Of a DNA stretch of 54,431 bases, positions 1 through 54,431 are shown one piece after another. Below the pieces are notes generated by a model. The model was not told where the DNA came from. It did not search any database and saw only the letters and a list, made by a program, of their open reading frames with translations. The stretch spans positions 1-54,431 of the forward strand of contig JAFVCK010000005.1 of NCBI GenBank assembly GCA_017479265.1, given 5' to 3'. Position 1 is the first letter of the stretch. Every line of letters begins with the position of its first letter. The position numbers and the translations under genes were made by a program. The stretch is from Bacteroidales bacterium. GTDB lineage: Bacteria > Bacteroidota > Bacteroidia > Bacteroidales > UBA932.

Positions 1-98
1 CCGTTGCTCTCGCAGAAGTCTTTGATGGAGATCCGCTGGTTGCTGCGGTAGCGGCGGATCAGGAACTCTTTTTCAAGAGGGTTCAAGTGTTTTGCCAT
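1..98 (-). CDS. partial HTH / transposase-like protein (N-terminus only)
   Basis: Only the first 32 codons lie in the window; the gene runs off the left edge. The start is ATG at 98, preceded at good spacing by an AAGGAG ribosome-binding site, the best Shine-Dalgarno sequence near this end. The peptide begins MAKHLNPLEKEFLIRRYR and continues with a basic, helix-turn-helix-like segment (ISIKDFCESN), the kind of start seen in small orfA-type DNA-binding proteins of insertion sequences. That family assignment is an inference from 32 residues. A long hairpin (156-208) and a possible -7 box (221-228) lie upstream. The gene follows ftsZ on the same strand but is separated from it by 192 nt, so it is probably a separate unit. 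Confidence 0.5.
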   Translation of the reverse strand, partial: MAKHLNPLEKEFLIRRYRSNQRISIKDFCESN

Positions 99-155
99 AA
101 AAGTTTCTCCTTCCGGGTAGAAGTGGATTGAGTGGGGTCTCTCCGGAGCCGCGCC

Positions 156-208
156 GGTTGTTGGGCCCTCCGGTCGGGGCTCCGCCCCTCCCTCCTGGCC
201 CAACAACC
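156..208 (-). repeat. long inverted repeat / structured leader upstream of the HTH gene
   Basis: A perfect 12-bp inverted repeat (GGTTGTTGGGCC at 156-167, its complement at 197-208) encloses a second 5-bp GC stem (GGGGC/GCCCC) with a 3-nt loop. The two stems are separated by roughly symmetrical 8-nt internal loops. There is no T-run on either side, so it is not a canonical intrinsic terminator for ftsZ. If transcription starts near the TATCTTTG box at 221-228, the hairpin falls in the 5' leader of the HTH gene, where it could limit its expression. It could instead belong to a mobile-element end. Confidence 0.6.
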
Positions 209-220
209 TGGACTCAACTA

Positions 221-228
221 CAAAGATA
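221..228 (-). promoter_or_regulatory. possible -7 box for the HTH gene
   Basis: On the minus strand this reads TATCTTTG, matching TAnnTTTG. No TTG box is found 19-21 bp upstream. It would give a leader of about 115 nt containing the inverted repeat at 156-208. Confidence 0.3.
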
Positions 229-290
229 CAACATTCAATCTTTTTCTACCCCTCCGTGTCTACTTTTACGTGTGCAGCAAAGTTTGTGCG

Positions 291-1553
291 CTATTCGGCC
301 TGGTGGACCTTGTGGGAGCGGCGGATGGCGGCAATGTTCTCGAGCTCGCTCTTGCTCTGTCCGTCTTCAAGTATGAGGATGGGCTTGGCATCGGGGGCGT
401 AGTGGAACTTGCGGACATTCTCCGCGTTGTTGTATCCGACCTTCTTGATGATGATGTTCTCCTCGGGCAGCACTATCTCGCCTTCCTTCTCTACGGGAAC
501 GGGATTGTACTTGAAGTTCTTGTCTATCATTATCAGCTTGCCGAAATCCGAGCCCGTGAGCCCTATGAGGTTCATCTTGAAGCCCGTCGCTATGGCCGTG
601 ATATGAATCGTGTCGCCGGCCTCGGGGTCGTCATCGTAGATAAGGCCTCTCTTGAACTTGCTGACGCTGCCCGTGTAGTTGCTTATCATGTTGCTGATTT
701 TGTTCAGCTCGTCCATGCGCAGGCCCTGGTCGTTCTGCCCGGCGGTAATGTTGATAAGCAGGTTCTTGCAGGTCTTGAGGTCGAAATCGTTGAGCAGGGG
801 AGACTCCAGTGCACCCTTCACCGCATCCTCCAGACGGTTGCGTCCGCTGCCGGTTCCGCAGCCCATCAGGGCCATGCCGCTGTTCTTCATCATGGTTTTC
901 ACGTCCTCGAAGTCCACGTTGATGTATCCGGGCTTGGTGATAATCTCGATTATGCCGCGGACCGCCGTCGCCAGCACCTCGTCTGCGCGGGGGAAAGCGT
1001 CCTGCACCAGCTGGTTGCCGAAAAACTCATAGAGCTTCTCGTTGTTGATAATCAGCAGGCTGTCCACGTTCTTCTCCAGTTCGTGTATGCCGTCCACGGC
1101 CTTGGACAGGAAATCGTCGCCCTCGTTCTTGAAAGGCAGGGTCACGACTCCTATAGTCAGTATGCCCCTGTCCTTGGCCATCTTGGCGATAACCGGTGAC
1201 GCGCCTGTGCCTGTGCCGCCGCCCATGCCGGCGGTAATGAACAGCATGCGGGTACCGGTGTTCAGAATCTTCTCGGCGATGATGTCCTGCGACTCAAGAG
1301 CGGCGTTGCGGGCCTTCACGGGGTCCGTACCTGCGCCCAGACCGCTGTCGCCGAGCTGGATCTTGATGGGGACATTGCTCTTGAGCAGAGCCTGCGAATC
1401 GGTGTTGCAGACGATGAAATTGCAACCCTGGATATGCTGGTTGTACATGTAGGTGACGGCATTGCAGCCACCGCCGCCAACGCCTATGACCTTGATCATC
1501 GAGTTCTCCGGAATCCAGTCATCCGGGGTGACGTTTATTTCAAAATTACTCAT
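291..1553 (-). CDS. ftsZ: cell division protein FtsZ
   Basis: Tubulin-like GTPase that polymerises at midcell into the Z-ring and recruits the divisome. The 420-residue protein has the nucleotide-binding GGGGCNAV (about 26-33), the tubulin signature GGGTGTG (111-117) and the catalytic T7 loop NVDFED (about 212-217). Its C-terminal end is short and basic (IRRSHKVHQAE), in the place of the conserved peptide that binds FtsA. It is the last gene of the dcw operon, and its start overlaps the end of ftsA by 8 nt, implying translational coupling. No clear terminator hairpin directly follows the stop. Length is normal for the family. Confidence 0.98.
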   Translation of the reverse strand: MSNFEINVTPDDWIPENSMIKVIGVGGGGCNAVTYMYNQHIQGCNFIVCNTDSQALLKSNVPIKIQLGDSGLGAGTDPVKARNAALESQDIIAEKILNTGTRMLFITAGMGGGTGTGASPVIAKMAKDRGILTIGVVTLPFKNEGDDFLSKAVDGIHELEKNVDSLLIINNEKLYEFFGNQLVQDAFPRADEVLATAVRGIIEIITKPGYINVDFEDVKTMMKNSGMALMGCGTGSGRNRLEDAVKGALESPLLNDFDLKTCKNLLINITAGQNDQGLRMDELNKISNMISNYTGSVSKFKRGLIYDDDPEAGDTIHITAIATGFKMNLIGLTGSDFGKLIMIDKNFKYNPVPVEKEGEIVLPEENIIIKKVGYNNAENVRKFHYAPDAKPILILEDGQSKSELENIAAIRRSHKVHQAE

Positions 1554-3006
1554 CGCTGTCAGAGTTTACCTTGTCATAGAAATTGCTTATAGTCTCTCCA
1601 ATGCTGTTCTTGATGGTCTCCCATCTGACCTTGAGCTTGTGCTCCTTCTTGGGCTTGCGGACGCTCTCGGGCTTGACCTCCACCTTGGGTACTTCCTCGT
1701 CGGAGAACAGGGCCGAAGGAGTCTCGACTGCCTGCTCGGGGGCCTCTTCGACTGCCTGAACCTCCTCTGCCACAGGCTCTTCCTCGTACTCTGGCCCGGC
1801 TTCTGGAGCCTCGCTCACGGGAGCGTCTATGCAGGAAGAAACGCCGTCGGCCTTGGCCTCAAGCAGCATTCCTATGGAAGTGGTGGCCGAAGTGTTGAAA
1901 ACGCCGGGGCAGCCGGAAGCCGAGAAGAGAGGTCTCGGCATGCCTGTCCTGACGGTGTATCCGGACATGTCCTTCACCATGGAAGAAAGGTTTCCGAGGG
2001 CAGCGCCGCCTCCGGTAATGACTATACCGCTGCGCAGGCTGTCCGCGAATCCGCTGCGCTCAATCTCATAGAGCAGTGCGTCTATGATTTCGCGGCAACG
2101 GGCTGTGATTATCTCGGAGAGGAAATAGACGGGAATCTGCTTGTAACCTTCCACGTCGCCCTCGATTTGCAGTATCTTCTCGCCCAGGTTCTGCAGGCGG
2201 TCGGGCTGGCAGGCTCCGAAGGCCATCTTGAGGTTCTCGGCGAGGGTCTCGGTGATGGAGCACTCGCTGCGTATGTCGGAAGTTATCACCTTGCCTCCGA
2301 AGGGGATGCAGGCGTAATGGCGAAGTATCTTGCCCTTGTATATGCTGACGGAAGTAGCGCCGCCGCCGAGGTCCACCAGGGCCACGCCGTTCTCCATTTC
2401 GTCCTCGGTGAGCACGGCCTTGGCTATGGAACCGGGGGTGAAATACTTGCGCGAAACCGCTATCTCGAGGTCGTTGAACACCTTGTCTATGGTCCTGACG
2501 GAAGAACGCCGGCCGATGAACAGCTTGAAATTGCCCTCGAAGGACTCGCTGATAACGCCGATTATGTCATTCTCTATCAGCTGGAAGTTCTCGTCCTCGG
2601 AATAGGACTGGGCTATGGCACCGTAGATTTGCTCCCTCTCGGGGTCGCGCAGGGGATACTGCTCGCGGGCTATGCTCTTGAGCGCCTCCACCTCCTCGAC
2701 GGTGATGCTCTCGTCGGGATTGCTCCTCGTGACCTTGGCGCAGTTGGACTCCTGGCGCACATCGCAGCGGGGCAGACCGACCACCACCTGCAATATCTTG
2801 ATTTTCAGTTCCTCTTCGGCCTCGGCAATGACCTCGCGGATGGGAACTCCCGCCTTCTGGGGATTGAATACCGCGCTGTTCCTTATGCCCTGCGAAGGCT
2901 TTTCGCGGTAGAATAGTACCTGGATGTCGTCACCCGACACCTTTGCCACGGTGAGGGCTATCTTTGACGACCCCAGGTCGACTGATGCTATGTACCTCTC
3001 TTCCAT
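1546..3006 (-). CDS. ftsA: cell division protein FtsA
   Basis: Actin-like ATPase that tethers FtsZ filaments to the inner membrane and helps recruit late division proteins. The 486-residue protein opens with the phosphate-1 motif VDLGSSKIA and has the second nucleotide motif LVDLGGGATS near residue 210. It ends in an amphipathic stretch (KVRWETIKNSIGETI region) suited to membrane binding. Before that tail is an acidic, Glu/Pro/Val-rich linker of about 80 residues, as seen in other Bacteroidota FtsA proteins. It lies between ftsQ (4-nt gap) and ftsZ (8-nt overlap). Confidence 0.97.
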   Translation of the reverse strand: MEERYIASVDLGSSKIALTVAKVSGDDIQVLFYREKPSQGIRNSAVFNPQKAGVPIREVIAEAEEELKIKILQVVVGLPRCDVRQESNCAKVTRSNPDESITVEEVEALKSIAREQYPLRDPEREQIYGAIAQSYSEDENFQLIENDIIGVISESFEGNFKLFIGRRSSVRTIDKVFNDLEIAVSRKYFTPGSIAKAVLTEDEMENGVALVDLGGGATSVSIYKGKILRHYACIPFGGKVITSDIRSECSITETLAENLKMAFGACQPDRLQNLGEKILQIEGDVEGYKQIPVYFLSEIITARCREIIDALLYEIERSGFADSLRSGIVITGGGAALGNLSSMVKDMSGYTVRTGMPRPLFSASGCPGVFNTSATTSIGMLLEAKADGVSSCIDAPVSEAPEAGPEYEEEPVAEEVQAVEEAPEQAVETPSALFSDEEVPKVEVKPESVRKPKKEHKLKVRWETIKNSIGETISNFYDKVNSDSDE

Positions 3007-3010
3007 ATTG

Positions 3011-3796
3011 TTACTTTGTTCTGCAGATTATTTGTCCGTCGTATTTCAGGTTAACGCTTCCGTAGTAGCCCGGCTCCTTTGCGGGAGCTATGTGGGTGTA
3101 ATACTTTTGTATGGCCGCCAGTTTCTCCTTGTAGGAGCAGGGATCTCCGAATATGAATTTTTCCTTGCCCTTCACGGGATACAGCACTATTTCTCCGTTC
3201 TTGTCCACGTTTATCTTCGGGAAGGCCCCCTTCCACTTGGGGTCGCTGTTCAGTATAGCGGCAAGGCCGGTGATATTCTCCAGCCATATCTTCTCGCTCT
3301 CGCTTGCAGGATATCCCTTGAACCCCGCTGGAACGCATAGCGGAATCTGTCCCTGCACCTGCGGGAGGGGCTTCTTGAAGCCGGGATGCTCGGGGAATAT
3401 GAAGCCGTTTGCATCGGCATAGTAGGAAGCGTCCGGGGCCTTGAACAACAGTGCTGGCTCCCTCTGGCCGATTTCCAGATGCAGCAGTCCGTCGGGGGTT
3501 ATGTAGGCCTGGGCCGAGGAAATGACTCCGACACCTGTCAAGATGTTTTCTATCTTCTTGAGATTCAGGCTGTCCAGAGGCTTTCCCAGATAGACTCCGT
3601 ACTCCTTCTCGAGCGTGGCCTTGACCTCGGAGGGCTTTATGAACGACACGCTGACGCTGTCCACGATGCATACGTCCAGCCCGGTGCAGGTCTTGAGCGC
3701 CCAGTCCTTGTCCATTCCTCTGGCGAGAATGCACAGCAGGGCCACCGTCCCCAGCAGGATGGCTGCAATCAAGGATATGCGAAGTCCCTTTTTCAT
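3011..3796 (-). CDS. ftsQ: cell division protein FtsQ
   Basis: Bitopic divisome protein linking early and late division factors in the periplasm. The 261 residues show a short cytoplasmic N-terminus, one membrane segment (about 7-25) and a periplasmic part. That part begins with a POTRA-like region (about 40-110, VSVSFIKPSEVKATLEKEYG onward) followed by the FtsQ beta domain. Sequence conservation is low, as usual for the family, so the call leans on the membrane topology and the position between murC (4-nt overlap) and ftsA. Confidence 0.88.
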   Translation of the reverse strand: MKKGLRISLIAAILLGTVALLCILARGMDKDWALKTCTGLDVCIVDSVSVSFIKPSEVKATLEKEYGVYLGKPLDSLNLKKIENILTGVGVISSAQAYITPDGLLHLEIGQREPALLFKAPDASYYADANGFIFPEHPGFKKPLPQVQGQIPLCVPAGFKGYPASESEKIWLENITGLAAILNSDPKWKGAFPKINVDKNGEIVLYPVKGKEKFIFGDPCSYKEKLAAIQKYYTHIAPAKEPGYYGSVNLKYDGQIICRTK

Positions 3797-5142
3797 AGGC
3801 GCTTCGAGAGCATTTGCGTTATGGGCCCGATGTATCTGTCCACGTTGCCGGCCCCGAAGGTCGCGAGCACGTCAACAGGCTCTTTTTCAAGATATTCCAT
3901 CAGTTCTTCCTTGCGCAGAAGCACCTTCTCGGGGCAGGTCACGTCCTTGAAAATGATTTCGGAAGTGACTCCGGGAATGGGCTCTTCGCGGGCAGGATAA
4001 ATGTCCAGCAGTATGAGTTTGTCCACCTTGCTGAGGGACGCGGCGAAGCCCTTCGCAAAATCCCTCGTGCGGGTGTAAAGGTGGGGCTGGAATATGGCCG
4101 TCAGTTTCCTTCCTGGGAATATGTCCCTCATTGAGCTTATGGCTGTGGAGAGCTCGTCCGGGTGATGGGCGTAATCGTCTATGTATGAAAGCTTTGGAGA
4201 GTTAAGGTGAATCTCCAGCCTCCTCTTGACTCCGCTGAACGAGCCTATGGCCTCCTTCACCTTCGCGCTCTCCAGGCCGTATGTGAGGCATATAGCAGCG
4301 GCGGCTATGGAATTTTCGGCATTGACCCATCCGGGCACTCCCACCCTCACCGAGGGGATTATGCCGCCGGGCCATTTGAGGTCGAAAACGAGATGTCCTA
4401 TTTCGTCGGGATGGGCGTCAAGGGCGCAGAAATCGGCCTCGGGATCAGTATAGCTGTATGTAAGTATCCTGGCCTTGGTGTCTGAAGGGCCGATTGGCAG
4501 TCCCTTCTTTATTATCAGGGTGCCGCTTGTCTGGGAGGCGAAATCCCTGAAAGCCTGCCTGTAGGCCTCCACGGTGCCGTATATGTCCAGATGGTCGGGG
4601 TCCATGGCGGTGATGACGGCAATGTCGGGGAAAAGCTGCAGGAAGGAACGGTCGAACTCGTCAGCCTCCGCCACTACTGTGGGGGTGTGGCTGACCAGCA
4701 TGTTGGTCGAGTAATTCTTGGATATGCCGCCTAGGAAGGCGCTGCATCCTTCGCCGCTCTGCGTGAGAATATGGGCCGTGAGAGTGCTTGTAGTGGTCTT
4801 TCCGTGTGTTCCGGCCACGGCGAGGCATCTCTGTCCCTTGGCTATTTCGCCCAGCACGCGGGAGCGCTTGAGCACCCGGTATCCATGCTCGTTGACATAT
4901 CGCAGCTCTCCAAGGTCGGCGGGGACTGCGGGGGTATAAACCACCAGGGTCTCGTCCTTGTCGGCGGGAATGAAGGAGCAGTCGTCGGTGTAGTGTACCG
5001 GTATTCCTTCGGCGCACAGCGCCTCCGTGAGCTCCGAAGGGGTCCTGTCGTAGCCTGACACTTCAAAGCCTTTGAAATGCCAGTAGCGTGCCAGGGCGCT
5101 CATTCCGATTCCGCCTATTCCTATGAAATATACGTTCTTCAT
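3793..5142 (-). CDS. murC: UDP-N-acetylmuramate--L-alanine ligase MurC
   Basis: Cytoplasmic Mur ligase that adds L-alanine to UDP-MurNAc using ATP, the first step of stem-peptide assembly. The 449-residue protein has the N-terminal UDP-binding motif GIGGIGMS (8-15) and the ATP-binding loop GTHGKTT (111-117). The Mur ligase centre and C-terminal domains follow, with the conserved DDYAHHPDE. It overlaps ftsQ by 4 nt downstream and murG by 4 nt upstream (ATGA junctions). Confidence 0.97.
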   Translation of the reverse strand: MKNVYFIGIGGIGMSALARYWHFKGFEVSGYDRTPSELTEALCAEGIPVHYTDDCSFIPADKDETLVVYTPAVPADLGELRYVNEHGYRVLKRSRVLGEIAKGQRCLAVAGTHGKTTTSTLTAHILTQSGEGCSAFLGGISKNYSTNMLVSHTPTVVAEADEFDRSFLQLFPDIAVITAMDPDHLDIYGTVEAYRQAFRDFASQTSGTLIIKKGLPIGPSDTKARILTYSYTDPEADFCALDAHPDEIGHLVFDLKWPGGIIPSVRVGVPGWVNAENSIAAAAICLTYGLESAKVKEAIGSFSGVKRRLEIHLNSPKLSYIDDYAHHPDELSTAISSMRDIFPGRKLTAIFQPHLYTRTRDFAKGFAASLSKVDKLILLDIYPAREEPIPGVTSEIIFKDVTCPEKVLLRKEELMEYLEKEPVDVLATFGAGNVDRYIGPITQMLSKRL

Positions 5143-6263
5143 ACCAGTTTATATACCTCCTGTGCTATTGTAAGGGCCGCATCCGGAAGCGCCAGCGCGG
5201 CTATGTTCTTCTCCATTGAAGCTATCTTGTCAGGGTCGGAAAGCAGCCCGAGGGCTGTCTTCATGAGTTTTTCCACTGCCTCTGAATCCTTGACCATCAG
5301 GGCGGCATCCTTGCGCACCAGCGCCATGGCGTTGTGGGTCTGATGGTCCTCCGCCACATTGGGTGAAGGCACGAAAATGGCCGCCTTGTGGGCTGCGCAA
5401 AGCTCTGATACAGTGGAGGCTCCGCTGCGGGAAATCACCACGTCGGCAGCAGCGTAGGCAAGGTCCATCCGGGCTATGAAATCGCTGTAGATTATGTCGG
5501 GAAGGCTGCGTCCCGCCATGAAAGCGTCTATCCCGGCCTTGTAGTATTTGCCGCACTGCCATATCAGCTGCACGCCTTCACCGCCGGGGCAACCTGCTTC
5601 TATCCAGGCCTTTACGGCCTTGTTGAGGGTGCCGCTGCCAAGGCTTCCGCCCACTATGAATACATGCTTCTTCCCGGGGTCGAGGCCGTATAGTTTCAGT
5701 CCATCCTCTTTCATCTGGGGGGTAGGGGGCACTATGGAAGAGCGTATGGGATTGCCGCTCATCACTATCCTGTCGGCAGGGAAGAACTTATCCATGCCTT
5801 CGTAGGCCACGCAGATGCTGCCTGCCTTCTTGGAAAGCAGCTTGTTGGTGAGTCCCGCAAATCCGTTCTGCTCCTGGATGAGGGTGGGAATGCCCTCCTT
5901 CTGTGCAGCCCTCAGCAGGGGAGCCGATGCGTATCCGCCCACGCCGATGGCAATGTCAGGCTTGAATTCCCTTATCACCTTGCGTGCCATGCGAAGGCTC
6001 TGGACTACCTTGAAGGGCACTTTTAGGTCGCCTATCAGGTTGCGCAGGGTCAGCTGCCTCTGGAGCCCGGTGATGGGCAGGCCGACTATCTTGTAGCCTG
6101 CCGCAGGGACCTTTTCCATTTCCATCTTGCCCTTGGCCCCGACAAAGAGAATCTCCGTTTCGGGGTTGAGTTCCTTGAGCTTGTTCGCAATGGAAATGGC
6201 CGGGAAGATATGGCCTCCCGTACCGCCGCCGCTTATTATCGCACGCAATTTCTTGTATTCCAT
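5139..6263 (-). CDS. murG: UDP-GlcNAc:undecaprenyl-PP-MurNAc-pentapeptide GlcNAc transferase MurG
   Basis: Peripheral inner-membrane glycosyltransferase (GT28) that converts lipid I to lipid II. The 374 residues carry the N-terminal glycine-rich loop GGTGGHIFP (13-21) and the C-terminal UDP-GlcNAc-binding region (SRSGASTVSELCA with the following HKAAIFVPSP). The length matches the family. It is placed directly after ftsW (2-nt gap) and before murC (4-nt overlap), the usual dcw order. Confidence 0.97.
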   Translation of the reverse strand: MEYKKLRAIISGGGTGGHIFPAISIANKLKELNPETEILFVGAKGKMEMEKVPAAGYKIVGLPITGLQRQLTLRNLIGDLKVPFKVVQSLRMARKVIREFKPDIAIGVGGYASAPLLRAAQKEGIPTLIQEQNGFAGLTNKLLSKKAGSICVAYEGMDKFFPADRIVMSGNPIRSSIVPPTPQMKEDGLKLYGLDPGKKHVFIVGGSLGSGTLNKAVKAWIEAGCPGGEGVQLIWQCGKYYKAGIDAFMAGRSLPDIIYSDFIARMDLAYAAADVVISRSGASTVSELCAAHKAAIFVPSPNVAEDHQTHNAMALVRKDAALMVKDSEAVEKLMKTALGLLSDPDKIASMEKNIAALALPDAALTIAQEVYKLV

Positions 6264-6265
6264 AA

Positions 6266-7636
6266 CTATATCAAATCCAAATCGTTAAGACTTTCTCTCA
6301 CCTCGTCGTCAGTCTCTATGATGGGGGCTTTCTCTTCGGTTTCCTTCTCCACCCTGCGCTTTGCGCCCCGGCTAATGGAAAGTATGATTCCGAAGGCTAT
6401 GCTGAAGCATAGGAAGGATGTCTTTCCGTCGCTTATCATGGGCAGGGTCTGTCCGGTCAGGGGGCCTATGTCCACGTTGACCAGCATGTGCATGAGGGCC
6501 TGCCCGGAAATCAGTATCACCAGGCCCGCTATCGCGCTCTTTGCAAAGTTGTCCTCGCAGTTCCTCGCTACGATGGAGCCTCTTGCCAGCAAGGCCGCGT
6601 AAAGTATTATAATCAGAAGGGCTCCGAGCAGTCCGTATTCCTCAATTATGAAGGCGAAGGTGTAGTCGGCGAAAATCACGGGCACTACGTATTTCTGGGT
6701 GCTCCTGCCCGGGCCCTTGCCTAGGAAAAGGTTGCCTTCGCTGGCCGCCAGCTTGGCTCCCAGGGGCTGCTGGGTGCGTCCCAGCACCACGTCGAACTGG
6801 GGAGTGCCTACAGCCTCTACCAGTTCCTGCTCGGGGGAACGGCCCACACGCTTGACTGCGCTGCCGACATGGTCGAAGTATTTGCCGCCGGAGGCGAAGT
6901 GTATTCCTATGCACAGCCCGAGCAGTCCTACGGCCCCGAGGAACACCGGAATGAGTTCCCTGACCTTTATGCCGCCTATGACTATAGTGACGAACATGAG
7001 ACCGCCAATGAACAGGGCGCTGGACATGCTGCCTCCAAGTATCATCACGGTTATTATGCCCATGGGGATATAGAGGTAGAACCATTTCTTGCCCATGTCG
7101 GTGGTGAACCAACTTAGGAACTTGACGTTCTTGAACTTGTACACCAGGCTGAAGGCCTGTTTCCCTTCGCTGTCTTCCTTGTAGGCGTTCACGGCCCAGG
7201 CTATGTACATGACCATGGCCACCTTGACCACTTCGAACACATGCAGCTGGAGGCCGAATATGTTGATCGTCCTCCAGGCCTGGTTGATGTACTCGGCCTT
7301 TACGTGGGGCAGCTTGATGTGCAGGTCCAGATACGCCAGCAGTGCGAACGAGAGCAGGAATCCGAACTTTGCCGCAAGCTCCAGCACCTTTATGTTCTTT
7401 ATATTGTAAATGCCTACTATGCAGAGAGTTCCGAGAATGGCAACTATCAGGTGCTTCTGTATGATAGCCTCCCTGGTGGTCCTGTTTGCGAGGGCCAGCA
7501 GGGAAGTGGAGGAAGAAATAGCGATTATGGAAAGCATGATGAGGGTCAGGGCGATCATCCATATCACCCTGTCTCCTTCCACGTTTTCCATCAGGCCCGG
7601 CAGGTTGCTGAAGCGGCTTTTCTTCGTCTTTTCCAT
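6266..7636 (-). CDS. ftsW: SEDS-family glycosyltransferase FtsW
   Basis: Polytopic inner-membrane SEDS peptidoglycan polymerase acting with FtsI at the septum. The 456-residue protein has about ten hydrophobic segments starting near residue 27, and the long periplasmic loop with conserved charged positions (GRSPEQELVEAVGTPQFD region). Its GPLTGQTLPMISDGKTSF motif lies near the last membrane helices. The cytoplasmic tail is basic, then acidic. FtsW rather than RodA is chosen from the dcw position between murD (1-nt gap) and murG. Confidence 0.95.
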   Translation of the reverse strand: MEKTKKSRFSNLPGLMENVEGDRVIWMIALTLIMLSIIAISSSTSLLALANRTTREAIIQKHLIVAILGTLCIVGIYNIKNIKVLELAAKFGFLLSFALLAYLDLHIKLPHVKAEYINQAWRTINIFGLQLHVFEVVKVAMVMYIAWAVNAYKEDSEGKQAFSLVYKFKNVKFLSWFTTDMGKKWFYLYIPMGIITVMILGGSMSSALFIGGLMFVTIVIGGIKVRELIPVFLGAVGLLGLCIGIHFASGGKYFDHVGSAVKRVGRSPEQELVEAVGTPQFDVVLGRTQQPLGAKLAASEGNLFLGKGPGRSTQKYVVPVIFADYTFAFIIEEYGLLGALLIIILYAALLARGSIVARNCEDNFAKSAIAGLVILISGQALMHMLVNVDIGPLTGQTLPMISDGKTSFLCFSIAFGIILSISRGAKRRVEKETEEKAPIIETDDEVRESLNDLDLI

Positions 7637-7637
7637 A

Positions 7638-8972
7638 TTACAGGTTCCTTACAGCTTCCTTGAATTTCTCGCCTCTGTCCTCATAGCACTTGAACAGGTC
7701 GAAACTGGCGCAGCAGGGGCTCAGCAGCACCACGTCTCCGTCCGCCGCCATCTTGCTGGCCGCCTTTACGGCCTCGTCCGCGGAAAGGGTGTCCACCAGG
7801 GGCTTGCCCATTTTTCCGAAGGCCGCGTGTATCTTCGCGTTGTCCACGCCGAGGCAGACTATGCCCTTGACCTTTTCCTTCACCAGGGAGTCCAGGACGC
7901 TGTAGTCGTTGCCCTTGTCAGTTCCGCCCACTATCCACACCACGGGCTTTTTCTGGCACTCCAGGGCGTACCATGCCGCATCCACGTTGGTAGCCTTGGA
8001 GTCGTTGATATACAGCACTCCGCCCACGCTCATGACGGGCTCCAGACGGTGCTCTATGGTCTTGAAGGAGCGCAGAGACTCGCGGATTACGGCATTGTCT
8101 ATTCCCGTTGCCTTGGCTGCGAGGGCCGCTGCCATGGAGTTGTATATGTTGTGCTTTCCGCCCAGGGCCAGCTCCTCCAGGTAGATGTCGCACTCGTCCT
8201 TTTCGTAGCGGACCTTTATCTTGTCGCCGCTCAGGAATGCGCCCTGCTCCACTTCGCCCTTCTGGGTGAAAGGCAGTTTCTTGGCACGGGTCACTATCTT
8301 GTCCAGGTGGTTGATGGTAATCTCGTCGTCGGAGTCGAATATGAAGCAGTCCTCGGGGCGCAGGTTGCGCGTGATGCGGAACTTGGCGCGGACGTAGTTC
8401 TCCATATTGTGGTCGTAGCGGTCCAGATGGTCGGGGGTAATGTTGGTTATGATGGCTATGTCGGGACGGAAGTCATAGCAGTTGTCCAGCTGGAAACTGC
8501 TGATTTCCAGTACGTAATAGTCGAAATGCTCGGTGGCCACCTGATAGGCGTAGCTCTTGCCTATGTTGCCGCCCAGGCCCACGTTCAGCCCGGCCTGCTG
8601 GAGCAGGTAGTATATGAGCGAAGTGGTGGTGGTCTTGCCGTTGCTGCCGGTTATGCATATCTTGCGGGCGGAGTCGTAGCGGGAGGCGAACTCTATCTCC
8701 GAAATGATATGTATTCCCTTGTCCTCTATCTTGCGTATCATGGGCACGGTGGAGGGTATACCGGGGCTCTTGACCACCTCGTCGGCATTCAGGATGAGGT
8801 CCTCGCTGTGGCCTCCCTGCTCGAAGGGAATGTCCCACTTCCTTAGTTCTTCGACATATTTGGGGTCTATGTTCCCCTTGTCGGAGAGGAACACTTCGAA
8901 TCCTTTGACCTTTGCCAGTACGGCGGCTCCTACGCCGCTTTCAGCACCACCTAAAACAACAATCCTTGACAT
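7638..8972 (-). CDS. murD: UDP-N-acetylmuramoyl-L-alanine--D-glutamate ligase MurD
   Basis: Cytoplasmic Mur ligase that adds D-glutamate to UDP-MurNAc-L-Ala. The 444 residues have an N-terminal Rossmann-like segment (VVLGGAESGVGAA), the ATP loop TGSNGKTTT (about 108-116) and the conserved C-terminal LSPCCASFDLF with SFD. The last motif is typical of MurD rather than the other Mur ligases. It sits 3 nt after mraY and 1 nt before ftsW. Confidence 0.97.
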   Translation of the reverse strand: MSRIVVLGGAESGVGAAVLAKVKGFEVFLSDKGNIDPKYVEELRKWDIPFEQGGHSEDLILNADEVVKSPGIPSTVPMIRKIEDKGIHIISEIEFASRYDSARKICITGSNGKTTTTSLIYYLLQQAGLNVGLGGNIGKSYAYQVATEHFDYYVLEISSFQLDNCYDFRPDIAIITNITPDHLDRYDHNMENYVRAKFRITRNLRPEDCFIFDSDDEITINHLDKIVTRAKKLPFTQKGEVEQGAFLSGDKIKVRYEKDECDIYLEELALGGKHNIYNSMAAALAAKATGIDNAVIRESLRSFKTIEHRLEPVMSVGGVLYINDSKATNVDAAWYALECQKKPVVWIVGGTDKGNDYSVLDSLVKEKVKGIVCLGVDNAKIHAAFGKMGKPLVDTLSADEAVKAASKMAADGDVVLLSPCCASFDLFKCYEDRGEKFKEAVRNL

Positions 8973-8975
8973 ATT

Positions 8976-10271
8976 CTACCTCAGTTTGAGCAGAGCCAGC
9001 GTGGCCACTGCCAGTATTATTCCTACTATCCAGAAACGGGCTACTATCTTGGCCTCGGGTATGGCATGCACCGGGTTCTTGATAAGGGCCGGAATGCCTT
9101 CTTTCTGGTAATGATGATGGAGGGGGGACATCTTGAAGATGCGCCTGCCTTCTCCGTATTTCTTCCTTGTATATTTGAAATATCCCCTCTGGAGCAGCAC
9201 TGAAAGGCTCTCAACCAGGAATATTCCGCACAGTATGGGCAGCAGCAGTTCCTTGCGGATGAGAATTGCGCTCACTCCTATGATTCCTCCTATGGTGAGG
9301 GAGCCGGTGTCACCCATGAACACCTGGGCAGGATATGAATTGTACCAGAGGAATCCTATCAAGGCCCCGACGAAGGCGGACATGAATATGGCCACCTCTC
9401 CCGTGCCCGGTATGAACATGATATTCAGGTAATTGGAATCAATGAGGTTGCCGCTCAGTCAGGCCAGTATGCCTATCACCACACCGACTATTGCCGAGGT
9501 GCCTGCGGACAGTCCGTCCATTCCGTCGGTGAGGTTGGCTCCGTTGGAGCAGGCTGTAATCACCAGGATTATCATCAGCACGTAGATGGCCCACTTGGTG
9601 TACCAGCCCCATTTGCCCTTGAAGGGGGAGAGGACCTTGTAGTCGAACTCGTGGTCCTTCACGAAGGGAATGGTGGTCTTGGTGCTCTTCACCACGTCCT
9701 CTGTCTTGTATCTGCCCGAAGTGATGACCCTTTCGGAGTTGACGTTCACGTCGGTGCTCTCCTGGGAGATATATACGGAGGTGTCGGCCACCTTCTCGCG
9801 GACCACTATGTCGGGGCTGTAGCATACGGTGAGGCCGATGACGAAGCCCAGGGCTATCTGGAGGACGAGCTTCATCCTCTCGCTCATGCCTTCCTTGTTG
9901 TGCTTGAAGACCTTGATATAGTCGTCCGTGAATCCCATTGCGCCGCACCATACGGTGGTGATGATAAGCAGCAGGGCGTAGATGTTGCGCAGGTTGCAGA
10001 ACAGAAGGGCGCTTATCAGTATGGCCAGGATTATTATGACTCCGCCCATGGTGGGAGTGCCTTTCTTCTGGAGCTGCCCTTCCAGTCCGAGGTCGCGTAT
10101 GGTCTCGCCTATCTGCTTGACCCTCAGGAAGTCTATGAGTTTCTTTCCGACAATGAGGGAAATCAGCATGGCGGTAACGCTCGCGAGCATGGCCCTGAAG
10201 GAAAGGTAGTTCATCAGCCTTGCTCCGGGGATGTCAAACTGCTGCAGGTATTCGAACAGATGGTATATCAT
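8976..10271 (-). CDS. mraY: phospho-N-acetylmuramoyl-pentapeptide transferase MraY, interrupted by an in-frame TGA
   Basis: Integral membrane enzyme that makes lipid I from UDP-MurNAc-pentapeptide and undecaprenyl phosphate. The full reading frame is 432 codons, but codon 271 is TGA (9459-9461), so it appears as two pieces (9459-10271 and 8976-9419) in the same frame. Both sides are well conserved: [16 protein letters not shown] and [12 protein letters not shown] before the stop, [12 protein letters not shown] and HHHYQKEG after it. The stop falls in an aromatic position (A-stop-LSGN), where a Trp (TGG to TGA) or Tyr is expected. An insert at about residues 165-225 is usual for Bacteroidota. 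Since mraY is essential and single-copy, a base-call error or a readable stop is more likely than a dead gene. Confidence 0.92.
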
Positions 10272-10274
10272 AGT

Positions 10275-11789
10275 TTATAAGGTCTTGAATATTTCTTGTA
10301 CAATCTCTTTTTCGTCGAAATGGCGCTTTTCGGTGCCGATAATCTGGTAGTTCTCATGACCTTTGCCGGCCAGGAGTATGGCTGAGCCTTCGGGAGAGAG
10401 CATCATGGCCGTGCGTATGGCCTCCTTCCTGTCGGCTATGAAAACGGTCTTGGACAGCCCGGCAGGGCTGAATCCCGCCTTTATGTCCTCCATTATGTCC
10501 TCGGTGCGCTCGGTGCGGCTGTTGTCCGAGGTCACGAAAATGCGGTCCGCGTATTTCTCTGCTATGGCCGCCATTTCGGGGCGCTTGGTCCTGTCCCTGT
10601 CTCCTCCGCAGCCGAAAAGGCATACGAGGGTGCGTCCCCCGGCTACTTCACGAAGGGTCTTGAGCACGTTCTCCAGGGCATCCGGGGTGTGGGCATAGTC
10701 TATCACTACGGACAGGTCGCGGGCTCCGCGTATGGTCTCGAGCCTGCCGGGGGCGGCCTCCAGCTTGCTCAGGGACACCAGCGCCTCTTCCTCGGAAGCT
10801 CCGGCGAGAATGGCGGCGGTGTATATAGCGAGCAGGTTGTAGGCGTTGTGGCGGCCCGTGAGCCTGGTCCAGACATCGTGTCCGTCAATTCTCAGCTGCA
10901 TGCCGTCGAAGCCCTGCTCCAGGATGCGGCAACTGTGGTCTGCCATGCTCCTGCATGAATATGTGACCACGGTGGCCTTGGTGTTCTGCACCATCACCCT
11001 GCCGTTCTTGTCGTCTATGTTGATTACGGCGTATGCCGTCCGGGGCAGGTTGTCGAAGAACAGTTTCTTGCAGCGCAGGTACTCCGCGAAGGTCTTGTGG
11101 TAGTCCAGATGGTCGTGGGTGAGATTCGAGAATATGGCAATCTTGAACTCCAGGCCCCTGATCCTTTCCTGCTGCACTCCTATGGAGCTGACCTCCATGA
11201 AGCAGTATTCGCAGCCCTCGTCCACCATGCTGGCCATCAGCGAGTTGATGGTGATGGGGTCTGCCGTGGTGTTGGCGGTTTCCAGCCTCCTGGGACCTAC
11301 GTAGTTGGCTATGGTGGAGAGCAGTCCGCAGTTGTATCCAAGGCCCATGAACAGGTGATACAGCAGGGTCACCGTGGTGGTCTTGCCGTTGGTGCCCGTG
11401 ATGCCTACGAGGGTGAGCTTGCGGGAAGGATGGCCATGGAAGTTGTCGGCGATCAGGGCCTCGGCGACCCTTGTGTCAGCCACCTTTACGAGGGTGAGCC
11501 TTTCAATTGCCTCTATGCGTCCGCTCTTGGCCTCAAGGTCGTTGGCGGGGCTTATCTTGGCCAGCTGCGCGGCCAGGGCGAGCTCGTCTTCATATACTAT
11601 GGCCTGGGCTCCGTTCTGCACGGCGGCGCAGATAAAGTTGTGTCCGTCGCTGGCGAAGCCTCTTTCTGCGATGAACAGGCTGCCCCTTCCCGCGGCGCGG
11701 GAATCACGGCATACGCTCCCGATGCCCACATCGTCCCGTCCGCGTATCGCCAGTACGGCTACATTCTCAAGTATATCTCTCAGTATCAT
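10275..11789 (-). CDS. murE: UDP-MurNAc-tripeptide synthetase MurE
   Basis: Cytoplasmic Mur ligase that adds the third, diamino residue of the stem peptide. The start is ATG at 11789, which overlaps the ftsI stop by 4 nt; a longer in-frame extension to 12104 merely shadows ftsI. The 504-residue protein carries TGTNGKTTT (131-139). The substrate-selecting motif reads DNSR (about 422-425) instead of DNPR of meso-diaminopimelate-adding enzymes. The Arg that contacts the substrate carboxylate is retained, so diaminopimelate specificity remains likely. Confidence 0.96.
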   Translation of the reverse strand: MILRDILENVAVLAIRGRDDVGIGSVCRDSRAAGRGSLFIAERGFASDGHNFICAAVQNGAQAIVYEDELALAAQLAKISPANDLEAKSGRIEAIERLTLVKVADTRVAEALIADNFHGHPSRKLTLVGITGTNGKTTTVTLLYHLFMGLGYNCGLLSTIANYVGPRRLETANTTADPITINSLMASMVDEGCEYCFMEVSSIGVQQERIRGLEFKIAIFSNLTHDHLDYHKTFAEYLRCKKLFFDNLPRTAYAVINIDDKNGRVMVQNTKATVVTYSCRSMADHSCRILEQGFDGMQLRIDGHDVWTRLTGRHNAYNLLAIYTAAILAGASEEEALVSLSKLEAAPGRLETIRGARDLSVVIDYAHTPDALENVLKTLREVAGGRTLVCLFGCGGDRDRTKRPEMAAIAEKYADRIFVTSDNSRTERTEDIMEDIKAGFSPAGLSKTVFIADRKEAIRTAMMLSPEGSAILLAGKGHENYQIIGTEKRHFDEKEIVQEIFKTL

Positions 11790-13741
11790 TTCGTTATATC
11801 CCAATTTGGCATTGTCCCCGTGGCGTAGAGGGTCTCTCCGCCCTTCTCGTTTATAGCATACAGTTTGTCCACAATCTCCCTGAAGGTCATGGCCGGGGTG
11901 GTACCTCCGTAGAATATCTCCCTGTCCAGCTTGGAGTAGATTACCACAATGGCGCTGTACAGGGGCTCGTCTGCGGGGAAGAAGCCCACGAACGTGGCCT
12001 GGTACTGCTTGCGGCCCTGGAAGTCCTCGTAGGGGGTGCGCCTCTTGACCTTCTTGGGGTCGAGCACTATCCTCGCGGTTCCGGTCTTGCCGGCGACGGG
12101 CCATTTGGCTCCCGAGAGCCTTCTCTTTCCTGTACCTTCCTCCGTGACGCTGCGAAGGGCCCTCGTGAGGGTGTCCGCAGTGGCCTTGGAGCAGATGGAG
12201 CCGTTGAGTATTCCCTGTCCGCGTTTCTTGACCACCTGTCCGTTCTCCTCTATGCTTTCCACCAGATAGGGCTTCATCATGCAGCCCTTGTTGGCTATGG
12301 CATTGTAGAACGTGACTATGTGAAGGGGCGTTTCGGCCACCGAATAGCCGATTGCCACGCTGCCCAGGTCGGTCCCGCTCCAGGTCTTGGAGTCAGGGTC
12401 GGGAAGGGCTGGGGAGGCCAGTCCGTCGAGGTCGAAGTCCCATGCCTCTCCGAGCTTGTACATGTACAGTTTGTCCATCATCTGCTTGGGGTTGTGCCCG
12501 TAGTTGTCTATGGCAAGCTTGCGGAATACATAGTTGGACGATATCTCGAAGCCGTGCAGCACCGAAATGCGGTTGGTATTGTTCTTCCTTTCGTAGTCGT
12601 ATATATGGTCGTCGGGGGAGAAACCCTTGATGACTCCGTGGTTGGTGGGAATGGTGGACTCCAGGGTCACCTTCTTGTCTTCCAGCAGGCTCATCAGGGT
12701 GGTTGTCTTGAACACCGAACCGGGCTCTCCGGCGCGTCCTATCGCCATGTTGAGGGTTTCTCTCAGCCTTCCGGAGGTGGAATCCCTCAGGAGGTTGACC
12801 ATGGCCCTTATGGCTCCTGTCTTTACGTCCATGATTACCACGCAGCCGCCCTCTATCTTGGGGTTGTCCTCTATCTGGTGGCGCAGGGACTTGTCAGCAA
12901 TGTCCTGGATGTCAACGTCTATGGTGGTGCGTACATCCCTGCCGTCGGCGGCCTTGACGAAGGTGCTGTCCCAGTTGTGGATACGCTTTCGCTTGTCGGT
13001 GAGCTTCATCCATTCGTAGCCTTCCTTGCCGTGGAGTTCGTAATTGTACTTGCCTTCGATTCCCAGGCTCACCGGCTCCTTGGTATTGGTCTTGACGTAG
13101 CCTATGGTGCGGTTCGCAAGGTCGCCGTAGGGGTACTGGCGGGTGTCGTATTTCTCTACTATCATTCCGCTCTTGTACTGGCCTTCGCAGAAAAGGGGCA
13201 GGGCCTTGACCTTCTGCAGGGTCTCATGGTCTATCCTGCGACCTATCCTTACATATTTGCCGCCCCTGGCGCGGTTCTCCTTTATAAGGTTGTACCAGTT
13301 CTGGGCGCTTCCGCCGTATATTTCGGACAGTCCCACCGAGAGGGCCTTGGCCTTTTCCATCCATTCTCCTTCCTTGTCCTTTATCTCCTTGGGCTCCTTG
13401 CCCTTCCTAAGGGCCTTCTCGTTGTATTCCTGTATGTGTTTGACCTCGCTGCGGAAGGCTTCCTTCTGCACGGTGCAGTCCATGAATACCTGGTACAGGG
13501 GCGTGGACATGGCCAGCAGACGGCCGTCGTCGGCCAGTATGGAACCTCTCTGAGGCTCAAGCGTTTCCTTTATGTCGTGGGGGCGGATATAGGATGCGAT
13601 GGAGGGGTCCGGCTTCCAGCAGCACTTCAGCCAGACTATGCGGGCGAGTATCAGGCACCCGACCGTCAGGAACAGCAGATAGAACAGCCATAGCACTATG
13701 GTTATTCCATCCCTTTTCTTTCCTGTTTTCTCCTTTTCCAT
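11786..13741 (-). CDS. ftsI: septal peptidoglycan transpeptidase FtsI (class B PBP)
   Basis: Membrane-anchored D,D-transpeptidase cross-linking septal peptidoglycan with FtsW. The 651 residues include one N-terminal membrane helix (about 13-34) and a dimerisation/pedestal domain starting with the conserved RGSILAD. In the penicillin-binding domain, the nucleophile motif is SVFK (Ser342, Lys345), followed by SSN (401-403) and KTG (552-554). No PASTA domains are present. It lies 3 nt after the ftsL-like gene and overlaps murE by 4 nt. Confidence 0.96.
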   Translation of the reverse strand: MEKEKTGKKRDGITIVLWLFYLLFLTVGCLILARIVWLKCCWKPDPSIASYIRPHDIKETLEPQRGSILADDGRLLAMSTPLYQVFMDCTVQKEAFRSEVKHIQEYNEKALRKGKEPKEIKDKEGEWMEKAKALSVGLSEIYGGSAQNWYNLIKENRARGGKYVRIGRRIDHETLQKVKALPLFCEGQYKSGMIVEKYDTRQYPYGDLANRTIGYVKTNTKEPVSLGIEGKYNYELHGKEGYEWMKLTDKRKRIHNWDSTFVKAADGRDVRTTIDVDIQDIADKSLRHQIEDNPKIEGGCVVIMDVKTGAIRAMVNLLRDSTSGRLRETLNMAIGRAGEPGSVFKTTTLMSLLEDKKVTLESTIPTNHGVIKGFSPDDHIYDYERKNNTNRISVLHGFEISSNYVFRKLAIDNYGHNPKQMMDKLYMYKLGEAWDFDLDGLASPALPDPDSKTWSGTDLGSVAIGYSVAETPLHIVTFYNAIANKGCMMKPYLVESIEENGQVVKKRGQGILNGSICSKATADTLTRALRSVTEEGTGKRRLSGAKWPVAGKTGTARIVLDPKKVKRRTPYEDFQGRKQYQATFVGFFPADEPLYSAIVVIYSKLDREIFYGGTTPAMTFREIVDKLYAINEKGGETLYATGTMPNWDITK

Positions 13742-13744
13742 CCT

Positions 13745-14095
13745 TTACTTCAATTTGTCGGCGGGCTTTTCGGGGAAACGCACCTCGGACCCTTTGTCTT
13801 CCAGCAGTTTCTCCAGTCCAGTCATCCTGTTCAGGCTCATCATCTGCACGGTTTTCTGTGCATGGTATATCTTGATGTCGCTGAGCTCCGCCTTGTTCCT
13901 CTCAACCTCAAGCTGCGTGCTCTCCGACTTGATTCCTATCCATATCAGCATCCATACGAGGAAGAACAGATAGAGTATGTGCGGGAAGAAACGCTCTACC
14001 CGCAGGCGCATGAGGAACTCGCCCTTGAGAATGGCGATTCCGCTCTGTGCCAGGCCTTTGCCCAGGTTCTTCCACGTCAGGTCCTTCCAGTTCAT
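13745..14095 (-). CDS. ftsL: FtsL-like divisome membrane protein
   Basis: Small bitopic protein of 116 residues with a cytoplasmic basic N-terminus (about 1-38), one membrane helix (about 39-55) and a periplasmic helical, coiled-coil-like segment (about 56-105). Its topology and position between rsmH (4-nt overlap) and ftsI (3-nt gap) match FtsL, which bridges FtsQ/B and FtsW/I. Sequence identity to FtsL families is low, as usual for Bacteroidota, so the name rests on topology and synteny. Confidence 0.8.
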   Translation of the reverse strand: MNWKDLTWKNLGKGLAQSGIAILKGEFLMRLRVERFFPHILYLFFLVWMLIWIGIKSESTQLEVERNKAELSDIKIYHAQKTVQMMSLNRMTGLEKLLEDKGSEVRFPEKPADKLK

Positions 14096-15003
14096 ATCTT
14101 TTCAGCTATCCTAAGTTTTGCGCTTCTTGCCCTCGTGTTGGAGGCTATCTCGCTCTCGGAGGGCAGTATCGGCTTCTTGCTGAACGCCTTCAAGGGGGAG
14201 AGCAGCCTTCCGTACATGTCCTTTTCTTCGCGTCCTTCGGCGTTGCCGCTGCGGATGAAATTCTTCACCATCCTGTCCTCCAGGGAATGGTAGGTAATCA
14301 CGACCAGCCTTCCTCCAGGTTTCAAAGTCCGTATGGCACCTTCCAGCATCTTTTCCAGGGAACGCATCTCGTGGTTGACTTCGATGCGCAGGGCCTGGTA
14401 CACCTTTGCCAGCCACTTGTGGGCAGCGTATGAGGGAGTGGCCTTCTGTAGGGCCTCGTCCAGCTGGGCAGTGGTGCTGATGGGCCTTGCCGAGGCTATC
14501 AGCCTGGCCGCCTTCCCCGCGTTCTCCACCTCTCCATAGACCCTCAGTATCCTCTCTAAATCCTCTGTGGCATAGTTGTTTACAACGTCTGCCGCCGTTG
14601 TCGGGGCTTCGGTGTTCATCCTCATGTCCAGAGGTGCGTCATAGCGGAAGGAGAAGCCCCTGTCCGCCGTGTCGAACTGGTGGGATGACACCCCAAGGTC
14701 TGCCAGTATCCCGTCCACCTGCCAGTCCTCGCTGCCGTTTTCCCAGGCCTGGAGCCTTGCATGGTTCTCAAGGAAGCGGAAGTCCGAGCGGACCAGGGTG
14801 AGGCGGGGGTCGTCGGGACGGTTCCCGAGTGCGTCAATGTCACGATCGAAGGCGATGACTTTCCCCTCCGTTGATAAGCGTGAAAGAATTCCGGCGGTGT
14901 GACCACCGCCTCCGAATGTGGCATCGATGTATGTACCTGATATATTGGTAATCAATGCGTTGACGCTTTCGTCAAGCAGTACCGGCGTATGATATTCCGA
15001 CAT
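14092..15003 (-). CDS. rsmH: 16S rRNA (cytosine1402-N4)-methyltransferase RsmH
   Basis: SAM-dependent methyltransferase (MraW) that modifies C1402 of 16S rRNA in the P site. The 303-residue protein begins with YHTPVLLDESV and has the SAM-binding loop DATFGGGGHT (about 28-36). It also has the conserved ILADLGVSSHQ and RGFSFRYDAPLDMRM motifs, and RLVVITYHSLEDR near the C-terminus. It is the second gene of the dcw operon, 11 nt after mraZ. Confidence 0.97.
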   Translation of the reverse strand: MSEYHTPVLLDESVNALITNISGTYIDATFGGGGHTAGILSRLSTEGKVIAFDRDIDALGNRPDDPRLTLVRSDFRFLENHARLQAWENGSEDWQVDGILADLGVSSHQFDTADRGFSFRYDAPLDMRMNTEAPTTAADVVNNYATEDLERILRVYGEVENAGKAARLIASARPISTTAQLDEALQKATPSYAAHKWLAKVYQALRIEVNHEMRSLEKMLEGAIRTLKPGGRLVVITYHSLEDRMVKNFIRSGNAEGREEKDMYGRLLSPLKAFSKKPILPSESEIASNTRARSAKLRIAEKI

Positions 15004-15014
15004 TGTCCTCCCTC

Positions 15015-15467
15015 CTATAACTGCTGCGAGAGTTCCGTGGCGAGGGCGGTGAAATCTTCCTGGCTGATGATGGACTTTTCATATTCGTCCCTGGCCCAGA
15101 TTTCAATCTTGTAGTCGTTGCCCACGAAAACTACTTCCTTGTCAATGCCTATGAGTGTCTGGAGGTCGCGGGGAATGCTGATGCGGCCGAGCTTCCCGTC
15201 GGGTTCGACGAGGGCGCGGTTCTGCATGTAACCTCTCCAGAATGCAGCGTGACGCGGATTGAGGGAGTTGAGTTTGGATTTGATGCCTTCGCTCTGGCTT
15301 TGCCACTGCTCGAAGGTGTACATTTCGAGGCATCGTGCGTGAATGTCCTTGTGAAGCACAAAGCGCATGTCTCCGCCTTCGGGCATGAGGCTCTTCAGGG
15401 GCGACGGGAAGACCACGCGGCCTTTGTCGTCCACTTTTGCTGAATATGTCCCGATAAACGATACCAT
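15015..15467 (-). CDS. mraZ: transcriptional regulator MraZ
   Basis: First gene of the dcw cluster and its probable autoregulator; in characterised bacteria MraZ binds short direct repeats upstream of itself. The start is ATG at 15467, giving 150 residues beginning MVSFIGTYSAKVDDKGRV; the open frame upstream to 15623 has no family match and crosses the promoter region. The two SpoVT/AbrB-like halves are visible (about 7-55 and 85-130, each with a DxxGR-type motif: DDKGRVVFP and DGKLGRISIP). Upstream lie a -7 box (15517-15524) and a 10-bp-periodic repeat (15534-15580), a good operator candidate. Confidence 0.95.
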   Translation of the reverse strand: MVSFIGTYSAKVDDKGRVVFPSPLKSLMPEGGDMRFVLHKDIHARCLEMYTFEQWQSQSEGIKSKLNSLNPRHAAFWRGYMQNRALVEPDGKLGRISIPRDLQTLIGIDKEVVFVGNDYKIEIWARDEYEKSIISQEDFTALATELSQQL

Positions 15468-15516
15468 TTTTTTGTCAATATTTTCCGGTCTCCCGGCTTC
15501 TTTCACGCTTGGGTTA

Positions 15517-15524
15517 CAAAGGTA
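15517..15524 (-). promoter_or_regulatory. -7 promoter box of the dcw operon
   Basis: The minus strand reads TACCTTTG, matching TAnnTTTG, 49 nt upstream of the mraZ start. No TTG is found at the usual spacing. Instead the -33 area is occupied by the periodic GTGGAA repeats at 15534-15570, so a bound regulator could compete with polymerase. Confidence 0.5.
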
Positions 15525-15533
15525 GTAAAAATT

Positions 15534-15580
15534 TTCCATTTTATTCCACTCGTTTACAATTTTTTCCACTAATTTTTCAA
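15534..15580 (-). promoter_or_regulatory. 10-bp-periodic repeats, putative MraZ operator
   Basis: On the plus strand the heptamers TTCCATT (15534), TTCCACT (15544), TTACAAT (15554) and TTCCACT (15564) follow each other with exact 10-bp spacing. A fifth, weaker one (TTTTCAA) begins at 15574. On the minus strand the consensus is ArTGGAAnnn. MraZ in other phyla binds 10-bp-spaced direct repeats carrying GTGG- or AGTG-type cores in front of mraZ. The position directly upstream of the -7 box of this mraZ fits that role. Assignment to MraZ is inference. Confidence 0.6.
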
Positions 15581-15625
15581 CACCCCTTTTCAAAGCCCTT
15601 GCAGGGCGTATTTTTTTCTGCAAGA

Positions 15626-15656
15626 TTGTGATTGATTAAAAATTTTTCTATATTTG
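15626..15656 (+). promoter_or_regulatory. promoter of the beta-helix/deformylase operon
   Basis: TTG at 15626-15628, a 20-bp spacer and TATATTTG at 15649-15656 match the Bacteroidota housekeeping consensus. The predicted start lies about 15 nt before the ATG at 15677. It is divergent from the mraZ promoter. Confidence 0.65.
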
Positions 15657-15676
15657 GCCATCTAAAACAACAGGAT

Positions 15677-17215
15677 ATGAAAAAATTGTCTATTTTTCTC
15701 GCGCTTGCCATGGCTTTCGCCCCGGCAGCCAATGCTCAGTTTTTTAACAACTTGAAGAACAAGGCCAAGGAGGCAGTGCAGGGAGCCGTCCAGGGTGCTA
15801 CGAATGCTGCACAGAAGGCTGCCCAGAATGCTTCCGGAACCGTTTCTTCTGCCGCCCAGTCCGCAACCGCCAGCGTGGTTCCGCAGGCCAAGGGAAAGAC
15901 CTTCTATGTCAGTGCCACCACCGGTTCCGCCCGTGCTGACGGATTGAGCCCGACCACCGCCATGAAGGACCTCCAGAAGGCCATAGATACCGCAGAGGAC
16001 AATGACATCATCAATGTCGCCGAGGGCAACTACCTTGGCAACATGGACAGGGGATACATAGAGAGCGGCCGTTTCGGAAACGCCACCCATGAACTCGGCA
16101 AGTTCATCAGCATCTACGGAGGCTGGTCCACAGACTTCAGCGAAAGGGATGTCATCAAGCATGTTACAAAGCTCCAGCCTACCAGTCAGAAGTTCGTCAC
16201 TCCTCTTATGAATATCAATGCCCGCAGGCCTTACGGCTATACAGGCCCTGTAGGTACCCTGATAATAGACGGTCTTGTGTTCGACTTCGGCGAGAACAAC
16301 CTCTACTGCGCCGCCGATGTTAACAATGAACTCACAGGTACTCCTAACGAGGGCGTTCTCACCGGTCGTTTCATCGAGCCTGACGGCGCTCCCAACTGCC
16401 CCAAGGTAGGCTATGCCAACGGTGACGAATACGGCCTGCACATGGATGTGGAAGGTAATGTCCGCGTTTCCAACTGCATTTTCGTGAACTGCCGCGACTA
16501 CGGTATCGCCGCCATGATGGGCAAGGGCCACATGGAAATATGCAACAACATCTTCATTTCCTGCCGTTATGCTTCCTGCCAGGTCAGGGGTACTACCAAT
16601 GATAATGACATCGACAAGGTTTCCCTTGATTTCCACCACAATACCGTCCTTTTCACATGGACCCGCACCAAGGCTTTCGAGGACATGGGCCAGGGCTTCC
16701 GTTTCATGAACGGCATCAGGACTATCAATGTGCACAACAACATTTTCGGCTGCAACAGCAACTGCGCTGTCGAGAGGGTCTATTACGAGACCAACGCCTC
16801 TATAGAGAAACTCAAGCAGAGCAACCTGTACGACAACTATTTCTTCGCCAACAAGCGTGACCTTGAAATAGCCTCCATGGGCGCCGCTACCATTTCTGTT
16901 CCTGCAGCACGTATAGAAGAGGCCGAGCAGATCGGTCCCAAGTACGAGGGCAATATGGAAATGCCTGAGGGCAACGATGCTTTCATCAATGCTATCGACC
17001 AGCCTTATCTGGAGGGCTTCCTCAGCCTCAAGATAATGTCCTCACAGAGCTACAACGCCAATTCTGCAGCCAACCAGGTCAACCGCGCATTCGGTCTGAA
17101 CCAGCAGGGTACCGAAATCGTGCGTCCTTCCATGTACTGCAACAAGTACCCTTGGGAGAAGGCGAAGGACCTGTTCGGAAAGGTGCCGGGATACGGCGCA
17201 CAGATGCCTCAGTAA
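15677..17215 (+). CDS. exported parallel beta-helix protein with Ala-rich amphipathic N-terminus
   Basis: A 512-residue protein beginning at ATG 15677, just downstream of a strong promoter; a longer in-frame start at 15632 would lack the signal peptide. It has a Sec signal peptide ending near ANAQ (residues 1-20). Next is an Ala/Gln/Lys-rich, LEA-like amphipathic stretch (about 21-70, AKEAVQGAVQGATNAAQKAA), then a body resembling parallel beta-helix proteins. The body opens FYVSATTGSARADGLSPTTA with AIDTAEDNDIINVAEGNY, a common start of pectin-lyase-fold domains. Repeated Asn-rich turns (HNNIF, CNNIF, HHNTV) support stacked coils. No catalytic residues can be assigned, so function is unknown. 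Its stop overlaps the start of the next gene (TAATG). Confidence 0.85.
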   Translation: MKKLSIFLALAMAFAPAANAQFFNNLKNKAKEAVQGAVQGATNAAQKAAQNASGTVSSAAQSATASVVPQAKGKTFYVSATTGSARADGLSPTTAMKDLQKAIDTAEDNDIINVAEGNYLGNMDRGYIESGRFGNATHELGKFISIYGGWSTDFSERDVIKHVTKLQPTSQKFVTPLMNINARRPYGYTGPVGTLIIDGLVFDFGENNLYCAADVNNELTGTPNEGVLTGRFIEPDGAPNCPKVGYANGDEYGLHMDVEGNVRVSNCIFVNCRDYGIAAMMGKGHMEICNNIFISCRYASCQVRGTTNDNDIDKVSLDFHHNTVLFTWTRTKAFEDMGQGFRFMNGIRTINVHNNIFGCNSNCAVERVYYETNASIEKLKQSNLYDNYFFANKRDLEIASMGAATISVPAARIEEAEQIGPKYEGNMEMPEGNDAFINAIDQPYLEGFLSLKIMSSQSYNANSAANQVNRAFGLNQQGTEIVRPSMYCNKYPWEKAKDLFGKVPGYGAQMPQ

Positions 17216-17862
17216 TGTTTAGGAAAATACTCATTCTCTTTTTGGCAGGCTGCATTGTCGCGGCCTGCCGAATCGGTTTTACCCCCTCCGAAAGGGAGAT
17301 TATATCACGGAGCGATTCCGTTATGTATGTCACTACTATATGGGCGGATTCCGCTGTGCTCCGAACCCCGTCGCTCGACTTGTCTCCAAGTGAGCTGAAA
17401 AGTCCTGAATTCCAGGTACTTGTCTCCAAGATGATGACAACGGTGCTCTCTCCCGAGCAGGATGGAGTGGGCATTGCCGCCCCTCAGGTTGGCATAAACA
17501 GGAGGCTCGCCATCGTTTGGCGTGAGGACAAGAGCGGGCAGCCCTTCGAGGTATATGCAAATGTGCGTATAGATTCTCTCTGGGGCGAAATGACCCATGG
17601 CCCGGAAGGCTGCCTTTCAGTGCCGCCATACAGGGGACTTGTGCCGCGCTATCCTAATGTAATTGTCTCTTACACAGATACATCTACGCTGCTGTGCCGA
17701 AGGGATACCGTCCGCGGCTACAGCGCCATCATTTTCCAGCACGAATGTGACCACCTTGACGGCCGCCTGTATATAGACAGGGCCGACACTGTATTCTACA
17801 ATGACGCATGGGCGCGCGAGCGGGAGCAGTTCGACTACTCCCGGCCTTCGTGGATGAAGTAA
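17215..17862 (+). CDS. lipoprotein-anchored peptide deformylase homologue
   Basis: Peptide deformylases are metallo-hydrolases that remove N-formyl groups from new proteins in the cytoplasm. This 215-residue protein has all three motifs intact: GVGIAAPQ (84-91), EGCLS (131-135, metal ligand Cys133) and QHECDHLDG (175-183, ligands His176 and His180, catalytic Glu177). It begins, however, with a hydrophobic signal and a lipobox LAGC (Cys13), with a second possible site VAAC (Cys18), predicting export and lipid anchoring. The start is the ATG at 17215 overlapping the preceding stop; the longer frame from 17152 overlaps the upstream gene. It is probably not the housekeeping Def. The substrate outside the cytoplasm is unknown. 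Confidence 0.88.
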   Translation: MFRKILILFLAGCIVAACRIGFTPSEREIISRSDSVMYVTTIWADSAVLRTPSLDLSPSELKSPEFQVLVSKMMTTVLSPEQDGVGIAAPQVGINRRLAIVWREDKSGQPFEVYANVRIDSLWGEMTHGPEGCLSVPPYRGLVPRYPNVIVSYTDTSTLLCRRDTVRGYSAIIFQHECDHLDGRLYIDRADTVFYNDAWAREREQFDYSRPSWMK

Positions 17863-17864
17863 TT

Positions 17865-18872
17865 CTAGTTGATGATGGGCGGGAGTTCAGGCATGGGCTC
17901 GGGCTTGGAGAAATACCTGAAGGCATAGACGTATTTGCTCGTCGTGAATTCTTTATAGTGATGGGTCACCGTCATTCCTGACACTATCCTTTCGTCATCG
18001 AGCTCGAGAACAAGATCGCACGTCTCGTCGGGGTCATCGATGTCGTAGTATCCTGTCAGCAGGGAGGCGGGATGCTTTCCCGTCATTCCGAAGAAATTAA
18101 GCGTTCCCGTTATAGTAAGGGTAGGGTCTATGACCTTGTCCCTGAAGGGGTTGTCGAAGAAGAAATGGTAGTTGAACATGATGCCGCCCAGTGAGACCTC
18201 GTCGCCGTATTCATCGGCAAAACCCGCTTCGGACATGGGGTTGCCTTCATCCCAATAGAGCCGGCGACCTGTCAGAAAACCTTCCAGTTCCTTCTCCTGC
18301 TCTTCGTCCTCGAATTCGAACAGGTTGTCTATCCGGTAGAGCTGCCCCTGCTCATCGTAATGGTAGATATAGTTGTCCCCGCCGTAGGGGTTGTACCGTT
18401 CGGATATCCTGCCCTCTGAATCCAGGTTGTACCACGTGGCGGGCTTGTACAGCCCGACAGGACCGTTGTAATAGTCTATGTGGGTGTCTGAAGTATAGTT
18501 GTATATCCTGTCATAGACCTCGTCGCTGAACTTGGTGCCGTCACTGTTGTAAAGTATCTGGTGCTCAGTGTATTGGCATACCCGTCCCTTGTCGTCGAAC
18601 TCGAAGTCCATGTCTATGTCGAATTCCGGTTTACCGTCGGAAGAAAATATCTGGCAGTGCCATCCGCTGATTTCCCCGTCGGTGGAGAATTTCTCGCCCC
18701 CGGGCTGGTCGGCGGAAGGGTCCTGCGAGGAGACCGCGGCAGGGTCGTCGGACTTGTCGTTCTGGTTGACGGGAGCGGGGTTGGTCCCTCCGGCGAGGCC
18801 TGTGCAGGCCACGGGTGCCATCATCACGGCTGCGATGAGGGCAATCAAAGAGTTGAATTTCAAAGATTTCAT
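17865..18872 (-). CDS. hypothetical lipoprotein with YD-like strand repeats
   Basis: A 335-residue protein with an N-terminal signal and a probable lipidated Cys23 (APVAC). An Asn/Asp/Pro/Ser-rich linker (about 24-65) follows, then a domain rich in Tyr, Asp and Glu. Short repeated strand pairs such as DDKGRVCQY, DSEGRISERY and DEQGQLYRI resemble YD/RHS-type or Bacteroidota DUF4595-like repeats. No enzyme motif is visible. It is the last gene of an operon with the TPR/LuxR pair (4-nt overlap with the LuxR piece), so it may be an output or accessory of that sensor. Its end faces the deformylase gene tail to tail, 2 nt apart. Confidence 0.7.
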   Translation of the reverse strand: MKSLKFNSLIALIAAVMMAPVACTGLAGGTNPAPVNQNDKSDDPAAVSSQDPSADQPGGEKFSTDGEISGWHCQIFSSDGKPEFDIDMDFEFDDKGRVCQYTEHQILYNSDGTKFSDEVYDRIYNYTSDTHIDYYNGPVGLYKPATWYNLDSEGRISERYNPYGGDNYIYHYDEQGQLYRIDNLFEFEDEEQEKELEGFLTGRRLYWDEGNPMSEAGFADEYGDEVSLGGIMFNYHFFFDNPFRDKVIDPTLTITGTLNFFGMTGKHPASLLTGYYDIDDPDETCDLVLELDDERIVSGMTVTHHYKEFTTSKYVYAFRYFSKPEPMPELPPIIN

Positions 18873-19447
18873 ATCAATCCAAGTTTTGTCGCCTGATGTA
18901 TCATTTCGGAATTGCTCTTGACTCCCATCTTGGCGTAAATGTTCTGTTTGTGGTTGTTGACCGTATGTACGCTTATGAACAGTTTCTCCGCTATCTTGGC
19001 CGATGACAGGCCTTCTGCGCTAAGCAGCACGATTTCCTTTTCTCTGGCCGTAAGACCTATCTTGGAGCCTGTCTTTTTCTTTTCTGCCACTAGCCTTGCC
19101 ACGTATGAGGCAACTTCATCTGCCATCTGGCCGGACCGGGGCAGCAGAGCCGCCACCCTCTGGTGTATCTCTTCCTCGTCCATGCCCTCGAATCCCCTCA
19201 GGGAAGAGCGTATCTGCTGGTTAAAATCCTCATTGTAGAGGTCTTTAGCTATGAAAGAGAGCAGTTCGTCCTTGTTCTTGTTGGTCGTGGCCAGCTCCTC
19301 GTTGCGCTTGCGTATCATGGAATTGCGCCATATAATGAACAGCAGCACCAGGGTTATCAGTAGTATGACAAGAATGAGCATGGTTATCTGGTTGCGCCTG
19401 AGTATCAGTTGTTTCTGCTGTACGGTGGCCTTGTAGCGGGTTTCCAT
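18869..19447 (-). CDS. LuxR-type HTH regulator, C-terminal part of a split TPR sensor
   Basis: A 192-residue product with one membrane helix (about 22-40), a basic coiled-coil linker and a C-terminal LuxR/GerE helix-turn-helix (LTAREKEIVLLSAEGLSSAKIAEKL and VHTVNNHKQNIYAKMGV, about 130-185). It lies in the same frame as the TPR lipoprotein upstream, separated only by TAG and one codon. In Bacteroidota, TPR domain, membrane helix, coiled coil and LuxR HTH are normally one polypeptide. It is therefore probably the second half of that protein. An ATG two codons after the stop could allow re-initiation. It overlaps the following lipoprotein gene by 4 nt. Confidence 0.85.
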   Translation of the reverse strand: METRYKATVQQKQLILRRNQITMLILVILLITLVLLFIIWRNSMIRKRNEELATTNKNKDELLSFIAKDLYNEDFNQQIRSSLRGFEGMDEEEIHQRVAALLPRSGQMADEVASYVARLVAEKKKTGSKIGLTAREKEIVLLSAEGLSSAKIAEKLFISVHTVNNHKQNIYAKMGVKSNSEMIHQATKLGLI

Positions 19448-19450
19448 TTC

Positions 19451-20317
19451 CTAGAGCTTGCTGTCGGCCTTCTGCTGCATGTAATACTCTATGCAATAGA
19501 CATATTGCTGGTGCATTGCGGCGGCTTCCTGCGTGTTGCCGTCCAGAGCGTGCAGCATCACGAGCTGGTTGTATGCCTGGGACTTGTTGAGCCAGTCCTT
19601 CTCCGAACAGATTGCCAGCAGGTCCGTGCAGCACTTTATGCCTTCCTTTATCCTGCCTCCCTGACGCAGATAGCGCATCTTGTAAATCAGAGCCTTGGCT
19701 CTCATGTCTGTGAATCCGTGCAGTAGCGCCAGTCTCTCACCCTTTTCAAGGTACTCCCCGGCAAGGGCGTACCACTGGGGATTGAGATTGGTGTCGTTGA
19801 ACCTGTTCTTGTTGACATAGACCTGGGAGATATGGTAGAAAATATCCACCTTCAGGCGCGGAACGTTGCTTTTCTCAGCCAGTTGCATGGCCTCGGTGAA
19901 ATACTCAAGCGCCTCGTCGTCCCTGGTTTCCGCCTGGGTTATGCCTCCGTACGCGCATACCCTGCCTTTCTGCATCAGAGCCTTGGCCAGGGTGCTGTCA
20001 ATATGTTCTTCCCTTGCAATCGATTCGGCCTCCAGCGCATGCGACCAGGCCTGCTCGTCGCGCCATGTCAGCAGGTCTATCCCAGCCAGCAGGCACAGGC
20101 CCTCAGCCCTCTGTTGCCGGTTGCCCTTGCTGTCGGCTACTTCTATGGCCTTCAGGGCATAGTCGGTTGCAAGTTCGTACTCCTGGACCTTTCCATAGTT
20201 ATCGGATTGCCGGAGCAGATAGTCAAATCCGGCAGTTTCATCATGTGGCGAACCGTCCACCGCGCATCCGCCAAGGAACGCGCTTGCAATCGCCAGTGCT
20301 GTGAATAATCTTTTCAT
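19451..20317 (-). CDS. TPR lipoprotein/periplasmic sensor half, ended by an in-frame TAG
   Basis: A 288-residue exported protein with signal peptide and lipobox LGGC (Cys18), followed by a run of helical TPR-like repeats (about 28-280) with the usual small/aromatic spacing (for example YALKAIEVADSKGN and YFTEAMQLAEKSN). It stops at TAG (19451-19453). The same frame continues through Glu-Met into the membrane helix and LuxR HTH at 18869-19447. The undisturbed protein would be about 482 residues, a familiar Bacteroidota one-piece sensor-regulator. A Gln codon (CAG) mutated to TAG is the simplest explanation. The upstream -7 box lies only 4 nt from the ATG. Confidence 0.85.
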   Translation of the reverse strand: MKRLFTALAIASAFLGGCAVDGSPHDETAGFDYLLRQSDNYGKVQEYELATDYALKAIEVADSKGNRQQRAEGLCLLAGIDLLTWRDEQAWSHALEAESIAREEHIDSTLAKALMQKGRVCAYGGITQAETRDDEALEYFTEAMQLAEKSNVPRLKVDIFYHISQVYVNKNRFNDTNLNPQWYALAGEYLEKGERLALLHGFTDMRAKALIYKMRYLRQGGRIKEGIKCCTDLLAICSEKDWLNKSQAYNQLVMLHALDGNTQEAAAMHQQYVYCIEYYMQQKADSKL

Positions 20318-20321
20318 AAGG

Positions 20322-20329
20322 CAAAATTA
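20322..20329 (-). promoter_or_regulatory. possible -7 box of the TPR/LuxR operon, next to the start codon
   Basis: The minus strand reads TAATTTTG, matching TAnnTTTG, with only 4 nt before the ATG at 20317. If used, the mRNA would be leaderless. No TTG box is found at the standard spacing. Confidence 0.35.
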
Positions 20330-20406
20330 AGCCTTTTGAACCAATGGAAAGTACTTAGGTCGGATGATTATAAATGTCTGGTAGTGAAAATGATTAATTT
20401 TAACTA

Positions 20407-21864
20407 TTACAATAGCGGAGCGAACAGTCGCATTATATACTCCATCAGCCGCTTGTGCCAGGGCCTCTGCTCCCATTCCTCCATCATGAGCTCACGGCAT
20501 TGCATGGCATCGTTGAGGAAAATCTCCTTGTTCGCGAGGGCTGTTTCCTCGTCATAGATGAAGGTGTTCACTTCGTAGTCGAGGTCGTAACTTCTGAAAT
20601 CTATGTTGGCCGTTCCTATGCAGGAGAGGTAATCGTCGCTGACAAAAGTCTTCGAGTGTATGAACTCTCCCTTGCGGAGGAAAATCTTGATTCCGGCTTC
20701 AAGGCATTCCTCGTAGTAGGATTCGTTGACGGGGCGCATGAAGAAGTTGTCCGTCTTCTCGGGGACCATGAGCCTGACCTCGACTCCGCTCAGCGCAGCC
20801 ACCTTCATTGCGTTGAGAAGTGGCTCGGGCGGAACGAAGTAGGGAGTCTGCATCCAGATATACCTTCGCGCATGCGACAAGGCCCACTCAAGGCTCATCT
20901 GCAGCAGGGGCCATGTGCTGTCGGGCTCGTCGGGGGTAATCTGCATTAGCTTGTCCCGTAGCACTGGACCGTCCGAGGGCTCCGCAGCCGCAGGAGGGTC
21001 AAGGCTCGGGAACAGCTCCATAAGAGGTCTGTCCAAATGCCCTCCGGCCGTCAGCCAGATGTCCATGAACATGAATTGCAGGCTGCTCACGGCGGGGCCG
21101 GTGATACGCAGGTGCGTGTCCCTCCATAGCTTGAAATAGTGGTCGTTTATGTTCATGCCGCCGGTATAGCCGATTTTGCCGTCTATTACCACTATCTTCC
21201 TGTGGTCCCGGTAGTTGAGGTTGGTCACGATGCCAAGCAGCGACCACTTCGGGTTGGTGAATTTCTCCACTTCCACCCCCGCTTCCCTCATCTTGTTGTA
21301 GTAGCCGGGGGTAATGGGTAGATTGGCGATGTTCTCGTTGACAAAACGCACCTTGACACCTTCCCTTGCCTTTTTCATCAACATTTCCCTCACGGCCTTT
21401 CCCCCCTCGTCGTTGCCGAAATGGAAATACTCCACATGTATGAATTCCCGGGCGTTTTCCAGGTCGCGCATCAGCAGCTCGTACTTGCGCTTTCCCGAGG
21501 TGATTATCTCAAAGTCATTGCCCCGGCAAACCGTCGGAAAGCCCTCGCGGGCGAGGAACCTTGCCAGAGGCCGGTATTCCTCACGCAGGAGCTGTTCGTC
21601 GTCGCGGCCGAAAAGCCTGTCAGTCAGTGGTTTCTCCGCACCGGCGCTGAACGTGTCGATGTAGCGCCGGTGCTTGCGGTTGAATATCCAGTGATGCCGG
21701 AAACTGATGCCGAACAGCAGGTACAGCACCAGTCCGACAACAGGCAGTATGGCTATGATGAACAGCCAGGCAACCTTCCTGCCGGTGTCTCCTTTCTCGC
21801 TGATTATAACGAGAATGACACCGGCGGTGACAAGAGCCAGCAGAAGATTGCCCAACCAGCCCAT
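20407..21864 (-). CDS. cls: cardiolipin synthase (phospholipase D family)
   Basis: Inner-membrane enzyme that condenses two phosphatidylglycerol molecules into cardiolipin and releases glycerol. The 485 residues show two N-terminal membrane helices (about 4-21 and 31-52) and two PLD catalytic motifs: HRKIVVID (221-228, with the following GKIGYTGG) and HSKTFVSD (403-410, with IGTANID after it). Length and architecture match the ClsA group. It is the third gene after glpK and glpF with a 1-nt gap, so cardiolipin synthesis appears coupled to glycerol uptake. Confidence 0.95.
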   Translation of the reverse strand: MGWLGNLLLALVTAGVILVIISEKGDTGRKVAWLFIIAILPVVGLVLYLLFGISFRHHWIFNRKHRRYIDTFSAGAEKPLTDRLFGRDDEQLLREEYRPLARFLAREGFPTVCRGNDFEIITSGKRKYELLMRDLENAREFIHVEYFHFGNDEGGKAVREMLMKKAREGVKVRFVNENIANLPITPGYYNKMREAGVEVEKFTNPKWSLLGIVTNLNYRDHRKIVVIDGKIGYTGGMNINDHYFKLWRDTHLRITGPAVSSLQFMFMDIWLTAGGHLDRPLMELFPSLDPPAAAEPSDGPVLRDKLMQITPDEPDSTWPLLQMSLEWALSHARRYIWMQTPYFVPPEPLLNAMKVAALSGVEVRLMVPEKTDNFFMRPVNESYYEECLEAGIKIFLRKGEFIHSKTFVSDDYLSCIGTANIDFRSYDLDYEVNTFIYDEETALANKEIFLNDAMQCRELMMEEWEQRPWHKRLMEYIMRLFAPLL

Positions 21865-21865
21865 G

Positions 21866-22600
21866 TCAGAAGACTATGAGGAATATGGCAGCTGCCAGCG
21901 CCGCTCCTGTTATAGGGCCGCAGACAGGTATCCAGCTGTATCCCCAGCCGCTGTCGCGCTTGCCTTTGATAGGAAGTATGGCGTGTGCGAGACGGGGGCT
22001 CAGGTCACGTGCAGGGTTCATAGCGTAGCCCGTGGTAGCGCCGAGGGACATGCCCAAGGACATTATCACGCAGGTGACGGGGAAAGCTCCCAGGCTGCCT
22101 ATTCCGGCGTTGGCGTTGCCCTCTGTGCCGAGGCAGAGGATAAGGAACACCAGCAGGAAGGTGGCCACCATTTCTGAGAAGAAGTTGACGCTCTTGTGCT
22201 CGATGGCGGGCATGGTGCAGAAGCATCCGAGCATGCCGTCAGGGTTGTCTGAACTGGCCGAGAAATGGTCCACATAGAAGGCGTACACGAGAATCGCCCC
22301 GCAGAAACCTCCCAGCATCTGGGCCACGATGTATCCCAGCACGCCGCTCCAGGCGAATTTGCCTGCAAGTGCGAGTCCGAGGGTTACGGCAGGGTTGAGG
22401 TGGGCTCCGGAATAGGGGCCTGCGATGAATACGCCGCACATTACGGCGAATCCCCATGCCAGTGTGATTACCACCCATCCGGCTCCCTGGGCCTTGCTCT
22501 TGTTGAGCGTGCAGGCGGCGCATACGCCGTCACCGAGGAGCACCAGTACGAGGGTGCCGATAAATTCAAATACGCATTTTGTAAACAGAGTGATTTCCAT
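21866..22600 (-). CDS. glpF: glycerol uptake facilitator (aquaglyceroporin)
   Basis: Inner-membrane channel of the MIP family. The 244-residue protein has six hydrophobic segments and both pore half-helices with NPA motifs, HLNPAVT (NPA 69-71) and GYAMNPARDLSPR (NPA 195-197). The Asp immediately after the second NPA-Arg is the hallmark of glycerol-conducting members rather than strict aquaporins. It lies between glpK (4-nt gap) and cls (1-nt gap) in one operon. Confidence 0.95.
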   Translation of the reverse strand: MEITLFTKCVFEFIGTLVLVLLGDGVCAACTLNKSKAQGAGWVVITLAWGFAVMCGVFIAGPYSGAHLNPAVTLGLALAGKFAWSGVLGYIVAQMLGGFCGAILVYAFYVDHFSASSDNPDGMLGCFCTMPAIEHKSVNFFSEMVATFLLVFLILCLGTEGNANAGIGSLGAFPVTCVIMSLGMSLGATTGYAMNPARDLSPRLAHAILPIKGKRDSGWGYSWIPVCGPITGAALAAAIFLIVF

Positions 22601-22604
22601 AGCG

Positions 22605-24092
22605 TTACAGATTGTTTATTGTTCTTCTGATTGCATCGCTCCAGCCTTCCTTGACCGCTTTGATTTCAGCCTCGGGGGCGGCGGGGGAGAAGGTCTTTTC
22701 GGCCTTCCACTGGTTCTTTACGTCCTCTATTCCGCTCCAATATCCTACTGCGATGCCGGCCAGGTAGCAGGCTCCCAGGGCGGTGGTCTCCGTCACTTCG
22801 GGACGGATTACCTTGGTGCCGAGGATATCGGCCTGGAACTGCATCATGAGGTTGTTGCGGGAGGCCCCGCCGTCAACCTTCAGCTCGGCCAGCGACATTC
22901 CTGCATCCCTTTCCATAGCGTTTACTATGTCCATTGTCTGGAAGGCTATGCCTTCAAGGGCGGCGCGGGCTATGTGGGCCGCCGTAGTGCCGCGGGTGAT
23001 GCCGTGTATGCATCCCTTGGCGTACTGGTCCCAGTAGGGGGCTCCCATGCCGGTCAGGGCCGGCACGAAATATACTCCGCCATTGTCAGGGACCTGCCTG
23101 GCAAGCTCCTCTATCTCCGAGGACGAGCGGATTATGCCCAGACCGTCACGCAGCCACTGCACCACGCTGCCTCCCACGAAAATGGAGCCTTCGAGGGCGT
23201 AATTTACCTTGTCGCCTATCTTCCAGGCTATGGTGGTCAGCAGGTTGTTGGCGGAGACAATGGGCTTCTCGCCGGTATTCATCAGCAGGAAGCATCCCGT
23301 GCCGTAGGTGTTCTTCACCGAGCCGGGCTCTGTACACATCTGGCCGAAAAGGGCCGCCTGCTGGTCTCCGGCTATGCCGGCTATGGGGACCTCGTGGGCG
23401 AATATGGTGGTCTTTGTGTAACCATATACCTCGCTGGAGGAACGGACCTCTGGCATCATGGACTCGGGAATGCCCAGAAGGTCGAGCAACTCCTTGTCCC
23501 AGCACAGGTCGTTTATATTGTATAGCATGGTGCGGGACGCATTGCTGACATCGGTCACGTGTACCTCTCCCCTTGTGAGGTTCCATACCAGCCATGTGTC
23601 AACGGTGCCGAAACGCAGTTCGCCGCGCTCGGCCCTTTCCCTTGCGCCGGGCACGTTCTCCAGTATCCAGCGTATCTTTGTGCCGCTGAAATATGCGTCT
23701 ATGATAAGGCCCGTCTTGAGGCGGATTTTCTCTGTAAGGCCCTGTGCCTTGAGGCTGTCGCAGAACTCGCTCGTGCGCCTGTCCTGCCACACTATGGCGT
23801 TGTACACGGGCTCTCCCGAGACGGCATCCCAGACCATGGTGGTCTCCCTCTGGTTGGTTATGCCTATTGCTGCTATGTCAAGTCCGTTGATGCCTATCTC
23901 GGTTATGGCCTGCGCAATCACGGCAGCTTCCGACGACCAGATTTCCCTCGGGTCGTGCTCCACCCATCCGGGCTGGGGGAAGTGCTGGGTGAATTCCTTC
24001 TGTGCGACGGAACGGATGCGGCCTTCATGGTCGAATACTATCGCTCTCGAAGAGCTGGTGCCCTGGTCCAGGGCGAGTATGAATTTCTCCAT
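22605..24092 (-). CDS. glpK: glycerol kinase
   Basis: Cytoplasmic FGGY-family kinase that phosphorylates glycerol to sn-glycerol 3-phosphate, trapping it after GlpF uptake. The 495 residues start [20 protein letters not shown], the conserved phosphate-binding opening. Also conserved are [32 protein letters not shown], and the FGGY signature-like [23 protein letters not shown] at 24092 is preferred over the in-frame TTG at 24098. A good promoter lies 25 nt upstream (24118-24148). Confidence 0.97.
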
Positions 24093-24117
24093 ATTCAAGT
24101 GTCATTAATGTAGTTGT

Positions 24118-24148
24118 CAAATATAGGCAATTTTATGGAGAATGACAA
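24118..24148 (-). promoter_or_regulatory. promoter of glpK-glpF-cls
   Basis: On the minus strand TTG (24146-24148), a 20-bp spacer and TATATTTG (24118-24125) form a full match to the Bacteroidota consensus. It lies between the rpmH terminator and glpK, so the glp operon is transcribed independently. The predicted leader is about 20 nt. Confidence 0.65.
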
Positions 24149-24170
24149 CCGCGCCGGGCCATAAATGCAC

Positions 24171-24203
24171 AAAAAAACAACCGCCGGCAAATGCCAGCGG
24201 TCA
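24171..24203 (-). terminator. intrinsic terminator after rpmH
   Basis: On the minus strand CCGCTGGC and GCCGGCGG form an 8-bp stem (one G-U) with a 4-nt loop, followed by G and a T-run ending at 24171. It lies about 26 nt past the rpmH stop. Confidence 0.8.
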
Positions 24204-24228
24204 TTAAAAATCCGGTCCTTGATGAAAA

Positions 24229-24381
24229 CTAGAACCTGTCTTCTGAAGAAACGGTGAGTTTCTTGCGGCCATGACGACGGCGGGATGCGAGCACCCTGCG
24301 GCCGTTAGGGGTGGACATACGCTCGCGGAAACCGTGCTTGTTCACGCGCTTGCGCCTTGAAGGTTGAAATGTTCTTTTCAT
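24229..24381 (-). CDS. rpmH: 50S ribosomal protein L34
   Basis: A 50-residue basic protein of the large ribosomal subunit. The sequence opens [20 protein letters not shown] and continues with a [19 protein letters not shown] segment, a near-perfect L34 pattern. The C-terminal LTVSSEDRF is a short extension common in Bacteroidota. It has its own promoter (24417-24446) and terminator (24171-24203), so it is a monocistronic gene between rsmG and glpK. Confidence 0.97.
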
Positions 24382-24416
24382 TATTGTGTCTTTTTATATT
24401 TTTCGCAAAAGGACTG

Positions 24417-24446
24417 CAAATTTAAGGTTTTCCCCCGATATTTCAA
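24417..24446 (-). promoter_or_regulatory. promoter of rpmH
   Basis: The minus strand shows TTG (24444-24446), a 19-bp spacer and TAAATTTG (24417-24424), just after the end of rsmG. The leader would be about 30 nt. Confidence 0.6.
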
Positions 24447-24448
24447 AA

Positions 24449-25108
24449 TTATTTTCCGATTTCCACCACAAATTTGCCCTCAAACCAGGGGTTTTCCTGC
24501 CATTGGGCGATTTTCCAGGTGCTTACGGAGCCTTTAGGCAGCTTGAAAGAGGCCATTAGAGCGGCGGTTTCCTCCGCCACGTCCCCGCCCTTTAGGTAGA
24601 GTATGCTGCCCCTGTAGCGTCCCTTTACCCACGGGTAGAAATTCTCCAGCGAAGTGACGGCCCGCGACACCACATGGTCGAATTCCCTTCCAAGGGACTC
24701 CGCCCTCGCGTTGACAGTCTCCACATTGTCAAGCCCCAGGGCGGAAGAGACTTCCGTCGCCACCTTCACCTTCTTCCCTATAGAATCGCAAAGGGTGAAG
24801 CGGCAGCGGGGAAAGAGTATGGCAAGAGGAATGCCGGGGAATCCCCCGCCTGTCCCGAGGTCAAGCACGCTCACGCCGGCCTGCCAGCGCTCCAACACCT
24901 GCGGCCTTTCCATCTTGAGAAAAGCCGCTATGCATAGCGAATGCAGGACGTGGTGCAGGTACAGCCCGTCCATGTCCTTGCGCGAAATGACGTTTATCTT
25001 CGCGTTCCATTCATTGTACAGCCCCTCCAGAGCGCGAAACTGCGACTGCTGGGCAGGGGAGAGGGGGTCCAGAGTCTCTATGGCCCTTGTCAGTCCTTCG
25101 TAATCCAC
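24449..25108 (-). CDS. rsmG: 16S rRNA (guanine527-N7)-methyltransferase RsmG
   Basis: SAM-dependent methyltransferase (GidB) acting on 16S rRNA G527 in the cytoplasm. The 219 residues include the conserved NEWNAKINVISRKD, the SAM-binding VLDLGTGGGFPGIPLAI (about 80-97) and the ARAESLGREFDHVVSRAV block. It is the last gene of the seven-gene rpoN/polA operon, 2 nt after the ECF sigma gene. Loss of this enzyme gives low-level streptomycin resistance in several bacteria. Confidence 0.96.
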   Translation of the reverse strand: MDYEGLTRAIETLDPLSPAQQSQFRALEGLYNEWNAKINVISRKDMDGLYLHHVLHSLCIAAFLKMERPQVLERWQAGVSVLDLGTGGGFPGIPLAILFPRCRFTLCDSIGKKVKVATEVSSALGLDNVETVNARAESLGREFDHVVSRAVTSLENFYPWVKGRYRGSILYLKGGDVAEETAALMASFKLPKGSVSTWKIAQWQENPWFEGKFVVEIGK

Positions 25109-25110
25109 CG

Positions 25111-25707
25111 CTATTCCTCCGATTCTTCCATTGCCCTGGCTATCAAGTCTTTGGCCCTGAATATGCGGGTCTTGACCGTGCCTATGGGCAATCCTGTCTT
25201 TTCCGATATTTCCTTGTATCCCAGATTGTCCACGAGGCAGAGCCTTGCTATCTCCCTGTACAGCTCGGGCAGTCCGTCCAGCGAGGCGAGGAACTTTTCA
25301 TGCATCTGGGTGTCAATGATTTCCTCTTCCGGACTCTTGGCGGCATCCGGCACCGAAGCCACGTCCTTGTCGGCGTTCTCTATGGAGGTGGTCTCCATGC
25401 CCTTGCTCCTTACCTTGTCCCTGTCCTTGTGGTCGAAGGCGGTGTTGCGGGCTATGGTCAGCATCCATGTGGAGAATTTCTTGGAAGGGTCGTAGCTGGG
25501 CAGCTGCTTGAACGCCTTGGCGAAACTTTCCATCACTATGTCCTGCACCTCCTCCGGGGCCGAAACATAGCGTGCTATATGGCCATATACCCCGGCGTAA
25601 TATCGGGAATATATTATGCCGTATGCCTCCTGGGAGTTCTCCTGCACGGCTATCCTTGCCAGTGCGCCGTCATCCAGGTCAGTGAGCTTCGAGCCAGTTT
25701 TTGCCAT
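25111..25707 (-). CDS. ECF-type RNA polymerase sigma factor
   Basis: A 198-residue sigma-70 family regulator with region 2 (about 24-95: AYGIIYSRYYAGVYGHIARY and FSTWMLTIARNTAFDHKDRD) and region 4 (about 140-190: ARLCLVDNLGYKEISEKTG, then IGTVKTRIFRAKDLIARA). A linker of about 40 acidic residues separates them. No anti-sigma gene is adjacent. Its 5' end overlaps the end of polA by 29 nt and rsmG follows after 2 nt, which suggests constitutive co-expression with housekeeping genes rather than a signal-controlled module. Target promoters are unknown. Confidence 0.9.
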   Translation of the reverse strand: MAKTGSKLTDLDDGALARIAVQENSQEAYGIIYSRYYAGVYGHIARYVSAPEEVQDIVMESFAKAFKQLPSYDPSKKFSTWMLTIARNTAFDHKDRDKVRSKGMETTSIENADKDVASVPDAAKSPEEEIIDTQMHEKFLASLDGLPELYREIARLCLVDNLGYKEISEKTGLPIGTVKTRIFRAKDLIARAMEESEE

Positions 25708-28294
25708 AGTTGCATTCTGCCGTTAGTGGAACCTTGAGGCTTATGACATTCTCCATTTCGCTGACTACCAGCTGCTTGAGCTCTTCCACCTCGTCGGGGA
25801 AGGTGTCGAAAAGTAGTTCGTCGTGTATCTGGAGCACCATCAGGCTGCGCAGTCCGGCCTCTTCGATTCTGCGTTGCACGCCCGTCATGGCTATCTTTAT
25901 GATGTCGGCGGCGCTGCCCTGTATGGGAGCGTTGACCGCATTGCGTTCCGCGAGTGAGCGCACGGTGGCGTTCTTTGAATTAATGTCTGGAAGGTATCTC
26001 CGCCGTCCGAACATGGTTTCCACATAGCCGTGTTCCCTGGCGAAGGCTATATTGCCCTCGATGAAGGAGCGTATCGCCGGGAATGCCTCGAAATATCCGT
26101 CAATCAGCTCCTTGGCCTCTTTTCGGGGGAGATTCAGTCTCTGTGCCAGGCCGAAGGTCGATATTCCGTACATTATTCCGAAATTGGCCGTTTTGGCCCT
26201 GCCCCTCTGCTCCCTTGTGACCTCCTCCACCGGCACTCCGAATATCTTGGCAGCCGTAGCCTTGTGAACGTCGAGCCCCTGCCTGAAGGCGGCCACAAGG
26301 TGCTCGTCGCCGCACAGGTGGGCCATTATGCGCAGTTCAATCTGCGAGTAGTCGGCCGACAGTATCAGGCCGTCGGGACTGCCCGGCACGAAGGCCTTGC
26401 GTATCTCCTTGCCCCTTTCCGTGCGAATCGGAATGTTCTGCAGGTTGGGATTGGAAGAAGACAGGCGGCCTGTCGCGGTGAGGGCCTGGTTGAAGGTCGT
26501 ATGCACCCTTCCCGTCCTGGGGGAAATGTATGCGGGGAAAGGCTCTATGTATGTGGACAGCAGTTTCTTGACCGCCCTGTATTCCAGTATCTCGTTTATT
26601 ATCGGGTGCCTGTCGGCTATGGCAAGGAGGGTGGCCTCGTCCGTTGTGAAGCTGCCACCTGCGTTCTTCTTGGCCTTGGGGTCCAGCGCCAGCTTGCCGA
26701 AAAGCAGATCTCCGACCTGCTTGGGGGAGGATATGTTGAGCCCAGGCTCATCCGCCATTTCCCTTATGCGGCTCTCCAGAGCGGAAAGTTCCTGCCTGAG
26801 GCCCGAAGCGAACTCCTTGAGGCTGTCAAGGTCCACCTTCACTCCGTGGAGCTCCATTTTGGAAAGCACCCTTGACAGGGGCTCTTCAATCTGGTCGTAA
26901 AGAACTGATACTCCGTGGCTTTCCATATCGGAGCGAAGCGCTCCGGCCAGAAGGAATGTGGCCGCGGCCTCCTTCCACCTGTTCCCGCCTCCCTGCTCGA
27001 AGAGGCTCGCAGGGGAACTGTCCTCGTTTATGTCCACGCCAAGGTATGAGGCGCTGAGAATGTCGCACTTGTGGCTCTTCTCCGGGTCAATCAGGTAGTG
27101 CATCAGTTCCACGTCCTCCAGCTTGCCTTCGAGCTCTGTTCCTTCGAGAGAGAGCCTGTCCAGCAGCAGTTTCATGTCAAAACCGCATTTGGCTATGCCT
27201 TTGTCCTTGAGAGCGGAGGCGAAATCCTCAGGAAGTCCTTCGGCGCAAAGCATCTGCCCGCCGTCCTGCACCGCCGCCGTGATTCTTGTTATAGGAGCGA
27301 AAATGCAGCTTCCGTCGCTGTCGCACACGAGGGCTATCCTGCCGGCCCGCTTCGCGGCCGTGCAGATTTGGTTGGCATCCACCTGCTTGATTTCCAGCTG
27401 CTTGGAAGCGCTTTGCGTAGGCTTTACATCGCCGAGGTAGCGCTTCAGGGAAGCGAACTCGTATTTCTCGAAAAGGTCGGCTGCAAGGGTGCCGTAGGCG
27501 TTGTCGCAGGCCAGGCTGTCAAGGTCCACTTCCAGCGGAACGTCTGTCTTTATTGTGACAAGGTCATGGCTGAGGCCTATATGCGCCGCCGCCTCTTCGA
27601 ACATGGCTTTCTGCCTTGGCGAGAGTTCGTCCAGATGGGCGTATATGTTCTCAACCGTGCCGTATTTGGATATTAGCTTGGCCGCTCCGACCTCTCCCAC
27701 GCCCTTCACTCCGGGCACGTTGTCGGCCGTGTCTCCGCACAGGGTCAGCATTTCTATGACCTGCGAAGGGTCCTGGATTCCGAATTTCTCGCAGACGGCC
27801 GCCTTGTCCATCAACTCGTCCGCTCCTCCTCCCTTGCCCGGCTTGAGCTGGAAGATATGCTCGTCGATAAGCTGGCCGTAGTCCTTGTCGGGAGTGACCA
27901 TGTACACCTGCAGGTCCTGCCCGGCGAGCCTCTTGGCCACGGTGCCGATTACATCGTCGGCCTCGTATCCCGGTATCATCAAGGTCCTGATGTTGAGGGC
28001 CTTGCAAAGCTCCATAAGAGGCTCCAGAGCATCTATCACAAGCTGCGGGGTCTCGGCCCTGTTGGCCTTGTACTCGGGATACATCTTGTTCCTGAAAGTG
28101 CCTCCCGGGGGGTCGAAAGATACGGCGATGTGGGTAGGCTTTTCCCTCTCTTCCAGCTCCAGCACGTATTTGGTGAAGCCGTAGAGTATGGACATGTCCG
28201 CACCCTTGGAATTTATCATGGGCCTGCGCAGGAATGCGTAGTACATCTTGAATATAAGTGCGTGACCGTCAATTATGTATAGTTTCCCTGCCAT
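25679..28294 (-). CDS. polA: DNA polymerase I
   Basis: Repair and Okazaki-fragment maturation polymerase. ATG at 28294 (MAGKLYIIDGHALIF) is chosen over the upstream in-frame start at 28351. The 871 residues contain the 5' nuclease domain (about 1-290, GYEADDVIGT), a degenerate 3'-5' exonuclease-like domain (about 305-480) and the family A polymerase domain. The polymerase motifs are DYSQIELRIMAH, KTANFGIMYGIS and LQIHDELLFD. In the exonuclease region the usual DxE metal motif is not seen; the strand reads IALVCDSDGSC, so proofreading is probably lost. It overlaps the ABC ATPase gene by 26 nt and the sigma gene by 29 nt. Confidence 0.96.
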   Translation of the reverse strand: MAGKLYIIDGHALIFKMYYAFLRRPMINSKGADMSILYGFTKYVLELEEREKPTHIAVSFDPPGGTFRNKMYPEYKANRAETPQLVIDALEPLMELCKALNIRTLMIPGYEADDVIGTVAKRLAGQDLQVYMVTPDKDYGQLIDEHIFQLKPGKGGGADELMDKAAVCEKFGIQDPSQVIEMLTLCGDTADNVPGVKGVGEVGAAKLISKYGTVENIYAHLDELSPRQKAMFEEAAAHIGLSHDLVTIKTDVPLEVDLDSLACDNAYGTLAADLFEKYEFASLKRYLGDVKPTQSASKQLEIKQVDANQICTAAKRAGRIALVCDSDGSCIFAPITRITAAVQDGGQMLCAEGLPEDFASALKDKGIAKCGFDMKLLLDRLSLEGTELEGKLEDVELMHYLIDPEKSHKCDILSASYLGVDINEDSSPASLFEQGGGNRWKEAAATFLLAGALRSDMESHGVSVLYDQIEEPLSRVLSKMELHGVKVDLDSLKEFASGLRQELSALESRIREMADEPGLNISSPKQVGDLLFGKLALDPKAKKNAGGSFTTDEATLLAIADRHPIINEILEYRAVKKLLSTYIEPFPAYISPRTGRVHTTFNQALTATGRLSSSNPNLQNIPIRTERGKEIRKAFVPGSPDGLILSADYSQIELRIMAHLCGDEHLVAAFRQGLDVHKATAAKIFGVPVEEVTREQRGRAKTANFGIMYGISTFGLAQRLNLPRKEAKELIDGYFEAFPAIRSFIEGNIAFAREHGYVETMFGRRRYLPDINSKNATVRSLAERNAVNAPIQGSAADIIKIAMTGVQRRIEEAGLRSLMVLQIHDELLFDTFPDEVEELKQLVVSEMENVISLKVPLTAECNYGKNWLEAH

Positions 28295-28922
28295 ATCTTT
28301 CAAAGCATGTTGTGAATATTTCCTCCCTGTCAGTCCCTGCGGCGCTGTCAAGGAACCTTCCGTCCCGGGTCAGTCCCATCACCCTTGTACACACGCAGGC
28401 TGCCTGATCTATGTCGTGGGACGAGAACAGCACGGCCCTTTTGCCGCTTACGCTACGCAGGGCCTGCAGCACCATTATCCTGCTGTCCGGGTCCAGATAT
28501 GCCGTGGGCTCGTCCAGCAGAATGGTCTCGCTTCTTCTTGCAAGGGCGGAGGCTATGCAGGCCTTCTGGAACTCTCCGTCGCTGAGGGTCGATATGTCCC
28601 TGCCGGAAAACTGCTCTATTCCAAGCGTTTCCATGGCTTCGTCCATGGCCCTTGCGCCCTCGGGGGAAGGCCTCCCGGAGAGGGAAGTGTCCTTGTAACA
28701 GCCTGTGCGAATGAACTCCCTGACGCTGAATCCTCCGACCTTTGGTATCCTTGCCGGCACCATGGCCGCTCCATGCCCTGCAAGGGCCTTGAGGAGGGTA
28801 GTCTTGCCGCTTCCGTTGGCTCCGCACAGCAGCACGCATTCGCCCTTCTCCAGGCTCAGGGAAATGCCCGAGGCAATCACCCTGTGCCCGTATCCTATGG
28901 TAATGTCGTCCACGCGGAGCAT
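28269..28922 (-). CDS. ABC transporter ATP-binding protein (FhuC/BtuD-like)
   Basis: A 217-residue ATPase with Walker A GANGSGKTT (about 35-43), signature LSDGE, Walker B ETILLDEPT, and the SSHD switch histidine. Its size and spacing resemble the ATPases of iron-siderophore or cobalamin importers. No permease is adjacent: it lies between rpoN (4-nt gap) and polA (26-nt overlap). The FecCD-type permease at 43820-44791, which has no ATPase beside it, is a possible partner. The transported substrate cannot be read from sequence. Confidence 0.85.
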   Translation of the reverse strand: MLRVDDITIGYGHRVIASGISLSLEKGECVLLCGANGSGKTTLLKALAGHGAAMVPARIPKVGGFSVREFIRTGCYKDTSLSGRPSPEGARAMDEAMETLGIEQFSGRDISTLSDGEFQKACIASALARRSETILLDEPTAYLDPDSRIMVLQALRSVSGKRAVLFSSHDIDQAACVCTRVMGLTRDGRFLDSAAGTDREEIFTTCFERYGRETIHN

Positions 28923-28926
28923 TGTC

Positions 28927-30342
28927 CTACAGTTCTTTACGCAGCCTTGCCTTGGCGATTCCGAGCTGGTCGCGGTACTTTGCTATGGTACGCCTCGCCA
29001 CCTTGTATCCCCTGTTGCTCATTTCGGTCACCAGCTGGTCGTCCGTGAGGGGCTTGCGCTTGTCCTCGTTGTCCACGCACTCCTGGAGCACCTTCTTGAG
29101 CTCCCTCGTGGACACCTCTTCGCCTTCCTGGTTCTCCAGGCCTTCGGAGAAGAAATACTTGAGGGGGAATATTCCGAAATGGGTCTCTATGTACTTGCTG
29201 TTCACCACCCGGGAAATGGTCGATATGTCGAAGCCCGTCTTCTCTGCTATGTCCTTGAGCACCATGGGCTTGAGATTGGACTCGTCTCCGTCGGTGAAAT
29301 ATTCCCTCTGGTAGTCCACTATGGCCTGCATCGTGCTCAGCAGGGTGTTGTGCCTCTGCTTGAGCGCCTCCACGAACCATTTTGCCGAATCCATTTTCTG
29401 CTTGACGAAGGTGGCGGCTTCCTTTTTCTGCCTTTCCGAAGAGCCGGCAGCCTCGAGCAGCAGGTCGGCGTATTTCTTGTTGACCCTCAGCTCCGGAATG
29501 GAGAAGCGCGGCATCGTGAGATTGAGCTCCCCGTCCTCGTAGTTCAGCACGAAGTCGGGCACTATCTGCTGGGCCTGGTCGTTGTAGCTGTCGTCCACCT
29601 GTCCGCCGGGGGAGGGGTTGAGCCTGACTATCCTGCCCATGGCTGCCTTCATCTGCTCCTCGTCGAGAGAGAGCTTGTTCATTATCTTCTGGAAGTGCCT
29701 GTTGGAGAATTCGTTGAAGTATTCAGACACTATCCTCTCGGCGTTGTCCACGTCGGGAGTACGCCTCATTCCTCTAAGCTGCAGCAGCAGGCATTCCCTA
29801 AGGTCCCTCGCGCCGACACCCGCCGGCTCGAACTCCTGGATTACCTTGAGCATGCTCGCCACTTCCTCTGAATCCGTCTCTATGTTGGCTCTGAAGGCGA
29901 GGTCGTCCACCAGGCTCTCCAGGTCCCTGCGCAGGTATCCGTCCTCGTCCAGGCTGCCTATTATGAAGGCCGCCACCGACCTCTGGTGCTCGGTGAGGTT
30001 GCGGAACCCCAGCTGCTCCATGAGGCTCTGTGTGAAACTCTGCTTGACGGAGAAGGTGTTGTACTGCGGCCTTTCGTCCTTGCCGTAGTTGTTCACCTTC
30101 AGGCGATAGGACGGAATGGGGTCGTCTTCGTTGATCTCGGACAGTGATACATCCCTGGGGGCGTCGTCTTCGCCGTCCTCGCTCTTTTCCGGGGGATTGT
30201 CATCCAGCACCGGGTTCTCCTCCAGCTCCTTGCGTATCCTCTGCTCCAGTTCCTGAACGGGCAGCTCTATGAGCTTTATGGTCTGGATCTGGAGAGGGGA
30301 GAGCTTCTGCTGCTGCTTTAGTCCGAGTTCCTGCTTGATCAT
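28927..30342 (-). CDS. rpoN: RNA polymerase sigma-54 factor
   Basis: Alternative sigma factor recognising -24/-12 promoters and requiring AAA+ activators. The 471 residues show region I (GLKQQQKLSPLQIQTIKLIELP), an acidic region II (about 45-80) and the core-binding domain. The DNA-binding C-terminus includes the RpoN box, here ARRTIAKYRDQLGI. No bacterial enhancer-binding protein is encoded in the window. It overlaps the SPOR-domain gene by 4 nt upstream. Confidence 0.97.
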   Translation of the reverse strand: MIKQELGLKQQQKLSPLQIQTIKLIELPVQELEQRIRKELEENPVLDDNPPEKSEDGEDDAPRDVSLSEINEDDPIPSYRLKVNNYGKDERPQYNTFSVKQSFTQSLMEQLGFRNLTEHQRSVAAFIIGSLDEDGYLRRDLESLVDDLAFRANIETDSEEVASMLKVIQEFEPAGVGARDLRECLLLQLRGMRRTPDVDNAERIVSEYFNEFSNRHFQKIMNKLSLDEEQMKAAMGRIVRLNPSPGGQVDDSYNDQAQQIVPDFVLNYEDGELNLTMPRFSIPELRVNKKYADLLLEAAGSSERQKKEAATFVKQKMDSAKWFVEALKQRHNTLLSTMQAIVDYQREYFTDGDESNLKPMVLKDIAEKTGFDISTISRVVNSKYIETHFGIFPLKYFFSEGLENQEGEEVSTRELKKVLQECVDNEDKRKPLTDDQLVTEMSNRGYKVARRTIAKYRDQLGIAKARLRKEL

Positions 30343-30896
30343 AGTACCGGTTTGATAACTGAGATTGTGTCGGCCACGAATGAGTGCTGCCTGTCTGCCG
30401 GGGGATAGTTTATGGTCTCCTTGACGATGAATGCGGAAGGGAACTCGTACTTGAGCCTCTCCAGCAGCTCTATGGCCTCGCTGCGCGTCCTGAAATCGCC
30501 TGCCGTGACCTTGAAGAAAGGAGTCTGGTAACTGCGGTATGCCGATACGACGTGGTTCATGGCCGTGAACCTTCCGAGGGCCTGCTCGGAGGCGCTGCGG
30601 GCATTCTGCGTGTTGTCGAAATAAATCCTTACCCTGTATCCCTGTATGGTCCTTTTATTGTTGGACATTACCTGGCGGCCAAGGGCCGTGGCTATGGCCT
30701 GGGACTGGTGTATCTTGACCTCGCCTTTGTCACCCTTTGCCTTGGTGGGCATAAGGTTTAGTATGGACTTGCCCCTGAGGGTGGAGTCCATGGCTGCGCC
30801 GGGGCGGTAGATAACGGTATCGACCTTCGTGTATTCCTGGGCCATGGCCGCCGCGCAGATGGCCAGCATGGTCAGGAGAGCAATAATCCTTTTCAT
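30339..30896 (-). CDS. exported SPOR-domain protein
   Basis: A 185-residue protein with a signal peptide (cleavage near AMAQ, residue 19), a linker and a C-terminal SPOR-type domain (about 80-170). In that domain the strand IQGYRVRIYFDNTQNARSAS, then VVSAYRSYQTPFFKVTAGDF, follows the usual peptidoglycan-binding fold. SPOR domains bind denuded glycan at division sites, so a periplasmic role in cell-wall or division control is likely. It sits between the LEA-like lipoprotein (4-nt gap) and rpoN (4-nt overlap). Confidence 0.85.
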   Translation of the reverse strand: MKRIIALLTMLAICAAAMAQEYTKVDTVIYRPGAAMDSTLRGKSILNLMPTKAKGDKGEVKIHQSQAIATALGRQVMSNNKRTIQGYRVRIYFDNTQNARSASEQALGRFTAMNHVVSAYRSYQTPFFKVTAGDFRTRSEAIELLERLKYEFPSAFIVKETINYPPADRQHSFVADTISVIKPVL

Positions 30897-30900
30897 AATG

Positions 30901-31368
30901 TCAACAAAGCAAATCCTTGAGATTCAATCCTTTGAGCGCAATGGCCTTGCCCACTCCGCTCTTTAGCTTGACGGTCACGTTCACATCGGCCGTGAAATCC
31001 GCAAGGTCATAGTTCTTCAAAAGTGAGGCCAATTGCAAAAGGGATACTTCCGGCCTGACCGAGGCAGCGGCGCTGAGCTCGTAAACGGCTGATTTCCTGC
31101 CCTGTATGGTGATAGGGTCAACGGTGAAATCTCCGAATTCCTCTCCCTTCCAGTAAATGGTCCCGTAGATGTCTTCGGCGGTAAACTGCATGGCAGGGTT
31201 GTCTATGCCAAGCAGGAATGTGCCCTTGAGGCTGCGCAGGCCCGTGGGGGTCAGGGACTCCACCGTCGCGGAGGTGACCTTGATGTTCTTGAGTTTCTGC
31301 ACGGATGTACAGGCATTCATCAACAGTGCCGCCAGCACTATGGCCAATATTTCGATTTTCCGTCTCAT
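30901..31368 (-). CDS. LEA-type-2-like lipoprotein
   Basis: A 155-residue lipoprotein: signal peptide with lipobox MNAC (Cys20), then a single domain (about 25-150) resembling LEA14/WHy immunoglobulin-like folds. The supporting pattern is conserved IDNPAMQFTAEDIYGTIYWKGE with later alternating strands. START at 31368 gives the signal peptide; an upstream in-frame start at 31386 only adds hydrophobic residues. First gene of the seven-gene operon ending in rsmG. The -7 box TATCTTTG lies only 6 nt from the ATG. Specific function unknown. Confidence 0.75.
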   Translation of the reverse strand: MRRKIEILAIVLAALLMNACTSVQKLKNIKVTSATVESLTPTGLRSLKGTFLLGIDNPAMQFTAEDIYGTIYWKGEEFGDFTVDPITIQGRKSAVYELSAAASVRPEVSLLQLASLLKNYDLADFTADVNVTVKLKSGVGKAIALKGLNLKDLLC

Positions 31369-31374
31369 AACCCA

Positions 31375-31382
31375 CAAAGATA
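31375..31382 (-). promoter_or_regulatory. possible -7 box of the LEA-rpoN-polA operon, next to the start codon
   Basis: The minus strand reads TATCTTTG with 6 nt before the ATG at 31368, predicting a leaderless mRNA if used. It forms an inverted pair with the miaB -7 box at 31406-31413. Confidence 0.35.
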
Positions 31383-31405
31383 GCAAATAATTCCGTTAAA
31401 ACCCT

Positions 31406-31413
31406 TATCTTTG
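31406..31413 (+). promoter_or_regulatory. -7 box of miaB
   Basis: TATCTTTG matches TAnnTTTG, 17 nt upstream of the miaB ATG. No TTG box is seen 19-21 bp upstream. Confidence 0.4.
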
Positions 31414-31430
31414 CTGTCAAATTGAGAAGA

Positions 31431-32753
31431 ATGAAAAAACTTTATATAGAGACATACGGGTGCCAGATGAATGTCAATGACACCGAAGTCATATTCGCCA
31501 TAATGCAGGACGAAGGCTACGGGCGCACCGAGGACATCTCCGAGGCCGATGTCATCCTGGCCAACACCTGCTCCATCCGCGACAATGCCGAGCAGCGCAT
31601 CCGGGGCCGCATAGAGCAGTTCTCCCACTATCGCAAGAAGCGTCCCGGCACCATTGTCGGTATAGTCGGCTGCATGGCCGAAAGGCTCAAGGACAAGCTG
31701 CTGGACAGCGGCAGGGTGGACCTCGTCGCAGGTCCCGACGCCTACCGCAGCCTGCCTTCCCTGATTGCCTCCATCACCCCCGACCATCCGGCCATCAACG
31801 TGCTTCTGTCCCACGAAGAGACTTACGCCGACATAAATCCCGTCCGTATAGACAAGAACGGAGTCTCAGCATTCATATCCATAATGAGGGGCTGCAACAA
31901 CGTATGTTCCTACTGCGTAGTTCCTTACACAAGGGGAGCGGAGAGAAGCCGCGACCCTCGCACCATAATCCGCGAGGCCTGCGACCTCTGGAGCCGGGGC
32001 TACAAGGAAGTCACCCTGCTGGGCCAGAACGTGGACTCCTATTTCTGGAAGGGCGAAGGCGGCAACGTGGACTTCGCAGACCTGCTCGCGGCCGTGGCGA
32101 AAATCAATCTCCGGCTGAGGGTGCGCTATTCCACCTCCCATCCCAAGGACATCAGCGACAAGCTGATAGAGACCATGGCCCGCCATGGCAACATCTGCCG
32201 CTGCATACATCTTCCGGTGCAGAGCGGCAGCGACGTGATGCTGGAGAAAATGCGCCGTCGCTACAACAGGCAGTGGTATCTGGACAGGGTCAGGAAAATC
32301 CGCAGCGAAATGCCTGACTGCGTCATCACCACCGACATAATCGCCGGCTTCTGCGGCGAGACAGAGCAGGACCACCGCGATACCCTCAGCATAATGGAGG
32401 AGGTGGGATACGATTCTGCTTTCATGTTCGCATATTCCGAGCGTCCAGGCACCTTGGCAGCACGCAACTATCCCGACGATATCAGCCCCGAGGTCAAGAA
32501 CCGCCGCCTCACCGAAATCATAGAACTGCAGAACCGCCTGAGCCTGGAGAGTTACCGCCGGGATATAGGAAAGACCTTCGAGGTTTTGGTCGAAGGTCCT
32601 TCAAAACGCAGTCCCAGGGAACTTTGCGGTCGCACCGGCGGCGGCAAGATGTGCGTCTTCTCTTCAACGGGAAAAGACCTTGCAGCGGGGGACTATGCCT
32701 TCGTCAAGGTACGTGACTGCACCAGCGCCACTCTATTGTGCGAACTCGTCTAG
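31431..32753 (+). CDS. miaB: tRNA-2-methylthio-N6-dimethylallyladenosine synthase MiaB
   Basis: Radical-SAM methylthiotransferase that modifies position 37 of tRNAs reading U-starting codons. ATG at 31431 follows a GAGAAGA ribosome-binding site; a TTG at 31422 is less likely. The 440 residues contain the N-terminal UPF0004 domain with three cluster cysteines (Cys11, Cys47, Cys81). The radical-SAM motif is CNNVCSYC (Cys155, Cys159, Cys162), and a TRAM domain lies at the C-terminus (about 375-440). Its stop overlaps the upp stop on the other strand within CTAG. Confidence 0.96.
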   Translation: MKKLYIETYGCQMNVNDTEVIFAIMQDEGYGRTEDISEADVILANTCSIRDNAEQRIRGRIEQFSHYRKKRPGTIVGIVGCMAERLKDKLLDSGRVDLVAGPDAYRSLPSLIASITPDHPAINVLLSHEETYADINPVRIDKNGVSAFISIMRGCNNVCSYCVVPYTRGAERSRDPRTIIREACDLWSRGYKEVTLLGQNVDSYFWKGEGGNVDFADLLAAVAKINLRLRVRYSTSHPKDISDKLIETMARHGNICRCIHLPVQSGSDVMLEKMRRRYNRQWYLDRVRKIRSEMPDCVITTDIIAGFCGETEQDHRDTLSIMEEVGYDSAFMFAYSERPGTLAARNYPDDISPEVKNRRLTEIIELQNRLSLESYRRDIGKTFEVLVEGPSKRSPRELCGRTGGGKMCVFSSTGKDLAAGDYAFVKVRDCTSATLLCELV

Positions 32754-33403
32754 AGCTTGTCTCCGAAGGCCAAATCTCCAGCGTCCCCGAGTCCCGGCAC
32801 TATGTATGAATGTCCGGTGAGTTCTTCGTCAATGGCTGCCGTCCAGAGAGTTACGTCGTCGGAGGATAAGCGCTTGCGCAGATAGTCCACGGCATATACG
32901 CTGGAAATGGGGCAGACCAGATGCACATGCTGGGGCTTGCCCTCTTCGCAGAGCCTGTTGAGGGTGATTTCAATGGACTGGCCGGTGGCCAGCATGGTGT
33001 CGGCCAGAATCAGGACCTTGCCTTCGAGGCTGGGCTGGGTGGCATATTCCACCTTGATATGGAATTCGTCGTTCTTGTAGTATTTCCTGTACGCCGCGAC
33101 GAATGCGCTTTCAGCCTCTTCGAACACATCCAGTATGCCCTTGTACAGAGGAAGGCCTGCACGGAGTATGGTGCTGACCACTACCTTGCTGTCGCAAGTG
33201 GGGACCGTGGCGGTGCCAAGGGGAGTGACGACATCCTTGGGGCTGTATTCCAGGGTCTTGCTAATCTCGTATGCGAAGATATGGCCTACCCTCTCGAGGT
33301 TGTTCCTGAACAGCAGACGGTTCTTCTGGAAGGTCTTGTCGCGCATCTGCGCGATGTAATTGTTTAGAACAGAGTTGTTCTCGGCAAGATTTATGACTTT
33401 CAT
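32750..33403 (-). CDS. upp: uracil phosphoribosyltransferase
   Basis: Cytoplasmic salvage enzyme converting uracil and PRPP to UMP. The 217-residue protein has the PRPP-binding loop LILADTMLATGQS (about 130-142) and the C-terminal uracil-binding IVPGLGDAGDLAFGD, both typical of Upp. A -7 box (33431-33438) lies 27 nt upstream of the start. Its end overlaps that of miaB by 4 nt, tail to tail. Confidence 0.96.
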   Translation of the reverse strand: MKVINLAENNSVLNNYIAQMRDKTFQKNRLLFRNNLERVGHIFAYEISKTLEYSPKDVVTPLGTATVPTCDSKVVVSTILRAGLPLYKGILDVFEEAESAFVAAYRKYYKNDEFHIKVEYATQPSLEGKVLILADTMLATGQSIEITLNRLCEEGKPQHVHLVCPISSVYAVDYLRKRLSSDDVTLWTAAIDEELTGHSYIVPGLGDAGDLAFGDKL

Positions 33404-33430
33404 ATTCCGGACCTTTTAATATCCGAAAAA

Positions 33431-33438
33431 CAAATGTA
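33431..33438 (-). promoter_or_regulatory. -7 box of upp
   Basis: The minus strand reads TACATTTG, 27 nt before the upp ATG. No TTG box at standard spacing. Confidence 0.4.
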
Positions 33439-33450
33439 GTCAAAATTTCG

Positions 33451-33481
33451 CCAATAACCTAAAATATTTTGGACTTATTGG
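33451..33481 (-). terminator. terminator-like hairpin after the GlpT-type gene
   Basis: Directly after the stop, CCAATAA and TTATTGG form a 7-bp stem around an inner CC/GG and AAAAT/ATTTT stem. Only a short T-run (TTTT after CGAAA) follows, so it is a weak intrinsic terminator; an operator role for upp is also possible. Confidence 0.4.
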
Positions 33482-34840
33482 TCAATCTTCTTCTCTACCG
33501 AGCGAGTGGGCCTTTTCGTAGCCGTCTGCGGGGGCCTTCCACATGGAGGCTATGACCACTGCTCCGAGAAGGCCGAATCCTATTGCCACGGCGAACACGG
33601 AATCCCATCCGTAGCTGTCAGCCAGGAATCCGAACAGCATGCCTGATACCAGAGGGCTGACATAGCCGACTATGCCGAGCACTCCGTTGGCGCTGGCGGC
33701 CGCATGCTTGGTGGCCTGGTTGGAGGCCGCTATGCCCAGAAGGGCCTGGGGACCATATACGAAGAAACTTGAGAGGACTATGAAAACTATTGACAGCCAG
33801 TTCATTGAGTCCGGAGTCTTCCAGAACATGAAGAAGGAGAGCGTGGCTCCGAGGGTGCAGATAAGGCATACCCTGTGGGCCTTGCTGGAGAAGAATTTGT
33901 CCGTAGCCCAGCCTGCGACGAGGGTGCCCACAATTCCACCGAACAGCTCGGAAGCGGCCACTACGGACGAGGCCACTGCTATGTCCATTCCCTTGTACTG
34001 GGTCATGAAGGTGGTGCCCCAGTCCAGTATGGTGAAACGTATGACATAGACGCAGAAATTGGTGGCGGCCAGAATCCATATTATAGGGTTGCGGAACACC
34101 ATGAGGTGAATGAATTTCCGGTAGGATTTGTGGTCCTTGACGGTCACTTTCTTCTCGCCGTCCAGTTCCTCCGGCGAGGGGAGTCCAACAGATTCGGGGG
34201 TGTCCTCAAGACCGAAAAACACCAGCACGGCTCCGGCCAGGGCGAGGGCGGCGGGAATGAAGAAGCACCACTGCCAGGCGCTGTAGCTGTATCTCTGCAG
34301 GATGAATCCGCACAGAAGGGCCACGAGTCCCGCTCCTATGGAATGGGAACTGTTCCAGATGCTCTGCTTCGTGGCCAGTTCCGAAGGCCTGAACCAGTTG
34401 GCCATGAGGCTGGCGCAGGGGGGATAGCCCATTCCTTGCATGTATCCGTTGATTATCAGCAGTCCTCCCACGAAATAAGCGAAGCCCAGGGTGGCCTTGC
34501 CTTCGCCGTCCAGCAGGTTCAGGGCCCCGTTTAGCTGGGGGCTGAGCCCTATGAAAATATTGACTACGGCGGACAGGGCCAGACCGAATGCCATTATCGC
34601 CTTGCGGCTGAAACGGTCTGCCAGGAAGCCGTTGGTAAAGCGCGATATTCCATATACTATTCCGTTGATTGTCAGGAAAGTACCGAGCTGGAGCTTGGTC
34701 AGGCCCAGTTCGGATTCAAGCGCCGGCATGACTAGGCTGAAGTTCTTCCTTACAAAATAGAAAAGCAGATATCCGACCATGAGGATTATCAGGGTGCGCC
34801 ACTGCCAGTAGTTATATTTTTTCTCGACTGCTGTATCCAT
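33482..34840 (-). CDS. organophosphate:phosphate antiporter, GlpT/UhpT family
   Basis: Major-facilitator membrane protein of 452 residues with about twelve hydrophobic segments. ATG at 34840 is used; a longer frame to 34957 overlaps the divergent gene. The N-terminal YLLFYFVRKNFSLVMPALE matches the hallmark of the organophosphate:Pi antiporter group, which exchanges glycerol-3-phosphate or hexose-phosphates for inorganic phosphate. A glycerol-3-phosphate substrate would fit glpK/glpF elsewhere in the window, but the substrate is inferred. Divergent from the HAD phosphatase gene. Confidence 0.85.
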   Translation of the reverse strand: MDTAVEKKYNYWQWRTLIILMVGYLLFYFVRKNFSLVMPALESELGLTKLQLGTFLTINGIVYGISRFTNGFLADRFSRKAIMAFGLALSAVVNIFIGLSPQLNGALNLLDGEGKATLGFAYFVGGLLIINGYMQGMGYPPCASLMANWFRPSELATKQSIWNSSHSIGAGLVALLCGFILQRYSYSAWQWCFFIPAALALAGAVLVFFGLEDTPESVGLPSPEELDGEKKVTVKDHKSYRKFIHLMVFRNPIIWILAATNFCVYVIRFTILDWGTTFMTQYKGMDIAVASSVVAASELFGGIVGTLVAGWATDKFFSSKAHRVCLICTLGATLSFFMFWKTPDSMNWLSIVFIVLSSFFVYGPQALLGIAASNQATKHAAASANGVLGIVGYVSPLVSGMLFGFLADSYGWDSVFAVAIGFGLLGAVVIASMWKAPADGYEKAHSLGREED

Positions 34841-34857
34841 TTTTTCAATATTTGATG

Positions 34858-34865
34858 CAAAAATA
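34858..34865 (-). promoter_or_regulatory. -7 box of the GlpT-type gene
   Basis: The minus strand reads TATTTTTG, 17 nt before the ATG at 34840. It lies 1 bp from the divergent -7 box at 34867-34874. Confidence 0.4.
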
Positions 34866-34866
34866 G

Positions 34867-34874
34867 TAAATTTG
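34867..34874 (+). promoter_or_regulatory. -7 box of the HAD phosphatase gene
   Basis: TAAATTTG lies 20 nt before the ATG at 34895, back to back with the minus-strand box at 34858-34865. Confidence 0.4.
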
Positions 34875-34894
34875 TAGCGATTGAAAGAATAAAA

Positions 34895-35782
34895 ATGGAA
34901 AACCATAACAAGACTATCACTCCGCAGATGAGGCTCTTCCTGTCCCGGATAAGGCATGTGGCCCTCGACATGGACGGCACCATCTACCTCGGCAACAGGC
35001 TCTTTCCCTATACGAAGGGCTTTCTCGCGGACCTTCGGGAAATGGGCATAGGTTATTCCTTCCTGACCAACAATCCCACCCGCAGCGTGGCCGATTACCT
35101 TAAGAAACTTTCCGCCATGGGCATAGAGGCCGACGAGGGCAACATGTACACGACTTCCCTCGCCGCCATAGATTATATAAAGGAGAAATATCCTTCGGCA
35201 AAGCGCCTTTTCATGCTCGGGACCCCGAGCATGGCCGAACAGTTCGCCCTGGCCGGCTACGAGGCCTGCGCCGACGACCCTGATGACGTGCCGGATGTGC
35301 TGGTGGTGGCCTTCGACCCAACGCTACGCTACGAAAGGCTGTGCAGGGCCGCCTGGTGGGCCTCGCAGGGCATTCCATATTTGGCCACCAATCCAGACAG
35401 GGTATGTCCTACCGAGCAGCGTACTGTGCTCGTTGACTGCGGCTCCCTGCAGAAATGCATAGAGCATGCGACCTCGCGCAAGCCGGACATAGTGCTCGGA
35501 AAGCCCGACCCGACCATGCTGCAGGGCATAATGCACCGCCACGGCCTGGAGCCTTGCCAGATGGCCATGGTCGGAGACAGGATTTATACCGATACGGCCA
35601 TGGCGCACAATGCCGGGGCCGTAGGCGTGCTGGTCCTCTCCGGCGAGACCACCCTGCAGACCGCCGAGGCCGTCGCAGCCGATGCCGCAGTGAATCCGAA
35701 TCCGGAGTTTTTCGCCCCTGAACTTGTTGTCCGGGACATACAAGAATTCGGCGAATTGCTGCGAATTTGTAAAGAAAAGTAA
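34895..35782 (+). CDS. HAD-superfamily (subclass IIA) phosphatase
   Basis: A 295-residue cytoplasmic hydrolase of the NagD/AraL/phosphoglycolate-phosphatase group. HAD motif I is DMDGT (Asp25 nucleophile, Asp27 acid), motif II is the Thr in FLTNNPTRS, and GKPDP and MVGDRIYTDTAMAHNAG supply motifs III and IV. The cap inserted between motifs II and III is the type IIA form. Relatives hydrolyse phosphoglycolate, glycerol phosphates or sugar phosphates. The divergent GlpT-type transporter makes a phospho-glycerol or sugar-phosphate substrate plausible, which is inference. Confidence 0.88.
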   Translation: MENHNKTITPQMRLFLSRIRHVALDMDGTIYLGNRLFPYTKGFLADLREMGIGYSFLTNNPTRSVADYLKKLSAMGIEADEGNMYTTSLAAIDYIKEKYPSAKRLFMLGTPSMAEQFALAGYEACADDPDDVPDVLVVAFDPTLRYERLCRAAWWASQGIPYLATNPDRVCPTEQRTVLVDCGSLQKCIEHATSRKPDIVLGKPDPTMLQGIMHRHGLEPCQMAMVGDRIYTDTAMAHNAGAVGVLVLSGETTLQTAEAVAADAAVNPNPEFFAPELVVRDIQEFGELLRICKEK

Positions 35783-35797
35783 ATTTTTGTAAAGAAA
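35766..35797 (+). repeat. two 12-bp direct repeats at the end of the HAD gene
   Basis: TTTGTAAAGAAA occurs at 35766-35777 and again at 35786-35797, exactly 20 bp apart, spanning the stop codon. Role unknown; it could be a regulatory site or chance in AT-rich sequence. Confidence 0.45.
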
Positions 35798-35817
35798 CGT
35801 ATATTTCTTCACTTCTT

Positions 35818-35850
35818 GGGACAACTTTGCTTGCAGGGTTGTCCCTTTTG
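35818..35850 (+). terminator. intrinsic terminator after the HAD phosphatase gene
   Basis: GGGACAAC (35818-35825) and GTTGTCCC (35838-35845) form a perfect 8-bp stem with a 12-nt loop, followed by TTTTG. It separates the HAD gene from radC. Confidence 0.65.
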
Positions 35851-35896
35851 CGTTAACTTGCCGCCGCTCTTTCCACAAAACGGAAGGGTGGGTTTT

Positions 35897-36589
35897 ATGA
35901 AAATGATAGATTTGGGGTCGGATGACAGACCCCGCGAAAAGATGATGGAGCATGGTCCTGCGATACTCAGCAACTCCGAACTGCTCGCCGTGCTTCTGCG
36001 TACCGGGACGCGCAAGGAAAATGCCCTCGAAGTTGCCCGCAATCTGCTGAAAGCCGCCGGAGGAAGCCTTACGGAATTGTCATCCATGTCCTTCGAGGCC
36101 ATGACGAACGTCAGCGGGGTTGGCGGCTACAAGGCCTGCTCCGTTGCGGCAGCCATGGAACTTGGCAGGCGGTTTTCGGCGGAGTCCTATCCTTACGAGA
36201 GAATGGCCATAACCAGCGCAGCAATGCTCTACAGGGCCCTTTATCCCAAGCTCAAGGGTCTGGACAGGGAACAGTGCTGGGTGGTGTATCTCAACCGTTC
36301 CAACTTCATAATAGGGATGGAAATGGTTTCGGAGGGAGGCTTTGCCGAGACCGTCATAGACGTGAAGATGATTCTCAAGCACGCCCTTGAGCGAAAGGCC
36401 GCGCAGATAGTGCTTTCGCACAACCATCCTTCAGGCAATCCCAGGCCCGGGAAGGAGGACATAGAGAATACCCGAATGCTGTCGGAAGCCTGCAACACCA
36501 TGGGACTGGTGCTGCTGGACCACATAATATTCGCGGATTCTTCCTACTTCAGCTTCAGCGACGACAAGGTCACGCTGATCAATCCTTGA
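35897..36589 (+). CDS. radC: RadC-family JAMM protein
   Basis: A 230-residue protein of the RadC (UPF0758) family. ATG at 35897 (MKMIDLGSDDRPREKMMEHG) gives the conserved start; the open frame upstream crosses the terminator. An N-terminal helix-hairpin-helix-like region (about 50-80, TNVSGVGGYKA) is followed by a C-terminal JAMM/MPN metal site SHNHPSGNPRPGKED (about 175-190). The historic link to DNA repair is not supported by later work, and the cellular role is unsettled. It ends tail to tail with the OadA-like gene, overlapping by 11 nt. Confidence 0.94.
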   Translation: MKMIDLGSDDRPREKMMEHGPAILSNSELLAVLLRTGTRKENALEVARNLLKAAGGSLTELSSMSFEAMTNVSGVGGYKACSVAAAMELGRRFSAESYPYERMAITSAAMLYRALYPKLKGLDREQCWVVYLNRSNFIIGMEMVSEGGFAETVIDVKMILKHALERKAAQIVLSHNHPSGNPRPGKEDIENTRMLSEACNTMGLVLLDHIIFADSSYFSFSDDKVTLINP

Positions 36590-38372
36590 GGGGCTCTATG
36601 AAGGCTATGATGCGTCCTTTCTCCACCTTGGCTCCCTGCTTGCACTTGACTGCAAGTATGCGTCCCTTCGCGGCGGGAAATACGTCTTCAATGCCATAGA
36701 AGGCCTGTATGTATGCCATGGGCTTGTCGGGGCTGACGAGGGTCCCTGCCGAAGGAGCCTTGGAGTCGTCAACTGCGTCTATCTCCCACAGCAGCCGGCC
36801 CTTGACGGGAGCCTGCACCGCTATGGCTTCGGGATGCAGCCTTGCGAACTCTTCTACATCGAATTCGGGCATTTCCACCACGGGACGCACTACGTTGATG
36901 GGAGCGCCGGCCTTGGCCCTCTGCTGCTCCAGGTCCTTGTTGAAACGCTCCTTGGCAACACCGCTCTTATAGTCGCGGTACTGCCCCTCGTGCATTGCGA
37001 ACTCGAAGAGTTCCTCCTGGTCCTCGCCTTCGTCCCAGCCCTCTTCCTTCATCATCCTGCGGAATTCGGGCAGTGCATCGGGATACATGTCCTGAGGATT
37101 TCCGGTATAGAACTCCAGGCCCTTTTCCTTGGCCAGGGCAGTGATTTCAGGGGCGAGGGGACCTGGCAGAGTGCCCATCTTGCCCAGTATCATTCCCCAA
37201 GTGTCCTTGTCTATTGTGGTCCAGCGGGGCTTGCCGTTCAGTGTGTTCAGCAGGTTCATCAGGGCCGTGTTCTTGACATACTGGCTGAAAGGAGTCACCA
37301 GCGGAGGATATCCGAGCCTGGGCCAGACATACTCTACCTCCTGGAAAAGCTTGACCATCAGTGTGTCCAGGCTGATTTCAGGTCTGCCGTGAGCCCTTTC
37401 CGTGGCGTTGATTGCATTCTGGAAGCCCTTGAGGTCGGCCATCATGGAGCCCATCATTCCGCCCGGGAGTCCGCAGCCCACGAGCAGTGAACTCATAAGG
37501 GCGTTGCTGGGATTTATCCAGTAGCCGAGGAAGTCGTCTATGAATTTCCGGGTGAGGCGGCGCACCTCCATGTATGCATCCATGTCCAGGTCCTTGACAG
37601 CGAAGCCGTCGGCTTTCATCATCTCCCTTATCGTGATGACATCGGGATGGACCTTGCCCCAGGAGAGGGGCTCCACGGCCACGTCCAGATAGTCCGCTCC
37701 CGCCCTTGCGACCTCCAGCATGGAGGCGGGGGAGAATCCCGGACCCGTATGGCCGTGATACTGCACCTTTATATGGGGATATTTCTTCTTTATCTGCGCG
37801 GTCAGGTTGGCAAGGAAGGTGGGCCTTCCCACTCCGGCCATGTCCTTGAGGCATATTTCGTCGGCACCGTATTCGACCACCTTGTCAACTACGCCCATAT
37901 AATACTCTACGGTATGGACGGGGGAGTTGGTGATGCTCAGGGCCACCTGGGAGACCATTCCGGCCTTCTTGGCATATTCCACCGAGAGCCTGAGGTTCCT
38001 GTGGTCGTTCAGTCCGCAGAATGAACGTGCTATGTCCGTGCCCTGCTTCTTCTTGACCTTGAACATAAGTTCCCTTACGTCTGCTGGCACGGGGTTCATT
38101 CTCAAGGCGTTGAGGCCCCTTTCGAGCATGTGGGTCTGTATCCCGGCCTTGTGGAAGGGGGCCGTCCATCTGCGCACGGCCACGTTGGGGTTCTCTCCGA
38201 AGAGCAGGTTGACCTGCTCGAAGGCCCCTCCGTTGGTCTCGACCCTGTCGAAACAGCCCATGTCTATTATTGCCGGTGCAACTTCCTCAAGCTGGTCCAC
38301 TCTGGGCACATATCGCCCGGAGGACTGCCACATGTCCCTGTAAACCAAGGAAAACTTTATCTCTCTTGCCAT
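36579..38372 (-). CDS. oxaloacetate decarboxylase alpha / pyruvate carboxylase subunit B-like carboxyltransferase without biotinyl lysine
   Basis: A 597-residue protein with the HMGL-like carboxyltransferase barrel (about 1-300, FSLVYRDMWQSSGRY, VETNGGAFEQ, EICLKDMAGVGRP, QYHGHTGPG), the conserved PYC/OADA domain (about 300-480) and a C-terminal biotinyl-lipoyl-like domain (about 525-597). In the last domain the place of the biotinylation motif AMKM reads AFYG, so the acceptor lysine is missing. The enzyme would transfer carboxyl groups between oxaloacetate or pyruvate and a biotin carrier, presumably one encoded elsewhere. Related Bacteroidota proteins with altered carrier domains may exist. 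No membrane subunits are adjacent. Confidence 0.88.
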   Translation of the reverse strand: MAREIKFSLVYRDMWQSSGRYVPRVDQLEEVAPAIIDMGCFDRVETNGGAFEQVNLLFGENPNVAVRRWTAPFHKAGIQTHMLERGLNALRMNPVPADVRELMFKVKKKQGTDIARSFCGLNDHRNLRLSVEYAKKAGMVSQVALSITNSPVHTVEYYMGVVDKVVEYGADEICLKDMAGVGRPTFLANLTAQIKKKYPHIKVQYHGHTGPGFSPASMLEVARAGADYLDVAVEPLSWGKVHPDVITIREMMKADGFAVKDLDMDAYMEVRRLTRKFIDDFLGYWINPSNALMSSLLVGCGLPGGMMGSMMADLKGFQNAINATERAHGRPEISLDTLMVKLFQEVEYVWPRLGYPPLVTPFSQYVKNTALMNLLNTLNGKPRWTTIDKDTWGMILGKMGTLPGPLAPEITALAKEKGLEFYTGNPQDMYPDALPEFRRMMKEEGWDEGEDQEELFEFAMHEGQYRDYKSGVAKERFNKDLEQQRAKAGAPINVVRPVVEMPEFDVEEFARLHPEAIAVQAPVKGRLLWEIDAVDDSKAPSAGTLVSPDKPMAYIQAFYGIEDVFPAAKGRILAVKCKQGAKVEKGRIIAFIEPLKD

Positions 38373-38395
38373 ATTTTCGTCTTTATTGCAGTGTA

Positions 38396-38403
38396 CAAAT
38401 ATA
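38396..38403 (-). promoter_or_regulatory. -7 box of the OadA-like gene
   Basis: The minus strand reads TATATTTG, 23 nt before the ATG at 38372. No TTG box at standard spacing. Confidence 0.4.
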
Positions 38404-38444
38404 GCGATTTATAGGCATATTTTGAGAAATTTTCTGCAAATATG

Positions 38445-38474
38445 TTGCACTGAGAGATTTTTTTTGTAACTTTG
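38445..38474 (+). promoter_or_regulatory. promoter of tRNA-His
   Basis: TTG (38445-38447), a 19-bp spacer and TAACTTTG (38467-38474) match the Bacteroidota consensus, 12 nt before the tRNA. Confidence 0.6.
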
Positions 38475-38486
38475 CACCCTACAAAT

Positions 38487-38563
38487 GGTGGATGTAGTTC
38501 AGCTGGTAGAGCATCGGATTGTGGTTCCGAGTGTCGTGGGTTCGAGCCCCATCATCCACCCCA
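38487..38563 (+). tRNA. tRNA-His (anticodon GTG)
   Basis: Full cloverleaf: 7-bp acceptor stem GTGGATG/CATCCAC, D-arm with AGCTGGTAGAGC, anticodon loop TTGTGGT giving GTG, and T-arm with GGGTTCGAGCCCC. The extra G at 38487 faces the discriminator C at 38560, the histidine-specific G-1:C73 pair. CCA is encoded (38561-38563). Own promoter and terminator flank it. Confidence 0.98.
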
Positions 38564-38572
38564 GTTCATCCG

Positions 38573-38598
38573 CCCTGTATTTTTTACAGGGTTTTTTT
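38573..38598 (+). terminator. intrinsic terminator after tRNA-His
   Basis: CCCTGTA and TACAGGG form a perfect 7-bp stem with a 5-T loop, followed by seven Ts. Confidence 0.88.
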
Positions 38599-38609
38599 AT
38601 AACAGTTTC

Positions 38610-39455
38610 TCAGGACCTGGTTTGGATAATGCAGTCACCCGGTGCGAGCAGATGTTCGTCCAAGGTGACGGAGCCTATGCTGTCTGCGGTGATATGGCCG
38701 CTGCGGGGGTTCTTGATATTGGTGACGTGGCCCTTGATACGGGCTTCCAGCACGCTGTCCTCGAACATGCGGTCGCAGTCGGGGCCGAAGGTGCAGTCCT
38801 CGAGGGTGAGTCCGTCCACATAGCACAGCGGCTGTTCGCCCGTTATGTGGCAGCGCACCAAACGCAGGTTCCTGGAATGCCATCCGAGGTATTCCCCGTC
38901 AAGATGGCTGTCGTATATGGTGACATTCTCAGTCTCCCAGAAAGCGTCCTTGGTGACTATCTTTGCGTTGCGTATCACGGCGTTGCGCACATACTGGAAG
39001 ACATACTTTGAGTCGGACTCCAGGCCGTCCACCTCCACATTCTCGCAGAACATGAAGGGATAGGTGCCCTCGTGCAGGCTTACGTGCCTCAGGGTGAGGT
39101 TCCTGACCTTCCAGAAAGTCTCGTCGGCATCGTTTATCCTGACATCCTGAATGTTCAGGGTGTCCATTTCGCGGAAAAACTTGGGACCGTCAATGATGCA
39201 GTCCTTCATGGTCATGTTGTTGCTGTACCAGATGGCCGAGCGGGACCCGACCTCGAAATGGCAGTTCTCTATCAGGGAATTGTCAACATGCCACAGGGGA
39301 TATTTGCCTATGAAACGGCAGCCATAGACCTCTATGTCGCGGCAGCACTTGACTCCTGATTCACCTTCGGTTACTGTAACATTCTCAAGGCGGGTATCCT
39401 TGATTCCGAAAAGAGGCCTCTCGCCTCCGAAACTGCTATCTTTTATAGTTTGCAT
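38610..39455 (-). CDS. DUF3737 family protein
   Basis: A 281-residue protein opening MQTIKDSSFGGERPLFG, the typical start of DUF3737. It consists of repeated short strand units with Cys, Trp or Tyr (YGCRFIGKYPLWHVDN, NMTMKDCIIDGPKFFREMD, NVTIYDSHLDGEYLGWHSRN), consistent with a right-handed beta-helix or pentapeptide-like solenoid. There is no signal peptide, so it is probably cytoplasmic. The family has no established function. It follows the adenosine deaminase gene on the same strand, with its own -7 box just inside the gap. Confidence 0.85.
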   Translation of the reverse strand: MQTIKDSSFGGERPLFGIKDTRLENVTVTEGESGVKCCRDIEVYGCRFIGKYPLWHVDNSLIENCHFEVGSRSAIWYSNNMTMKDCIIDGPKFFREMDTLNIQDVRINDADETFWKVRNLTLRHVSLHEGTYPFMFCENVEVDGLESDSKYVFQYVRNAVIRNAKIVTKDAFWETENVTIYDSHLDGEYLGWHSRNLRLVRCHITGEQPLCYVDGLTLEDCTFGPDCDRMFEDSVLEARIKGHVTNIKNPRSGHITADSIGSVTLDEHLLAPGDCIIQTRS

Positions 39456-39474
39456 GACCGAAATGAATAGTATG

Positions 39475-39482
39475 CAAATATA
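39475..39482 (-). promoter_or_regulatory. -7 box of the DUF3737 gene
   Basis: The minus strand reads TATATTTG, 19 nt before the ATG at 39455 and immediately after the stop of the adenosine deaminase gene. Confidence 0.35.
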
Positions 39483-40805
39483 CTAAATATTCTGCAAAAC
39501 AAAATCATTCCACCTCTTTGTCCACTCCTCGAGCAGGGAATTTTTGGTGGCGGGCGAGGCGGAGCAGTATTTTATCGAATTGAAAGCGAGCCTCTTAAGG
39601 TCCGATAAAGAGAATTCCCAGGCGGCTGCCGCGATGAAGAAATCGTCGGTCATGTTCTCATGCTCCTGGAACGCAGGGTCGTCGGAGGCCAGCACCATGG
39701 GGATGCCCTGGCTGTAATACTTCCTGGCAGGATGCTCCCGCACGTCGGAAATATATTTAAGGGACATGTTGCTCACCGGACACACTTCCAGTGGTATGTC
39801 CTTTTCCATTATTATCTTTTCAAGTCCGGGGTGCCTGTACAGATCATATCCGTGACCTATGCGGCGAGGACCGAGAGCCATGGCATCTTCCATGCTCCGG
39901 CTTCCCGGGTGCAGGGATTCTCCGCAGTGAAGCACCATATCAAGCGAGGGATGTTCCCCGGTAATAGCCTTCAGCATAGGAGCATAGAACGATATGTCAT
40001 TGCTCCTGTCCTCCTCGTTTACAAGGTCTATGGCCACCATGAAATCCTCTCCGAGCAGTTCATCCTTCACGTTTTCATGTATATATGCGGCGTTTCGCAG
40101 CATGCTCTCGGTCATGGACGGCTCTATCCAGGCGTATTTCAGGCCCGAGCCTATCAGTTTTACGCAAAAACCGGGATGGGCGGCGGCCGCCTCGTAGTAG
40201 GCTTTCCTTATGGCCCGTGCAGTCTGGGCAGCCACCTCGGGGGTGCCGAAAGGCAGCAGGCGTAGCTCAACTTCCTGTATTCCAAGCGAAAGGTAATAGT
40301 CGAATACGGCCTTGTAATAACTCAGCACTATATCGTCGGAGGTGGCGAAAAGATGCCTGTCGAATATGGTTTCGAACCACTCCCAGATGCTCCCCGTGCC
40401 ATTGTATCCTTCTGTGGACCAGAGCTTTTCGAGTTCCTCTTCCGATATTTCCTTTCCGGTATAGGGTACATATTCCGGAGGTATCGTATCTCCAGGGGAG
40501 AAAACCCTCAGCGAACCGCGCCCGGGCAGGCTGCCGGTGTGGATGTGCATCCCGGGCACAGAAGCCGCCCATGCCGCCGTCTGCTTTACCGGCATGCAGG
40601 CCAGGCAATGCACATGAAGGTCCGCTCCTTTAGGCAGAAAATGGCAGAACCGGTATAAACCGCTCTGCCATATCTGCTTATCTGTCAGTGTATTGAAGTG
40701 TCCGCAATAGTCCCGGAGAAAATCCTTCCTCAGGGAGCCCAGTTTCCGGTCGACGAGGAGCTCCTTCTCGTCAAATGCAATTCTGTAGGAACGATAATCC
40801 GTCAT
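39483..40805 (-). CDS. adenosine deaminase, ADGF/ADA2-like subgroup
   Basis: A 440-residue metal-dependent hydrolase of the adenosine/AMP deaminase superfamily. Zinc ligands are visible as LPKGADLHVH (His64, His66), HCGES near the middle, RIGHGYDLYRHP and EVCPVSNMSLKYISDVREHP, and LASDDPAF with the catalytic Asp pair. The wording of these motifs is closer to the ADGF/CECR1 group than to short bacterial Add, but without the signal peptide or receptor-binding insert of secreted animal forms. Expected reaction: adenosine to inosine plus ammonia; another purine derivative is possible. Confidence 0.87.
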   Translation of the reverse strand: MTDYRSYRIAFDEKELLVDRKLGSLRKDFLRDYCGHFNTLTDKQIWQSGLYRFCHFLPKGADLHVHCLACMPVKQTAAWAASVPGMHIHTGSLPGRGSLRVFSPGDTIPPEYVPYTGKEISEEELEKLWSTEGYNGTGSIWEWFETIFDRHLFATSDDIVLSYYKAVFDYYLSLGIQEVELRLLPFGTPEVAAQTARAIRKAYYEAAAAHPGFCVKLIGSGLKYAWIEPSMTESMLRNAAYIHENVKDELLGEDFMVAIDLVNEEDRSNDISFYAPMLKAITGEHPSLDMVLHCGESLHPGSRSMEDAMALGPRRIGHGYDLYRHPGLEKIIMEKDIPLEVCPVSNMSLKYISDVREHPARKYYSQGIPMVLASDDPAFQEHENMTDDFFIAAAAWEFSLSDLKRLAFNSIKYCSASPATKNSLLEEWTKRWNDFVLQNI

Positions 40806-40864
40806 TGTGCCCTTGTTTTGGAATTGCCCGCGAAATTAGTAAAAAAATCGCATTCCTGCAAGGG

Positions 40865-43780
40865 CTAGAACATCGTTCTCCACATTGCTTCCTGTACTCT
40901 GCGGTTGTTCTTGGCGTTCATTTTCCCGAAGTTGAACGAAAGGCCTACCATGAAATAGCGTCCGAGGGTGTTACGGAAGGTGTCCTGCACATATTCGTCG
41001 GAAGCGGTCCTGCTGAGCCCCCTGGTCTGGTTCAGCAGGTCGGCGACTCCGGCCCTCAGGGTGAAGGACTTTATGGTCTTGCTGACGGTGACGTTCCAGA
41101 TGCATTCCGGGTGGTCGAATCCGTAGGAATAGCCCCTGTAGAGGCTGTAGCGGATGTCGGTCTTGAATTCCCAGCCATTGGTGGTATTGTACTGGGCGTC
41201 GGCCCTAAAAGAGTGGTCCCAGGTGTTGGTGTTGGCCGTCTTGTCCAGGGAATACTTTGTAAACCTGTTGGTCAGGAAGTAGTAGCCGCCGAGGGCGAAC
41301 TTCTCCAGCTGCCAGCGCAGGCTGATGTATCCCGACCAGTTCAGTGAAGTGGTACGGCTTTCCGTGAATCCGCTCTTTCCGCTGTAGAAGCGGTCTCCCG
41401 AGGCATCTCCCCAGAACGAGGCCATCATGCTGTCGTAATCGAAGGCCGCGGTGTTGAACCCGGGCATTCTTGACAGCGCCTGGTAACTGGTGGAGGTGTA
41501 GTATGTGCCCCAAAGGTTGAGGGACAGGGTGAGCTGCTTTTTCTTGTCAATGGGCCTGTTCCACTGCAAATAGGCGCTGACATCCCACGAAGGGTTCTTG
41601 GCATTCACCGGGATGGCATATCTTATTCCGTTGTCATCGAACCAGCTGGCATATACCCTGGCATTCGAGTTCATGCTGGCATCCATGTTCAGGCTCAGGA
41701 AGGAGAATGTCTTGGGGTTGTTGTATGAGAGTCCGCCGTATATGGCATTGTTGAAGGATGTCTTGAGATATACGTTGCCCGTAGAGAGCTGCAGGGGATT
41801 GGAGATGTCGAGTACGGGCAGTATGGCGTTGCCCGAAGGAGTGGAAGAGCGTGAATGTGCGCTGACATAAGTGGAGAACGTGCCCTTGTTGTACCTGACG
41901 TTCAGATACGGGGCTATGTTGTTCTGCCATGCCCCGGTCGAAGTGATGTCGTTCCCGAGGGACTTGGACCTGGTGTCCTGCTTGTTCTGTATGGCCTGGA
42001 CTCCGGCATTGACGTTGAGGGGGTCCTTCTTGTACTGAAGGATAAGCCTCTCGTTGAAATTGTAGTTCTTGCTCTGCGAAATGGTTGAGTAATAGTCGTT
42101 TGCGCTTCCGTCCAGGAAATTTCTGGCATCCTTTCCGCCATTGTTGGAACTGCCGGAGAATTCGACCCTTGCCTGCAGGGACCAGTTTTGTCCGAAAGGC
42201 TCCGTATAGGCTACGTCGCCGCCGAAGCCAAGAGAGCGTGACGACAGGTCGTAGAGCAGGTTCCTGTCTTCCGCTACTGCCCCCGAGGCCGTGGTAAGGC
42301 GTATCTCGTGGCTGTTGCCTGCGGAGGTGCTGAAAGAAAAATTGCCTCCGGCCGTCAGGCTGCGCCTTTCCTTGCCAAGGTCCTTTACGCCTGTCCAGAA
42401 CGAAGCTCCCGTGCTGAGTGACTTGGAATCGGAGATCTTGCCGGACCGGCTGGTGTTCTTTTCAGTTTCAGCCTGGGTGGTGGCCGCATTCTCCTCTATG
42501 TTCCTGTCATTCCGTCCGAATGAAAGGCGGGGATAGAAATTGAACATCACCTTTTCCTTGCTGTCCCTTTCCAGTTCGAAGCTCAGGTCTATTTCGTCTG
42601 AAGACCCCGTGCCGTTATAATTGGAGGATGTCAGCAGGTTGTCCTCTCCGCTCTGGAAGGAGGTTCTGGAGGATATTTCCCGGGCATCCTTGTACCCATG
42701 CTTGTAGGAAGCGCTTCCGCTGGTGGAGAAGGTCTTGATCCTGTCCGTGCTCACGTTCGCGCCGGCGTTGAAATTGGTGCTGAGACCTCTTTTTGCGTTG
42801 AACCCGTCATCGTCGTATTCGTCGCCCCATGAGTATATATATGCGGAAGGGCTGCCCGGCTCTGCTGCGTTCTGTCCTCCTCCGAGCAGCACTATCTGGT
42901 CGTGCTCATTGTATCCCGAGGCCAGCACATTGCCGTTGAAAACGCCCCTGAACTTGTCCTGGAGAGGGTTGTCCGTTTTGCCGGGGATGGTCGTGCCGCC
43001 GGAGAGCTTGGCGTTTCCGAACCATCCGTCCTTGTATTCATCCTTGAGTTCGAGGTCCATGACCTTCTCCTTGTCCTCCTTGCCGCTGCTTACTCCCGTG
43101 AAGGCCGCCTGGGGCTTGTCCTTGTCTATGACCTTTATCTTGTTGACTATCTTGGCGGGAAGGTTGCTGACGGCCATCTTGGGGTCGTTGAAAAAGAATG
43201 TCTTGCCGCCGACTGTAATCTTGTCCACCGTTTCTCCGTTCACCTTGACCGTGCCGTCCTCCCCGACCTCCATTCCGGGTATCTTCCTAAGCAGGTCGCT
43301 GAGCATGGCGTTCTCCCCGACGCGGAAAGCGTTGGCATTATATTCTATGGTGTCTTTCTTGACAGTTATGGGGTTGCCTATGGCGGTGATGCTGGCAGCG
43401 TCTATGTATTCGGGATTCTCTTCCAGTTCAATGACTCCGAGATTCTTCTCCCAGCCCTTCAGGTCATGCTCCTTCTGGTAGGGGTTGTATCCTATCATTT
43501 CTACGTTTACCTGATACTTTCCGGGCTTTATCTCCTTCATTTCCACGGAACCATTGTTGTCCGTAAGTGCGAAGTTGGTCACTGTGGTGTCGCCCTGCGG
43601 GACCAGATAGACTGTGGCGTAAGCTATTGGTTCTGAGCTCTTTTTGTCCTGGACCTGGAGCTTGAGCCTGACATTCTGGTATCTCTCGAACTGGCTGAAA
43701 TCTATGGCTACCTGGGCGTGGGCCGCAAGGCCGGCAAGCATCAGGACAAGGCCGAAAAGCAATCTGTGGAAAAGTCTCAT
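40865..43780 (-). CDS. TonB-linked outer-membrane beta-barrel protein with carboxypeptidase-regulatory-like domain
   Basis: A 971-residue outer-membrane protein. It has a signal peptide (about 1-22, ending AHAQ), a carboxypeptidase-regulatory-like beta-sandwich (about 35-115), and a plug-like region (about 135-250, DTIEYNANAFRVGENAMLSDLLRKIPG). The rest is a long C-terminal barrel (about 260-971) of amphipathic strands ending in a terminal aromatic (RTMF). Such proteins of Bacteroidota transport or bind large or scarce substrates with TonB energy; no SusD partner is present. It follows a FecCD-type permease gene on the same strand after 39 nt, hinting at metal-chelate or cofactor uptake. Confidence 0.85.
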   Translation of the reverse strand: MRLFHRLLFGLVLMLAGLAAHAQVAIDFSQFERYQNVRLKLQVQDKKSSEPIAYATVYLVPQGDTTVTNFALTDNNGSVEMKEIKPGKYQVNVEMIGYNPYQKEHDLKGWEKNLGVIELEENPEYIDAASITAIGNPITVKKDTIEYNANAFRVGENAMLSDLLRKIPGMEVGEDGTVKVNGETVDKITVGGKTFFFNDPKMAVSNLPAKIVNKIKVIDKDKPQAAFTGVSSGKEDKEKVMDLELKDEYKDGWFGNAKLSGGTTIPGKTDNPLQDKFRGVFNGNVLASGYNEHDQIVLLGGGQNAAEPGSPSAYIYSWGDEYDDDGFNAKRGLSTNFNAGANVSTDRIKTFSTSGSASYKHGYKDAREISSRTSFQSGEDNLLTSSNYNGTGSSDEIDLSFELERDSKEKVMFNFYPRLSFGRNDRNIEENAATTQAETEKNTSRSGKISDSKSLSTGASFWTGVKDLGKERRSLTAGGNFSFSTSAGNSHEIRLTTASGAVAEDRNLLYDLSSRSLGFGGDVAYTEPFGQNWSLQARVEFSGSSNNGGKDARNFLDGSANDYYSTISQSKNYNFNERLILQYKKDPLNVNAGVQAIQNKQDTRSKSLGNDITSTGAWQNNIAPYLNVRYNKGTFSTYVSAHSRSSTPSGNAILPVLDISNPLQLSTGNVYLKTSFNNAIYGGLSYNNPKTFSFLSLNMDASMNSNARVYASWFDDNGIRYAIPVNAKNPSWDVSAYLQWNRPIDKKKQLTLSLNLWGTYYTSTSYQALSRMPGFNTAAFDYDSMMASFWGDASGDRFYSGKSGFTESRTTSLNWSGYISLRWQLEKFALGGYYFLTNRFTKYSLDKTANTNTWDHSFRADAQYNTTNGWEFKTDIRYSLYRGYSYGFDHPECIWNVTVSKTIKSFTLRAGVADLLNQTRGLSRTASDEYVQDTFRNTLGRYFMVGLSFNFGKMNAKNNRRVQEAMWRTMF

Positions 43781-43819
43781 CTGCTAAATCTGTTACAAGG
43801 GGCCTTGACTGCACAAAAA

Positions 43820-44791
43820 TCAGGCCTTTCTGCCGCCCAGCATGATAAAAAGAATGACGGGTATGCCGAGAAGGGCCAGCATGGGTCCTGCGGGCAGGGG
43901 AACGGGGAGGTTTTGGGATATGATATCGGCCCCGAGGGAGAGCGCGGCTCCGGTCAGCAGGCTGCCCGGAAGCACATTCCTGTGTACGGAGGTGCCTGCA
44001 ATGGCTCGGAATATATGGGGGGCTGCTATTCCTACGAATCCAAGCGGCCCGCAGAATGCCGTCACGGCCGCCGTCATAAGGCTGCTTCCGAGTATGCAGA
44101 GGGTGCGTATTCCGCGCACGGAAGCCCCTGAAAGGGCGGCGTAATCGTCGCCGAACAATATGATATCCAGGCCCTTGGCGTTTATCATGGACAGGGCGAA
44201 GCCTATGGTCAGGGCGGCGGCGCAGATGGTGACTCCTGTATATCCGCTGCCTGTGAAAGTGCCTGCGGCCCAGCTGTAGAACAGCTTCAGGCTCTCCTCG
44301 TTGGCTGTATATTCCAGGGTGGAGGTGACGGCGCTGAAAATGAATCCCAGCATGACTCCGAAGACAAGCAGGGTGTAGGTGCTGCGCAGCCTTGAAGATG
44401 CTGAGAGTATGAGCAGGGAACTGACTATGGCTCCTGCGAAAGCGGACACCACTACGGGGGCCGCAGAACCGTGGGTGGCGATTATGCACAGCGCGGCTCC
44501 CAGTCCCGCACCGGAACTCACGCCCATGATATGCGGGTCGGCCAGAGGATTGCGGAAAATGGCCTGCATCTGCGCTCCGGAAAGCGACAGGGCCGCTCCC
44601 GCGAGCATAGCCGTAAGCATGCGCGGAAGCCTGAGGCCCAGCACTATGTCGGAGTAGATGGAGCCTTGCCCGAGGCCTGAGATAACTTCACCCGGGCTCA
44701 GTGCGGCCCCTCCGCAAAGCATGTCGCACAGAGCGAGCAGGACTACTGCCAATCCTGCTCCTGCCTGCGTATATGCTTTCCTTTTTTCCAT
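43820..44791 (-). CDS. FecCD/BtuC-type ABC transporter permease
   Basis: A 323-residue inner-membrane protein with about nine hydrophobic segments and the conserved LRLPRMLTAMLAGAALSLSG, MQAIFRNPLADPHIMGVSSGAG and GPLGFVGIAAPHIFRAIAG motifs of iron-siderophore, haem or cobalamin permeases. Neither the ATPase nor the binding protein is next to it. The orphan ATPase at 28269-28922 is a candidate partner, and the TonB-linked barrel downstream may import the same substrate across the outer membrane. The -7 box lies only 8 nt from the start codon. Confidence 0.9.
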   Translation of the reverse strand: MEKRKAYTQAGAGLAVVLLALCDMLCGGAALSPGEVISGLGQGSIYSDIVLGLRLPRMLTAMLAGAALSLSGAQMQAIFRNPLADPHIMGVSSGAGLGAALCIIATHGSAAPVVVSAFAGAIVSSLLILSASSRLRSTYTLLVFGVMLGFIFSAVTSTLEYTANEESLKLFYSWAAGTFTGSGYTGVTICAAALTIGFALSMINAKGLDIILFGDDYAALSGASVRGIRTLCILGSSLMTAAVTAFCGPLGFVGIAAPHIFRAIAGTSVHRNVLPGSLLTGAALSLGADIISQNLPVPLPAGPMLALLGIPVILFIMLGGRKA

Positions 44792-44799
44792 AACGTTTG

Positions 44800-44807
44800 C
44801 AAAGATA
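44800..44807 (-). promoter_or_regulatory. possible -7 box of the FecCD permease, next to the start codon
   Basis: The minus strand reads TATCTTTG with 8 nt before the ATG at 44791, giving a leader of a few bases at most if used. Confidence 0.35.
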
Positions 44808-44819
44808 AAGGTTTTTTCC

Positions 44820-44827
44820 TACCTTTG
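44820..44827 (+). promoter_or_regulatory. possible -7 box of the C1B peptidase gene, next to the start codon
   Basis: TACCTTTG lies 6 nt before the ATG at 44834, predicting a leaderless or nearly leaderless mRNA if used. Divergent from the box at 44800-44807. Confidence 0.4.
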
Positions 44828-44833
44828 AAGTCT

Positions 44834-46219
44834 ATGAAACGATTTTTGTCACTTATGCTTGCGGCCTTGTGCGGAATCTCCGCCGCCGCCCAGGGAATCA
44901 GCCCCGAAATGCTGAAGGATATTTCCACCGGATATGCCGGCACTCCTGCCGACAAGGCGCTTCGCAATGCGCTCAATACCACGGCCATAAACGTCCTTGC
45001 CTCCTCGGCCGACGTGCCCCATCTGGACACGAGTTTCTCAGACGAGGTCAGGACCAAGGGACGCACGGACCAGCAGTCCTCCGGCAGATGTTGGCTTTTC
45101 ACCGGGCTCAACGTGCTGAGGGCTAGGATGATAGACCGCTTCGACCTGGGGTCCTTCACCTTTTCCCAGAACTATCTTTTCTTCTATGACCAGCTGGAGA
45201 AGGCCAATCTTTTCCTGCAGGGCATAATAGACACCGCCGACCTCCCTCTTGACGACCGCAAGGTGGACTGGCTGCTCAGCAATCCAATCGGCGACGGAGG
45301 GCAGTTTACGGGAGTGGCCGACCTTGTGACAAAATACGGCCTGGTGCCTTCCGAGGTCATGCCCGAGACCTATTGCAGCAACAATACTTCCCAGATGCGC
45401 AGCATCCTGTCCCGCAAATTGCGCGAGGACGCGCTGAGGCTTAGGGATGCCTGCGCCGGCTCGAAGAACAAGAAGAAGGCCTCCCTGGAGGACATGAAAA
45501 AGGAAATGCTCAAGGACATTTACCATGTGCTTGCGCTGTGCCTTGGCGTGCCACCTTCAGAGTTCGAGTGGACAAGGTACGACTCCAAGGGAGAGCCCGT
45601 GTCCACCAAGACCTATACCCCCGCCTCCTTCCGCGACGAATTCATTGACGAGGACCTCCGGGACGGCTATGTCATGGTGATGAACGACCCCCTGCGCGAA
45701 TACGGCAAGGTGTATGAAATAGACAACGACCGCCATGTCTATGACGGACGCAACTGGCTGTATGTCAATCTTCCCATGGACAAGATAAAGGAAATGGCCA
45801 TAGCCTCCATTAAGGACAATACCGCCATGTATTTCTCCTGCGACGTGGGCAAGTTCCTCAACCGCAAGACGGGCATAGCCGACCTTCGCAACTTCGATTA
45901 CGAATCCCTGCTGGGAGTCAGCCTCGGCATGGACAAGAGGGAGAGGGTGCTGACCCATGACAGCGGCTCTTCCCACGCCATGACCCTGATTGCCGTGGAC
46001 TTGCGTGAAGGCAATCCCGTCAAATGGATGGTGGAGAACAGCTGGGGCCCCACCTACGGCTACAAGGGCAATATCATCATGACTGACGAGTGGTTTGACA
46101 ATTATATGTTCCGTCTGGTAGTGCAGAAAAAGTATGTTCCCGCCGACGTGCTTCAAATGCTTGACGGCAAGCCCGAAGTGCTGCCTGCATGGGACCCTAT
46201 GTTCCTTCCTGAAGAATGA
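44834..46219 (+). CDS. exported bleomycin-hydrolase-type cysteine aminopeptidase (C1B, PepC-like)
   Basis: A 461-residue papain-fold peptidase of family C1B. The catalytic Cys is in QQSSGRCWLFTG (Cys86), the His in SSHAMTLIAVD and the Asn in WMVENSWGPTYGYKG. Unlike cytoplasmic PepC, it begins with a clear signal peptide (MKRFLSLMLAALCGISAAAQ), so it probably acts in the periplasm or outside. The start is ATG at 44834; an in-frame TTG at 44825 overlaps the putative -7 box. It is followed by a flavin-reductase-like lipoprotein gene with a 4-nt overlap. Confidence 0.93.
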   Translation: MKRFLSLMLAALCGISAAAQGISPEMLKDISTGYAGTPADKALRNALNTTAINVLASSADVPHLDTSFSDEVRTKGRTDQQSSGRCWLFTGLNVLRARMIDRFDLGSFTFSQNYLFFYDQLEKANLFLQGIIDTADLPLDDRKVDWLLSNPIGDGGQFTGVADLVTKYGLVPSEVMPETYCSNNTSQMRSILSRKLREDALRLRDACAGSKNKKKASLEDMKKEMLKDIYHVLALCLGVPPSEFEWTRYDSKGEPVSTKTYTPASFRDEFIDEDLRDGYVMVMNDPLREYGKVYEIDNDRHVYDGRNWLYVNLPMDKIKEMAIASIKDNTAMYFSCDVGKFLNRKTGIADLRNFDYESLLGVSLGMDKRERVLTHDSGSSHAMTLIAVDLREGNPVKWMVENSWGPTYGYKGNIIMTDEWFDNYMFRLVVQKKYVPADVLQMLDGKPEVLPAWDPMFLPEE

Positions 46220-46806
46220 AAAGGCTGTTTCCAATAATGATTGCGCTCGCCCTTCTGTCCTGCAAGGGGAAGGGCGGCTCCGGGGATTCGGTCGAGAACT
46301 TGCAGTGGGCCGAAACGGACATCTCCGAGCTGCAGATGAATCCCGTCGATGTGTTCGCCAAGGACTGGATGGCCCTTGCAGCGGGCTCTGAGGCCTCTTT
46401 CAATGCCATGACCATTTCATGGGGCACCCTGGGCGAACTGTGGAACAAGCCCGTGGTGATAGTTTTCGTATCCCCGGACAGGGCCACGAAGAAATTCATG
46501 GACGAGAACAAGTATTTCACCGTTTCTTCCTTCCCCAATGCTGCCAAGGATGCCCTTGTGTACATAGGCTCGAAGTCCTACAGGGACAATCCCGACAAGG
46601 TGGCCGATGCCGGCCTGCATGTGGAGTTTTCACCTCTTGGCAATCCTCTTTTCAAGGAGGCGGAACTCTCGTTTGAGTGCAGGAAGATTTATGCGGAGGC
46701 TTTCGACCCCGCCCTTCTTCCCGAGGAGGTGAAGCCCATGTACGACAAGATGGCCGTGCATGTCATGTATATAGGAGAGATAGTGAAGGTCTGGGAGAAA
46801 CGCTAG
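46216..46806 (+). CDS. flavin-reductase-like domain lipoprotein
   Basis: A 196-residue protein with lipobox LLSC (Cys16) followed by a flavin reductase (NAD(P)H:FMN, DIM6/NTAB-type split-barrel) domain. The characteristic block is FNAMTISWGTLGELWNKPVV, then IVFVSPDRATKKFMDENKYFT, which contains the usual FMN-binding positions. Lipid anchoring outside the cytoplasm is unusual for this family. Translationally coupled to the exported C1B peptidase (ATGA overlap). Its stop shares CTAG with the convergent lipoprotein gene. Cofactor and electron donor outside the cytoplasm are unclear. Confidence 0.85.
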   Translation: MKRLFPIMIALALLSCKGKGGSGDSVENLQWAETDISELQMNPVDVFAKDWMALAAGSEASFNAMTISWGTLGELWNKPVVIVFVSPDRATKKFMDENKYFTVSSFPNAAKDALVYIGSKSYRDNPDKVADAGLHVEFSPLGNPLFKEAELSFECRKIYAEAFDPALLPEEVKPMYDKMAVHVMYIGEIVKVWEKR

Positions 46807-47204
46807 GGAAGCTTCATTACCGAGACCGCGATTTTTCTGCGGGGCGACCAGAGCCATATCTTGCCGCCCTCTATTTTTTCCACCCTCATGTCCATGGAGG
46901 ACAGGTTCTGCACCGAGCCGGGGACGGACCATTTGACAGAGGCCGTGACCGACTGTCCTGCCGTAGTGGGCATGGTCTCGCACTCGACTGAATACCAGGA
47001 AGATGTATTGTCCGTCATCACGCGGAATAGGTGCTTCTGCGGATTGCAGGATACCTGGCATGAAGCCGGGTCGTAACTGAATATGACCTTGCCGTTGTCT
47101 TCAAGGCACAGGCTCTCGCTCAGGAGGAATTCCTCGTTCACCTTGTCCCTGCAGGAGACAAGCCCGAGCAGCGCGGCTATCAGTATGAGGGCGTATCTTT
47201 TCAT
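46803..47204 (-). CDS. small hypothetical lipoprotein downstream of the M6 peptidase
   Basis: A 133-residue protein beginning MKRYALILIAALLGLVSC with lipobox LVSC (Cys18). Its start overlaps the M6 peptidase stop (ATGA); a longer frame to 47339 merely reads through the peptidase gene. The remainder looks like a single beta-sandwich (alternating strands, SWYSVECETMPTTAGQSVTA), perhaps BACON- or Ig-like. It may be an anchor or accessory for the peptidase. No family can be named with confidence. Confidence 0.7.
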   Translation of the reverse strand: MKRYALILIAALLGLVSCRDKVNEEFLLSESLCLEDNGKVIFSYDPASCQVSCNPQKHLFRVMTDNTSSWYSVECETMPTTAGQSVTASVKWSVPGSVQNLSSMDMRVEKIEGGKIWLWSPRRKIAVSVMKLP

Positions 47205-49342
47205 TTGACTTTCAAGTCTTTGACTATATATTCCTTGCTGCCGTCCTTGAGGGTTATCGTCGCCATGAGCCTGCCCGAAGAGGGTATGGTCCAGAACCCG
47301 TCGCCCCCGACTGAGATTTCTTTCCCTTCGAAGCTCCACTCCACATTCTTCGCTCCAGAGAGGTTGTAAACCCTCAGTGGCAGCTTGGACCCTGCGGCTA
47401 CAGCTCCGGAAGAATCTGTCTCGAGGTTGTTTACGTAGATGAAGCTCCGGGTGCCTTCATAGAGGAACTTGGTGGTGAAATTGACGGGGACCTGCTTGCT
47501 GGAAATGCCGTTGGAACGGAATTCTATCACCGCCTTGTATGCCTTGCCGGGACTGAGGCCCTCAAGGGTCAGGGCGTATTTCCCGTCCATGTACGGCTCC
47601 ACCTCCACTTCCTTTCCTTCGGAAGAGGCCGTGCCCCATGTGACGTAAGCCTGAGAGGCATATTCGGGAATGTCCGCTTCCCATTGCAGCAAGGCCGCAT
47701 CCTGGAATATGAAACTGTCCACGGCGGTGACTTCCGGCACCACTACGTCGCTCATTTTGGATACGGTGAACGCCACCTTGTCGCCCACCATGCGTATCTG
47801 CGTGATTGCAAGGGGGGACTCCGTGCCGTCCCTGAACACGAAAGCGGGCGTGGTGAGGGTGGTGAAGGCGTTGTATTCCTTGCAGGGCCAGAATACTTGG
47901 GGCTGGTTGTTCTGGAACTCCCTGTTGCTGTTGAAGGCCTTGATTCCGGGGGTTGCGCTCACAAGGGCGGCGCACTGGAAGTCGGGCCGGCAGTTGATTT
48001 CGTTCCTGAGCCAGCGTCTCCGGGCGGATATCACCTTCCTCTCTGCATCGGAGTATCCGGCGCTGCGCGTGGACTTGTCTATATGGTATATAAGAAGGCC
48101 TGTGCCGCCTACGTGGCTGTCCCAGACTCTGCCGTCACGGCATTCAATCAGGAAATATTCGCCCTCGGTGCCGGTTTCGTACCTGAGGAAGCGCCTGTTC
48201 TCGCTGACAGGCTCCAGCAGATAATCTCCGCAGTCCAGGTCCTCGGGGCTGCCGAGTCCAAGGGTGTCGTAGTCCACGGCGTTGAAGTGAGGGGGAGTGC
48301 GGCCTTCGTTGTTGTAGTTGCCACCGTCCATTATGCAGGTCGTGTACCACAGCCCGCTGCCTATTCCTCCGCTGCCTTCGTAGTCCGTGTCGTACATGTC
48401 CATGAGACCGAGGATGTGGCTGAATTCGTGGCATATAGTGCCTATTCCCGTGAATACGAACTTGTTCTCCTTGTCGCGCTGGAGTTCGGCGACCATGTTG
48501 TATTTGGATAGATATACCCCGTCAATGTCGATTTCCGCGTTGCGAAGGTCGGCCATGTGGGGCCATACGCAGTCTTCGTCCCCGCCGTCGGCCTCGCTCT
48601 TCCCGGCCATAAGCACTATGATGCTGTCCACGTATCCGTCGCCGTCCACGTCGTAGTCGGAGAACTGTATTCCGTGCTCCTGTGCTGCCTTCAGGCATAT
48701 TGCCTTTACCGCACCGGGGGCATTCCTGTCGTTCCCCTTGTCATTGTTGCCGAAATAGTCCTCGCTGTCGCCGTCCAGCACCACGGGAGGGCATACGGTG
48801 AATTCGAAGGTGAGGTCGCCCCTGAACTGCTCGTTGAAATAGTCCATGACGGAGCCGGTGGCTCCGTAGTCGGAATAGCCGGGGCGGTTGAACATGGCCT
48901 CGAACTCCTCCACTCCGTGCTTGAACTCCTTGTCCCGGGTGGTGGCGAGCAGCACTAGGCACTTCCTGTGGGTGAAGAGTTCCTTGTCGGAAGGGTCGGT
49001 CTCTTCATCCCCAGCCTTGGTCCGGACCTGCTCCAGGGCGGCCGGGGACGGCATGCTGGAGAGAAGCACGCTGGAAGGAGCGGCCTTTCCCGCCACGAAG
49101 GATGTGGCCCTCCGGCGGCCCTCCTCATCGAAGGAGGCGTACCTCCAGAACCTGTCCTTGCCTTGCACCAGCACATGCCCGGCCATGTCCGTGACGAAGT
49201 GGCAGCGCTCGTCTCCTGTTATCATTACCCTGACAAGGCTCCCGTCCGGCTGGACAAGGTCGAAGGGCTTCCTGTTGGCAGGCACTGCAAAGGCGCTGAT
49301 ATACAGGAAGATAATGTAGAGCGATATGAGAACGCGCTTCAT
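47201..49342 (-). CDS. M6-family secreted zinc metalloprotease
   Basis: A 713-residue exported protease related to immune inhibitor A. ATG at 49342 gives a signal peptide (about 1-19, MKRVLISLYIIFLYISAFA); the upstream frame to 49420 lacks one. The zinc site is CHEFSHILGLMDMYD (His305, Glu306, His309, with Gly312 and Asp315 completing HExxHxxGxxD). The catalytic domain spans about 120-480. C-terminal domains (about 540-713) are fibronectin-type III or Ig-like, with no obvious sorting signal. It is co-transcribed with a small lipoprotein gene (4-nt overlap). A role in degrading external protein is likely. Confidence 0.93.
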   Translation of the reverse strand: MKRVLISLYIIFLYISAFAVPANRKPFDLVQPDGSLVRVMITGDERCHFVTDMAGHVLVQGKDRFWRYASFDEEGRRRATSFVAGKAAPSSVLLSSMPSPAALEQVRTKAGDEETDPSDKELFTHRKCLVLLATTRDKEFKHGVEEFEAMFNRPGYSDYGATGSVMDYFNEQFRGDLTFEFTVCPPVVLDGDSEDYFGNNDKGNDRNAPGAVKAICLKAAQEHGIQFSDYDVDGDGYVDSIIVLMAGKSEADGGDEDCVWPHMADLRNAEIDIDGVYLSKYNMVAELQRDKENKFVFTGIGTICHEFSHILGLMDMYDTDYEGSGGIGSGLWYTTCIMDGGNYNNEGRTPPHFNAVDYDTLGLGSPEDLDCGDYLLEPVSENRRFLRYETGTEGEYFLIECRDGRVWDSHVGGTGLLIYHIDKSTRSAGYSDAERKVISARRRWLRNEINCRPDFQCAALVSATPGIKAFNSNREFQNNQPQVFWPCKEYNAFTTLTTPAFVFRDGTESPLAITQIRMVGDKVAFTVSKMSDVVVPEVTAVDSFIFQDAALLQWEADIPEYASQAYVTWGTASSEGKEVEVEPYMDGKYALTLEGLSPGKAYKAVIEFRSNGISSKQVPVNFTTKFLYEGTRSFIYVNNLETDSSGAVAAGSKLPLRVYNLSGAKNVEWSFEGKEISVGGDGFWTIPSSGRLMATITLKDGSKEYIVKDLKVK

Positions 49343-49389
49343 TCCGGGTCTTTTCCGGTTACAAGGATAGTGATTTTTTTGCACAATGG

Positions 49390-49420
49390 CAAATATAATT
49401 GGCCGACGTACAATAACCAA
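49390..49420 (-). promoter_or_regulatory. promoter of the M6 peptidase gene
   Basis: The minus strand shows TTG (49418-49420), a 20-bp spacer and TATATTTG (49390-49397), giving a leader of about 43 nt. A second, weaker candidate (TATCCTTG at 49362-49369) lies closer to the start. Confidence 0.5.
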
Positions 49421-49487
49421 GAAGCCGGCAACGCTCTCGCGCTGACCGGCCCCTAAGACGTGTACTAAAACCTAAACCTGCTCTATA

Positions 49488-49515
49488 GATGCAACTATGT
49501 TTTGAAACGTTGCAT
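49488..49515. repeat. inverted repeat between the M6 gene and the Hc1 terminator
   Basis: ATGCAAC (49488-49494) and GTTGCAT (49509-49515) are perfect complements around a 14-nt loop. There is no T-run. It could be a protein-binding site; function unknown. Confidence 0.45.
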
Positions 49516-49533
49516 GAAAAATGAAAAAAATGC

Positions 49534-49573
49534 AAAAAAAAATCGGCGACACCCCGCAAAACGGAATATCGCC
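49534..49573 (-). terminator. intrinsic terminator after the Hc1 gene
   Basis: On the minus strand a 12-bp stem including G-U pairs (GGCGA...TCGCC outside, CCG/CGG inside) with a 5-nt loop is followed by GA and a run of nine Ts. Confidence 0.8.
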
Positions 49574-49597
49574 CGAAATTTCTAAGATTCAAGGAAA

Positions 49598-49771
49598 TTA
49601 TTTTGCAGCCTCGACGGACACTTTCCTGAACTCTTTGAAATCCTTCATGAGCTCGAGAGCAGCCTTACGTGCACGTGCACCTGCAGCCTTGTTTCCCTTC
49701 TCAACCTGAGCGTCAGCATTCACTACGAAATCCTGGTACTCGGCCTTGATTTTCTCAACAAGTTCTTTCAT
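49598..49771 (-). CDS. histone H1-like protein Hc1
   Basis: A 57-residue basic protein opening MKELVEKIKAEYQDFVVNAD, with a central Lys/Arg/Ala segment (GNKAAGARARKAALELMKDF). It matches the small Hc1-type histone-H1-like proteins found throughout Bacteroidota, which bind DNA and influence nucleoid compaction. Shorter than chlamydial Hc1 because it lacks the long Lys-rich tail. Followed by a strong terminator; no consensus -7 box is evident in the 102-nt gap upstream. Confidence 0.85.
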   Translation of the reverse strand: MKELVEKIKAEYQDFVVNADAQVEKGNKAAGARARKAALELMKDFKEFRKVSVEAAK

Positions 49772-49874
49772 AATTGAATAAATAATAGTTCGTTAAACAA
49801 TAAGTATCAAAACTGGGGCGCAATTTAGACATTAATCTTGAATTTCGCAAGAATTTTGAAAATAAAATCGTTTT

Positions 49875-50477
49875 TTACGCTTGATTGTCAAGGTCTTTCG
49901 TTATTCTCGGGTCCCTGCGGCGATTGAAATTGTTCATGGTGAGGTCAGGCCCGGCCGTGACGAAGGATTTTACGCCTTCTATTACGTCGGAACATAGCGA
50001 AGGCATCATCTCCTTCTGCTCGGGGGAAAGTGCGCCGAGTACGAAATCTATCTGTCCTCCGTGGCTGAAATCATTGCCTATGCCCATCCTGATGCGGCTC
50101 CACTGGTCGGTGCCGAGGGCCTTGATTATGTCCTTGAGGCCGTTGTGACCGCCGTCACTGCCTCTTTTGCGCATGCGCAGGGTTCCGAAGGGGAGGTTCA
50201 GGTCGTCGCAGATGACAAGCAGGTTCTCCGTCGGTATGTTCTTTTTCTCCATCCAGTACCTCACGGCGGCTCCGCTGAGGTTCATGTACGTGGAAGGCTT
50301 GAGCAGGGTGATCTTCCTGCCCTTGAATGACACTTCGGCTACGGCACCGTATCGCTGGGTGCTGAAAACGACGTCGGATGCCTGCGACCAGGCATCCAAC
50401 ACCATAAATCCCATATTGTGCCGGGTTTCGGCGTACTCGGCGCCGATGTTGCCCAGCCCGACTACGAGATAGTTCAT
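49875..50477 (-). CDS. pth: peptidyl-tRNA hydrolase
   Basis: Cytoplasmic enzyme recycling tRNA from stalled peptidyl-tRNA. ATG at 50477 (MNYLVVGLGNIGAEYAETRH) is used; the frame upstream to 50612 overlaps rplY. The 200 residues include the catalytic His of ETRHNMGF (about 19-26) and the conserved LLVICDDLNLPFGTLRMRKRGSD, then GGHNGLKDI. It lies 13 nt after rplY, the frequent rplY-pth pairing. Confidence 0.96.
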   Translation of the reverse strand: MNYLVVGLGNIGAEYAETRHNMGFMVLDAWSQASDVVFSTQRYGAVAEVSFKGRKITLLKPSTYMNLSGAAVRYWMEKKNIPTENLLVICDDLNLPFGTLRMRKRGSDGGHNGLKDIIKALGTDQWSRIRMGIGNDFSHGGQIDFVLGALSPEQKEMMPSLCSDVIEGVKSFVTAGPDLTMNNFNRRRDPRITKDLDNQA

Positions 50478-50490
50478 AGCCGGCTCGTCA

Positions 50491-51066
50491 TTACTCCTCT
50501 GCTGCTGCGGCCGCACTGTTGCGAGTAGCCTTGACAGCACAGATGATAGCGTCTTTCTGAGTGAGGACGGTAACATTGTCGTACTTGAGGTCTCCGGCCT
50601 TGATCTGGGCACCGATTCCCATAGGAGTGATGTCTATGTCAAGCTTGTCGGGGAGGTTCTTCATGAGGGCGCTGACGCGGACTTCGCGGAGGAACTTGAC
50701 GAACTTGCCACCGGCCTGTACGCCGACTGCGTGTCCGAAGATGTTGAGAGGCACATTGATAGCGATGGGCTTCTCTTCATTGACTGCGAGGAAATCCACA
50801 TGGAGGCAGTTGTCCTTTACAGGATGATACTGGAGCTCGTGAACCACTGCGGTGTATTTGTTGCCGTCGTTGAGAACGATGTCGATGATGAATGATTCGG
50901 GAGTATGGGTAATACCCTTCAATTCTTTCTCTTCAACAGTGAAAAGGACGTTCTTGAGTCCGAGTCCATAGAGGTTGCAAGGGACCAAACCCTGCTTGCG
51001 GAAGGCCTTGATGACAGCCTTGTTGCCAGTTTCGCGAATCTGGCCTTTGAGTTCAAAATGTTTCAT
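50491..51066 (-). CDS. rplY: 50S ribosomal protein L25/general stress protein Ctc
   Basis: Large-subunit protein that binds 5S rRNA. The 191 residues comprise the N-terminal L25 domain (about 1-90, ELKGQIRETGNKAVIKAFRKQG) and the C-terminal TL5/CTC domain (about 95-180), ending in an Ala/Glu tail. It has a consensus promoter (51152-51182) and an unusually long leader of about 80 nt with two hairpins (51094-51110 and 51122-51139). Co-transcribed with pth. Confidence 0.95.
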   Translation of the reverse strand: MKHFELKGQIRETGNKAVIKAFRKQGLVPCNLYGLGLKNVLFTVEEKELKGITHTPESFIIDIVLNDGNKYTAVVHELQYHPVKDNCLHVDFLAVNEEKPIAINVPLNIFGHAVGVQAGGKFVKFLREVRVSALMKNLPDKLDIDITPMGIGAQIKAGDLKYDNVTVLTQKDAIICAVKATRNSAAAAAEE

Positions 51067-51093
51067 TTTGTGTTGTTTGAAATGTGTTACTCA

Positions 51094-51139
51094 GTCTGAT
51101 TTTCACAGACCCCATTGCACCAAAGAGGTTGTCCTCTTT
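51094..51139 (-). promoter_or_regulatory. two-hairpin leader of rplY-pth
   Basis: In the minus-strand transcript AAAGAGG-ACAA-CCTCTTT (51122-51139) forms a perfect 7-bp hairpin, and GTCTG/CAGAC with a 7-nt loop (51094-51110) a second one, between the promoter and the rplY start. Ribosomal protein leaders often bind their own product; this could be an L25-responsive leader, which is inference. Confidence 0.45.
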
Positions 51140-51151
51140 ATTTTTGCGGCG

Positions 51152-51182
51152 CAAAGGTAAGCCATTTTTAGTTAATTTCCAA
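51152..51182 (-). promoter_or_regulatory. promoter of rplY-pth
   Basis: The minus strand shows TTG (51180-51182), a 20-bp spacer and TACCTTTG (51152-51159). Confidence 0.6.
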
Positions 51183-51191
51183 TAAATTGCT

Positions 51192-51199
51192 TAAATTTG
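51192..51199 (+). promoter_or_regulatory. -7 box of tyrS-rbfA
   Basis: TAAATTTG lies 21 nt before the tyrS ATG at 51221. No TTG at the standard spacing. Divergent from the rplY promoter. Confidence 0.45.
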
Positions 51200-51220
51200 C
51201 AGACTTTAATTAAGGTAAAG

Positions 51221-52510
51221 ATGATAAATTTTGTTGAAGAGTTGAAATGGAGAGGCATGATTCAGGACATCATGCCCGGAACAGAAGAGAAATTGATGGA
51301 AGGCCCCCAGGCCGCTTACGTAGGCATTGACCCCACGGCCGATTCCCTTCATATAGGGCATCTTGTCAGCGTGATGATTCTCAAGCATTTCCAGAATTGC
51401 GGACATAAACCCTTCGCCCTTGTAGGAGGCGCTACCGGCATGATAGGCGACCCTTCGATGAAGTCGGCAGAAAGGAATCTTCTGGACGAGGAGACCCTCG
51501 CTCATAACGTGGCGGGCATAAAGGCCCAGCTGTCCCGTTTCCTGGATTTCGATTCCGACGCCCCCAACAAGGCCGAACTCGTGAACAACTATGACTGGAT
51601 GAAGGATTATTCATTCATCAATTTCATACGTGACATTGGAAAGCATATCACCGTCAACTACATGATGGCCAAGGATTCCGTGAAGAAGCGCCTTTCCCGC
51701 GACTCCAGCGAGGGCATGTCCTTCACCGAGTTCAGTTACCAGCTCATGCAGGGTTACGATTTCTACTGGCTCTGGAAGAACAAGAACTGTATTCTCCAGC
51801 TTGGCGGCAGCGACCAGTGGGGCAATATAACCACCGGCACCGAACTTATCCGCCGTATGGACGGCGGCGAGGCTTTCGCACTGACCTGCCCTCTTATCCG
51901 CAAGGCCGACGGCACCAAGTTCGGCAAGACCGAGAAAGGCAATATCTGGCTCGACCCCGAGAAGACGTCCCCCTACGAGTTCTACCAGTTCTGGCTGAAC
52001 GTAAGCGACGAAGATGCCGAGCGTTACATAAAGATATTCACCATGCTGGACCGTCAGACCATAGAAAGCCTGATCGAGGAGCACCGTGCCGATCCCGGAC
52101 AGCGCAAGCTGCAGCAGACTCTCGCACGCGAAATTACCGTCATGTGCCACGGCCAGCAGGAGTATGACAAGGCTGTTTCCGCTTCGCGCATGCTTTTCGG
52201 CAATTCTACTTCCGAGGCTCTTCGCCAGCTCGATGAGAAGACCTTCCTGGCCGTTTTCGGAGGCGTGCCTTCCTTCAATCTTGCCTCTTCGGAACTGCCC
52301 TGCGGTCTTCTGGACCTTCTCGCAGTCAAGACGGCCATATTCCCTTCCAAAGGAGAGGCCCGCAAGATGGTACAGGGCGGGGGAGTCAGCCTTAACAAGG
52401 ACAAGGTCGGGGACATTGACCGTCAGGTCGGCCCCGAGGATATCATAGACGGGAAATACATACTCGTCCAGAAGGGTAAGAAGAACTATTTCATAATCAA
52501 CGTACAGTAA
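51221..52510 (+). CDS. tyrS: tyrosyl-tRNA synthetase
   Basis: Class I aminoacyl-tRNA synthetase charging tRNA-Tyr. ATG at 51221 ([20 protein letters not shown]) is used; a TTG at 51197 overlaps the -7 box. The 429 residues carry the HIGH motif in DSLHIGHLV (about 43-51), the tyrosine site GSDQWGNI, the KMSKS equivalent KFGKTEKGN, and a C-terminal S4 domain (about 360-429). Stop and the rbfA start overlap in TAATG. Confidence 0.97.
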
Positions 52511-52857
52511 TGGAAGCACCTGCAAGTACAAGACAGCTCAAGGTTGCCCGCGAACTTCAGAAGAGTCTCGCGGAGATTATCCGCAGTAAAGGTATGGCTG
52601 CTTTCGGCGGTGCCATGGTAACGGTAAGCGAGGTGAGAATCAGTCCCGACCTGTCCGTGGCCAAGGTTTTCGTCAGTATCTTCCCTTCGGCCAAGGCCGG
52701 GGAAGTGATGGATTCCCTGCAGGAGAATGTCCGTTCCATACGTGGAGAGCTCGGACACAAGGTCGCCAAGCAGCTCAGGATAGTCCCCGAACTGGTATTC
52801 ATGCTGGATTCCTCCATTGACTATGCCGAGCATATAGACGAACTGCTGAGGAAATGA
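52510..52857 (+). CDS. rbfA: 30S ribosome-binding factor A
   Basis: Cytoplasmic KH-fold protein assisting 16S rRNA 5' end maturation and cold adaptation. The 115 residues show the typical ARELQKSLAEIIRSKG start, the VSEVRISPDLSVAKVFVSIF core and the LRIVPELVFMLDSSIDYAEHID C-terminus. Overlaps tyrS by 1 nt and the following permease gene by 4 nt, so the three are one transcript. Confidence 0.95.
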   Translation: MEAPASTRQLKVARELQKSLAEIIRSKGMAAFGGAMVTVSEVRISPDLSVAKVFVSIFPSAKAGEVMDSLQENVRSIRGELGHKVAKQLRIVPELVFMLDSSIDYAEHIDELLRK

Positions 52858-54065
52858 TACGGTTGCCGCTGTTCATAGCCGGAAGGTATCTTTTCGCCAG
52901 GAAGTCACATAATGTAATAAACCTGATTTCAGCGATAAGCGCTACGGGCATGGCTTTGGGTACGGCGGCCCTTGTCATAATTTTGTCAGTGTATAACGGG
53001 TTCGATGCCATGGTGCGCGACATGCGCGGCAACGTCGAGCCCGATATTCTTGTTTCTCCTTCCAAAGGCAAGGTGTTCGTCCCGGTAGAAGGAGTGCTTG
53101 ATGCCCTGGCCTGCATTGAAGGCGTTTCGACTGTCTGCCCTGTCCTTCAGGATGACATATATGTTGAGTATGAAGGACGTAGCCTCGCTGCCCTCGCCAA
53201 GGGTGTTGACAGCCTTTATGAGGCGACCAGTCCTATTGCTGAACATATTATAGAGGGCAGTTTCTACCTTCATCACGGTGATGTGCCCATGGCTGTGACC
53301 GGTTCCATACTGTCCGCTTCCCTTAGGCTTTCACCCCGCTTCCTGCCTCCTGTCAAACTATGGTATCCTTCTCGGACGAGACAGTTTTCCCCGGCCGCTC
53401 CGGCCGCTTCGATGGAGATGGTAAAGGTCTGGCCCTCAGGTATTTTCGCTGTCAATGACGAGATAGACAAGGACCTTTTGATAATTCCTGTCGAGACTAT
53501 GCGCAAGCTTCAGGGATACAGCGGGGGAGAAGTGTCGGGGATAGAGATACGCCTCGGTCCCGGCAGCGGTCCCAAGGAGACGGCGAGGTGTCTCAAGGCC
53601 GTTTCCGCAGTAATGGGGGATGGCTTCAAGGTGTTGGACAGGCAGCGGCAGAACGTGACGCTCTACAGGATGATGAAGCTTGAGAAGGCGGCCGTTTTCC
53701 TAATAATGCTGTTTGTAATCATTATAATAGCCTTCAATATTTTCGGCAGCCTTTCCATGCTTATCATAGAGAAAAAGGAAGATATAGGGACGCTTCGTTC
53801 CCTTGGCATGGAGGAGACTTCGCTGCGCCGGGTGTTCATATATGAGGGGTGGATGATTTCCCTTTTCGGCATGGCGGTGGGGCTGCTGGCCGGTGTTGCT
53901 GTGGTGCTGTTGCAGCAGCATTTCGGCTTCGTGCGCATGCCCCAGAGCTGGGTGGCCGCGCCCTATCCCGTGAATCTGCAGATTCCGGATTTGCTTGCCG
54001 TCGCCGCCGGTGTGTCCCTTATCGGCTACCTTATCGCCCTGCTTCCCGTCCGACGTCTTACGTGA
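52854..54065 (+). CDS. LolC/LolE-type ABC transporter permease (FtsX-like/MacB periplasmic core)
   Basis: A 403-residue inner-membrane protein with one N-terminal membrane helix (about 22-45), a large periplasmic MacB-like core (about 46-270) and three C-terminal helices of the FtsX/MacB fold (about 275-400). The diagnostic IIEKKEDIGTLRSLGMEETSLRRVF is present. The architecture and the RYLFARKSHNVINLISAISATGM start match LolC/E, which extract lipoproteins for transfer to the outer membrane. This fits the many lipoproteins here. No LolD ATPase is adjacent. It ends 22 nt before a convergent partial gene. Confidence 0.87.
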   Translation: MIRLPLFIAGRYLFARKSHNVINLISAISATGMALGTAALVIILSVYNGFDAMVRDMRGNVEPDILVSPSKGKVFVPVEGVLDALACIEGVSTVCPVLQDDIYVEYEGRSLAALAKGVDSLYEATSPIAEHIIEGSFYLHHGDVPMAVTGSILSASLRLSPRFLPPVKLWYPSRTRQFSPAAPAASMEMVKVWPSGIFAVNDEIDKDLLIIPVETMRKLQGYSGGEVSGIEIRLGPGSGPKETARCLKAVSAVMGDGFKVLDRQRQNVTLYRMMKLEKAAVFLIMLFVIIIIAFNIFGSLSMLIIEKKEDIGTLRSLGMEETSLRRVFIYEGWMISLFGMAVGLLAGVAVVLLQQHFGFVRMPQSWVAAPYPVNLQIPDLLAVAAGVSLIGYLIALLPVRRLT

Positions 54066-54087
54066 ACTTCTCCCGGAGACGCTTAAA

Positions 54088-54431
54088 TTACCAAGTACAT
54101 CCGGCGATGATATCGCGGTCCAACTCATCCAATTTCGGATATTCCAGATATCTGACATCAACGCGCCCTTCCCTGAGCGAAGGAATATCTATACGGAAAG
54201 CCTCCCAGTGAAGAAAATCATATATAACTATGTCGGAACCATGGACTTCGACGGATTTGAATTTATAATCATAAGCATCTTCATTAGGACTGGTCTGCAG
54301 GACTACATCCTCTGCCAGCAGGCTGCCGTCTTTCAAGTCGTATGCTGAAATCACAAGCCTGAAGTCGAACATGGTGAAATAACAATTGAGTTCAAATCTA
54401 AGACCGTACTCCTTGACCCTCAATTTCTTGA
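54088..54431 (-). CDS. partial unknown protein, cut by the right edge
   Basis: The frame is open to the window end, so the start is missing; the visible part is 113 codons plus 2 nt. It is rich in Tyr, Asp and Glu and has alternating strands (FDFRLVISAYDLKDGSLLAED, with SVEVHGSDIVIYDFLHW). That could suit a beta-propeller or lipoprotein end. No family is recognised. A TTG at 54423 could be read as a start, but the coding pattern continues upstream of it. Confidence 0.55.
   Translation of the reverse strand, partial: KKLRVKEYGLRFELNCYFTMFDFRLVISAYDLKDGSLLAEDVVLQTSPNEDAYDYKFKSVEVHGSDIVIYDFLHWEAFRIDIPSLREGRVDVRYLEYPKLDELDRDIIAGCTW

Follow-up and report, generated by a model that had tools for sequence, protein, structure and literature searches.

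The closest described counterparts of the locus presented here are the MraZ-binding sites of other bacteria. In Burkholderia cenocepacia, the site consists of four 7-nt repeats separated by 3-nt spacers; MraZ binds the fragment in EMSA, and a single promoter drives the genes from mraZ to ftsZ (excerpts of PMC7761207). According to the same excerpts, MraZ is thought to bind as an octameric ring, and mycoplasmas are named as a case in which it activates. The Mollicute site is made up of AAAGTG[T/G] direct repeats (Fisunov 2016, via excerpts of PMC8475190), and in Mycoplasma genitalium the mraZ promoter is the only MraZ site (excerpts of PMC8475190). These excerpts further state that MraZ represses the dcw genes in M. 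genitalium, and likewise in E. coli, and that M. genitalium without MraZ contains more mraW and ftsZ mRNA. A survey of the open-access literature (titles, beginnings of abstracts and passages) found, among the papers listed, neither a Bacteroidota MraZ site nor a layout change of the kind reported below.

The window analysed here, by which we mean the whole 54,431-nucleotide stretch of Bacteroidales DNA, carries a dcw cluster of 13 genes on one strand. Its first gene is mraZ (15015..15467, minus strand, ATG at 15467-15465), encoding a protein of 150 aa with two MraZ domains. Behind it, at 291..15003 on the minus strand, come rsmH, ftsL, a gene for a PBP in the place of FtsI, murE, mraY (split in two), murD, ftsW, murG, a Mur ligase gene, a gene without a Pfam match, ftsA and ftsZ; the Mur ligase is assigned as murC and the gene without a match as ftsQ, both by position. 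The mraY frame is split by an in-frame TGA at 9459-9461 (minus strand) into 9459-10271 and 8976-9419, both of which match parts of mraY, and this TGA may be an assembly error, a real interruption or a case of recoding.

PF02381 matches the window's MraZ twice over the cut-off (E 3.1e-9 and 8.0e-5), and MraZ chains in the PDB match it over most of its length (best E 3e-9); the protein searches used 15015-15470, which is one codon too long at the start. Its TIGR00242 score of 77.2 bits falls under the NCBIfam cut-off of 98.35, and the other five NCBIfam MraZ models likewise score it under their cut-offs. Judged by its sequence, it is a divergent member of the family, encoded by the first gene before rsmH.

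In front of mraZ, four TGGAA/TGTAA repeats span 15570-15534 on the minus strand in steps of exactly 10 bp. The predicted MraZ box 1, AGTGGAA (15564..15570), lies farthest from mraZ and is conserved in alignment A1; box 2, ATTGTAA (15554..15560), has G or T as its third base among relatives; box 3, AGTGGAA (15544..15550), ends 19 bp before the -7 box, at the would-be -33 place; and box 4, AATGGAA (15534..15540), is nearest to mraZ. Their cores start at 15569 (GTGG), 15559 (TTGT), 15549 (GTGG) and 15539 (ATGG). The -7 box of the mraZ/dcw promoter, TACCTTTG (15517..15524, minus strand), begins 15 bp past the last core. With at least three direct repeats of a GTG-type core at 10-bp spacing, the array has the make-up by which MraZ operators are defined.

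An earlier note on this DNA had listed the repeats as the plus-strand heptamers TTCCATT, TTCCACT, TTACAAT and TTCCACT, starting at 15534, 15544, 15554 and 15564, just upstream of the dcw -7 box, and this description is borne out in both respects. Its weak fifth repeat at 15574 did not hold up. The TG of that word (minus-strand TTGAA) lies 11 bp, not 10, from the TG of the first repeat, and because it is out of register and forms part of a conserved element, TGTTGAAAA, we do not regard it as a fifth MraZ box.

The array is the sole occurrence of at least three TGKAA words at 10-bp steps in the 54-kb window. It is also the only one in the window's own assembly (2.04 Mb, 89% complete), where it yields two overlapping three-copy matches, and the backwards control yields none. 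No Rfam family matched 15300-15900 at its gathering score, and a structured RNA at the array was rejected on that basis. On its far side, the intergenic region holds a -7-like box on the plus strand, TATATTTG (15649-15656). It precedes by 20 bp the ATG (15677) of a divergent reading frame of 512 aa, for which Pfam gave no match at 1e-5. Between the divergent promoters lies a terminator-like hairpin, GCCCTTGCAGGGC (15595-15607, plus strand), with a T-run; 0.4 such hairpins are expected from shuffles.

For the comparison across relatives, a protein search gave 77 loci, 75 of which were read after dropping a Firmicute (L077) and a fragment (L078). To these were added 80 upstream regions fetched from other genomes of the order, as well as 40 regions chosen among the best-scoring matches listed in other orders and classes and 29 of the 30 loci that the same phylum search had returned; the outer sets comprise 25 regions from the class outside the order and 44 from outside the class. 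A recognisable MraZ start was present in 217 of the 224 regions (none in L067, L068, L135, L141, L148, L192 and L196), and L089, which duplicates L235, was excluded. For the close set, the tests cover 72-73 regions, depending on the minimum length. Counts and p values throughout ignore the relatedness of the sampled genomes.

Close relatives mostly carry TGGAA/TGTAA boxes at 10-bp steps followed by TAnnTTTG. The period also emerges from a motif-free test that asks for three 6-mers sharing one lag, with five or more of their six columns identical and two or more of these G/C: a lag of 10 was found in 33/72 close regions, 46/75 of the order, 12/25 of the class and 17/44 of other classes, while each other lag from 6 to 15 was found in only 0-1 regions. 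Scanning with a loose core, [AGT]TG[GT], for at least three copies at 10-bp steps, we found arrays in 72/73 close relatives, 63/75 other genomes of the order, 23/25 regions from other orders of the class and 27/44 from other classes, against 0.2-0.4% of shuffled sequences. Fewer than three cores are present in 12 of the 75 mraZ-bearing genomes of the order and 17 of the 44 in other classes. Applied to E. coli K-12 as a positive control, the same scan recovered three GTGGG repeats at 10 bp, GTGGGAAATT, GTGGGGCAAA and GTGGGAATAA.

The position of the array is conserved along with its period. The earlier note had proposed to check whether relatives keep the 10-bp motif at the same distance from the -7 box, and they do so at 15-16 bp in 72/72 array-bearing close regions (15 bp in 58 and 16 bp in 14) and in 43/63 of the order set, the remainder of which show other distances or no box. 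Column statistics, for which 69 close and 55 order regions qualified by having both an array and a -7 box at 15-16 bp, and in which TG is partly invariant by this choice, show that the DNA farther upstream of the array is hardly conserved.

The boxes themselves differ between clades. At the position following TG[GT], 281 of the 287 close-set boxes carry A. For the order, the tally at this position is 92 T, 78 G, 58 A and 9 C; for the remaining members of the class it is 45 T, 16 G, 6 C and 4 A, and for other classes 57 G, 17 T, 5 A and 5 C. The consensus of the order set is AAAGTGG at 10 bp, with boxes of the AAAGTGGKAA type. GTGGAA, put forward in the earlier note as the Bacteroidota version of the site, is thus the form used in the window's own clade, others having GTGGK or GTGGG, and by these counts it is a clade variant of a widespread GTGGN box. 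The DD[KR]GR motif is present in the MraZ of 72/72 close relatives carrying an array. Covariation between the residue in D-x-K-G-R and the base after TGG looked suggestive at first, but was not found for TGGA outside the window's own clade (p 0.05 and 0.13).

The array is tied to the presence of mraZ, in whose promoter region it lies. The gene occurs in 120 of the 148 genomes of our order sample; the 20 listed of the 28 genomes without it were searched for rsmH, and 18 had that gene. None of these 18 carries an array of at least three cores before rsmH, compared with 63 of 75 genomes with mraZ (Fisher p 1.2e-11, uncorrected for relatedness). In some of the mraZ-less genomes (7-8 of 18), the array is gone and an element farther upstream, described below, is kept.

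Genome-wide searches point to the same link. Two models were used, R1 built from the window and 35 of the 69 close regions and R2 from all 55 order regions. Across the 148 genomes, R2 gave 103 matches at E <= 1e-3, of which 92 lie just upstream of mraZ on the same strand and 2 lie elsewhere; the other 9 come from genomes for which no mraZ place was listed (one of them, G439, has no mraZ). Among 20 mraZ-bearing genomes whose upstream DNA had not been fetched before, 16 matched R2 at mraZ at E <= 1e-3 and two more matched weakly (E 0.005 and 0.029); the last two have two weak boxes (G330) and a degenerate row (G371). R2 undercounts, since it missed a genome with three perfect boxes (G344). In the window's own genus, R1 matched 34/37 genomes at E <= 2.1e-10, the next listed matches being at 3.8e-5 or worse. 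A strict test for an array together with an MraZ start was passed by 26 of the 30 loci returned with these R1 matches; of the four others, L266 and L282 have four loose cores before an MraZ start, L286 has two, and L276 has no MraZ start. In the phylum sample, 16 genomes gave no mraZ match, and 9 of them fall in a single family, f25, which is part of another class; no member of that family is listed with a match.

Further sites of a possible MraZ regulon were sought among secondary matches. Seven such places were read, namely the R1 matches C77:22856, C32:28237 and C3:94525 in the window's own genome and those in G465 and G447, and the R2 matches in G439 and G415; two consecutive cores at 10 bp are the most that any of them shows, and the match in the mraZ-less G439 lies inside a long reading frame. 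We therefore know of one predicted site per genome among the places read; many weak matches exist at E above 1e-3, and a wider regulon using different boxes may exist. One of the best secondary R1 matches in the own genome (G000:C32:28237-28283, L288) has two copies of TGTGGAA and one TTGGAAA, unevenly spaced, ahead of a -7-like box. It lies in front of a frame that we take to be ParA-like from its KGGVGKTT.

The promoter layout at these arrays differs within the phylum. The absence of a -33 box claimed for the window holds among its relatives, as TTTG ending 18-22 bp before the -7 box occurs in 0/71 close relatives (TTG alone in 6) and at the corresponding place in 1/59 and 0/11 regions of the other sets (TTG in 12 and 2). 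The weight placed on this absence has to be reduced, since the -7-like promoters of genomes without mraZ are also without TTTG: a -7-like box precedes rsmH in 12 of the 18 that lack mraZ, and at the -33 place of these, TTTG occurs in 0/12 and TTGAC in 1/12. This suggests that the promoter does not need MraZ.

In other classes, TTGAC lies 18-46 bp before the first core in 31 of 44 regions (60 bp searched); it was not found in 12, and one region is without an array of two. The position of TTGAC implies that the array in these classes covers the -10/start region, as in E. coli. By contrast, only 6 of 159 array-bearing regions of the window's class have TTGAC at that place, and the window array stands upstream of the -7 box instead of downstream of a -10 box and overlapping the start site. 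Placement relative to the -10 box is a matter of position and not of binding. What is new, as read from these sequences, is that the class has its boxes upstream of the -7 box, as opposed to after TTGAC in E. coli and most other-class genomes.

Conservation, the peak at lag 10 and the absence of the array without mraZ make it very probable that the array is an MraZ operator, and for this statement taken by itself our confidence is high. The operator claimed in the earlier note is strongly supported by the shared place, the 10-bp spacing, the distance to the -7 box, the co-loss, the 92 of 103 R2 matches at mraZ and the E. coli control. An MraZ oligomer would read the TGG(A) boxes, one at each helical turn for four turns, from a single face of the DNA. 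Encoded by the first dcw gene, MraZ would bind directly upstream of the -7 box and cover the -33/upstream region needed by RNA polymerase, and this occlusion would repress mraZ and its co-transcribed genes in a negative autoregulation. The joint reading, in which the array is the operator and bound MraZ also represses its own operon, appears probable, with appreciably less confidence than the operator alone. Against it can be held the genomes with fewer than three cores, the use of such upstream places by activators too, the activator role described for mycoplasmas, the TIGR00242 score below cut-off, and the failure of the residue-base covariation outside the own clade.

The same operator could act with the opposite sign, MraZ at the -33 position replacing the missing -33 box and activating the dcw promoter. 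The boxes do precede the -7 box, by 15-16 bp in 72/72 close and 43/63 order regions, TTTG is rare at the -33 place in all three sets (0/71, 1/59 and 0/11; TTG in 6, 12 and 2), and activation is the role described for mycoplasmas in the excerpts of PMC7761207. However, the small sample of 12 relatives that lack mraZ and have a -7-like box contains no case of TTTG and one of TTGAC, so that loss of MraZ is not, as a rule, offset by gain of a -33 box, and M. genitalium without MraZ has more, not less, mraW and ftsZ mRNA (excerpts of PMC8475190). We consider activation the main rival but the less likely sign, with perhaps a minor share of the probability.

Readings in which the array is not an MraZ site fare far worse. 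The DnaA box consensus is TTWTNCACA, and a row of DnaA boxes is suggested by TGTGGAAAA, which fits this consensus reversed and has 65 occurrences in 71 close upstream regions; for 56 matches to the 9-mer set, the start is the base just ahead of the first core. Yet boxes 2 to 4 do not fit, either in the window or in the close-set consensus, the rest of the order has AAAGTGGKAA-type boxes without a DnaA fit, and the array is absent without mraZ. The box-by-box fit and this absence make a DnaA row very unlikely. Slightly less credible still are phased A-tracts whose 10-bp period would bend the DNA or form an UP element with no protein reading TGG. A-runs do follow the boxes at 10 bp, and among close relatives the conservation of the As behind TGG equals that of TG. 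The motif-free test, however, requires repeated G/C and nevertheless peaks at lag 10, the A columns of the order set vary more than TG (itself partly invariant by choice of the set), many other-class genomes keep the 10-bp period of GTGGG without A-runs, and curvature would not explain co-loss with mraZ. Least credible is that the array arose by chance or serves the divergent gene at 15677 (plus strand), with which it shares AT-rich intergenic DNA and which has its own -7-like box TATATTTG. A site of that gene is unlikely by position. The array is unique in the assembly and tied to the mraZ -7 box in relatives, the DNA farther upstream is hardly conserved, and arrays occur in 0.4% or less of shuffles. 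In our view, conservation refutes this reading.

Separate from the MraZ boxes, a DnaA-box-like element, TGTTGAAAA (15574..15582, minus strand), starts 13 bp before the first core. Reversed (TTTTCAACA), it is one base off the DnaA 9-mer TTWTNCACA. The element takes the form TTAT[CT]AACA in the order and, on the reverse strand, TGTTGAWAA in the close set, and both precede the array. TTAT[CT]AACA occurs 57 times in 75 upstream regions of 150 bp, compared with 1.5 in dinucleotide shuffles and 1 backwards, and 18 times in the remaining 57.5 kb of the same loci. For 48 forward-strand TTWTYAACA words, a -7-like box is present at a distance of 25-75 bp; this distance is 46-48 bp for 12 of them and 56-58 bp for 27. 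A related 9-mer is found in 8/18 rsmH upstream regions of mraZ-less genomes, seven of these lying 48 or 59-62 bp before a -7-like box, and in 1/44 regions from other classes.

Such words are likewise frequent before dnaA, where 27 upstream regions of the order hold 19, compared with 1.2 in shuffles, 2 backwards and 1 in 65 kb of gene and downstream DNA; the four of those 27 from the window's own genus hold no box of the 9-mer set. For other families of the class, there are 4 in 3 dnaA upstream regions of f3, and 0 in 10, 0 in 5 and 0 in 1 of f4, f6 (one dropped as short) and f5, respectively. Neither the own assembly nor the listed places of G226 (100 of 189) showed an origin-like cluster of boxes. 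DnaA is a candidate factor for the element. As a tentative and rather speculative extension, the Bacteroidia dcw promoter would have a DnaA-type box on a fixed helix face, separated from the -7 box by some 47 or 57 bp, with the MraZ array between, so that MraZ and a replication-linked factor would compete or cooperate. If true, two inputs at one dcw promoter would tie division to replication initiation; the element is in any case a lead of its own towards a replication-division link.

The array offers an exact and testable candidate operator for a cluster of 13 genes of cell division and wall synthesis, which it precedes. Beyond this genome, the 10-bp MraZ array now extends across classes of a phylum in which control of the division operon seems little studied. 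The difference in layout amounts to a change of promoter architecture inside one phylum and may have altered the mode of the same regulator.

Compared with E. coli, the locus shares direct repeats before mraZ at exactly 10 bp and in the same sense, there as three GTGGG copies and here as four TGGAA/TGTAA boxes. The first E. coli core, however, lies 37 bp after the start of TTGAC, whereas the window array is upstream of a Bacteroidetes-type -7 box. The site of B. cenocepacia, as the excerpts of PMC7761207 give it, resembles the window array in its four repeats at a 10-bp period and differs in lying downstream of the -10 box over the start site. The Mollicute AAAGTGK (excerpts of PMC8475190) is nearly identical to the order-set consensus AAAGTGG at 10 bp, although the M. 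genitalium site, according to these excerpts, precedes a four-gene cluster with another promoter type and the window's clade has GTGGAA boxes.
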